36,486 nucleotides of DNA from Marivita sp. Lineage in GTDB: Bacteria; Pseudomonadota; Alphaproteobacteria; Rhodobacterales; Rhodobacteraceae. This document shows, piece by piece, positions 1 through 36,486 of the stretch. Numbering within the stretch: the first letter of the stretch is position 1; every line of letters begins with the position of its first letter. Made by a program: the position numbers and the translations under genes. The notes beneath the pieces are model-generated. The model searched no databases. It saw only the letters and a program-made list of their open reading frames with translations, and was not told where the DNA came from. The DNA lies in the NCBI RefSeq assembly GCF_017643905.1, contig NZ_JAEPMO010000022.1, positions 1-36,486 on the forward strand. The letters are read 5' to 3'.

Positions 1-670
1 CGGGATAGGCGAAGCCGGTCATCGCCCCATCCGCGCCGCGCTGCAATTCCTGCGGCAGGTAGAGCCCACCATTGCCCACAAGGATCGACAGCCGCGCATT
101 CGCCGGATCCTGTTCCATGTCGCGCAGTGCCGTGATCTTGGTCAGGCCCGGCCAATCCTCATGCTTGAGCATGACGATCTGTGGCCGGTCATTGCTGAGC
201 CTGCGGATCAACTTGGCCGAGACCGGCAAGCCCGTGGCCAGCGGGAAATCCTGAAACACAAGCGGCGTTTCCGGGCCGATCGCATCGCAGACGCTATGGA
301 AATAGGCTTCGATCCGGTCCTCGCGCGCAGGGCCCGCGACAGGCGACACCATCACCCCCGCCCCACCCCGGTCCATCGCGTAGCGGCCAAGGTCCGCCAG
401 ATTGGCCAGACCGGGATCGGAGACGCCCACCACGACGGGCAGATCGCCCACCCGCGCCATCACCGTGTCGATCACCGCCCGGCGCTCCTCGGGCGTCAGC
501 TTGTTGGCCTCGCCCATCATGCCCAGGATGGTCAGCCCGGTCACCCCGTGGCCCATGTAGAAATCGACAAGGCGGCGCAGACTGTCGTGATCGACCGCGC
601 CTGTGTCGTCAAACGGGGTTGCGGCGATCAGATAGACGCCCTGTGTTGCGCGATCGATCAGTCGGGTCAT
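1..670 (-). CDS. DapA-family (dihydrodipicolinate synthase-like) aldolase/lyase, 3' end cut by window edge
   Basis: The first 223 codons are seen; the C-terminus lies beyond the window. The protein is a class I aldolase/lyase TIM barrel of the DHDPS/NAL superfamily: it opens with the pyruvate-binding region around GMMGE (about residue 50) and carries the Schiff-base lysine in IVMLKHEDW (about residue 178). The tyrosine that normally precedes the NVP-like turn is Gln in FQDFP, so it is probably not a true DHDPS; the substrate is unknown, but a 2-keto acid such as pyruvate or a hydroxy-oxoacid is likely. ATG at 670 is preceded by AAGGA about 9 nt upstream. It lies 69 nt downstream of pxpA on the same strand, so the two probably form an operon divergent from the TRAP genes. 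Confidence 0.85.
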   Translation of the reverse strand, partial: MTRLIDRATQGVYLIAATPFDDTGAVDHDSLRRLVDFYMGHGVTGLTILGMMGEANKLTPEERRAVIDTVMARVGDLPVVVGVSDPGLANLADLGRYAMDRGGAGVMVSPVAGPAREDRIEAYFHSVCDAIGPETPLVFQDFPLATGLPVSAKLIRRLSNDRPQIVMLKHEDWPGLTKITALRDMEQDPANARLSILVGNGGLYLPQELQRGADGAMTGFAYP

Positions 671-739
671 GGATCTTTTATCCTTGGGTAGGGGGTGGGA
701 TCGCCCATAGTGCGGGTCGGTAAAGCGGGCCTGCGCCTG

Positions 740-1513
740 TCAGGCGGCGGTGGCAAAAGGCGCGATGGTGACGCCGTTTTCCTCCAGAGCATCGCGCAAG
801 GTGCGGCAAATCTGGACCGCGCCGGGGGTATCGCCATGCACGCAAAGCGTTGCGGGCGTGACCGGCAGGCGTTTGCCACCCGTTGTCGCGATCATGCCGT
901 TCATCACCATCTCAAGCACCTGATCCAGGCTCTGCCCTGGGTCGTGGATGACCGCACCTGGCTGGCTGCGGGGGGTCAACTGGCCCTCGTCGGTATAGCT
1001 GCGGTCGGCGTAGATCTCGCAGGCGATCGGCAGCCCGGCCTTTTCCGCGGCCATGTAGGTTTCCGAATAGGGCAGCGTGACAAAGGCAAGCCCCGGATCG
1101 ACCGCCCGGATCGCACGCACACACAATGCGGCCAGATCGGGGTCTTCGGCGGCCATGTTGCCAAGCGCGCCATGGGTCTTCACATGCGTCATCGCATGCC
1201 CTTCAAGCGCGCACATCCCCTGCATCGCGACGATCTGGTAAATCAGCTGGGTTTCCAGGTCTTCGGGCCGCTCGCCCTGAATGCGCCGCCGCCCGAAGCC
1301 GTAGAGATCCGCAAAAGAGGGATGCGCCCCAACCGACACGCCGCGCGCCTTGGCCATCTGGATCGTGCGGCGCATCACCACCGGGTCGCCGGCATGAAAG
1401 CCACAGGCGATATTCGCCGTCGTCACCAGCGACAACATCGCCGCGTCATCCCCGATCGTGAAAGCGCCGAAGCTTTCGCCCATGTCACAGTTGAGATCGA
1501 GTGTCCGGGTCAT
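740..1513 (-). CDS. pxpA: 5-oxoprolinase subunit A (LamB/YcsF family)
   Basis: 257 residues, full length for the family. It begins with the family signature DLNCDMGES (residues 6-14), followed by ANIACGFHAGD (about 33-43), GAHPSF and VKTHGAL, all typical of YcsF/PxpA. With PxpB and PxpC it forms the prokaryotic ATP-dependent 5-oxoprolinase that opens the lactam ring of pyroglutamate to give glutamate in the cytoplasm. The partner genes pxpB and pxpC are at 4643-6426 on the opposite strand, beyond the TRAP transporter, so the enzyme is encoded by two divergent units. A GGAG about 10 nt upstream of the ATG is a plausible ribosome binding site. Because partner subunits are present, the call is firm; the true substrate could be a 5-oxoproline analogue. 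Confidence 0.93.
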   Translation of the reverse strand: MTRTLDLNCDMGESFGAFTIGDDAAMLSLVTTANIACGFHAGDPVVMRRTIQMAKARGVSVGAHPSFADLYGFGRRRIQGERPEDLETQLIYQIVAMQGMCALEGHAMTHVKTHGALGNMAAEDPDLAALCVRAIRAVDPGLAFVTLPYSETYMAAEKAGLPIACEIYADRSYTDEGQLTPRSQPGAVIHDPGQSLDQVLEMVMNGMIATTGGKRLPVTPATLCVHGDTPGAVQICRTLRDALEENGVTIAPFATAA

Positions 1514-1535
1514 GTCTGCATCGGCTCCGCGTTTC

Positions 1536-1548
1536 TTTTCGACGAAAA
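1536..1548. promoter_or_regulatory. 13-bp palindrome upstream of pxpA
   Basis: TTTTCG-A-CGAAAA is a perfect 6-bp inverted repeat 22 bp upstream of the pxpA start in the 186-bp divergent intergenic region. It could be an operator for one of the two GntR proteins encoded in the operon. No promoter box is clear enough to name. Confidence 0.3.
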
Positions 1549-1644
1549 AACAGGCAACTCAGAAGAAAATGGCGGCGTTGGCGGGGCAAGGCCCTGTGAC
1601 GTATTGACTCGAAGCGCCGCGTGTTTCAGCCTCTGGGTACAACT

Positions 1645-1652
1645 GGTATACC
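1645..1652. promoter_or_regulatory. GGTATACC palindrome upstream of dctP, candidate GntR operator
   Basis: TGGTATACCG resembles the TNGT-N-ACNA style half-sites bound by FCD-type GntR regulators, and two such regulators are encoded in the operon that follows. It lies 48 bp before the dctP start. The related word GGGTAC is 7 bp upstream. A TTGACT at 1604-1609 could be a -35 box but has no good -10 partner. Assignment as an operator is inference. Confidence 0.3.
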
Positions 1653-1699
1653 GAGTTTGCAACAAAAAGAAACCAAACATCAACCCAGGGAGTGATGTG

Positions 1700-2686
1700 A
1701 TGTACCACGGAAAAATGCTATCGATTGCGGTCGCTTGCGCGATGGGCTTGGGGTCTGCGGCCTCGGCCCAGGTCAGTTGGGACATGTCCATCGTCTGGCC
1801 GGAAACCAACTTCCACACCCAGAATGCCATCGCCTTCGCCGAAGCCGTCAGCGACGTGACGGATGGCGCGGTGGAGATCACCGTTCATCCGGGCGGCGCG
1901 CTGGGCATCCGCGGGCCCGAAGGTATGGCCGCGGTCCGCGACGGCATCGTGCCGATCGCCGATGTTCTGCTCAACCAGCAGGTCGGCGAAGCGCCCGTGC
2001 TGGGGATCGAGACGCTGCCGTTCATGGCGCCCACCATTCCGCAGCTTGCACTTTTGCACAAATTCTACCGTCCGGTCCTTGACGATGTGGCCGCCAGCAT
2101 GAACCAGAAGGTTCTCTATGTCGTGCCATGGCCGGGCCAGGCCGTGTATTCCCCCAACCAGATCAACACCATCGCAGACCTGAGCGGCTTGCCGATCCGG
2201 GTGGTCGATGCCAACGGGACCGACTTTTTCGGTGCGCTTGGCGCGGTTCCCGTGCAGATGCCCTGGGGTGAGGTTGTCCCCTCGCTGGCGGCAGGCACGA
2301 TCCGCGGTGTGACCACCTCGTCCTCTTCGGGCGTGGATGGCTCGTTCTGGGAGTTCATGGATCACATGAGCACCTTCAACTGGCAGTCCTCTTCCAACGC
2401 CGTCACGGTGAACCTCGATGCGTGGAACGCACTGTCGCCCGAGCATCAGGAGGCCATCGAGCGGCTTGCCAATCAGATGGAAGGCCAGTTCTGGCTGAAC
2501 AGCGTGGCCGAGGATGCCAAGAAAATCGCCACTCTCCAAGAGAACGGCATGACGATCAGCACGCCCTCGCCGGAGTTGCGCGCAGCCCTTCTTGAACGTG
2601 CACTGCCGCTCTGGGACGCGTTCCGTGAGCGCGTGCCGGAGTCGGTGGCGGTGATCGACGCCTATCAGGCTGCACTGGGGAACTGA
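1700..2686 (+). CDS. dctP: TRAP transporter substrate-binding protein, DctP family
   Basis: 328 residues with a Sec signal peptide: a short basic start, a hydrophobic stretch and ASA before QVSWDMS (cleavage near residue 23). This is a periplasmic solute receptor of a tripartite ATP-independent transporter; such receptors usually bind carboxylates. The conserved carboxylate-binding arginine lies in GLPIRVVDANG (Arg167). The reading frame is open far upstream, but ATG at 1700 is chosen because AGGGAG sits 7 nt before it and a good signal peptide begins there; GTG at 1697 is an alternative. It heads the rightward operon and is followed by a stable hairpin, then dctQ and dctM. Next to pxpABC the cargo is likely 5-oxoproline or a similar lactam acid (inference). 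Confidence 0.93.
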   Translation: MYHGKMLSIAVACAMGLGSAASAQVSWDMSIVWPETNFHTQNAIAFAEAVSDVTDGAVEITVHPGGALGIRGPEGMAAVRDGIVPIADVLLNQQVGEAPVLGIETLPFMAPTIPQLALLHKFYRPVLDDVAASMNQKVLYVVPWPGQAVYSPNQINTIADLSGLPIRVVDANGTDFFGALGAVPVQMPWGEVVPSLAAGTIRGVTTSSSSGVDGSFWEFMDHMSTFNWQSSSNAVTVNLDAWNALSPEHQEAIERLANQMEGQFWLNSVAEDAKKIATLQENGMTISTPSPELRAALLERALPLWDAFRERVPESVAVIDAYQAALGN

Positions 2687-2701
2687 GCTTTCCTGCACGG
2701 T

Positions 2702-2725
2702 GGCGGCCCGCGACCTCGGGCCGCC
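2702..2725 (+). terminator. Hairpin between dctP and dctQ (partial terminator or mRNA stabiliser)
   Basis: GGCGGCCCG pairs perfectly with CGGGCCGCC (9 bp) around the 6-nt loop CGACCT, 15 nt after the dctP stop. There is no following U-run, so it is more likely an attenuator or 3'-end protector that raises receptor levels over the membrane subunits than a full terminator. Confidence 0.6.
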
Positions 2726-2756
2726 GCATCCTGCCTTTGGGGATCCGGACTTTGCC

Positions 2757-3290
2757 ATGGCTCTGAAACCGCATCATGCCGCGCAACGCCTGATACAGGC
2801 CATCGATCGGCTGACCGATCTGGGCGGCATCATCGCCGGCCTGAGCCTTCTGGGCATTTTCCTTTTGATCGGGGCCGAGATCTTTTCGCGCAACCTGCTG
2901 TCGCATTCACTGCATTTTTCATGGGATCTGTCGGGCTACCTGATGGGCGTCTGTTTCCTGCTGGCCAGTGCGGCCGCGCTGAAATCGGGGGGGCATGTGC
3001 GCGTCACCGCCTTTCTCGAGGCGATCCCCCGGCCCGTCGGACGTATCCTTGAACATGCCGCCTGCCTGGCCGGGTTTGCCATCGCGGTCTGCCTGAGCGT
3101 GGCCATGATCGATGCGGCCTGGCTGTCGCATGTGCGCGGCACGACCGCAGCAACCGCGTTCCGCGTGCCGCTGGTCTATCCGCAGGCCGCGCTGGCCTTC
3201 GGGGCCGTCTTGCTGGCGCTGCAATGCCTTGCCCAGTTCCTGCGCTTGCTGATGGGCGAGGCGTTGGCGACCGGCAAGGGTCTGGAATAG
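2757..3290 (+). CDS. dctQ: TRAP transporter small permease, DctQ family
   Basis: 177 residues with four hydrophobic segments, the usual layout of the small TRAP membrane subunit. It carries family features such as a W-x-x-D/S-L-S-G-Y-L-M motif near the second segment (FSWDLSGYLMGV) and GGHVRVT between segments two and three. It pairs with DctM in the inner membrane. A GTG at 2700 would give 19 more residues but lies inside the intergenic hairpin; ATG at 2757 gives a normal-length protein. The ribosome site (GGGGAT) is weak, which fits lower expression than the receptor. It ends 10 nt before dctM. Confidence 0.88.
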   Translation: MALKPHHAAQRLIQAIDRLTDLGGIIAGLSLLGIFLLIGAEIFSRNLLSHSLHFSWDLSGYLMGVCFLLASAAALKSGGHVRVTAFLEAIPRPVGRILEHAACLAGFAIAVCLSVAMIDAAWLSHVRGTTAATAFRVPLVYPQAALAFGAVLLALQCLAQFLRLLMGEALATGKGLE

Positions 3291-3300
3291 GGGCAGGATC

Positions 3301-4596
3301 ATGGGAAAAACGGTTGCCACCCTTCTGGGCCTTTTGACGCTGTTTCTGGGCAGCGGCTTGTGGATCGGCATGGGGCTGATCGGAACGGCATTGAGCATGC
3401 TCTACCTGTTCCGTCCCAACATCCCCTCGATCAAACTTCTGGCGCAGCAAACCTGGAACACGGTGGTCTCGCCCGAATTGCTGGCCTTGCCGCTGTTCAT
3501 CCTGATGGCGGAAATCCTGTTCCGCACCCGCATTTCCGAGTCGCTCTTCTCTGGACTGTCGCCCTGGTTGCGCCGGGTCCCGGGGCGGCTGAGCCATCTG
3601 ACCGTTCTGGGATGCACCCTGTTTGCCTCGGTCAGCGGGTCATCGGCGGCCACGACGGTGACAGTGGGCCGGATCACCGCGCGCGAACTGATATCGCGCG
3701 GCTATGACCGGGACCTTGTCATCGGCAGCCTGGCGGGGGCCGGAACGCTGGGCTTTCTGATCCCGCCGTCGACTATTCTGATCATCTACGGGGTGCTGGC
3801 GCAGGAATCGATCCTGCGGCTGTTTCTGGCGGGGATCGTTCCGGGCCTGATCCTGGCCGCGGCCTATATGGGGTATCTGGCGATCCGGGCCACGCTGAAC
3901 CCCGCCCTTGTGGGCACCCCGCCGCCGGAAACGACCCTGTGGCAAAAGATCGTGGCCCTCAAGGATCTGGGGCCGCTGATGGTCCTGATGATAGGGGTGA
4001 TCGGGTCGATGTATGGCGGCATCGCATCGCCCACCGAAGCGGCGACCGTCGGCGTCGGTTTCTCGATCCTGATCGGCTTTGCCCAGCGCACCCTGTCCTT
4101 CAAGGGCCTGTTCGAAGCTGCGCGGATGGCTGCGGAAACCTGTGCGATGATCGGCCTGATCATCATCGGCGCCGTACTTCTTTCGACGGCGATGGGCTAT
4201 CTGGGCATCCCCCGCTTCATCGCCAATGAAATCGACAGCTGGGGCATGTCGCCCCTGATGCTGATCTTCGTGCTGCTGGTCTTTTACATCCTTCTGGGCA
4301 TGGTCATGGAGGGGCTGGGCATCATGGTGATGACCTTGCCCATCACCCTGCCGCTTGCCGTGGCGGCGGGGTATGACAAGCTGTGGTTCGGGATTTTTGT
4401 CGTGATCGTCGTGGAGATGGCGCAGATCACGCCGCCCGTGGGCTTCAACCTGACCGTGGTGCAGCGGCTGACGGGTGAAAGCATGGGGCGGATCACCCGC
4501 GCCGCCTTTCCCTTCTTCTGCATCATGGCGGCTTTCGTCCTGGTGATGGCGCTTTACCCCGGCATCGTGACCCTCGTGCCCGACATGATGCGCTGA
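3301..4596 (+). CDS. dctM: TRAP transporter large permease, DctM family
   Basis: 431 residues, standard for DctM, with about 12 to 13 hydrophobic segments spread over the whole length. Family motifs are visible: SGSSAATTVTVGRI (about residues 113-126), LGFLIPPSTILIIYG (about 149-163), SPTEAATVGV, and near the C-terminus QITPPVGFNLTVVQ. This subunit forms the ion-coupled transport channel. It is preceded by an AGGA-like site in GGCAGGATC and follows dctQ closely, so the three genes make a complete TRAP system. Confidence 0.94.
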   Translation: MGKTVATLLGLLTLFLGSGLWIGMGLIGTALSMLYLFRPNIPSIKLLAQQTWNTVVSPELLALPLFILMAEILFRTRISESLFSGLSPWLRRVPGRLSHLTVLGCTLFASVSGSSAATTVTVGRITARELISRGYDRDLVIGSLAGAGTLGFLIPPSTILIIYGVLAQESILRLFLAGIVPGLILAAAYMGYLAIRATLNPALVGTPPPETTLWQKIVALKDLGPLMVLMIGVIGSMYGGIASPTEAATVGVGFSILIGFAQRTLSFKGLFEAARMAAETCAMIGLIIIGAVLLSTAMGYLGIPRFIANEIDSWGMSPLMLIFVLLVFYILLGMVMEGLGIMVMTLPITLPLAVAAGYDKLWFGIFVVIVVEMAQITPPVGFNLTVVQRLTGESMGRITRAAFPFFCIMAAFVLVMALYPGIVTLVPDMMR

Positions 4597-4642
4597 TGGC
4601 CGCCGCAGTGCCACGCCACCGATCTTGACGAAACCCCAGCCC

Positions 4643-5368
4643 ATGACACCCACCCTTCACCCCGCTGGCGACCGTGCCCTTGTCCTTGAACTGGGTGACC
4701 GGATCGACGCCGAGACCAACGCCCGGATCATCGACCTGGCCGACCGGCTGGACGCTGCGGCATGGCCAGGCGTGACCGAGGTTGTACCGACCTACCGATC
4801 CCTGCTTGTCGGCTATGACCCGGTGATCCTGCGCGGGGCCGAGCTTGAGGCGCGGCTGATGGCCTTGTGGGACAGCCGCGATGCCTCCCCCCAGGCTGCG
4901 GGGCGGCTTTGGAAGGTGCCTTGCCTCTACGGCGCGGGCGTTGAAGGGGATCTCGACGACCTGGCTAGGCTAAAGGGGCTGTCCACCGACGAGGTGATCG
5001 CGCTTCATTCCGGGGCTGAATATCGCGTCTACATGATCGGCTTTGCACCGGGATTTGCCTATCTGGGCGGCCTTCCCGAGCTGCTGCACACCCCCCGCCT
5101 GCGCGTGCCGCGTCAGAACATTCCCGAAGGGGCCATCGGGATCGGCGGGCAGCAGGCCAATATCAATTCCGTGGCCGGGCCGTCGGGCTGGCGCTTTGTC
5201 GGCTGGACGCCGTGGCGGATTTTCGATCCCGGCGCGCCGGACCCTTTCCTGTTGCGTGCCGGGGATCGGGTGCGCTTCGTGCCGGTCAGCGCAGACGATG
5301 CCCGCGACATCGCGGCAAGGGTGGCCGAGGGGGCCTTGCGCCCAACCCCCGAGAACGCAGCCCCATGA
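4643..5368 (+). CDS. pxpB: 5-oxoprolinase subunit B (KipI/allophanate hydrolase subunit 1-like)
   Basis: 241 residues. The C-terminal domain is diagnostic of the PxpB/KipI family: GFAPGFAYLGGLP, then RLRVPRQNIPEGAIGIGG, then GPSGWRFVGWTP. With PxpA and PxpC it makes ATP-dependent 5-oxoprolinase. Homologues are often labelled allophanate hydrolase subunit 1 or Kip inhibitor; the nearby pxpA and pxpC favour the oxoprolinase role. ATG at 4643 is preferred over an in-frame TTG at 4625 because HPAGDRALVLELG then sits near the N-terminus as in relatives. No clear Shine-Dalgarno is visible. Its TGA overlaps the pxpC ATG by 4 nt. Confidence 0.92.
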   Translation: MTPTLHPAGDRALVLELGDRIDAETNARIIDLADRLDAAAWPGVTEVVPTYRSLLVGYDPVILRGAELEARLMALWDSRDASPQAAGRLWKVPCLYGAGVEGDLDDLARLKGLSTDEVIALHSGAEYRVYMIGFAPGFAYLGGLPELLHTPRLRVPRQNIPEGAIGIGGQQANINSVAGPSGWRFVGWTPWRIFDPGAPDPFLLRAGDRVRFVPVSADDARDIAARVAEGALRPTPENAAP

Positions 5369-6426
5369 CGATCGAGATCCATAGCGCCAGCCCCATGCTG
5401 ACGGTGCAGGATGCCGGGCGCTCCGGTCTGCGCCGGTTCGGCGTGTCCACGGCCGGGCCCATCGACCCCGATGCCATGGCGCTGGCCAATGCGCTCTGCG
5501 CCAATCCGCCGATGGCCGCGGCCCTCGAATTCGCCGGGCCCGGATGCGCCTTGCGCAGCGACACGGCGATCCGGTTTGCCGTGGCGGGCGCCGACTGTGA
5601 CATCCGGGTCGGTGACCGGCGGCTTGCCAGCGGCGAAAGCCATGTGCTTGCGCCCGGTGAAACCCTGCGCCTTGGCGCGCCACAGGGGGCTGTCTGGGCC
5701 TATCTGGCCCTGTCGGGCGGTCTTGATATGGCGCCAGTTCTGGGATCGCGCGCCACCCATCTGCGCAGCGGCCTTGGCGGGGTCGAGGGGCGCAGCCTCA
5801 GGCCATCTGATCGCCTGGGCCTGGGCCCGCAGGCCGATGCCCCCTGCCTACGCCTTGAACGGCCGCTCAAGGGGACCAACCTGCGGGATCTGCACAGCGG
5901 GCCGATCCGGCTGATCCTGGGTCCGCAAAGCGCCCGCTTCGCCCCCGAGACGCTGGAGCGCCTGCTGAGCGAGCCTTTCCAGATTACGCCCCAGCGCGAC
6001 CGGATGGCCATGGTGCTGGGTGGTGTCGAGCTGCCCGCGACAGGCGGGCATGACATCGTGTCCGATGGCACGGTGCCCGGCTCGATCCAGGTGCCCGGAT
6101 CGGGGCTGCCGCTGGTTCTGCTGGCCGAAAGCCAGACCACCGGGGGGTATCCCAAGATCGCAACCGTCGCCTCGGTCGACCTGCCCCGGCTGGCGCAGAT
6201 GCCCGTGGGCGCATCGGTGCGCTTTGCCCTGATCTCGCGCGATGAGGGCGAAGCGCTCTGGATCGCACAGCAACGCCAGCGCGATCTGATCCTGGGCGGG
6301 CTGATCCCCAAGGCCCCCGCCACCCTGAGTTCGGAATTGCTTTTGTCCTGTGACCTGGTCGGTGGCATTGCCGCGCCACGGGAAATCACCGGAACGGACC
6401 TCGACCTGGCGGAGGATCCGCGATGA
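5365..6426 (+). CDS. pxpC: 5-oxoprolinase subunit C (KipA, biotin-dependent carboxyltransferase-like fold)
   Basis: 353 residues. Typical PxpC/KipA start (IHSASPMLTVQDAGRSGLRRFGVSTAGPID) and characteristic blocks RLILGPQ and VLLAESQTTGGYPKIATVASVDLPRLAQ. It is the third subunit of the prokaryotic 5-oxoprolinase. The start is fixed by the ATGA overlap with pxpB; the frame is open further upstream but only as read-through within pxpB. It ends in another ATGA overlap with the GntR gene, showing tight translational coupling. Confidence 0.92.
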   Translation: MTIEIHSASPMLTVQDAGRSGLRRFGVSTAGPIDPDAMALANALCANPPMAAALEFAGPGCALRSDTAIRFAVAGADCDIRVGDRRLASGESHVLAPGETLRLGAPQGAVWAYLALSGGLDMAPVLGSRATHLRSGLGGVEGRSLRPSDRLGLGPQADAPCLRLERPLKGTNLRDLHSGPIRLILGPQSARFAPETLERLLSEPFQITPQRDRMAMVLGGVELPATGGHDIVSDGTVPGSIQVPGSGLPLVLLAESQTTGGYPKIATVASVDLPRLAQMPVGASVRFALISRDEGEALWIAQQRQRDLILGGLIPKAPATLSSELLLSCDLVGGIAAPREITGTDLDLAEDPR

Positions 6427-7073
6427 ACCGGTCGCAAAACCTTGCCCAAACGGCCCATCAGCGCATCATCGCGATGATGTTCGAAGGCACGCTTGCTCCC
6501 GGCGATGCCTTGCGCGAGGCGACGCTCGGGGAAGACCTGGGCATGTCGCGCACCCCCGTCCGCGAGGCGATCAAGCGCATCCTGAGCGAGGGGCTGGCCG
6601 TTCATGACGGGCGCATGATCCGGGTGCGCCGCCTGCGTCTGCCCGAAATCGAGGAGGTATTCTTTCTCCGGCTTGCGCTAGAACCGACCCTGGCGCGCAG
6701 CGCCGTGCGTCTTGCGCCCCAGCGGCTGGACGAGATCGAAGAGCGCATCCGCCGCCTGATGACCGCCGGCCCCGAAGAGCGCGACGGTCATTGGCAGATC
6801 GACAATGAGTTTCACGAGCTTCTGACCGAAGCCGCCGGCAATCAGACCGCACTGAACGTGCTGCAGGGTTTGCGCCAGCGCACCTGCGTCTTCGATCACA
6901 AGATCCTGCCAGAGCGCTATCTGGAAGGCTGCGCCGAACATCTGGACATTCTCGAAGCGGTGCGCAGCGGACAGCCAGAGAGGGTCGAGGCCGAAATGAC
7001 CCGCCATCTTGAAAACGCGCGCGACGCCGTGCTGGCACGGCTGCGCCGCCTGCCCGACCGGACTGCCCCATGA
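6423..7073 (+). CDS. GntR-family transcriptional regulator, FCD domain (first of two)
   Basis: 216 residues. N-terminal winged helix-turn-helix with the GntR signature (LREATLGEDLGMSRTPVREAIKRILSEGL, about residues 29-57). The C-terminal all-helical FCD domain shows the metal/effector ligands in DNEFHELL, EHLDILEA and RHLENA. FCD regulators sense small organic acids, so this is a likely local repressor or activator of the surrounding operon. It is co-transcribed with its presumed targets and overlaps both neighbours by 4 nt (ATGA). The palindrome GGTATACC at 1645 is a candidate site. Confidence 0.9.
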   Translation: MNRSQNLAQTAHQRIIAMMFEGTLAPGDALREATLGEDLGMSRTPVREAIKRILSEGLAVHDGRMIRVRRLRLPEIEEVFFLRLALEPTLARSAVRLAPQRLDEIEERIRRLMTAGPEERDGHWQIDNEFHELLTEAAGNQTALNVLQGLRQRTCVFDHKILPERYLEGCAEHLDILEAVRSGQPERVEAEMTRHLENARDAVLARLRRLPDRTAP

Positions 7074-8059
7074 ACCACATCGCGCCCCCGCCGGACCGCA
7101 AATGCCTGATCGTGCAACCCATCCATGCTGCGGGGCTGGATCGGCTTTTGGCCCATGGGATCACGCCCGTCCTGTGCCCCGATGCCGATATGGAGACCGT
7201 CGCCCGCCATGTGCCGGGCTGCGTGGCCGCCATCACCCGGGATGCCGGTTTCGATGCCCGCGCCTTTGATGCGGCCGACCGGTTGCGCGTTCTTGTGGTG
7301 CATGGCGCGGGGCACGACCCGGTTGACAAGGCAGCCGCCGCAAGCGCCGGGGTGCTGATCGCCAATACGCCCGGCACGAATGCCCAATCGGTTGCCGAAC
7401 TGGCCGTAGGTCTTGCGCTGGCCGTGGCCCGCCGCATCCCTGCTGCCGATCGCAGCCAGCGCGCCGGACAGCTGGGCTTTCGCGAGCGCGCAGCCTTTAC
7501 CGAACTTTCCGGCGGGACCGCCCTGGTGATTGGCTGGGGGGCCACGGGCCGCCGCACGGGCGCGATCCTGCATCACGGGTTCGGCATGCGCGTCCTGTCG
7601 CACAGCCCGCGACCGCCTGAGGAAAGCTGGGCCAGCCATGCCCCCGACCTGCACGGCGCGCTGGCAAGGGTCGAGCTTGTGTCCCTGCATGCCCCCCTGA
7701 CCCCGGCGACGCAAAGCCTGATGGACAGGGCCGCCTTTGCCGCGATGAAACCCGGCGCGATCCTTGTGAACCTGGGGCGCGCGGACCTGATCGACGAAGC
7801 CGCGCTTCAGGCCGCGCTGGCCGCGGGCCATCTGGGGGGCGCGGGCCTTGACCTCAGCACGGCCGCGGGGCCGCGGGGCCCTTTGGCGGATTTCGACACG
7901 GTCGTCTTCACCCCGCATCTGGGGGGCACGACCACGGCCGCGCTGGCCCGCACGGCTGAGGCTGCGGCCGGGCATGTCATCACCGCCCTGGCAGGCGAAA
8001 TGCCCGCGACCGCCATCAACCCCTCTGTGTGGCAAGGCCGTTCGGGATGCCGCCCATGA
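7070..8059 (+). CDS. D-2-hydroxyacid dehydrogenase-family protein with altered catalytic triad
   Basis: 329 residues with the NAD(P)-binding Rossmann motif GWGATG (155-160), substrate/catalytic Arg237 in NLGRADLID, and His283 in TPHLGGTT. The family's catalytic acid, normally Glu in a D-V-F-x-x-E-P context, aligns with Ala266 (GLDLSTAAG). The His-Glu relay therefore seems incomplete, so either activity is changed or another residue substitutes. A role in reducing or oxidising a 2-keto/2-hydroxy acid made in the pathway is inferred from the neighbours. It overlaps the genes on each side by ATGA. Confidence 0.85.
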   Translation: MNHIAPPPDRKCLIVQPIHAAGLDRLLAHGITPVLCPDADMETVARHVPGCVAAITRDAGFDARAFDAADRLRVLVVHGAGHDPVDKAAAASAGVLIANTPGTNAQSVAELAVGLALAVARRIPAADRSQRAGQLGFRERAAFTELSGGTALVIGWGATGRRTGAILHHGFGMRVLSHSPRPPEESWASHAPDLHGALARVELVSLHAPLTPATQSLMDRAAFAAMKPGAILVNLGRADLIDEAALQAALAAGHLGGAGLDLSTAAGPRGPLADFDTVVFTPHLGGTTTAALARTAEAAAGHVITALAGEMPATAINPSVWQGRSGCRP

Positions 8060-9360
8060 TCGCCCGTTCCGATCCCCCCACCCGGACCCGCATCGCGGCC
8101 GAGCCTGAGACGGCCCGACTGGTCGCGGACACGATCACCCGGCTTCTGGATCGGATCAATGCGATCAGCGCCGGCGGGCCGGGATGGACGCGCCCCTCCT
8201 ACAGTGCGCTGGAAAGCCAGGCCCATCGCGTGATCGAGGAAGAGGCACTGGCCCTTGGCCTGACAGTCAGCCGGGATGCGGCAGGCAATTTCCTTGCGCG
8301 GATGGATGGGCAGGATCCCAGCCGCCCGCCGCTTTTCATCGGCTCGCATCTCGATACCGTCAGCCAAGGGGGCGCCTATGACGGGCAAGCCGGTGTCGCA
8401 GCCGCCCTGGCGCTGATCGCGGCGCTGTCGGCCAGGCGGATCACGCCGCCGATGGATCTGGTCCTGATCATCACCCGGGCAGAGGAAAGCGTCTGGTTTC
8501 CCGTCTCCTACATCGGATCGCGGGCGCATCTGGGGCGTCTCTTGTCCGAGGATCTGACCGCCCTGCGCAGCGACACGGGCCGCAGCCTTTCCGATCACAT
8601 GCGCGACGAAGGGGGCGATCCGGCGGCGGTCCTGGCGATGGCCCCGCCCCCGCCGGCCCAATTTCTTGAATTCCATATCGAACAGGGGCCGGTCCTTGCG
8701 GCGGCAGGCGAAGCCTATGGGCTGGTGACCGCCGTGCGCGGTGGGCTGCGCTACCGGCAGGCCCGGATCACGGGGCAATGGGCCCATTCGGGCGGGGCGC
8801 CGCGCGGGGCGCGCGCCGATGCCGTCGTTGCCTTTTGCGATCTGGTCATGGCGATGGACCGCATCTGGGCCGAACTGCTCGCGCAAGGCGATGATCTGAC
8901 CGTGACCTTCGGCCGTGTCGATGCCGCCACGCCTGCGCATGCCATGGCCAAGGTGGCGGGCGATCTGGGCTTTTGCGTCGATCTGCGATCGGAGAACGTG
9001 GAGGTGCTGGACCGCGCCGATACCCTGCTTAAATCCGAGCTCGCCCGGATCGAGGCCGAACGCCCCGGCATCGCCTTTGCGCTTGGCACGCAAAGCCGCA
9101 GCGCGCCTGCGCGCATGTCCGGGGATGTTCTGGCGCGCATCGAACGGGGGGCCGCCGCGCTGGCAGACCAACCGCGCCGCATGCTGTCGGGCGGCGGGCA
9201 CGATGCGGCCGCCTTTGCCAGCGCGGGCTGGGACAGTGCAATGATCTTCATCCGCAACGAAAACGGCAGCCATTGCCCCGAGGAACACATGGAAATCGCC
9301 GATCTGACCCGCGCGACCCTCGCCGTTCTGGCCGCCATTGCCGGGGGCTGGGACGCATGA
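8056..9360 (+). CDS. M20-family amidohydrolase (N-carbamoyl-L-amino acid hydrolase / allantoate amidohydrolase type)
   Basis: 434 residues. Metal-binding pattern of the HyuC/AllC group: His98 in GSHLDTV, Asp109 in GGAYDG, Glu143/Glu144 in AEESVWF, His207 in FHIEQGP and His406 in GSHCPEEH. The dimerisation domain carries RITGQWAHSGGAPRG. These enzymes cleave carbamoyl or other amide bonds of acyclic amino-acid derivatives in the cytoplasm. ATG at 8056 is chosen because it makes the same ATGA overlap with the upstream gene as its neighbours do; ATG 8047 and GTG 8029 are in frame but less likely. Next to a ring-opening oxoprolinase it may process the opened product. Exact substrate unknown. Confidence 0.88.
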   Translation: MIARSDPPTRTRIAAEPETARLVADTITRLLDRINAISAGGPGWTRPSYSALESQAHRVIEEEALALGLTVSRDAAGNFLARMDGQDPSRPPLFIGSHLDTVSQGGAYDGQAGVAAALALIAALSARRITPPMDLVLIITRAEESVWFPVSYIGSRAHLGRLLSEDLTALRSDTGRSLSDHMRDEGGDPAAVLAMAPPPPAQFLEFHIEQGPVLAAAGEAYGLVTAVRGGLRYRQARITGQWAHSGGAPRGARADAVVAFCDLVMAMDRIWAELLAQGDDLTVTFGRVDAATPAHAMAKVAGDLGFCVDLRSENVEVLDRADTLLKSELARIEAERPGIAFALGTQSRSAPARMSGDVLARIERGAAALADQPRRMLSGGGHDAAAFASAGWDSAMIFIRNENGSHCPEEHMEIADLTRATLAVLAAIAGGWDA

Positions 9361-9989
9361 CCACCGGATCGCTGACCCGCACCGCCTATGACAACCTGCG
9401 CGCCGATATCATCGCAGGCGAGATCGAGGCCGGTACGATCCTGTCGGAACGCGACCTTGCGGAGACATTCGGCATTTCGCGCACCCCGCTGCGCTCGGCG
9501 CTCTCGCGGCTGGAACGCGAAGGGCTGATCGAGCGGCTTGTGAACGGTGCCTTGCTGGTGCGCGCGGTGACGGTGGAAAAGCTTTTGGAAATACTCGGGC
9601 TTCGGCAGCTTCTGGAAGCCGCCGCCGCCGCGCGGGCTGCAGGTTTTGGCCTGACACCGGCCTTGCGGGCCGCCCGCGATGCCGCGCAGGGCTTTCTCGA
9701 CACACCGTCGGATTTCGAAAGCTTCTGGGCCGAGGATGAAAAGTTTCACATGGCCGTGGCAGAGGCCGCGGGGCTGGTCTTTCTGCCCGTGATCCTGGCC
9801 GAACAGCGCGCCATCGTGCAGCGCAGCACGATTATCCGGACCCATGCCCGTTTCGACCAGCAATCGCGCGAACATATCGCGGTGATCGACGCCATCGCCG
9901 CGCGGGATCCGCAGGCGGCACATGCGGCCATGTCACAACATTTCGAAGCGATGAAGGCACGCTCCATCGGCATGCTTTCGGATCCGTGA
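9357..9989 (+). CDS. GntR-family transcriptional regulator, FCD domain (second of two)
   Basis: 210 residues. Winged helix signature at the N-terminus (ILSERDLAETFGISRTPLRSALSRLEREGLIERL) and an FCD domain with likely ligands in DEKFHMAV, EHIAVIDA and QHFEAM. ATG at 9357 overlaps the upstream stop as ATGA and gives a normal-length N-terminus. Two different FCD regulators inside one operon suggest that two signals, for example the imported substrate and a later intermediate, are sensed (inference). Confidence 0.9.
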   Translation: MTTGSLTRTAYDNLRADIIAGEIEAGTILSERDLAETFGISRTPLRSALSRLEREGLIERLVNGALLVRAVTVEKLLEILGLRQLLEAAAAARAAGFGLTPALRAARDAAQGFLDTPSDFESFWAEDEKFHMAVAEAAGLVFLPVILAEQRAIVQRSTIIRTHARFDQQSREHIAVIDAIAARDPQAAHAAMSQHFEAMKARSIGMLSDP

Positions 9990-9998
9990 GGCAGGCAG

Positions 9999-11189
9999 AT
10001 GATGCAGCACGATCAGGACATGACCCCGGCCAATGGCCCCGACCGCGGCTCGGCTGCGCCCTTCGCGCAGGACGAATTGGCCGGGCGTACCGCGCGGCTT
10101 CAACGGGCGCTGGCCGCGCATGGGGCCGAAGCGCTGGTCCTGACCGGCCCCGAGAACATCTATTGGGCCACTGGGCGGCAAACCGCGGGATATTTCGCCT
10201 TTCAGGCGCTCGTGCTGCCTGTTCAGGGCCGCCCTATCCTGCTGGTGCGCGAGCTGGAGCGGACGGGGGCGCGTGTCTCGACATGGCTTGAGGATATCCG
10301 CACCTGGCAGGATGGCGAGGATCCGGCGCAGGCGCTGGCTGCGATCCTGCGCGAGCTTCGGGCAGGCCACGTTGCGATCGAAACCGAGGGATGGTTCGTC
10401 AGCCCGGCTTTGTTCGACCGGATCCGCGCGGCCTTGCCCGACCTGCGCTGGACGAACGGCTCGGGTCTGGCCGAGGGGGTTCGCATCGTCAAATCCCCCG
10501 CCGAACTGGAGGCGCTGCGCCGGGCGGCGGCCTATTCGCAAGCCGGCATGCGCGCGGCGATCGACGCCTGCCGCGCCGGGGTCAGCGAGAACGAGATCGC
10601 CGCCGAAATGACCGCCGCGGCGATCCGCGCGGGATCCGATGCGATGGCGATGGAGCCGCTCATCTCTTCCGGGCCGCGGGCGGGTGTGCCGCATGCGACC
10701 TGGCGGCGGCGCGTACTGGAACCGGGCGACCCGGTTTTCCTGGAACTGGCCGCCAGCCACGACAGGTATCACGCCGCCTTGATGCGCAGCGTCTGGATCG
10801 GCCCACCCCCAGCCGAGGCGCAGCGCATGATGGATGTGGCCTTGCGCGCGCTGGATGCCGCCCTTGCTGCGATGCGTCCGGGCCGCCCATGCAGCGATGT
10901 CCATGACGCGGCCCAGGCCGTGATCGATCAGGCGGGATATGGCGACGCGTTTCGCAAGCGCATCGGCTATTCCATGGGCATCGCCTTTGCGCCCGATTGG
11001 GGCGAGGGGGCGATCCTGTCGCTCTTCACCGGGGTGGATCAGGCGCTGGAACCGGGCATGGCCTTTCACCTGCCCGCGACCTTGCGCCGGTTCGGAGCCT
11101 TCACGGTCGGCGCCTCTGAAACCGTGATCCTTACGCCCTCGGGCCCCGAGCCCCTGTCCGACCTGCCCCGCCAGATGATCTTGCGCTAG
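9999..11189 (+). CDS. M24-family creatinase/ectoine-hydrolase-like protein, metal ligands not conserved
   Basis: 396 residues: an N-terminal creatinase domain (VLTGPENIYWATG) and a C-terminal pita-bread domain. The dinuclear-metal aspartates of aminopeptidase P are replaced (VFLELAASHDRYHAALMRS has Glu and Ala where two Asp are expected), and the GHGIG histidine is Tyr in GYSMGIAF. A histidine is retained in PHATW, where creatinase has its catalytic His. This places it with metal-independent C-N hydrolases such as creatinase and ectoine hydrolase rather than Xaa-Pro peptidases. The substrate is not known; the context suggests a C-N bond in a cyclic or N-substituted amino acid. A purine-rich GAGGCAGG upstream supports ATG 9999 or the adjacent ATG at 10002. 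Confidence 0.82.
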   Translation: MMQHDQDMTPANGPDRGSAAPFAQDELAGRTARLQRALAAHGAEALVLTGPENIYWATGRQTAGYFAFQALVLPVQGRPILLVRELERTGARVSTWLEDIRTWQDGEDPAQALAAILRELRAGHVAIETEGWFVSPALFDRIRAALPDLRWTNGSGLAEGVRIVKSPAELEALRRAAAYSQAGMRAAIDACRAGVSENEIAAEMTAAAIRAGSDAMAMEPLISSGPRAGVPHATWRRRVLEPGDPVFLELAASHDRYHAALMRSVWIGPPPAEAQRMMDVALRALDAALAAMRPGRPCSDVHDAAQAVIDQAGYGDAFRKRIGYSMGIAFAPDWGEGAILSLFTGVDQALEPGMAFHLPATLRRFGAFTVGASETVILTPSGPEPLSDLPRQMILR

Positions 11190-11292
11190 AAGATTTCGAC
11201 CATGCGCCGCCCGCCCAAAGACCGGATTTTCCAAGCCTGCCGACAAGGGCTGACCCAAGACAGGCAAGACCGAAACCCACAGGAGACTTGAA

Positions 11293-12558
11293 ATGCTCAG
11301 CCAGACCCCCGGCCTGATGGAGGCCGTTCGCGACCGGTTCGCCCATGTCGATACCTGCCCCTTCGAGGGGCCGCGCATCTTTTTCGAGAATGCGGGCGGT
11401 GCGCTCACGCTGAAATCCGTGGTGGACACTTCGGCCAAGTTCGCGGCCATTCCCGACAATCAGGGGCGCGACAACCCCGCAGCGCATGCGCTGGTCGCCC
11501 TGATCGAGCGCGCCAAGCAGGATATGGCCGTCTTCTTCAACGCACCCAAGGGGCAGTTTTTCGTCGGTGAAAGCGGGACAGAGCTGCTCTTTCGGCTGAT
11601 CCGCACCGCTATTGTCGGCACGGACCCGGGCCGGGTTCTGGGCTCCACCCTTGAGCACCCCGCCACCCGCAGCGCCGCGCGCCATTGGGCCGAGGTCGCG
11701 GGCAAGCCCCATGTCCTTGTCGCCCATGACGACGCCACCGGCTGCGTCGGCCCCGAGGCTTACCTGCCCGAGATCACCCCCGACACGCGCGTGGCCACCA
11801 TTCTGCACACCTCGCCCGTCACGGGCATGGGCGTCGATGTGGCCGCCATCGCCGCCGAGATAAGGGCCGTCGCACCCGAGTGCATCATCATCGCCGACGG
11901 CATCCAGCACGCGGCCCATGGGCGGCTCGATATCGAAAGCTACGATATCGACGGCTATGTCATCTCGCCCTACAAGGTGTTCTCGCGCCATGGCTATGGG
12001 GTGGCCTGGGTCTCGGACCGGCTCAATGCGATCAAGCACGAGCATCTGATCGACGCGCCGGGCAACCCCTGGGAATTCGGCACGCGCGACACCGGCGCCT
12101 ATGTCACCTTTTCCGATGTGGTCGCCTATTTCGACTGGCTGGGCGGAGAGGTCTCGGACGAAACCGACCGCCGCGCCCGTATCGTGGCCGCGGGCGAGGC
12201 GATCCACGCCCATGAGGCCCGCCTGACCGAGGCGATGATCCACGGCACCGGCAATCTGAAAGGCCTGGCCGAGATCGCGGGCATCACCATCATCGGCGGG
12301 GCGGACAACCCGCGCCGCGAGGGGCTCGTCTCGATCACGGTCGCGGACATGGAGGCGCCCGAGGTGGTCACGAAACTGCGCGAACGCGGCATCCGCACCC
12401 ATACGCGCAAGGCCGACCACTACTCGGGCAATATCCTGACGCCCTTGGGCATGGCCTCGGCCGTGCGCGTCTCGATGTGCCATTACAACACCGAGGCCGA
12501 GGTCGCCCAGTTCCTGCAAGCCATCCGCGAAATCGCAGAAGGGGCACAGGCCTGTTGA
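11293..12558 (+). CDS. Class V aminotransferase (cysteine desulfurase-like PLP enzyme), C-terminus altered by mobile element
   Basis: 421 residues with fold-type I PLP features: Asp202 and nearby Gln205 in IADGIQHAAHG, and the Schiff-base Lys228 in SPYKVFSRHG. Class V members include serine-pyruvate and aspartate aminotransferases, isopenicillin epimerases and desulfurases; the exact reaction is not clear. An AGGAG 8 nt before ATG 11293 and the 103-nt gap after the M24 gene suggest its own ribosome loading. The last codon (TGT) and the stop (TGA) lie within the left inverted repeat of an IS21-type remnant that begins at 12553, so the original C-terminus was probably lost or replaced by a few residues. 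Confidence 0.85.
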   Translation: MLSQTPGLMEAVRDRFAHVDTCPFEGPRIFFENAGGALTLKSVVDTSAKFAAIPDNQGRDNPAAHALVALIERAKQDMAVFFNAPKGQFFVGESGTELLFRLIRTAIVGTDPGRVLGSTLEHPATRSAARHWAEVAGKPHVLVAHDDATGCVGPEAYLPEITPDTRVATILHTSPVTGMGVDVAAIAAEIRAVAPECIIIADGIQHAAHGRLDIESYDIDGYVISPYKVFSRHGYGVAWVSDRLNAIKHEHLIDAPGNPWEFGTRDTGAYVTFSDVVAYFDWLGGEVSDETDRRARIVAAGEAIHAHEARLTEAMIHGTGNLKGLAEIAGITIIGGADNPRREGLVSITVADMEAPEVVTKLRERGIRTHTRKADHYSGNILTPLGMASAVRVSMCHYNTEAEVAQFLQAIREIAEGAQAC

Positions 12559-12583
12559 TTGTCACTGAGAACTGACCCGGTTT
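12553..12583 (+). repeat. Left terminal inverted repeat of IS21 derivative
   Basis: 31 bp containing TGTCACTGAGAACTGACCC, an exact reverse complement of 12891-12921. It supplies the stop codon of the upstream aminotransferase gene. Confidence 0.92.
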
Positions 12584-12665
12584 GGGGCGAAATTGTCATC
12601 GAGAACTGACCCATGTGCAACCGTGCTCCGGCTTGAACCAGCCAGGAGCGATAGGAGTGTTAGAC

Positions 12666-12848
12666 ATGGGATTTTTGATGATCATTCGGAAATGGGCGTT
12701 GCGGGACAAGATGACGACCGCCTTACTCGACCGGCTCACCCACCGCTGCCATATCCTTGAAACCGGCAACGACAGCTACCGCTTCAAGGCAAGCTCAGAG
12801 ACCGCGAAAAAAAAGCGAAAGGAGACCGCACCATTGACGACCACATAA
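12666..12848 (+). pseudogene. istA-istB deletion chimera
   Basis: 60 codons. The first part ([16 protein letters not shown]) reads like the start of an IS21 IstA transposase before its helix-turn-helix. From [19 protein letters not shown] onward it reads like the C-terminus of the IstB ATPase helper. The junction falls at about 12709-12713 in AAGATG, a word likely common to both genes, suggesting deletion by recombination at a short repeat. GTG 12657 is an alternative start. No transposition function can remain. Confidence 0.8.
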
Positions 12849-12890
12849 CAGACAAAACATAACCGCTGGGTGGGTCAAACCTCGGTGACA

Positions 12891-12921
12891 AAACCGGGTC
12901 AGTTCTCAGTGACAATCAACA
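12891..12921 (-). repeat. Right terminal inverted repeat of IS21 derivative
   Basis: Exact reverse complement of 12553-12583 over 31 bp. Confidence 0.92.
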
Positions 12922-13191
12922 CTTCCCGGGTGCACAGGTGAGTGGATTGCATGCCCGTACCAACCCATATTACGGCCAACAAGCCGGATCGATGGACGCG
13001 TCCATCGGACAAGAAATTGGTGCGGATTATTGTGAAGTCTTGGTGAACGGCTTGCCAGGTTCCGCAATGAGTGACTGGTGTGGGGTTTTCGTTGCTAGCT
13101 TGATCCTTCGCGAGAAAGCGGCACCGGTTGCACGGTGCCGCTAGTTGATTATTCCAGTTGTGAAACTGATTGGCTATCAGGCGTCACACGT
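12922..13191. other. 270-bp spacer with no recognised gene
   Basis: A 68-codon open frame at 12938-13144 resembles no family I know, has no good ribosome site and sits between mobile elements, so I do not call it. The only clear structure is the hairpin at its right end. Confidence 0.5.
13117..13142 (+). terminator. Perfect 10-bp hairpin, possible terminator
   Basis: AGCGGCACCG pairs exactly with CGGTGCCGCT around GTTGCA and is followed by AGTTGATTATT, moderately T-rich. Preceded by AAA, it could work on either strand. It is isolated from any intact gene now, probably the relic of one removed by the insertions. Confidence 0.5.
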
Positions 13192-13374
13192 TCATTGCGC
13201 CGAGCCGGCCAGTTCCCGCACCTTCTCTAGGAATCCCTCCCGATTGGCCGCGGCCGCGGCCTCGTCGACCTCAACCACCACAATGTCCGACAATTCAGGA
13301 AGCGCTAGGTAATCTGACACTTGGATGTCGCTACGGCTGGGGCGACGGAAGCCATTCACCAGGCGTTGTTGCAT
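13192..13374 (-). pseudogene. C-terminal remnant of an unidentified gene fused to IS end
   Basis: A 60-codon frame whose body (SDYLALPELSDIVVVEVDEAAAAANREGFLEKVRELAG) looks like genuine coding sequence with alternating strand and helix character, but I do not recognise the family. Its ATG and first few codons come from the inverted repeat of the adjacent IS element, so the true N-terminus was probably removed by the insertion or a linked deletion. Confidence 0.4.
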
Positions 13375-14451
13375 TAACCCGGCCTGAGGCGTGACGTCCC
13401 CTTACCCCACTGACGTCATGCCACGTGGACGATCTCGGCGGTGCCGAGTGCGTTGAATCGGTTCATGAGGGCGATTCGGATGTGGATTTCTGCGGTCTGG
13501 CGGTCGGGGTCACGGGCAGCGATGCGTTCGCCGAAGGACTTGAGGCAGCGCATCTTCGCTTCGATGCGGCTGCGGGCGTGGTATCCTGTCCATCGCTTCC
13601 AGAAGGCTCGGCCATAGTATCGGGTGGCTCGCAGAGTTTCGTTTCTGGCAATTGCGGCTGGGCAGTCTTCCTTCCATGACCGACCATTCTTGCGGATCGG
13701 GATGATTGGGACCGCATCGCGTGCTAGGATTGCTGTATGACAACGCTTTGTGTCGTAGGCACCATCGGCCGTCACAGTGCTGATGTTTTCGTCCACGGGG
13801 ATTTGCCCTGGCAGGTCTGGCAGCACTGGGCTGTCGCCGTCTCGGCTGGGTGTAAACTCCACCGCCCGGATGTCGGAGGTGGCGGTATCCATCGCCAGAT
13901 GGACCTTGCGCCCCTCTCAGCGATGCTTTGCATCGCCTGCCGGGCAATGATTGGCGACGACCCTGAACACCGTGCTTGCGGGCCTGCCATTCACCGTCAC
14001 CGAGGAACTTGATCCCGGTGCTGTCCACCAACAGGTTCAGCTGCCCATCGGCACGACGATAGGGGATCTGCACCTTGAGGGTCTTCTGCCTGCGGCACAG
14101 CGTCGAGTAGTCTGGAACGGGCCAGTCCAGCCCTGCCAGACGCAGGAGGCTCGCGACCATCCCGGCTGTCTGCCTGAGCGGCAGCTTGAACAATACCTTG
14201 AGCGACAGGCAGAACTGGAACGCGGCATTCGAAAAGACCGGCGGGCGTCCTGGGCGTCCCTCATGCGGCGCGTGCCAGGTCATCTCCTTGTCCAGCCAGA
14301 TCAGCAGCGACCCGCGCTTCCTGAGCGCATCGTTGTAGGTGGACCAGTTTGTCGTGCGGTAGCGGGCGGGCTTGGGCTTGCTCATGCAGCTCGTCTAACC
14401 GCATGGATTCCCGATGTGAATCCTTCACGGCGATAGTTCTGCAACAATGCC
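13362..14451 (-). mobile_element. IS5-family (IS903-like) insertion sequence, transposase broken
   Basis: Ends are imperfect inverted repeats: GGCGTTGTTGCA at 13362 and the reverse complement of GGCATTGTTGCA ending at 14451. The span is 1090 bp; subtracting the 37-bp insertion in the transposase leaves 1053 bp, close to the usual length of IS903-group elements. The flanking 9-mers do not match, so the typical target duplication is absent, pointing to a later rearrangement next to the element. Confidence 0.8.
13416..14385 (-). pseudogene. IS903-like DDE transposase, frameshifted by a 37-bp insertion
   Basis: The N-terminal half runs from ATG at 14385 (RTTNWSTYNDALRKRGSL, then LVDSTGIKFLGDGEWQARKHG containing the first catalytic Asp). 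The frame is lost at about 13949 and recovers at about 13912 (RKVHLAMDTATSDIRAVEFTPS), continuing through TVTADGAYDT with the second Asp and RSRIEAKM with the catalytic Glu. Comparing with the conserved GRRQWRKVH block, the extra bases are 13913-13949, 37 nt. All three catalytic residues survive, but in two frames. It is treated as dead; programmed frameshifting across 37 nt is not plausible. Confidence 0.85.
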
Positions 14452-14734
14452 CCTCTGGTCTGGCGACCTAGTCTTGAACGAAGCCTGCTGGACCTGGACG
14501 GTGACGGTGGGTTTGCTCGTCAATATCTCCACCAGCATCCTGTTTCTCGTGCTGATCCTGCAGGACCAGCCGCTGGCCGCCGTACTGGTCGGCTATGGTC
14601 TCTCGGTGCCTTACAACATCGTGGCGACTGTTCGGGTCTGGCGGTCAGCCGCGCGCTACAGCGGTCCGTCGCTCCATGCCGATCTGGCGCGCATCGTGAC
14701 CGTCACCCTTATGGCGGGTCTGACGCTGACATGA
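14447..14734 (+). pseudogene. Fragment of an unidentified membrane protein between two mobile elements
   Basis: A 95-codon frame whose ATG lies in the right inverted repeat of the IS903-like element. The body has two hydrophobic segments (VTVGLLVNISTSILFLVLIL and AAVLVGYGLSVPYNIVATV) and looks like real protein sequence. It stops where the IS6 remnant begins. Both ends therefore appear truncated. I do not recognise the family. Confidence 0.4.
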
Positions 14735-14991
14735 TGCGCGCGCCGTGACGCAACCCAAAGTTCACCCGCTTCCACCGAAGCCGGAACGTCTTGTAGCTGA
14801 CGTCAACGCTACGCTCATGGAGAAAGTCTTCGATGTTCCGAAGCGAAAGCGGGAAGCGCAGGGCGAGCATCGCTGCCAAGCGGATGATTGCAGGGCTGGT
14901 TTTGAAATACCCAAATGGGATACGTATTGTCATCCGGCGAGGCCATGCAACCGCCCTACCCGTCTCAAGCTGGTTTTCCTTGACAGTGCCG
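14735..14991 (-). mobile_element. IS6-family transposase remnant
   Basis: On the minus strand, from 14933, the sequence reads FGYFKTSPAIIRLAAMLALRFPLSLRNIEDFLHERSVDVSYKTFRLRWKR, the N-terminal region of IS6/IS26-type transposases (usually SLRDVEELLAERGVDVSYETVRRW). Upstream, GGCACTGTCAA (reverse complement of 14981-14991) matches the IS6-type terminal repeat. Coding similarity ends near 14765, so only about 60 of some 230 residues are left and the catalytic DDE core is gone. Confidence 0.75.
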
Positions 14992-15029
14992 CCACAGGAA
15001 ATCGGGCCTGAGGGCGCGCACAGGTCCGG

Positions 15030-15635
15030 TCATGGGCGGGTAAAGACTGAGAGCGCCAACGTCAGCATTTCGCGAATGCGCGCGGGGTCTTCGCCCGAGG
15101 CGCGTTGCGTGATGGCAAGGGCGATCTGCTCGCCCAGGTATTTCGCACCGGCCTCGACAGACAGCTCACCCGGCCAGTCCCCGGCATCGCGCGCCGATTG
15201 CAGGAACGTGGCATAGGCCGCCTGTGCGGCCGCTTCGATTTCATCGACCCGCGCCCGCGTGTCCGGCCCCAGCCGGTGCTTGCCCGAGCGCATCTTGTAG
15301 AACAGGCAGCCGGTTTCCATCCGGGGATCGTCGAGGGCGAAGTCGACCAGCGCATCAAGCGTCTGGCGCAGCCCCTGCCCGCCATGCAGGATCACGAACA
15401 TTTCCGACAGCACCCTTTCGGCATAGCGATCCAGCGCCGCGCGCGACAAACCATCCTCACTACCGAACGCGCGGTAAAGCGAGGGCTTCGAGATGCCCGC
15501 CATCTGGCAGATCGCGTTGACCGAGACATCGGCGGGGTCGCTTTGCCAATATGCGGTCATCGCGACATCTAGCACCTGCTCGGCGTTCATGGTCCGCGGG
15601 CGGCCGCGCGCTGGTCCTTTATCGGCATCGCTCAT
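15030..15635 (-). CDS. TetR/AcrR-family repressor, divergent from the SDR gene
   Basis: 201 residues. N-terminal helix-turn-helix with VNAICQMAGISKPSLYRAFGSEDGL (about residues 39-63), then a ligand-binding domain with METGCLFYKMRSGK in the style of the YxaF/LmrA-like TetR C-terminal family. It probably represses the divergent short-chain dehydrogenase and itself: the 90-bp gap between the starts contains a perfect operator-like palindrome and a weaker second copy. The inducer is unknown. Confidence 0.9.
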   Translation of the reverse strand: MSDADKGPARGRPRTMNAEQVLDVAMTAYWQSDPADVSVNAICQMAGISKPSLYRAFGSEDGLSRAALDRYAERVLSEMFVILHGGQGLRQTLDALVDFALDDPRMETGCLFYKMRSGKHRLGPDTRARVDEIEAAAQAAYATFLQSARDAGDWPGELSVEAGAKYLGEQIALAITQRASGEDPARIREMLTLALSVFTRP

Positions 15636-15637
15636 TT

Positions 15638-15655
15638 ATGTACTATCCGGTATTT
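15638..15655. promoter_or_regulatory. Second, degenerate TetR operator copy next to the tetR start
   Basis: ATGTACTATCCGGTATTT matches the perfect palindrome at 15683-15700 at 11 of 18 positions, keeping the GTAC and CGGTA cores. It lies directly upstream of the repressor start codon, so autoregulation is likely. The centres are 45 bp apart. Confidence 0.5.
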
Positions 15656-15682
15656 TATATCTTGACGGGGAGCTTTCGATAT

Positions 15683-15700
15683 TTGTACCAATCGGTACAA
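15683..15700. promoter_or_regulatory. TetR-type operator upstream of the SDR gene
   Basis: TTGTACC-AATC-GGTACAA is a perfect 7-bp inverted repeat 25 bp before the SDR start. TTGACG at 15662-15667 may be the -35 box, which would put the palindrome over the -10 region, the usual placement for repression. Confidence 0.7.
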
Positions 15701-15725
15701 CAGCGCGCAAGCAGGAGTATGACCC

Positions 15726-16604
15726 ATGTCGACACCCCAAAGAACCATCGTCATCACAGGCGCGAGTAGCGGCTTTGGCGCGGCAGCAGTGCGGGCCTTC
15801 GCGGACGGCGGCGACCGCGTCTGGGGCACGATGCGTGACACGGCGGGGCGCAACGCGGCCAAGAAGGCCGAGCTTGAGGGCTATTCGCCGCGCATCACCA
15901 TTGCCGAGATGGACGTCACAAGCGACGCTTCGGTGGCTGACGGCTTCGCCGCCATTCTGGCCGATGGCCCCATCGACATCCTGATCAACAACGCGGGCAT
16001 CATGTATATCGGCATGACCGAGGCCTATTCTGTCGCGCAGGCCGCGGAACAGATGGACACCAACTATTTCGGGGCCATCCGCGCCATGCAGGCGGTGCTC
16101 CCGTCCATGCGCGCAGCGGGGTCTGGCTTGATCATCAACACCAGCTCTATCGCTGGGCGGGTGTCGGTGCCCTTTTTTGGCACCTATTGCGCCACCAAGC
16201 ATGCGCTGGAAGCCTATAGCCAAAGCCTGCGCTACGAGGTCGCCCCCTTTGGCGTCGACATCGCACTGGTCGAACCGGGTCCATTCCCGTCGAACCTGCT
16301 GGCCGCCGGCAAGCCGCCCGCCCGGGCGGATGTGCTGGCGTCCTATGGCGACCTTGGACAGGTGCCTGACGCGATGAAGGCGGGCTTTGCCCAGATGCTG
16401 GCCAGCGATGAAGCCCCCGACCCGCAACTGGTGGTGGACACCTACCTGTCGCTGGCAAATACCGCCCCCGGCAAACGCCCCATGCGCTCGGTTGTCGGCA
16501 TCGCCTGGGGCGTGGACGAGGTGAACGCATTCACACAGCCGCGCCAGGACGCGCTGCTAAAGGAATTGCAACTCGACACCGTTCTGGGCGGCGGCGACGC
16601 CTGA
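15726..16604 (+). CDS. Short-chain dehydrogenase/reductase (classical SDR)
   Basis: 292 residues. Classical SDR motifs: cofactor-binding TGASSGFG (11-18), NNAG (88-91), catalytic Ser140/141 in NTSSIAG, Tyr154 and Lys158 in TYCATKHA. AGGAG 9 nt upstream supports ATG 15726. It oxidises or reduces an alcohol/carbonyl with NAD(P); substrate unknown. Its promoter carries a TetR palindrome, and the adjacent TetR gene diverges from it, so it is probably induced by an electrophile or small ligand. The SnoaL-like gene follows after 39 nt and is likely co-transcribed. Confidence 0.92.
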   Translation: MSTPQRTIVITGASSGFGAAAVRAFADGGDRVWGTMRDTAGRNAAKKAELEGYSPRITIAEMDVTSDASVADGFAAILADGPIDILINNAGIMYIGMTEAYSVAQAAEQMDTNYFGAIRAMQAVLPSMRAAGSGLIINTSSIAGRVSVPFFGTYCATKHALEAYSQSLRYEVAPFGVDIALVEPGPFPSNLLAAGKPPARADVLASYGDLGQVPDAMKAGFAQMLASDEAPDPQLVVDTYLSLANTAPGKRPMRSVVGIAWGVDEVNAFTQPRQDALLKELQLDTVLGGGDA

Positions 16605-16643
16605 GTACAACGATATGCCTCCCCTGCAAAAGGAACAAATGCA

Positions 16644-17502
16644 ATGGAAAAGGCCCATACTGCTACGGCAGTCACCGCCTTGCTTGCTACCAACGCCCTT
16701 GCCGATGACACCACGTCGATCAAGCCGATTGTCGGCAAGTTTCTGGGCGCCGTCCTGCAAGCGGACATCGACACGATGCGGGAATTGGCCACTGAGGATT
16801 ACATCCAGCACAACCCGTTCATTTCGACCGGGCTTGAGCCGTTCATCGAGATGCAGCCGGTACTGCAAGAGGCAGGCAGCACCGCCGAAAATCCGCATGT
16901 TCGGGGACGGAAACTATGTCTTCATGCACAACATTTGGCGCAATGCCGCGCCGTTCGGGGCCGACACGATGGTGTCCTTCGACATCATCCGGGTGGACGA
17001 GAATGGAGAGGTCGCAGAGCATTGGGATGCGTTGCAGCCCCTCGTGACGGAAACCGCCAGCGGCAGAACCCAGACTGACGGCCCGACCGAGGTGACCGAT
17101 CTGGACCAGACCGAGGCAAACAAGGCCCTAGCCGTGGCGCTGATCGAAAACGTGCTGATGGGCCGGAATCCCGCCAGGATCACCGACGACATCAGTGCCG
17201 AGAGCTACGCTCAGCACAACCCCATGATCAAGGACGGGCTGAGCGGGATTGTTGAGGCGGTCGAGGCGCTGACCACACAGAACAACATGTTCCAGTATAC
17301 CCAGATCCATGCGGTGCTGGGCAAGGGCAACTTTGTCCTGACCGTCAGCGAAGGCCAATGGAACGGCACGACGCACGCCTTCTACGACCTGTTCCGCATG
17401 GAAGACGGCATGATCGTCGAGCACTGGGACGTGATCCAGCCCGTCCCGACCGAGGGTCTCGCCAACACCAACGGCATGCTCGGCGGCTTTGATACGAACT
17501 GA
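16644..17502 (+). pseudogene. Tandem SnoaL-like (NTF2-fold) protein with a single-nucleotide frameshift
   Basis: Reading from ATG 16644 (AGGAA 8 nt upstream) gives a possible signal-like start, then a SnoaL-type domain (EDYIQHNPFISTGLEPFIE). The frame breaks in the A-run at about 16887-16890; removing one A joins it to the other frame (IRMFGDGNYVFMHNIW...EHWDALQPL). A second copy of the domain follows (ESYAQHNPMIKDGLSGIVE...EHWDVIQPVP). The total of 859 nt is 3n+1, as expected for one extra base, and the repaired protein would be about 285 residues. SnoaL-like proteins are small cyclase/isomerase or binding folds, often near SDR genes. A homopolymer sequencing error is possible. Confidence 0.75.
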
Positions 17503-17566
17503 GGGCGGCAAGGTCCGCGTGCACGCCCGACCGGAGAACAAGGCCGCCCGTTATCTCTGAGCTTGC

Positions 17567-17594
17567 GGGCGGGGATGAAAATTCCCGCCTTTCT
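17567..17594 (+). terminator. Intrinsic terminator after the SDR-SnoaL unit
   Basis: GGCGGGGAT pairs with ATTCCCGCC (one G-T) around a GAAA tetraloop, followed by TTTCT. It is 65 nt after the SnoaL stop and 37 nt before the DUF1993 start, so the latter likely has separate or read-through expression. Confidence 0.75.
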
Positions 17595-17630
17595 CGAACG
17601 AGACCCTATCCCCCGTCCGGAGAAGACAAG

Positions 17631-18122
17631 ATGGAAAGTCCTATTCCCGATCTCATCCATGGGCTGCGTTGCCTGTCATCCAACCTGACCAAGGCAGAGG
17701 CCCATTGCGAAAGCCACAAGATTTCCCCCGAGGCACTTCTCAAGGCACGGCTGTATCCGGATATGTTTCATCTGACCCGAAACGTCACTACAGCCTGCGA
17801 CGCGGCAAAGTTCACCGCCGCACGCTTGTCCCAGACCGAACCGCCAAGATATGAAGACAATGAAGCGTCATTCGCAGAGCTTCAGGCCCGCATCGCGAAG
17901 ACGATCGCGTTTCTGGAGACCATACCCGATACAGCCTTTGCTGCTGCCGAAACACGCGAGCTGACCGTGCCGCTTGCGCCAGAGGGCACGGCACCAAACG
18001 GCCAGACCTATCTCGTTCGGTTCGGCATGCCGAATTTCTATTTTCATCTGGCAACGGCCTACAACATCTTGCGCCACAACGGCGTGGTACTGGGAAAGCG
18101 GGACTTTCTATGGGTACGCTAG
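17631..18122 (+). CDS. DUF1993-family protein
   Basis: 163 residues, matching the usual 165-170 of DUF1993. Characteristic blocks are LYPDMFHLTRNV (about residues 42-53), ETIPDTAFAAAETRELTVPL, and the C-terminal FGMPNFYFHLATAYNILRHNGVVLGKRDFLW. The family adopts a DinB-like four-helix fold; the conserved histidines (FHLTRN, FYFHL, LRHNG) could bind a metal. Function is unknown. GGAG 8 nt upstream supports ATG 17631. Confidence 0.88.
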   Translation: MESPIPDLIHGLRCLSSNLTKAEAHCESHKISPEALLKARLYPDMFHLTRNVTTACDAAKFTAARLSQTEPPRYEDNEASFAELQARIAKTIAFLETIPDTAFAAAETRELTVPLAPEGTAPNGQTYLVRFGMPNFYFHLATAYNILRHNGVVLGKRDFLWVR

Positions 18123-18446
18123 GAGCCCGTTGAGGATCGGGAGCCACGTCTCGGCCTTAGCGTGATCCAAGCTTGCCCAATTGAGGGCAACGTTGAATGG
18201 CAAACAGAAAAAGAAAAGGAATGCCAGACTTCGCCGTGGCTCCGGGCTCGTTCCTGCAGCTTGGCGATGTCCTTCAGGCGCTTGGTAGACCTCGTGCGCC
18301 GCGCAGCGTCCTCACCCACCAATGCGGCTGATCAAATGGCCGCGATGGGATGACCCGAATTGGGCGGTGCTGCAGACGAAAGGCCGATCTTGGCCCGGCC
18401 CTCCACCTTATCAATGAAAGCCGATGATGCAGCTGGAGGCGAAGGT
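18123..18446. other. Gene-free stretch
   Basis: About 320 bp with no open frame that looks like a real protein and no mobile-element ends that I can recognise. Composition is similar to the surroundings. It precedes the promoter region of the malonyl-CoA operon. Confidence 0.5.
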
Positions 18447-18463
18447 TATCCGCCCAGCGGATA
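18447..18463. promoter_or_regulatory. 17-bp palindrome upstream of the matA promoter
   Basis: TATCCGC-CCA-GCGGATA is a perfect 7-bp inverted repeat ending 12 bp before the -35 box. Its position suits an activator or a second regulator site. Confidence 0.4.
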
Positions 18464-18475
18464 GGTTATAAACTG

Positions 18476-18505
18476 TTGACACAAAATACTGACCGTTAGT
18501 AAGTT
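18476..18505 (+). promoter_or_regulatory. Promoter with embedded operator upstream of the malonyl-CoA operon
   Basis: TTGACA (18476-18481) and a possible -10 TAAGTT (18500-18505), 18 bp apart. Between them is the near-palindrome TACTGAC-C-GTTAGTA (18487-18501; one mismatch). The 28 bp from 18476 match 28914-28941 at 25 positions, including the -35 box, which makes a shared repressor site very likely. The local BetI-like protein (26955-27638) is the best candidate. Confidence 0.65.
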
Positions 18506-18567
18506 AATGGAACGGATCGACGGTATCGACGGCCATAGAGTTGGTTTTTCATGGATCATCGAGCCGC

Positions 18568-18581
18568 AGTGACAGGTCACT
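18568..18581. promoter_or_regulatory. AGTGAC-AG-GTCACT palindrome in the 5' leader
   Basis: A perfect 6-bp inverted repeat with a 2-bp centre, immediately before the AGGAGG of the small ORF. Too short a loop for an RNA hairpin, so a protein site is more likely. Confidence 0.35.
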
Positions 18582-18594
18582 CAGGAGGACGGCG

Positions 18595-18720
18595 ATGAAC
18601 GGAACAGCCAGGCAAGTCCGCAGCATCGGGTTGAACCTTCCTATGCGAAGCTGCGCGGCCGGGGCCATGTCAGACCAATGCCAGGGCTGCAAGCGCAGCC
18701 TCAGCAGCATTCCATCATGA
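18595..18720 (+). CDS. 41-residue cysteine-containing small ORF coupled to malonyl-CoA decarboxylase
   Basis: ATG 18595 follows a consensus AGGAGG (18583-18588) at 6 nt. The frame runs 41 codons and ends in TGA at 18718-18720, overlapping the decarboxylase ATG (18717) as ATGA. The second half holds Cys20, Cys29 and Cys32 (SDQCQGCKRSL), a CxxC pair. I recognise no family. The consensus ribosome site belongs to this ORF, and the decarboxylase has none of its own, so translation of the enzyme probably depends on it. It may be a leader peptide, a metal- or redox-sensing small protein, or only a coupling device. Confidence 0.6.
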   Translation: MNGTARQVRSIGLNLPMRSCAAGAMSDQCQGCKRSLSSIPS

Positions 18721-19979
18721 CGATGTTGGCAGATCTTTTGGCGAGCGTGTTCGACCGCCGCAAAGTCCGACCGATTTCCTTACGGCAGGGCAAGAAATCT
18801 CTTGCCGAACTTGCGCGCGAACTCCTGGTGGGGGCTGGGGAAGCCTCAGGGCTAGCCTCGGCTGCAGCGATCCTGTCGGGCTATGCGTGTCTTGACGATG
18901 CGGGCAAGCTCACTTTCTTCCGGATGCTAGCAGTCGAGATGAACATCTCGGCGGACAAGGTGCGTCAGGCGTTGAACGCCTATGAAGCTGCACCATCGAA
19001 GGTCACCTACCGGGACTTTGCTGCGGCCGCGGAACCGCCTCGACAAGAGTTGATCCGGCGACTGAACAGGGTTCCCGGTGCGACCGGAAGTCTTGTGCGG
19101 ATGCGGGCCGACCTCTTGCGTCTCGGCAAGGGCGAGCCAGACCTTGAGGCGCTGGATCTGGATTTCCGGCATCTTCTCTCTTCTTGGTTTAATCGTGGTT
19201 TTCTGGTTTTACGACCGATCAGCTGGGAAAGCCCTGCGCATGTTCTTGAAAAGATCATAGCCTACGAGGCGGTTCATGCGATCGACAGTTGGGATGACCT
19301 GCGGCGGCGACTGGAGCCGTCCGACCGCCGCTGCTTTGCCTTTTTCCATCCTGCAATGCCGGACGAGCCGCTGATTTTCGTCGAGGTTGCGCTGATGCAG
19401 GGCATTGCGCAGTCGATCCAGACCCTTCTGGCGGAAGGCCGAGATGTCAGGCTTGCAGAAGAGGCCGATACGGCTGTCTTCTATTCGATTTCGAACTGCC
19501 AGCCGGGCCTTGCGGGCATCTCGTTCGGCAACTCGCTGATCAAGCAAGTGGCGGCGGATCTGTCCCAGGAGCTTCCTGAGCTTCGGACGTTCGTGACCCT
19601 TTCCCCATTGCCGGGTTTCGCGAGATGGCTGACCGAGACCGGAATGGATGCCCGGGTAGCGGATGGCCCTCTGCTTTGCGCTTATGCCGCCCACTACCTT
19701 GTCCATTCGAAGGACCGTGATGGAATGCCGATCGACCCCGTGGCGCGGTTCCACCTCGGCAACGGGGCTATCGTGCATCAGGTCCATGCCGGTGCCGACA
19801 CGTCGGCGAAGGGCAAGGCACAGTCGGAAGGCCTGATGGTCAATTACCTCTATGACCTTGGCCGGGTGGCGCAGCACCACGAGCTTTTCGCCACGAAAGG
19901 CGAGATCGCCCAATCGCCGCAAATTCGGGCGCTATGTGCCGTGGCAGAAAAGGCTCTTCTGCCGGGGAAGAAAGCATGA
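18717..19979 (+). CDS. matA: Malonyl-CoA decarboxylase
   Basis: 420 residues. Typical MCD C-terminal catalytic domain: CFAFFHPAMPDEPLIFVEVAL, then DTAVFYSISNCQPGLAGISFGN, then FVTLSPLPGFARWL, and VARFHLGNGAIVHQVHAGAD with the catalytic histidine region. The N-terminal half is the helical MCD domain. It converts malonyl-CoA to acetyl-CoA and CO2. ATG 18717 is preferred to ATG 18678 because it overlaps the small ORF stop as ATGA. It ends in an ATGA overlap with malonyl-CoA synthetase, the matA-matB order known from Rhizobium, so malonate can be activated and turned into acetyl-CoA. Confidence 0.93.
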   Translation: MTMLADLLASVFDRRKVRPISLRQGKKSLAELARELLVGAGEASGLASAAAILSGYACLDDAGKLTFFRMLAVEMNISADKVRQALNAYEAAPSKVTYRDFAAAAEPPRQELIRRLNRVPGATGSLVRMRADLLRLGKGEPDLEALDLDFRHLLSSWFNRGFLVLRPISWESPAHVLEKIIAYEAVHAIDSWDDLRRRLEPSDRRCFAFFHPAMPDEPLIFVEVALMQGIAQSIQTLLAEGRDVRLAEEADTAVFYSISNCQPGLAGISFGNSLIKQVAADLSQELPELRTFVTLSPLPGFARWLTETGMDARVADGPLLCAYAAHYLVHSKDRDGMPIDPVARFHLGNGAIVHQVHAGADTSAKGKAQSEGLMVNYLYDLGRVAQHHELFATKGEIAQSPQIRALCAVAEKALLPGKKA

Positions 19980-21508
19980 CCAACCCGCTCTACGATCAGC
20001 TTTTCGGAAGGCATGTCGGCAAGGGCAATCCATTCCTGCGCCTGGCCGATGGCTCGGTCGTGACCTACGCGGCCTTTCTTGGCCGTGCCGCACAGATGGC
20101 GCATGTACTGATGCAAGGCGGTCTGCAGCCCGGCGACCGGCTTGCCGCCCAGGTGCAGAAATCACCCGATGCGCTGGCCCTCTATGCCGCCTGCGTACAG
20201 GCGGGCGTTGTGTTCCTGCCCCTGAACACCGCCTACACGACCGACGAACTCAGCTATTTCATCGATGACAGCGGCGCGCGGATGATTGTCTGCGATGCAA
20301 AAGTCGCAGGCGCCCTGACGCCCATCGCCACGCGGGCAGGATCAAGACTCGAGACGCTGAACGCGGACGGGTCTGGCACCTTGACGGACAGCGCGCGAGC
20401 GATGCCCGAAAGCGTCCAGACCGTAGCGCGCGCGACCGATGACCTGGCGGCGTGGCTTTATACCTCTGGGACGACCGGGCGCTCAAAAGGGGCCATGCTG
20501 AGCCAGGGGAACCTTTTGACGAATGCCGCGACACTCGCAAAGGAGTGGCGGTTCACAGCCGAAGATGTCCTGCTGCACGCCCTTCCGATCTTTCACACCC
20601 ACGGTCTGTTCGTGGCGACCAATGTCACGCTTGTGGCGGGCGCCTCGATGATCTTCCTGCCCCAGTTTAATGTCGACCAGCTTGTCGAGCTGATGCCGCA
20701 GTCAACCGTCCTGATGGGGGTGCCGACCTTCTACACGCGGCTGCTTGATCACCCACGTTTCGACCGCAAACTGGCGTCCGGCATGCGCCTGTTCGTGTCC
20801 GGCTCAGCCCCGCTGCTGGCCGATACACATGTCCAGTTCGAAGATCGCACCGGCCACCGCATCCTTGAACGCTATGGCATGACCGAAACCAACATGAACA
20901 CCGCGAACCCTTATGCGGGGAACCGCCGTGCGGGAACAGTCGGCCTGCCGTTGCCGGGGGTGGAGGTAAAGGTCACTGACCCCGACACGAGTGCTACCCT
21001 GCCCCGGGGCGCGGTTGGCCAGATCGAGGTGCGCGGGCCTAACGTCTTCAAGGGATACTGGCAGATGCCCGAAAAGACGGCCGCGGAACTGCGGGCCGAC
21101 GGGTTCTTCATTACCGGCGATCTGGGGAAGATCGACGAAGACGGTTATCTGCACATCCTTGGCCGCAACAAGGACCTGATCATTTCCGGCGGCTACAATA
21201 TCTACCCCAAGGAAATCGAACTGGTGCTGGATGCACAGCCCGGTGTGCTGGAAAGCGCGGTGATCGGCGTGCCGCACCGTGACCTGGGCGAGACCGCCAT
21301 CGGGGTGATCGTGGCCAAGCCCGGCGTCCAGCTCAACCTGGACCAGATCATGGCTGCGGTCGAGGTGACGCTCGCGCGGTTCAAGCATCCCAGACGGCTG
21401 GTCGTGGTGCCGGAACTGCCGCGCAACACGATGGCCAAGGTGCAGAAGAACATCCTTAGGGAACAATTCAAGGACGTTCCAGGCGATCTGACACGCCAGT
21501 CGGCCTAA
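19976..21508 (+). CDS. matB: Malonyl-CoA synthetase (acyl-CoA ligase family)
   Basis: 510 residues. ATP-binding motif YTSGTTGRSKGAM (162-174), ERYGMTETNMNT (299-309; the MatB-type A5 motif), GPNVFKGYWQMPEKT (354-368), FFITGDLGKIDEDGYLHILGR (378-397) and the catalytic Lys488 in NTMAKVQKN, the same position as the acetylated lysine of Rhodopseudomonas MatB. It makes malonyl-CoA from malonate, CoA and ATP; MatB enzymes also accept methylmalonate. The start is set by the ATGA overlap with matA. The matC carrier usual in mat operons is absent here; an ABC transporter follows. Confidence 0.95.
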   Translation: MTNPLYDQLFGRHVGKGNPFLRLADGSVVTYAAFLGRAAQMAHVLMQGGLQPGDRLAAQVQKSPDALALYAACVQAGVVFLPLNTAYTTDELSYFIDDSGARMIVCDAKVAGALTPIATRAGSRLETLNADGSGTLTDSARAMPESVQTVARATDDLAAWLYTSGTTGRSKGAMLSQGNLLTNAATLAKEWRFTAEDVLLHALPIFHTHGLFVATNVTLVAGASMIFLPQFNVDQLVELMPQSTVLMGVPTFYTRLLDHPRFDRKLASGMRLFVSGSAPLLADTHVQFEDRTGHRILERYGMTETNMNTANPYAGNRRAGTVGLPLPGVEVKVTDPDTSATLPRGAVGQIEVRGPNVFKGYWQMPEKTAAELRADGFFITGDLGKIDEDGYLHILGRNKDLIISGGYNIYPKEIELVLDAQPGVLESAVIGVPHRDLGETAIGVIVAKPGVQLNLDQIMAAVEVTLARFKHPRRLVVVPELPRNTMAKVQKNILREQFKDVPGDLTRQSA

Positions 21509-21606
21509 CGAAATCCGGAGGGTTCAGCGCGACCAGAAGCCGGAAAGAGAGGGTGACCTTCGAGGAGTGGGGCACCGCAACAGGAAAACCTAGGGAGGAG
21601 AGACTG

Positions 21607-23178
21607 ATGACCAACCATCTGATCGGCCAAGGCGGAATGACCCGCCGAGGTCTCTTGAAAAGCAGCATGGCGATGACGGCGGCAGGGTTGATGCTGCCAG
21701 CCGGCATGGCAATGGCACAGGCAGAACCGAAAAAGGGTGGGACCCTACGGATCGGCTTCAACTCGGGCAGCACGGTCGACAATTACGACCCCGGCGTCTG
21801 GGATACGAATTTCGTTCAGGTCTTTGCCCAAGCAAGGCACAACTATCTGACAGAAATCGCGGCCGACGGCTCGCTAGTCGGCGAAGTGGCAGAAAGCTGG
21901 GAAGCAAGTTCTGACGCCACGACCTGGACGCTGAAGATCCGCCAGGGGATCACCTTCCACAGCGGCGGAACCCTGACGGCTGACGACGTGATTGCATCGA
22001 TCAATTATCACCGTGGACCAGACAGCACGTCTGCCGCAAAGCCGATCGTCGATCCGATCGTCGAAATGAAGTCAGATGGGCCGAATACGGTCATCGTCAC
22101 ATTGAGCGGCGGGAATGCCGACTTCCCCTATCTCATGTCGGACTATCACCTGCCGATCATGCCCGCTAAAGACGGCAAGATCGATCCGACCTCGTCAGAC
22201 GGATGCGGCCCGTACAAGGTCGACAGCTTCGAACCCGGTATCAGTGCCTCGCTCAGCAAGCATCAAGGCTACTGGAAAACCGATCGTGGGCACTTCGACG
22301 GGCTCTTGCTTCTGGCCCTTCCTGATCCCGTGGCGCGGCAGAACGCACTGCTTACCGGTGAGGTCGACGTCATCAACCAGGTTGACCTGACGACGGTCTC
22401 GATGATGGCCCGCAACAGCGCGATCCGCATACTTTCGGTGACCGGCAACCAGCACTTCTGTTTCCCGATGGACACGCGGGCAGCGCCCTTCAATGACAAC
22501 AACGTCCGGCTTGCACTCAAGCATGCGCTGGACCGCCAGGAGATGGTCGACAAGATCCTGTACGGCTACGGCGCTGTCGGGAACGACAACCCGATCGGGC
22601 CGACACAGCAATACTATGCTGCCGATCTGCCGGTGAACAGCTATGATCCGGACAAGGCCAAATTCTATCTGGGACAAGCGGGACTGACGTCACTCGATGT
22701 CCCCCTTTGGGTGGCCGAGGCTGGCTTTACCGGCGCGACGGATTCCGGCACGCTCTATGCTGAACGCGCGAAAGCGGCCGGCATCAACATCACCGTCGAA
22801 CGCGCACCGAACGACGGCTATTGGAGCAACGTCTGGATGCAGAAGCCGTGGTGCGCCTCGTACTGGGGCGGCCGCGCGACCTGCGACTGGATGTTCTCGA
22901 CCGCCTATGCGGCAGGCGCACCCTGGAACGAAAGCTACTGGGACAACGAGCGGTTCAACACCTTGCTGCTGCAGGGGCGTTCAGAACTCGACGATGCCAA
23001 GCGGGGCGAGATCTATCACGAGATGCAGGCCATCGTGTCGAACGAGGGCGGCGTGGTGATCCCGATGTTCGCAAGCTTTGTCATGGGTGTCTCGAACGCG
23101 GTCGCGACACCTGATGTGGTCGGCGCAAACTGGGACCTGGACGGGTTCCGGGCGGTGGAGCGCTGGTGGTTCGCCTGA
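21607..23178 (+). CDS. ABC transporter substrate-binding protein, family 5 (peptide/opine type), Tat-exported
   Basis: 523 residues. The N-terminus has a twin-arginine motif (MTRRGLLKSS) followed by a hydrophobic stretch and AMA before QAEPKKGGTLRIGFN, so it is probably exported folded by Tat. SBP_bac_5 features: LVGEVAESWEASSDATTWTLKIRQGITFHSGGTLTADDV, and a C-terminal W-rich region. These receptors bind di/oligopeptides, opines, nickel or amino-acid conjugates. GGAGGAGA 7 nt before ATG 21607 is a very strong ribosome site. It is followed by a hairpin and the membrane and ATPase genes, making a complete importer. Cargo unknown; the context suggests a malonate-containing or methylated conjugate. 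Confidence 0.92.
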   Translation: MTNHLIGQGGMTRRGLLKSSMAMTAAGLMLPAGMAMAQAEPKKGGTLRIGFNSGSTVDNYDPGVWDTNFVQVFAQARHNYLTEIAADGSLVGEVAESWEASSDATTWTLKIRQGITFHSGGTLTADDVIASINYHRGPDSTSAAKPIVDPIVEMKSDGPNTVIVTLSGGNADFPYLMSDYHLPIMPAKDGKIDPTSSDGCGPYKVDSFEPGISASLSKHQGYWKTDRGHFDGLLLLALPDPVARQNALLTGEVDVINQVDLTTVSMMARNSAIRILSVTGNQHFCFPMDTRAAPFNDNNVRLALKHALDRQEMVDKILYGYGAVGNDNPIGPTQQYYAADLPVNSYDPDKAKFYLGQAGLTSLDVPLWVAEAGFTGATDSGTLYAERAKAAGINITVERAPNDGYWSNVWMQKPWCASYWGGRATCDWMFSTAYAAGAPWNESYWDNERFNTLLLQGRSELDDAKRGEIYHEMQAIVSNEGGVVIPMFASFVMGVSNAVATPDVVGANWDLDGFRAVERWWFA

Positions 23179-23199
23179 TCCACACCGTCAATTGAACAG

Positions 23200-23226
23200 G
23201 CTCCGGCGGGGATAGCTCGCCGGAGC
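23200..23226 (+). terminator. Hairpin after the ABC receptor gene
   Basis: GCTCCGGCG pairs perfectly with CGCCGGAGC around a 9-nt loop, followed by only GTTT. It lies 21 nt after the receptor stop and 54 nt before the first permease, the place where receptor-permease attenuation or 3'-end protection normally occurs. Confidence 0.6.
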
Positions 23227-23280
23227 GTTTCGGGCGTTGCGGCATCAAGACCGCAAGAGAAAAACAATCGGGGGGATGGG

Positions 23281-24234
23281 ATGCACGGCATTTGGACAAT
23301 GATCAGGCAGCGGCTGCTGCTGGGCATGTTAACCCTGTTCATCATTTCGGCTGTGATCTTCGGGGCCACCGAGCTTCTGCCGGGCGACCTCGCGCGTGAG
23401 CTGTTGGGTCAGTCAGCGACCGAAGAAACCCTTGCAGCACTTCGCGAGCAATTGGGCCTGAACGAGTCCGCTCCGGTCCGCTACTGGAACTGGCTGACAG
23501 GCGTGCTCCACGGCGATTTTGGCATGTCGATGGCAACCAACAAGCCGATCTCGGAACTGGTTGGCACACGGTTGGGCAATACGCTTTTTCTGGCCCTTTA
23601 TGCCGCTGCCTTGGCTGTGCCGATCTCGCTGACACTGGGCGTGTTGGCTGCGCTCTGGCGCAATTCGATCTTTGACCGGGCGTCGAACGCGCTGGCGTTG
23701 ACGGCGATTTCCTTTCCCGAGTTCTTCGTAGCCTACATCTTGATCCTTTGGCTGGCGCAGTCGGGGATTTTCCCATCGATGGTGCGCATGACCGAAGCAA
23801 CGACCACGCTCGATTTCCTTTACATGGCCTTCCTGCCCGCTCTCACGCTGACCCTTGTTGTCACCGCCCACATGATGCGGATGACACGAGCCGCGATCAT
23901 CAACCTGCTGGCCAGCCCCTACATCGAGATGGCGCGGCTGAAGGGCATGTCGCCGATGCGCGTGGTTCTACGACATGCGGTGCCGAACGCGCTTGCGCCC
24001 ATCATCAACGTGGTGGCGCTGAACCTTGCCTATCTCATTACCGGTGTCGTCGTTGTCGAGGTGGTCTTTGTCTATCCCGGCCTTGGCCAATTGATGATCG
24101 ACGCGGTGACCAATCGCGACATCCCGGTTGTGCAAGCGATCGCACTGATCTTTGCCTGCGCCTACGTCCTGCTCAATCTTCTTGCGGATGTGCTCTCCAC
24201 GATCACCAACCCGCGCCTGATGCACAGGAAATAG
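23281..24234 (+). CDS. ABC transporter permease, DppB/OppB family
   Basis: 317 residues. Six membrane segments and an N-terminal periplasmic loop typical of DppB (LLPGDLARELLGQSATEETLAALREQLGLNESAPVRYWNWL). The EAA loop that contacts the ATPase is EMARLKGMSPMRVVLRHAVPNAL. It forms the channel with the DppC-like subunit that follows 4 nt later. A GGGGGATGGG run just before the ATG serves as ribosome site. Confidence 0.92.
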   Translation: MHGIWTMIRQRLLLGMLTLFIISAVIFGATELLPGDLARELLGQSATEETLAALREQLGLNESAPVRYWNWLTGVLHGDFGMSMATNKPISELVGTRLGNTLFLALYAAALAVPISLTLGVLAALWRNSIFDRASNALALTAISFPEFFVAYILILWLAQSGIFPSMVRMTEATTTLDFLYMAFLPALTLTLVVTAHMMRMTRAAIINLLASPYIEMARLKGMSPMRVVLRHAVPNALAPIINVVALNLAYLITGVVVVEVVFVYPGLGQLMIDAVTNRDIPVVQAIALIFACAYVLLNLLADVLSTITNPRLMHRK

Positions 24235-24238
24235 GGAC

Positions 24239-25153
24239 ATGCCCATTCTATTTTCCATCGTCGTCGGAATTGCGCTGTTCTTCATGATCGGTTTTGTCGC
24301 TCGCGCCCTCCTGCAAGCGTTTGCCCCAGCGCATCTGAAGCCAACGTTCCGCGACACCCCGCTTACGGCCTGCTTCGGATTATCCGTTATTCTGCTCTAT
24401 GTTGTCGTCGCCATCTTTGCCCCAATGATCGCCCCCTTTGGTGAGGGTGAGGTTCTTGGTGCCCAGTTCTTGCCGTGGGCATCCCCCCACTATCTCGGCA
24501 CCGACAAGCTGGGTCGAGATATGTTGACCAGGCTGATCTATGGCGCGCGCAACACCGTGGGCATCGCTTTCGCCACCACTGCCCTTTCATTCTTTGTGGG
24601 GTCGTTTCTTGGAATATGGGCGGCGCTCGCCGGGGGCTGGCTTGACCAATGGTTGTCGCGCTTTGTTGACGCGCTGATGGCCATTCCTGCCCTGATCTTG
24701 TCTCTTCTCCTGCTCACAATTTTCGGGACATCGGTATTGACACTCATTCTTGTGATCGCCGCTGTCGATGCGACCCGCGTCTACCGGCTGGCGCGTTCGG
24801 TCGCCCAAGGTATCGTCGTGATGGACTATATCGAGGCCGCGCGTCTGCGCGGCGAAGGCATGTGGCGGCTGGTCCGGCGTGAAATCCTGCCCAACGCGGT
24901 GGCGCCCCTGGTGGCCGAGTTCGGCCTGCGCTTCTGTTTCGTGTTCCTGTCGATCTCGGCGCTGTCATTTCTCGGCCTTGGGATCAAGCCGCCCACTGCC
25001 GACTGGGGCAGCATGGTGCGCGAGAATGCAACGCTGATCACCTTTGGCGATATCACCCCCCTTCTGCCCGCAGGGGCGATCGCCCTTCTGACCGTGGCTG
25101 TGAACTTTGTCGTCGACTGGCAACTTCACCGCGCCAGCGGACTGAAAGAGTGA
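24239..25153 (+). CDS. ABC transporter permease, DppC/OppC family
   Basis: 304 residues with an N-terminal membrane anchor followed by the five-segment binding-protein-dependent transport domain. DppC features: YLGTDKLGRDMLTRLIYGARNTVGIA (about residues 85-110) and the EAA loop YIEAARLRGEGMWRLVRREILPNAVAPL. It is compactly placed between dppB-like and ATPase genes. It opens with two hydrophobic stretches before the usual start of the family domain, slightly longer than average. Confidence 0.91.
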   Translation: MPILFSIVVGIALFFMIGFVARALLQAFAPAHLKPTFRDTPLTACFGLSVILLYVVVAIFAPMIAPFGEGEVLGAQFLPWASPHYLGTDKLGRDMLTRLIYGARNTVGIAFATTALSFFVGSFLGIWAALAGGWLDQWLSRFVDALMAIPALILSLLLLTIFGTSVLTLILVIAAVDATRVYRLARSVAQGIVVMDYIEAARLRGEGMWRLVRREILPNAVAPLVAEFGLRFCFVFLSISALSFLGLGIKPPTADWGSMVRENATLITFGDITPLLPAGAIALLTVAVNFVVDWQLHRASGLKE

Positions 25154-25156
25154 ACC

Positions 25157-26770
25157 ATGGAAGAAGACCCGCTCCTCACCATTACGGATCTGCGGATCGA
25201 AGGCCGCTCAGGCGAGCTGTGGCACCCGATCGTCAAAGGCGTAAACCTGAGTTTGCGCCGCGGCGAGGTTCTTGGCCTGATCGGTGAATCTGGGGCGGGC
25301 AAGTCGACACTTGGCCTTGCCGCCATGGGCTTTGCCCGCGACGGCTGCCGTATAGCGGGCGGCTCCATCGATTTTGACGGCATCAACTTGCGCACCGCCC
25401 CCGAGGCACAGCGGCGAAGCCTGCGGGGCAAGCGCATCGCCTATGTCGCACAGTCGGCGGCGGCTAGTTTCAACCCCGCGCACAAGTTGATCGACCAATA
25501 TTGCGAATGCCCTGTCGTCCATGGCGTAATGCCACGGGAGCAGGCCGAAGCGGACGCGTTCGAGCTTTACCGCCGCATGCGCCTACCGAACCCCGAGGCG
25601 ATCGGCTTCCGATATCCACATCAGGTGTCAGGCGGGCAATTGCAGCGGGCGATGACGGCGATGGCGATGGCGTGTCGGCCCGACCTGATCATATTTGACG
25701 AACCGACGACCGCATTGGACGTCACCACCCAGATCGAGGTTCTCGCCGCGATCCGCGATATCGTCCGGCAGTTCGGTACTGCTGCCATCTACATCACGCA
25801 TGACCTTGCCGTGGTTGCCCAAATGGCCGATCGGATCAAGGTTTTGCTTCGTGGCCACGAGGTAGAGGAGGCCGATACCCGCTCCATGCTGGCGGCACCA
25901 CGCGAGGCGTATACGAAAAGCCTCTGGGCCGTGCGCAGCTTTGCGCGCGCCGAACGGCCACCAGCGACGGGAACGCCCGTTGTTTCGGTGCGCAATGTGA
26001 CGGCGGGTTATGGTGCGGTTGACGTGCTGAAGGATGTCAGCTTTGACATCCATCACCGCCGCACCGTGGCCGTCGTGGGCGAAAGCGGATCGGGCAAGTC
26101 GACGACGGCGCGGGTGATCACTGGCCTTCTGCCGCCGCGCAAAGGTGAGGTGCTGTTCAACGGCAAGGTGCTGCCCCCCAACTTCAAGGTCCGGAGCCGC
26201 GAGGAACTGCGCCAGTGTCAGATGATCTACCAGATGGCCGACACCGCGCTGAACCCCAAGCTGCGCCTGCGCGAGCTGATCGGGCGACCGGCCGAGATGT
26301 ATCTGGGGCTGAAGGGAAAGGCGCTGGACTCCCGCATCCGCGATCTTCTGGCGCTGATCGAACTGGAACCGGACACGTTCATCGACCGCCTGCCGTCCGA
26401 ACTTTCAGGCGGACAGAAGCAGCGCATCGGCATTGCCCGGGCACTGGCCGCCGAGCCGCAGCTGATCATCTGCGATGAAGTAACCAGCGCACTCGACCAG
26501 ATCGTGCAGGAGGGCATCCTGAAGCTGCTCGACCGCCTGCAGGCCGAGTTGAATTTGGCCTACATGTTCATCACCCATGACCTTGCTACGGTGAAATCCA
26601 TCGCCGACGAGGTCGTGGTGATGCAGCGCGGCGTCGTGGTCGAACGCGGCCCCAAGGCCGCGCTCTTTGCCGAGCCAAAAGAGGAATACACAAACCTTCT
26701 TCTCTCCTCCGTGCCCGAAATGGACCCGGACTGGTTGAACCGCCTGCTCGCCGCGCGCGCGGGCCAATGA
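25157..26770 (+). CDS. ABC transporter ATPase, fused DppD-DppF type (two nucleotide-binding domains)
   Basis: 537 residues with two complete ATPase domains. First: Walker A GESGAGKS (43-50), signature VSGGQLQRAM, Walker B LIIFDEPTTALD. Second: Walker A GESGSGKS (308-315), signature LSGGQKQRIGIARAL, and Walker B LIICDEVTSALD. Peptide importers usually use two separate proteins; the fused form is common in rhizobia and roseobacters. The second Walker B has Glu followed by Val instead of Pro. It powers import through the two permeases and starts 3 nt after the previous stop. Confidence 0.93.
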   Translation: MEEDPLLTITDLRIEGRSGELWHPIVKGVNLSLRRGEVLGLIGESGAGKSTLGLAAMGFARDGCRIAGGSIDFDGINLRTAPEAQRRSLRGKRIAYVAQSAAASFNPAHKLIDQYCECPVVHGVMPREQAEADAFELYRRMRLPNPEAIGFRYPHQVSGGQLQRAMTAMAMACRPDLIIFDEPTTALDVTTQIEVLAAIRDIVRQFGTAAIYITHDLAVVAQMADRIKVLLRGHEVEEADTRSMLAAPREAYTKSLWAVRSFARAERPPATGTPVVSVRNVTAGYGAVDVLKDVSFDIHHRRTVAVVGESGSGKSTTARVITGLLPPRKGEVLFNGKVLPPNFKVRSREELRQCQMIYQMADTALNPKLRLRELIGRPAEMYLGLKGKALDSRIRDLLALIELEPDTFIDRLPSELSGGQKQRIGIARALAAEPQLIICDEVTSALDQIVQEGILKLLDRLQAELNLAYMFITHDLATVKSIADEVVVMQRGVVVERGPKAALFAEPKEEYTNLLLSSVPEMDPDWLNRLLAARAGQ

Positions 26771-26772
26771 AC

Positions 26773-26789
26773 GCAAGCTTGATGCTTGC
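26773..26789 (+). terminator. Weak hairpin after the ABC ATPase gene
   Basis: GCAAGC-TTGAT-GCTTGC, a perfect 6-bp stem directly after the stop codon, but with no T-run. Possibly part of a 3' end; weak evidence. Confidence 0.3.
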
Positions 26790-26954
26790 AGTCATTCAGG
26801 CATCTGGCTGTCCCGCATAACAGGAAGGGCATCCGGGGTTCGCGCAGAGTCAGGTTCTTTTCTTTCAGTAAGTATTTGATTACTCTGGTTCAAGGTCGTT
26901 GTGTTGCTCGGGATTTCCGATCCCTGGACACGAACTTAGAAGGGGTGCCTCAAA

Positions 26955-27638
26955 TTGCGATCAAGGTCGATCCGCACGATCCGACGCGCCGAACTGTCCA
27001 TGGCGGCGTTCGAGGCTGTCGTCCTCTATGGGCTGCGCGGCACGACGCTTGAGAAGGTCGGTGAAATCGCGGGCGTATCCAAGGGCGTCGTGCTGCACCA
27101 TTTCAAGGACAAGGGCTCTTTGCTTGAGGCCGTGATCCGCCGCACCAATGGCATGCTCAGTACGTCTTTGGTCGAACTCTACCGGCACGCCGAGACACCC
27201 TATGAACGGCTTTGGGCCGTCATCATCGCGAATTTCCACGAGTCGATCTTTAATCAGGCCGTCTGTCAGGCATGGGTATCGCTGATGGCAGAGGTTCCCC
27301 ACAACCGTGAGAGCCAGCGCGTGCAGACCGCCAACTACGCCCGCGTGGCCAGCAATTTTGCCCATGAATTAAAGCACTTCGTTCCAAGGGAAGAAGCAAG
27401 AACCATTGCGCGCCACCTCAACTTGCTGATCGACGGCATCTGGGTGCGGGTTGGCTCTCGTGTCGAACCTCTCGACGGGGCGCAGTCGATCGGCGATCTT
27501 GAATACGAGTTGATGAAGTTCTTGCCCACGGACGAAAAGAGCCTCGCAAAACACAAAGCAGCGCGTGAAAAGATGGAGAACGTCGCGCGCATAGCGCTCG
27601 GGACGCGCGCTTTTCTTGAAAATTCCATCTCGCGCTGA
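26955..27638 (+). CDS. BetI-like TetR-family regulator (TTG start)
   Basis: 227 residues. N-terminal region (IRRAELSMAAFEAVVLYGLRGTTLEKVGEIAGVSKGVVLHHFKDKGSLLEAVIRR) is close to BetI, the choline-responsive repressor, in both helix-turn-helix and spacing. The C-terminal domain is BetI-like too (SVFNQ..CQAWVSL, RHLNLLIDGIWVR). TTG 26955 is used because the next ATG (26999) would remove part of the first helix; GAAGGGG lies about 9 nt upstream. It sits in the middle of the second island and is the best candidate to bind the shared operator found at 18487, 28616 and 28924. The effector could be choline-like or another methylated compound. Confidence 0.87.
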   Translation: MRSRSIRTIRRAELSMAAFEAVVLYGLRGTTLEKVGEIAGVSKGVVLHHFKDKGSLLEAVIRRTNGMLSTSLVELYRHAETPYERLWAVIIANFHESIFNQAVCQAWVSLMAEVPHNRESQRVQTANYARVASNFAHELKHFVPREEARTIARHLNLLIDGIWVRVGSRVEPLDGAQSIGDLEYELMKFLPTDEKSLAKHKAAREKMENVARIALGTRAFLENSISR

Positions 27639-27641
27639 CAG

Positions 27642-28550
27642 TCAGCCACAAGCCATGCCCCGCGTCAGATGGTCAGCAATCCGGGCGATGGATTGCCGCG
27701 CTTCGGGCAGGTCATCGTACCACTCAAAGACGTGCCAAAGCCCTTCCCAGACCTGCAGATCAACCGTCACCCCGCAGTCGCGCAGCCTTTGCGACATCTG
27801 CACGGCTTGGCTGAGCAACAGGTCGCGGGTTCCCGTGGTGATCAGGAAAGGCGGGAAGCTGCGGTCAAACGCGCCGCAGACCGGCGAGATCAGCGGCTGG
27901 TCCATCTTGTTTGCACCAGCATAGTAGCGCGCTGCCAGATCGGAATTGGCCCGCGTCAGGGTCGGGTCACGGCCGTCGTTGAAGGTAAGGCTGTCGCCTG
28001 TGTTTCTCAGATCGCACCACGGCGACAAAAGAGCCGCAGCGCCCGGCAGGCGCAAACCTTCGGCCTTGGCCTTGAGCATCCAGGCAAGCGACAGGTTGCC
28101 CCCGGCGGATTCCCCACAGACAGCAAAAGGCTTTCCGGCGATTTCGCGGTAAACGGCAAAACCATCGTCAAGGGCTGCCGGCCAGGGATGTTCCGGGGCC
28201 AGCCGATAATCGGGCACGATAACACGCGCGCCGGTCAAGGCCGAAAGTGGGGCAATGACCGGCAGGTCCTCCTCTGGGCTGCCTTCCACCATTCCGCCGC
28301 CGAAGGCGTAAAGGATGGGCCAGTTCACCGCCAAATTCCGTGGACGCACCACCAGACAGCGCACACCGCCATGGATTGCCTCATCCATTGTCACGGCATG
28401 GGCCTGGCAGATGCGCTGAGCCTCGGCCATTGCAATGGACTTCGCCTTTGCGCGCAAACCGGGAAGGTTCCCGGCTGATCTGTCGCGGGACCTGATCCCC
28501 TTGTCGAGGAAATTCAGAACCTCGTCGCTTAGTCCAAGTGGCGACTGCAT
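27642..28550 (-). CDS. Alpha/beta hydrolase of the hormone-sensitive lipase family (esterase), altered oxyanion motif
   Basis: 302 residues. Catalytic Ser148 in GESAGG, Asp243 in GTRDLLL and His273 in EGLWHVFEW. The strand ending in DYRLAPEHPWPAALDD is typical of the HSL family. The HGGG oxyanion motif is FGGG here (residues 83-86), with Phe in place of His; the glycines that form the hole are kept. It probably hydrolyses a carboxylic ester of the compound handled by the island. It converges with the BetI-like gene (3-nt gap) and its promoter region holds a palindrome related to the shared operator. Confidence 0.88.
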   Translation of the reverse strand: MQSPLGLSDEVLNFLDKGIRSRDRSAGNLPGLRAKAKSIAMAEAQRICQAHAVTMDEAIHGGVRCLVVRPRNLAVNWPILYAFGGGMVEGSPEEDLPVIAPLSALTGARVIVPDYRLAPEHPWPAALDDGFAVYREIAGKPFAVCGESAGGNLSLAWMLKAKAEGLRLPGAAALLSPWCDLRNTGDSLTFNDGRDPTLTRANSDLAARYYAGANKMDQPLISPVCGAFDRSFPPFLITTGTRDLLLSQAVQMSQRLRDCGVTVDLQVWEGLWHVFEWYDDLPEARQSIARIADHLTRGMACG

Positions 28551-28615
28551 CGCGGGAACCTTGTTCTGGCTGCTCTTTCAAGCGGAAGTATTCTTTCTAT
28601 CTGTGGTAAGAAAAA

Positions 28616-28628
28616 TGACCGATGGTCA
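28616..28628. promoter_or_regulatory. Operator-like palindrome upstream of the esterase gene
   Basis: TGACC-GAT-GGTCA, a perfect 5-bp inverted repeat 66 bp before the esterase start. It shares TGACC-N-N-T-N-GT-N-A with the sites at 18490 and 28928. On the minus strand TTGACC overlaps it as a possible -35 box. Confidence 0.5.
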
Positions 28629-28913
28629 ATAAATACTTGGGCCTGAACACTACAGATCCCTCCTGTGCCGAGACGGTCATCGTCAGTTAGGCCAGAGCCA
28701 ATTGCATCCGTGCCCGTGCGCAAGGCGCGCGACCGCTCACCTCCGGCTGAGCAATGGGCAAAGCATGCCATAGGCTCGTCTCTTGGCGTTACATGAGGGG
28801 GGAAAGAGGCTGTCCCGATCATCATGACGATAGGTGAGGAGCACGAACCCAGATTTGGCAATCAGACCCCGGTCAGGGGCAAGACTCCTACGCTTCAGGC
28901 CATAATTTAATCA
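28629..28913. other. Gene-free divergent control region
   Basis: About 285 bp between the esterase operator and the rightward promoter. No convincing gene is present. A small CCCC-GGTCA-GGGG hairpin is at 28867-28879 and an AT-rich ATAATTTAAT at 28902-28911 precedes the promoter. Confidence 0.5.
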
Positions 28914-28943
28914 TTGACACAAATTACTGACCATTGGTAAGTT
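28914..28943 (+). promoter_or_regulatory. Promoter with embedded operator upstream of the DUF2182-DUF1326-ligase operon
   Basis: TTGACA (28914-28919) and possible -10 TAAGTT (28938-28943), 18 bp apart. The spacer holds TTAC-N9-GTAA (28924-28940) with TACTGACC inside. The first 28 bp match 18476-18503 at 25 positions. A bound repressor would block both promoters. Confidence 0.65.
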
Positions 28944-28991
28944 TTTAGGCGTGATGAAGCAAAAGCCGGTTCCCTGTTCAGGCCGAACGCC

Positions 28992-29225
28992 ATGAGCTTA
29001 CCACCCGACAAAAGCGTCCCTTGGCGTAAACCAACAACGGCCTTGAAACCCATGAAACCAGCGGAGCAAGACGTGTTTTCCTTCCAACCCAACACGTGTA
29101 TCAGACCGTCCCCATTCTTCGAGGCTGTCCTGATTGATGCCCCAGTTCCTGTGGGCACTGAGGTCACGCTGGCCCGTGCGAATGGGCTGACAACCACCAA
29201 ACTCGTTGAGATTGCGTTCCTGTGA
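28992..29225 (+). pseudogene. Probable internally deleted GcvT-family remnant (77 codons)
   Basis: The frame reads NTCIRPSPFFEA, like the extreme N-terminus of DmdA/GcvT-like demethylases (RRSPFFDA type), then directly APVPVGTEVTLARANGLTTTKLVEIAFL. The latter resembles the C-terminal barrel of the GcvT gene at 34775 (APDDWIGRTMRFSLPNG... IVDLPFF). The central folate-binding domain would be missing. Its TGA overlaps the ATG of the next gene (TGATG), so it may still act in coupling. No good ribosome site is seen; ATG 29052 is an alternative start. It could instead be a real small protein of unknown function. Confidence 0.4.
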
Positions 29226-30020
29226 TGCAGGGCCAGCCCCCATTGCTGTCGACCAATCCGCCTGCAGCCTTTGGCCGCCGGCTGTTCTGGCTGGGCCTTT
29301 ATGCTGCCATCCTGATGGGATGGGCGGGCCTGATGCAGATGACGGCCTCGCCCATACCGGGCCTTACGGCGTCCGAATACTGGGCCGCCTTGTGCATCTC
29401 GGCTGAAAATGCCGATCCTTTGGCGCTGATCGCGATGTGGGGTTTGATGTCGGCGGCAATGATGCTGCCGACCTTTGTGCCCGCCGTGCGGGTCTTTGGC
29501 GAGTTGGGGGCAGCCCAGGCTAGCAATGGGGCCAGCATGGTCGCGCTTGTCGGGATATGGCGCGGTATGGCTCGTGTTTTCCATCCTTGCGGCAGGCTTG
29601 CAACTGGGGCTTGCCAAGGCGGGCGCGATGACCGGGGCTGGGCAGAGCTTGTCGCCCTGGGTGTCGGTTGGGCTTCTGGCGGCAGCCGGGGCCTATCAGT
29701 TCAGCACCGCAAAAGAAGCCTGCCTATCAAAGTGCCGCCACCCTCTGATGTTCTTCGTGGAACATTGGGCGCCGGGGTTGGAGCCCGCCTTCGCCATGGG
29801 CGCGCGACTTGGGGTCTGGTGCGTGGGCTGCTGCTGGCTTTTGATGCTGCTTGGCCTCATCGGCGGCGCGATGAACCTGATGTGGATGGGGGCCGCCACC
29901 CTGTTCATGGTTTTCGAAAAGCTGCCCGAAATCGGGCGTTATCTGACCCGACCGCTTGGCGTGGCGCTGATGATCGGCGCTGCGGTGCAAGTCGTCTCTG
30001 TTTTCTCATGGGGAGCATGA
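29225..30020 (+). pseudogene. DUF2182 predicted metal-binding membrane protein, single-nucleotide frameshift
   Basis: The start is read in one frame (RRLFWLGLYAAILMGWAGLMQMT... WGLMSAAMMLPTFVPAVRVF) and, from about 29552, in another (GYGAVWLVFSILAAGLQL... FSTAKEACLSKCRHPLMFF... MGARLGVWCVGCCWLLMLLGLIGGAMNLMWM). Removing one G from the GGG at 29552-29554 joins them, giving about 264 residues; the span is 3n+1. The conserved CLxxCRxP and CVGCCW motifs of DUF2182 are intact. It normally pairs with DUF1326, which overlaps it here by ATGA. It is either a recent mutation or a sequencing error in a short homopolymer. Confidence 0.8.
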
Positions 30021-30646
30021 AGATGTCCGCGACCATGCCAGAGTGGCGTCTGAAAGGTGAACTGATCCTGAACTGCAACTGCACGGTATTCTGCCCCTGC
30101 GTGGTTAGTCTTGGCAAGCATCCCCCGACCGAAGGATACTGTCAGGCCTGGATGGGCGTGCGCATCGACGAGGGCCATTTCGACGGCGAGAACCTTGGTG
30201 GCCTCAACATCGGCATGATGCTGGATATTCCGGGCAACATGGGGCGCGGCAACTGGAAAGCGGCCGCCTACATCGACGAAAGGGCGTCCGAAAAGGCGTA
30301 TGGCGGCCTGGTCGATGTCTTCTCGGGCAAGGTGCGGGGCACCACAGGCCTGTTCTCGATGCTGGTATCCGAATTTCTGGGCGCACAGCGCGCTCCAGTC
30401 GTCTTTGAGACGGAGGGCCGCAAGCGCCGCCTGATGGTCGGAAAATTCATCCAAGGCGAGGTCGAGCCGATCGGCGGCCCTGACCCGGACAAAGAGGTGA
30501 TCGTCACCAATACCGGATATTGGATGGGCCCCGACATCACAATTGCCATGGCCAACAGGGGCAAGGTTCGCGCCCATGGCCGGGTCTGGGATTTCGACGG
30601 CCGCTCCGCCGAGATCTGCCAGATCGACTGGCACGGGCCGAACTGA
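30017..30646 (+). CDS. DUF1326-family cysteine-motif protein
   Basis: 209 residues. The N-terminus carries CNCTVFCPC (C-x-C-x4-C-x-C, residues about 17-25), the defining motif of DUF1326, followed by CQAWMGVRIDEGHFDGENLGGLN. The C-terminal half resembles the family end (GRVWDFDGRSAEICQIDWHG). Four closely spaced cysteines suggest metal binding or thiol chemistry, but no function is established that I know of. ATG 30017 overlaps the DUF2182 stop as ATGA, and GGGAG is just upstream. The DUF2182-DUF1326 pair recurs in many bacteria. Confidence 0.85.
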   Translation: MKMSATMPEWRLKGELILNCNCTVFCPCVVSLGKHPPTEGYCQAWMGVRIDEGHFDGENLGGLNIGMMLDIPGNMGRGNWKAAAYIDERASEKAYGGLVDVFSGKVRGTTGLFSMLVSEFLGAQRAPVVFETEGRKRRLMVGKFIQGEVEPIGGPDPDKEVIVTNTGYWMGPDITIAMANRGKVRAHGRVWDFDGRSAEICQIDWHGPN

Positions 30647-30648
30647 CC

Positions 30649-32253
30649 ATGCGCGCGCATTTCGATGCCCCGCAATGGGGCGAGGCAAACCATGTGGCCC
30701 TGTCACCGCTGTCCTTTCTGCAAAGGGCCGCAATTGTCTATGGGAACCTTCCAGCAAGCACGTTCGGTGGTGTGACACGCACATGGGCCGAAGTGGCGCT
30801 GCGCGTTCGGTCTGTCGCGGCAGGGCTGGCCGCGCGCGGGATCGGGCTGGGTGATACAGTGTCTGTCCTGTCGCCGAACTGTCCGGAACTGTTCGAGTTG
30901 CACTACGCCGTGCCCTTGGCGGGGGCGGTTCTGAACACGATCAACACACGGCTGGAGCCAGAAACCGTCGCCTATATCCTTGACCATTCAGACTGCCGTC
31001 TGGTGCTGGCAGACACCACACTTGCGCCACTGTTGCGGGCGGCTTTCGCGCTGATGGGACGGGCGCTGCCGATCATCGACATTGGCCATGGTGCGGGGTT
31101 TGGCGAGACCGGCTATGACGCGCTCGTGGCGGCAATTCCGATGGAGTGGGCGCTGCCTGCGGATGAAGGACAGGCGATCACGCTGAACTATACGTCGGGA
31201 ACGTCGGGCAGGCCCAAGGGCGTGATCTATCACCACCGCGGGGCCTACCTGATGGCATTGGGCACGGTCGCCGGTTGGTCCTTGCCGCAGCGACCGACCT
31301 ATCTGTCGGTGGTACCGATGTTCCACTGCAACGGCTGGAACCACCCCTGGGCCATGGCCATTGTTGGCGGGCACATGATCTTTGCCGCCGACATGGCGCC
31401 GGAGACCTTGTTGCAGGCCATGAAAGATCATGGCGTAACGCATCTGGGCGCGGCCCCGGTCATATTGCAGATGCTGTGTGAAAGCCCCACCGCCGTGCCG
31501 TTCTCGCCAAGGGTCAAGGTCATGACCGCCGGCGCGCCACCTCCGCCTTCCGTGCTGGAAAAGGCGGCGGCAATTGGGCTGGAGGTGATGCAGGTCTATG
31601 GGCTGACCGAAACCTACGGTCATATCTCGCAATGCCTGTGGCAGGACGATTGGTCAGACCTTGCGCCCGCCGAACAGGCCGCAAAGCAGGCGATGCAGGG
31701 CGTGGCCTTTCCGATGGTCGAAGGCATCCGCGTGGTCGACCGCGACACCGGCCAAAACGTGCGTCCCGATGGTCTGACGCAGGGCGAAATCGCCATTCGC
31801 GGCAATACCGTGATGAAGGGCTATTACAAGGACCCTACCGCCACCGAAGCTGCCTTCCGTGATGGCTGGTTCTGGTCGGGCGACGCTGCCGTCGTCCATC
31901 CAGACGGCTACATCCAGATCCGTGACCGGCTGAAGGACGTGATCATTTCAGGCGGCGAAAATGTTTCGTCGGTCGAGGTTGAGGCCGTCCTGTACCGCCA
32001 TCCGGCGATCAAGGCGGCCGCTGTCGTAGCCCGGCCTCATGAACGCTGGGGTGAGGCACCTTGCGCTTTTGTCGAACTGCGCGAGGGCGCGAAGACGACC
32101 GAGGCAGAGGTGATCGCCTTCTGCCGCAGCCACCTCGCGGGGTTCAAGACACCCAAATCTGTGGTGTTCCAGGAGCTTCCGAAAACCGCCACCGGAAAGA
32201 TCCAGAAATTCATTCTGCGCGATACGGCACGCGCGCTTGGGTCTTTGGTATGA
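30649..32253 (+). CDS. AMP-forming acyl-CoA ligase
   Basis: 534 residues. ATP-binding motif YTSGTSGRPKGV (181-192), YGLTETYGH, GEIAIRGNTVMKGYYKDPTAT, DGWFWSGDAAV, and the C-terminal catalytic lysine in TATGKIQKF. The MFHCNGWNHPW region is typical of the medium-chain/AAE and DmdB-like branch. It activates a carboxylic acid to its CoA thioester. Because it neighbours GcvT- and BisC-type genes, a DMSP-derived or other sulfur-containing acid is possible (inference). ATG 30649 follows the DUF1326 stop by 2 nt; its own TGA overlaps the small ORF at 32250. Confidence 0.92.
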   Translation: MRAHFDAPQWGEANHVALSPLSFLQRAAIVYGNLPASTFGGVTRTWAEVALRVRSVAAGLAARGIGLGDTVSVLSPNCPELFELHYAVPLAGAVLNTINTRLEPETVAYILDHSDCRLVLADTTLAPLLRAAFALMGRALPIIDIGHGAGFGETGYDALVAAIPMEWALPADEGQAITLNYTSGTSGRPKGVIYHHRGAYLMALGTVAGWSLPQRPTYLSVVPMFHCNGWNHPWAMAIVGGHMIFAADMAPETLLQAMKDHGVTHLGAAPVILQMLCESPTAVPFSPRVKVMTAGAPPPPSVLEKAAAIGLEVMQVYGLTETYGHISQCLWQDDWSDLAPAEQAAKQAMQGVAFPMVEGIRVVDRDTGQNVRPDGLTQGEIAIRGNTVMKGYYKDPTATEAAFRDGWFWSGDAAVVHPDGYIQIRDRLKDVIISGGENVSSVEVEAVLYRHPAIKAAAVVARPHERWGEAPCAFVELREGAKTTEAEVIAFCRSHLAGFKTPKSVVFQELPKTATGKIQKFILRDTARALGSLV

Positions 32254-32426
32254 TGGCCGCACTCTTCATGGAAAGGGGTTTGGTGCTGACCGATCCGGTC
32301 AAGCTGACCGACGGAGTCGTCGGCCAATGCCGGATCGCCAACCTTGCCATGGCAGTCATCGCCAACCGCATGACCAACGGATGCAGCCGGAAGCGTCAGG
32401 CAGCTTTTGGATTGGGGCTCAGATGA
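32250..32426 (+). CDS. 58-residue small ORF tiled between acyl-CoA ligase and sulfoxide reductase
   Basis: ATG 32250 overlaps the ligase stop as ATGA, and its own TGA (32424-32426) overlaps the next ATG (32423) in the same way, so it fills the gap exactly. The sequence (MERGLVLTDPVKLTDGVVGQ, then CRIANLAMAVIANRMTNGCSRKRQ) has two cysteines, an alanine-rich amphipathic stretch and a basic end. No family recognised. The double overlap argues that it is translated; it may be a small subunit, a chaperone-like partner of the molybdoenzyme, or a shortened relic. Confidence 0.55.
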   Translation: MMAALFMERGLVLTDPVKLTDGVVGQCRIANLAMAVIANRMTNGCSRKRQAAFGLGLR

Positions 32427-34750
32427 CCCACAAAGACACATTGCCCCTGACCAGCACGCATTGGGGCACCTACCGGGCCCGCGTGTCGAACGGAAAGGTT
32501 CAGGAGCTTTACGGCTTTGAGGCAGATGCCGATCCCTCTCCCATCGGGCGGGGCATTCTGGACGTGCAGGATGGTCCGACGCGGATCGACAGCCCCATGG
32601 TGCGGGCGAGCTGGCTTGAGGGTGGCCCCGGCAGCCACACGGACCGGCGCGGCACCGACCCCTTCGTGGCGGTAAGCTGGAACGAGGCCAATCAGCTGGT
32701 TGCAAACGAACTTGCGCGGGTAAAGGGCGCTTTCGGTAACCAAGCCATCTTCGGCGGCTCCTACGGCTGGGCCAGCGCAGGGCGCTTTCACCATGCCCAA
32801 AGCCAGCTGCATCGCTTTCTGAACTGCATTGGCGGCTACACGCGGTCAAAGCACACCTACAGTTTTGCCGCGGCCGAAGCGATGATTCCGCACGTTCTGG
32901 GCAGCTACCGTGCCTTCCTTGACACCTGCACCAGTTGGGACGTGATCCGCGACAGCACGGATTTGCTGGTTTGCTTCGGCGGCATCCCCCTGAAGAATGG
33001 ACAGATCTGCCAAGGCGGAACGGGGCGGCATATACAGCGCGAGGGTTTGCTGGCCGCCCATGCGGCCGGGGTACGTTTCGTCAACATCAGCCCGATCCGG
33101 TCTGACTTGCTGGAAGACCTGGGCGGAGACTGGCTCGCCCCCGTTCCCAATACGGATGTCGCCATCATGCTGGCCCTGGCGCATACTCTGCATATCGAAG
33201 GGCTTTGCGACCGGGACTTCCTTGATCGCTACACGACCGGGTTTGAGCGATTCCTGCCTTATCTGCTTGGGCAGACGGATGGAGTTCCGAAAACCGCAGA
33301 CTGGGCGGCAGCGATCAGCGAGATCCCGGCGGAAACCTTGCGCGAACTTGCGCGGCGCATGGCGGCGGGTCGCACGATGATCTCCGTCAGCTGGTCCCTG
33401 ACCCGACAGGACCATGGCGAACAGCCGTTCTGGGCCGCCATAACGCTTGCCGCCATGTTGGGCCAGATCGGCCTTCCGGGTGGCGGGTTCGGATTTGGCT
33501 ACAGTGCCACCAACCACATTGGCGGCCAGTTTACGGTATTGCCGGGCGCGGCCTTTCCGCAGGCCCGCAATATGATGGAGAGCTTTATTCCGGTGGCGCG
33601 GATCAGCGACATGCTGCTTCATCCCGGTGCCCCATTCGACTTTGACGGCGCGCGCTATTCCTATCCCGATATCCGGCTGGTCTGGTGGGCGGGCGGCAAC
33701 CCGTTCCATCATCATCAGGACCTCAACCGGATGATGCAGGCTTGGGCGCGGCCGGAAACCATCATCGTGAACGAGTGGTGCTGGAACGCACTGGCGAAGC
33801 GCGCGGATATCGTCCTGCCCTGTACGATCCCGCTGGAACGACAAGACATCGCGCTGACGCCACGCGATCCTTTCATGATCGCCATGTCCAAGCTGATCGA
33901 GCCCTACGGTCAGGCGCGCGATGACTTCGATATCTTTGCCGGAATCGCCAAGGAAATGGGTGTCGTAGACGCCTTCACCGACGGCCGCAGCGCTGAAGAA
34001 TGGCAACGCTGGATCTATGACGAAACGCGGGAACGCGCCCGGGCGGTCGCGATCGAGATGCCTGATTACGCACAGTTCCGCCAGGATGGCTGGTTCAAGG
34101 TCGACCCGCCCGCCGAGCCAACGATCATGCTGCGGGACTTCCGCGCCGACCCGTCAGCGCATCCGTTGGCCACCCCGAGTGGCAAGATCGAGATCTACTC
34201 GGAAACGGTTGCAAGTTTTGGTTACGAGGACTGCCCCGGACATCCGACCTGGATGCAACCTTACGAGTGGCTGGGGGAGGGCGACGGACGCCACCCGCTG
34301 CACCTGATCTCAAATCAGCCGGAGACAAAGCTGCACAGCCAGCTTGATCACGGAAGCCACAGCCGGGCGGCCAAGATCGCAGGACGCGAGCCGATACACA
34401 TCCATCCCCACGATGCAGCTGCCCGAGGGCTTGCCAATGGGGATATTGTCCGGGTCTGGAATGATCGCGGAGCTTGTCTGGCAGGGGTCCGCATTGACGA
34501 CAGCATCCGGGCCGGCGTCGTGCAGATGAGTACCGGCGCTTGGTACGACCCGGCCAATCCAAGCAAACCCGGCAGCCTTTGCAAGCATGGCAATCCAAAC
34601 GTGCTAACCCGCGACAAGGGCACGTCACGCCTTGGTCAGGGACCGACTGCGCATTCTTGCCTTGTCGAGATCGCGCGCTTTGAAGGGACCGCCCCCCCAG
34701 TTACCGCGCATGAACCGCCGGTCATCCTGCGGCCTGCCTCATCCGCTTAG
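32423..34750 (+). CDS. Molybdopterin-dependent sulfoxide reductase, BisC/TorZ type, cytoplasmic
   Basis: 775 residues of the DMSO reductase family. THWGTYRARV at the start is typical of BisC. FGGSYGWASAGRFHHAQSQLHRFLN includes Tyr114 and Trp116, and TYSFAAAEAMIPHVLG supplies the Mo-ligand Ser147; these line up with the same functional residues of Rhodobacter DMSO reductase. There is no Tat signal and no N-terminal Fe-S cluster motif, so it is likely cytoplasmic, as BisC is. Substrates of relatives are biotin, methionine or other S- and N-oxides. Within this island it may reduce a sulfoxide intermediate. The start is set by the ATGA overlap with the 58-codon ORF. Confidence 0.92.
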   Translation: MTHKDTLPLTSTHWGTYRARVSNGKVQELYGFEADADPSPIGRGILDVQDGPTRIDSPMVRASWLEGGPGSHTDRRGTDPFVAVSWNEANQLVANELARVKGAFGNQAIFGGSYGWASAGRFHHAQSQLHRFLNCIGGYTRSKHTYSFAAAEAMIPHVLGSYRAFLDTCTSWDVIRDSTDLLVCFGGIPLKNGQICQGGTGRHIQREGLLAAHAAGVRFVNISPIRSDLLEDLGGDWLAPVPNTDVAIMLALAHTLHIEGLCDRDFLDRYTTGFERFLPYLLGQTDGVPKTADWAAAISEIPAETLRELARRMAAGRTMISVSWSLTRQDHGEQPFWAAITLAAMLGQIGLPGGGFGFGYSATNHIGGQFTVLPGAAFPQARNMMESFIPVARISDMLLHPGAPFDFDGARYSYPDIRLVWWAGGNPFHHHQDLNRMMQAWARPETIIVNEWCWNALAKRADIVLPCTIPLERQDIALTPRDPFMIAMSKLIEPYGQARDDFDIFAGIAKEMGVVDAFTDGRSAEEWQRWIYDETRERARAVAIEMPDYAQFRQDGWFKVDPPAEPTIMLRDFRADPSAHPLATPSGKIEIYSETVASFGYEDCPGHPTWMQPYEWLGEGDGRHPLHLISNQPETKLHSQLDHGSHSRAAKIAGREPIHIHPHDAAARGLANGDIVRVWNDRGACLAGVRIDDSIRAGVVQMSTGAWYDPANPSKPGSLCKHGNPNVLTRDKGTSRLGQGPTAHSCLVEIARFEGTAPPVTAHEPPVILRPASSA

Positions 34751-34762
34751 TTTGTCCAAAGA

Positions 34763-34767
34763 AAGGA
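34763..34767 (+). promoter_or_regulatory. Ribosome binding site deciding a TTG start
   Basis: AAGGA, 7 nt before TTG 34775. No in-frame ATG exists until 34876, well inside the conserved N-terminal region, so the TTG is used. Confidence 0.65.
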
Positions 34768-34774
34768 CTATAAA

Positions 34775-35974
34775 TTGGCCAGCCTACAAGAAGCCTCCGA
34801 CCTGCAGAATGTGGTCACGATCAGTGCCCGCCGTTTCGAGGAATCGCCATTCATTGCGCGGACGGCAAATCCCGCGATGATCCGCGGCGTCTATGCCGAC
34901 CGCTTCTTTCCCATCTATCTGGGAGAGGATGTGATCGAGAAATATTGGGCCCTCCGCCAGCGGGCACTGATCTTCGACGTTCCTGAAAAGCCTGTCGAGA
35001 TCGCCGGCCCGGACGCGGTGCCGTTTCTTGAGCGGGTTTTGTCGCGCCGGGTATCAACGATGCGGGAAGGTCGCGGCTATTATGCCATCGCTTGCACGCC
35101 GCAAGGTGGTGTCTTCATGGATGGCGTCGTGTTCCGTCTTGGGCAAGACCGGTTCTGGTATGTTCAAGCCGACGGCCCCTTCGAGACTTGGCTGATCGCC
35201 CATAGCGGCGGGTTCGATGTGTCGATCTCTGACCCGAAGTCGAGGGTCCTGCAGATTCAGGGTCCGGCCTCAATCGACATCATGAAGGCGGCATCCGGCG
35301 GTGCCATCGATGATACGATGGGCTATTTCCGGTCGGGCTTTTTCGATCTGGGCGGGCAGACACTTTATGTCTCGCGCACGGGTTTCACCAACGAACTCGG
35401 GTTCGAGATCTACACGGATGGCCAAAGGACGGATCACCTAGCCCTTTGGGACCACCTTATGTCATGTGGGGCACCTCACGGTCTAGAGTTTTCGTCAGCC
35501 CGAGCGATGACCATCCGCCGGATCGAGGGTGGAATTCTTGGGAACCTGTCCGACATCGATACATCCATGACCCCGTTCGAGGCCGGGCTCGGGCCGTTCG
35601 TTGACATGGAAAAGGGCGATTTCATCGGACGGAGCGCGCTGGTCGACCGCGACCGTCGCCCCGTCTTGTTCGGGATCACCTGCCAGACCGCAGTTCCGGC
35701 TGCAGGGAGCGTAATCCTTGATGCGGATCGTACCGTCGGACGCATTACGGCAGGGGTTCCTTCACCTACGCTCGGCTGTGGTGTGGGCTACGCCCGCTTT
35801 TTCGCACCCGACGACTGGATCGGACGCACTATGCGTTTCTCTTTGCCAAATGGCGAAACGCATGAAGGCCAGATTGTCGATCTGCCTTTCTTCGACAAGG
35901 AAAAGCACATCGTCCGGGGCATTGACCGTCAGATCCCCGCGCGCCGGGCCTCCATGCCATTTGACGCAAGATAG
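34775..35974 (+). CDS. GcvT-family aminomethyltransferase/demethylase (DmdA-like)
   Basis: 399 residues. GcvT fold: N-terminal RRFEESPFIART, VEIAGPDAVPFLERVLSRRVSTMREGRGYYAIACTPQGGVFMDGVVFRL (folate-binding domain), GFTNELGFEIYTD, and a C-terminal barrel with GYARFFAPDDWIGRTMRFS and VDLPFFD. Such stand-alone proteins transfer a methyl or one-carbon unit from a substrate (DMSP, dimethylglycine, sarcosine or aromatic methyl ethers) to tetrahydrofolate. It differs from canonical DMSP demethylase enough that I do not use dmdA. The TTG start has a good AAGGA at 7 nt. It follows the BisC gene by 24 nt in the same operon. Confidence 0.88.
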   Translation: MASLQEASDLQNVVTISARRFEESPFIARTANPAMIRGVYADRFFPIYLGEDVIEKYWALRQRALIFDVPEKPVEIAGPDAVPFLERVLSRRVSTMREGRGYYAIACTPQGGVFMDGVVFRLGQDRFWYVQADGPFETWLIAHSGGFDVSISDPKSRVLQIQGPASIDIMKAASGGAIDDTMGYFRSGFFDLGGQTLYVSRTGFTNELGFEIYTDGQRTDHLALWDHLMSCGAPHGLEFSSARAMTIRRIEGGILGNLSDIDTSMTPFEAGLGPFVDMEKGDFIGRSALVDRDRRPVLFGITCQTAVPAAGSVILDADRTVGRITAGVPSPTLGCGVGYARFFAPDDWIGRTMRFSLPNGETHEGQIVDLPFFDKEKHIVRGIDRQIPARRASMPFDAR

Positions 35975-35985
35975 AAAGCAGCATC

Positions 35986-36486
35986 ATGACCATTGCCGAG
36001 ACCATCGCACCCACCAGTGACGACCCGACGATGTTGGCCGCGCATGATTGGGGTTTTCCGGTGCCGATTGCTTATGGGCCTGGTCGGCTGGCCGAAATCG
36101 GGGAGCGCTGCTTTGGCCTCGGCCTCCGCAATCCTTTGATCGTCACGGATCACGGCAGCCGTGACTTGCCCTTCATCGGGCGGTTGCAGACCCTGCTTCA
36201 AGATGCAGGGCTAAAGGCGGCCCTTTTCTCGAATATTTCCCCCAACCCGGTGGACGGCGAGATCGGGGCGGGCCGGGCGGCTTTCCTTGCGGGCGGCCAT
36301 GATGCGATCATCGCGATCGGTGGCGGCAGTGCCATGGATGGTGGCAAGGCGATATGCCTGACGGCCGGCAACGATCTTGATCTCTGGTCCTTCGAGTACG
36401 AACAACCGGTGCCGGCCATGGCGCGGGGCCACACCTTTCCGACGCTGATCACTATCCCGACCACTGCTGGCACTGGGGCCGAAACC
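35986..36486 (+). CDS. Iron-containing alcohol dehydrogenase, 3' end beyond the window
   Basis: 167 codons are visible. Group III Fe-ADH features: FGPGR-like YGPGRLAEIGE (30-40), PLIVTDHGSRDL (50-61), NPVDGEI, the NAD-binding IGGGSAMDGGKA (111-122) and TIPTTAGTGAE (157-166). The metal ligands lie further downstream, outside the window. It oxidises or reduces an alcohol/aldehyde, probably in the cytoplasm, and follows the GcvT-like gene by 11 nt. In context it may handle the alcohol or semialdehyde released after demethylation or ester hydrolysis (inference). Confidence 0.9.
   Translation, partial: MTIAETIAPTSDDPTMLAAHDWGFPVPIAYGPGRLAEIGERCFGLGLRNPLIVTDHGSRDLPFIGRLQTLLQDAGLKAALFSNISPNPVDGEIGAGRAAFLAGGHDAIIAIGGGSAMDGGKAICLTAGNDLDLWSFEYEQPVPAMARGHTFPTLITIPTTAGTGAET

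Follow-up and report, generated by a model that had tools for sequence, protein, structure and literature searches.

The window, the 36,486-nucleotide stretch of a Marivita sp. contig analyzed here, carries two rightward operons and a leftward esterase gene around a gene for a TetR-type regulator (Table 1). The mat/ABC operon (18.6–26.8 kb) joins malonyl-CoA decarboxylase (MCD) and malonyl-CoA synthetase (MatB) genes to an ABC importer, and the reductase/demethylase operon (29–36.5 kb) includes a molybdoenzyme and GcvT-family genes. The molybdoenzyme, whose true start is probably near residue 63 and in which no signal peptide is seen by eye, has 1e18 as its top PDB match (718 bits); SYGW and YS, which we take to be active-site residues of the DMSO/TMAO reductase family, align in this match. 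The GcvT remnant behind operator 2 matches the GcvT protein of locus L026 in BLASTP over residues 8–29 (82%, E 2e-7) and residues 27–57 (52%, E 0.001). The GcvT-family protein at 34775–35974 is not classed as DmdA by the DMSP demethylase model NF009133, scoring 164.7 bits, far below the cut-off of 410.

Table 1. Genes and putative regulatory sites of the window.
Feature	Position	Strand	Basis and remarks
TTGACA, −35 of mat-operon promoter	18476..18481	+	in 6/7 aligned orthologous MCD promoters, absent from L032
Putative operator 1, ATACTGACCGTTAGTAAGTTA	18486..18506	.	PWM 24.5; GGTAAGTT or AGTAAGTT present in 7/7 aligned promoters
Malonyl-CoA decarboxylase (MCD)	18678..19979	+	PF05292 317.8 bits, PF17408 91.2 bits
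Malonyl-CoA synthetase (MatB)	19934..21508	+	NF005702 803.7 bits, cut-off 558
Family-5 substrate-binding protein	21553..23178	+	PF00496
ABC permease	23281..24234	+	PF00528
ABC permease	24239..25153	+	PF00528
Fused double ABC ATPase	25157..26770	+	PF00005, two stretches
Weak, tentative operator before tetR, TTCTTTTCTTTCAGTAAGTAT	26855..26875	.	PWM 13.2; half-trained matrices 12.0, 11.0
BetI-like TetR regulator, proposed site binder	26955..27638	+	PF00440, PF13977; start codon uncertain (TTG)
Hormone-sensitive-lipase-type esterase	27642..28550	-	PF07859 162.9 bits
Putative operator 3, AAAATGACCGATGGTCAATAA, upstream of esterase	28612..28632	.	PWM 17.6
TTGACA, −35 of reductase/demethylase-operon promoter	28914..28919	+	read from sequence
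Putative operator 2, TTACTGACCATTGGTAAGTTT	28924..28944	.	PWM 28.8; L030 counterpart at 11828, identical TTGACACAAA in front
57-codon GcvT-family gene remnant, N- and C-terminal ends only	29052..29225	+	BLASTP; behind operator 2
DUF1326 protein, weak PpoB2-like stretch	29222..30646	+	PF07040 173.8 bits; PF09948 28.5 bits, just under cut-off 28.7
Acyl-CoA synthetase, actual start probably more internal	30520..32253	+	NF006020 743.3 bits, cut-off 677
DMSO/TMAO-reductase-family molybdoenzyme	32237..34750	+	TIGR00509 982.6 bits, cut-off 1017.6
GcvT-family demethylase-like protein	34775..35974	+	PF01571, PF08669
Iron-containing alcohol dehydrogenase, cut by window end	35986..36486	+	open frame; matches L033 protein, Fe-ADH by Pfam

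Two 28-mers, at 18476–18503 and 28914–28941, are identical at 25 of 28 positions, as a preliminary description of this DNA had reported, and rank first when all direct-strand 28-mers of the window are compared with one another, ahead of a next-best pair with 24 matches. Their likeness extends beyond the dyad defined below into TTGACACAAA, as would be expected of a recent promoter copy within the locus, or of chance, with no shared regulator involved; 25 matches were not reached in 12 Markov-shuffled windows (maximum 24). Across the 4.44-Mb genome, TTGACA-N6-ACTGACC is matched perfectly at two places, which are the two 28-mer sites, and ACTGACC-N3-RGTAAG at the same two sites only. With up to two mismatches neither pattern is in excess across the whole genome (31 places against 28 in the control for the first; 48 + 47 against 46 + 59 in the reversed control for the second), and the motif is therefore local. 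In both rightward promoters the box comes after a TTGACA. No clear-cut −10 follows (TAAGTT, at a spacing of 18 bp, fits only 3 of 6 consensus positions by eye). The perfect palindrome TGACC-GAT-GGTCA said to lie before the esterase was found at 28616–28628 with 0 mismatches.

A 21-bp matrix (consensus AAACTTACCAATGGTAAGTTT) was trained on 51 distant loci that carry an orthologue of the 26955 TetR, leaving out the window and its close relatives. Operator 2, operator 1, and the esterase palindrome score 28.8, 24.5, and 17.6, respectively, against maxima of 12.6 in 120 shuffled windows and 9.1 in the stretches examined elsewhere in the same genome, where scoring covered 18 of the 28 places with up to two mismatches to TTGACA-N6-ACTGACC. 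The preliminary description had named recurrence at many unrelated loci as a risk to its proposal, and such recurrence was not seen in this genome. The candidate operator refines from the full 28-mer to a 21-bp dyad that overlaps the promoter; in an unbiased dyad count AAACT-N11-AGTTT ranks first, occurring in 18 of the 51 distant loci against 0.2 expected. L024 (20.7) and L029 (13.2) have sites similar to operator 3 close to the esterase. With three clear sites and a borderline fourth, one dyad stands before several promoters around the regulator, as in a local TetR-type regulon. The borderline site, before tetR, was absent from the earlier list; with each half-trained matrix it is outscored by 2 of 60 shuffled windows, but CTTTTCTTTC(A/G)GTAAGT is conserved in all but one (L029) of the 8 aligned regions upstream of tetR. 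A genome-wide regulon was rejected on the lack of excess near matches and the maximum of 9.1 in the outside stretches examined. Homologues of the OpuAC (C90) and GMC (three places) proteins of related loci, encoded in the window's own genome, were likewise not accepted as members; none of the stretches scored there has a site exceeding 3.9.

Among orthologous loci, where the preliminary description had suggested looking for the motif upstream of similar clusters, a site scoring at least 15 is present in 59 of 59 (138 sites in total), counted wherever it lies in loci as long as 20.7 kb. These loci are not independent, as several come from near-identical genomes (L011 and L030 have an identical site with identical flanks), and the matrix is partly circular for its 51 training loci. 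The non-circular tests are the window, eight close relatives, and a two-way cross-validation, in which sites were recovered in 25/25 and 26/26 held-out loci against 2 and 1 on reversal at score 15, and in 24/25 and 24/26 against 0 and 1 at score 18. TTGACA flanks 58 of the 138 sites and only 40 of 4000 random positions. The TetR proteins of the conserved loci, among them loci from Marivita cryptomonadis and Roseovarius aestuarii, are 45–91% identical to that of the window, so that conservation of the dyad reaches far beyond a recent copy; being cross-validated, it contradicts chance likeness or promoter copying, to which we give almost no credence. The two-operon layout recurs in L030, and this recurrence, together with the 59 loci, supports the earlier linking of 18.6–26.8 kb and 27.6–36.5 kb into one system.

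Sites in the orthologous loci lie at promoters of GMC, TetR, OpuAC, EamA, enolase, GcvT, and MCD genes; the relatives' genes were called by a greedy choice of open reading frames with BLAST labels, and distances from site to gene are approximate. Because the same box stands before similar genes in related bacteria, the boxes look like real sites of the regulator encoded between them. Their belonging to another TetR-family protein, encoded elsewhere in the genome or at 15030–15635, where a second TetR-type gene is present, seems very unlikely to us. One genome (G070), with no orthologue of the regulator at E 1e-30, has two near-perfect boxes (20.9 and 20.2) before a different, unrelated TetR gene, and the box is therefore not unique to 26955-type proteins. 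Against this stand the constant company of sites and 26955 orthologues in the 59 loci and the 47 site assignments to the promoter of the orthologous tetR itself, in a tally where one site may serve two divergent genes and tandem sites are counted twice. In none of the 28 TetR-negative genomes sampled, moreover, does the MCD gene have a site (highest score 7.1); these are the 28 best-scoring TetR-negative places of 110 MCD places in 108 genomes, scored over about 1.5 kb on each side or less at contig ends; the MCD sites of the two TetR-positive genomes examined score 24.5 and 24.9. The strict pattern ACTKACC-N3-GGTMAGT is hardly commoner in 295 genomes (13 places in 11 genomes) than its reversed control (9 in 9); of the 9 TetR-positive genomes only 3 contain it, as do 8 without an orthologue, and seven of those eight have the symmetric ACTGACC/GGTCAGT form, with matrix scores of 8.3–12.2.

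The gene at 26955–27638 does lie between the sites and was aptly called BetI-like as regards its domains, with a TetR_N helix-turn-helix (35.5 bits, cut-off 24) and the BetI-type C-terminal domain PF13977 (67.0 bits, cut-off 27), but not as regards operator and gene context. Of two models tried for BetI, NF001978 gives 133.2 bits, above its cut-off of 118, and TIGR03384 gives 159 bits, below its cut-off of 201.3. The published BetI box ATTGACG*CGTCAAT (PMC12442346) has two matches in the window with up to three mismatches (12992 and 17859; 1.74 expected by chance), neither of them at the sites, and no betA, betB, or betT gene was found among the 20 window proteins scanned (9999–35974). True BetI regulation was rejected on these two grounds. 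A distant branch (L073, L075–L078, L081, L082; 45–51% identical) resembles BetI systems in having the regulator beside a divergent GMC gene, and that of L075, the only such gene scanned, is recognised as betA (864.6 bits, cut-off 732.1). GMC neighbours are frequent beside the relatives' TetR genes.

Two other regulators invite comparison. RutR, the pyrimidine regulator, has the operator TTGACCANNTGGTCAA, which resembles the esterase palindrome, although with this consensus the half-site spacing is off by one base. RutR is also among the weak sequence matches of the window TetR, but in the N-terminal part only (34.5 bits, cut-off 368). BetI2 of Ruegeria pomeroyi (SPO1086) does not use the BetI box, controls betTA, and has two overlapping palindromes in its divergon whose shared flank, AAACTTGAAC, starts with the same AAACTT (PMC12442346). 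This likeness is one of operator layout; the targets differ, and AAACTTGAAC was not found in 12 TetR loci (L012–L023).

The computed motif, together with its conservation, target genes, and association with this TetR subfamily, leads us to infer, with a probability of roughly 85%, that the boxes are operators of the TetR protein, which would repress both operons, the esterase gene, and perhaps tetR until released by a small molecule. Without inducer, TetR dimers would probably occupy the dyad (consensus AAACTTACC-N3-GGTAAGTTT), which overlaps the promoter just behind the −35 element, and block the mat/ABC operon, the reductase/demethylase operon, and the esterase gene; tetR itself may be under the same control, perhaps by weak blocking. 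TetR proteins are also able to activate, and it is conceivable, if improbable, that this one acts mainly as an activator or two-way switch. At many promoters two sites overlap at a spacing of 19 bp (as in 23 of the 30 pairs of neighbouring sites under 60 bp), an arrangement that recalls the two-box BetI2 divergon (PMC12442346). The box directly behind the −35 in both window promoters, a position in which a bound dimer would stand in the way of RNA polymerase, and the predominance of repressors in the TetR family (PMC4424350) argue instead for simple repression.

Under repression by TetR, release by the inducer, probably a choline-like methylated compound or its breakdown product, would switch on import, oxidation, demethylation, and carbon disposal via malonate and malonyl-CoA as one set. 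An operator is an independent guide to genes that work together. The set tied together here by one dyad, in marine and other bacteria, comprises malonate genes and genes for a DMSO-reductase-type enzyme and a choline-dehydrogenase-like enzyme, for demethylase-like proteins of the GcvT type, and for ABC importers of two kinds. Such a grouping points to a single shared, uncharacterised pathway for the breakdown of a methylated compound, probably under a BetI-like TetR that by operator and context is not BetI; the substrate is probably an osmolyte-like methylated compound of a type that is common in seawater. The regulator gives direct access to it, through the compound that releases TetR from its operator. 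A fuller version, which we put forward tentatively and at clearly less than even odds, is a catabolic regulon of loci labelled Rhodobacteraceae, SAR116, and Gammaproteobacteria, in which a methylated onium, N-oxide, or S-oxide compound would be imported, reduced, oxidised, and demethylated under a new BetI-like branch with a choline-like inducer. In the window's branch the substrate would perhaps be a malonate ester, which would account for the esterase, MatB, and MCD. A literature search, mainly of titles and abstract openings, returned no description of such a regulon.

Among the known systems closest to this one are also the TMAO uptake/demethylation and DMSP demethylation systems of marine bacteria. 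The relatives' regulon includes an OpuAC-type binding protein closest to structure 4xz6 (146.7 bits; next structure 43.6), presumably the TMAO-binding TmoX, and shares with those systems a DMSO/TMAO-reductase-family enzyme and GcvT-type proteins resembling the C-terminus of TMAO demethylase. It differs in joining this set to malonate genes, and in a GcvT protein far under the DmdA cut-off. GcvT proteins of the window's type co-occur with the regulator, being present in 6 of the 9 genomes that count as TetR-positive (one of them the window's own, and with a 45% identity line set after the data were seen) and in 5 of 286 others.

Among the genes of the window are two putative operons, a reading taken from gene order and spacing (table below). 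The preliminary description had reported a 28-bp likeness between boxes at two promoters, and both 28-mers stand where it placed them: in an all-against-all comparison of the direct strand they are the window's best 28-mer pair, matching at 25 of 28 positions, against 24 for the runner-up and at most 24 for the top pair in 12 Markov shuffles. The exact patterns ACTGACC-N3-RGTAAG and TTGACA-N6-ACTGACC each occur at two places in the 4.44-Mb genome, namely these two boxes only. Across the genome, near matches to both patterns showed no excess relative to the reversed control, and none of the 18 scored among the 28 near matches exceeded 9.1 with the matrix described below in stretches outside the window, so the motif was not found at many unrelated loci, which the description had named as evidence against a local regulon. 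An open frame of 101-233 codons runs across the middle of 20 outside stretches.

Features of the window and of related loci (L, collected loci; G, genomes, G000 being the window's own; C, contigs of G000), with scores of the symmetric 21-bp matrix
Feature	Position	Remarks	Score
31-bp perfect inverted repeats, related direct repeats	12553-12921; 13510-14385	307 bp apart	
Second TetR-type gene and short-chain dehydrogenase gene	15030-16604	divergent from each other	
Left 28-mer box	18476-18503		
Left operator	18486-18506		24.5
Putative left operon		malonyl-CoA decarboxylase (MCD), malonyl-CoA synthetase (MatB), family-5 ABC importer	
Fourth site, before tetR	26855-26875		13.2
BetI-like TetR gene	26955-27638	after left operon	
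Lipase-type esterase gene		after tetR, opposite strand	
Palindrome before esterase	28612-28632		17.6
Right 28-mer box	28914-28941		
Right operator	28924-28944		28.8
Putative right operon		DUF1326 protein, acyl-CoA synthetase, DMSO/TMAO-reductase-family enzyme, GcvT-family protein, iron alcohol dehydrogenase (cut by window end)	
GcvT-family remnant, large internal deletion	29052-29225	57 codons, behind right operator; ends match L026 GcvT	
Two ACTTACC-N3-GGTAAGT boxes	L161:3854-3897	G070; 23 bp apart	20.9, 20.2
Enolase-superfamily dehydratase-like genes	L028:11967-13227; L041:11595-12843		
Second MCD gene	G000:C8:2741-3988	65% identical	

An operator motif was derived from 51 loci whose TetR is 45-72% identical to that of the window, which was itself kept out of the training set. 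AAACT-N11-AGTTT topped the 5-mer palindromic dyads of their non-coding DNA, occurring in 18 of 51 loci against 0.2 expected (maximum for any dyad in five shuffles, 6), and refinement on these loci gave a symmetric matrix whose consensus is AAACTTACCAATGGTAAGTTT. Trained elsewhere, this matrix recovered all three sites of the preliminary description, both boxes and the esterase palindrome; maxima in two sets of 60 shuffled windows were 11.2 and 12.6. The fourth site, absent from that description, is a borderline operator candidate: half-trained matrices score it 12.0 and 11.0, and with each of them two shuffled windows out of 60 surpass it. Conservation is in its favour: in seven of eight aligned regions upstream of tetR, CTTTTCTTTC(A/G)GTAAGT is retained amid drifting flanks.

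Protein matches to the TetR at E 1e-30 or better occur in 14 of 295 family genomes, and at 45% identity or more in nine, the window's own among them. The species collection yielded 59 orthologous loci, labeled as Rhodobacteraceae, SAR116, Gammaproteobacteria and a few others, labels taken as given, many records being metagenome bins. Trained on L057-L082, the matrix found a site scoring at least 15 in 25/25 loci of L031-L056 without L032 (reversed control 2, shuffles 0-1); trained on the latter, it found one in 26/26 of the former (reversed 1, shuffles 0-2), and close relatives gave 8/8 (reversed 1, shuffles 0-1). At a threshold of 18 the counts were 24/25, 24/26 and 8/8. Altogether 138 sites were found in 59/59 loci, which bears out the expectation that the motif would lie upstream of orthologous clusters. 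TTGACA occurs within the 25-bp flank of 58 of the 138 sites, against 40 of 4000 random positions. Close neighboring sites are 19 bp apart in 23 of 30 pairs (for example between EamA or enolase and the choline-dehydrogenase-like GMC gene in L033, L036 and L041), a spacing that suggests two repressor dimers side by side on such promoters, and the second dyad of these pairs carries TTGTCA.

With every site credited to whichever divergent or downstream gene lay closest, the targets were GMC (61), tetR (47), the binding protein OpuAC (38), EamA (34), enolase-family (13), GcvT (10) and MCD (6), with a few before esterase, SBP5, DMSOR and Fe-ADH genes; a few sites fall within predicted frames. Locus L030 repeats the two-operon layout, with a site, MCD, MatB, importer, tetR and esterase followed by a site, OpuAC-ABC-permease, DMSO reductase, GcvT and Fe-ADH, and TTGACACAAA precedes the dyad in both promoters. 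The proposed linkage of the two operons into one system thus recurs there, sites included. L033 gathers the reductase module, GMC, SBP5, esterase and MCD around one TetR orthologue. On the Marivita contig the malonate (mat) module is accompanied by an orthologue of 81% identity, and the reductase module, at a later point, by one of 65% (L032, L034). The dehydratase-like genes of L028 and L041 share the operator, which suggests a hydroxy-acid step in the pathway.

MCD is present in 108 of the 295 family genomes. At the MCD loci of TetR-negative genomes the matrix score was at most 7.1 in 28/28 examined; those of TetR-positive genomes gave 24.5 in the window and 24.9 in G024. GcvT of the window type (E 1e-100) occurs in 6/9 TetR-positive and 5/286 other genomes. 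The boxes of G070, which lacks an orthologue of the window's TetR, stand before an unrelated TetR gene; the box alone therefore does not name the protein, and we read this locus as one where another regulator has arrived at the same half-site. The strict 17-bp pattern ACTKACC-N3-GGTMAGT is hardly commoner over the 295 genomes than its reversed control (13 places versus 9) and occurs in only 3/9 TetR-positive genomes. The symmetric ACTGACC/GGTCAGT form is found in seven other genomes without the TetR, scoring 8.3-12.2, and at a further place in G024, scoring 13.6, above the window's tetR site. A different perfect palindrome, of the ACTGACC-CGT/ACG-GGTCAGT type, is common to G055, G127, G183 and G024 (L162, L167, L168, L169), with a one-mismatch version on C246 of the window's genome; it probably reflects another regulator or coding coincidence.

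The majority of TetR proteins are repressors (PMC4424350). Because the dyad immediately follows the -35, a TetR dimer, whose binding is predicted from sequence, should block transcription. A small methylated onium compound probably acts as the inducer, since the TetR has a BetI-type C-terminal domain, the regulator adjoins GMC genes in one subfamily branch (the one GMC scanned scores as betA), and the nearest match to the relatives' binding protein is 4xz6, which we take to be the TMAO-binding TmoX. The regulon's enzymes would then import such a compound, change its redox state and demethylate it, and the window's branch would dispose of carbon via malonate. The BetI box given in PMC12442346 differs from the window dyad and was absent from the operator sites when sought in the window. 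The boxes of Ruegeria pomeroyi BetI2 described in the same paper share AAACTT with the operators, and BetI2, likened by its boxes, is the nearest published lead. A literature search, with most subscription papers outside its reach, found no description of this regulon. We class the system as a local TetR regulon, a kind already known, attached to a perhaps undescribed pathway.

Most of a first gene of the right operon seems to have been lost, because the two ends of the 57-codon remnant align with the N-terminus and the C-terminus of the longer GcvT homologue positioned behind operators in L026 (82% over 22 residues and 52% over 31). As the genome encodes a second MCD, the window's copy may be pathway-specific. 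At the second TetR-type gene of the window the matrix scan gave no site above 9. Close variants of a 19-bp string within the 31-bp repeats lie at positions 59-134 of contigs C17, C38, C64, C66, C116 and C167, and an IS5-type transposase gene stands near the repeats in the window.
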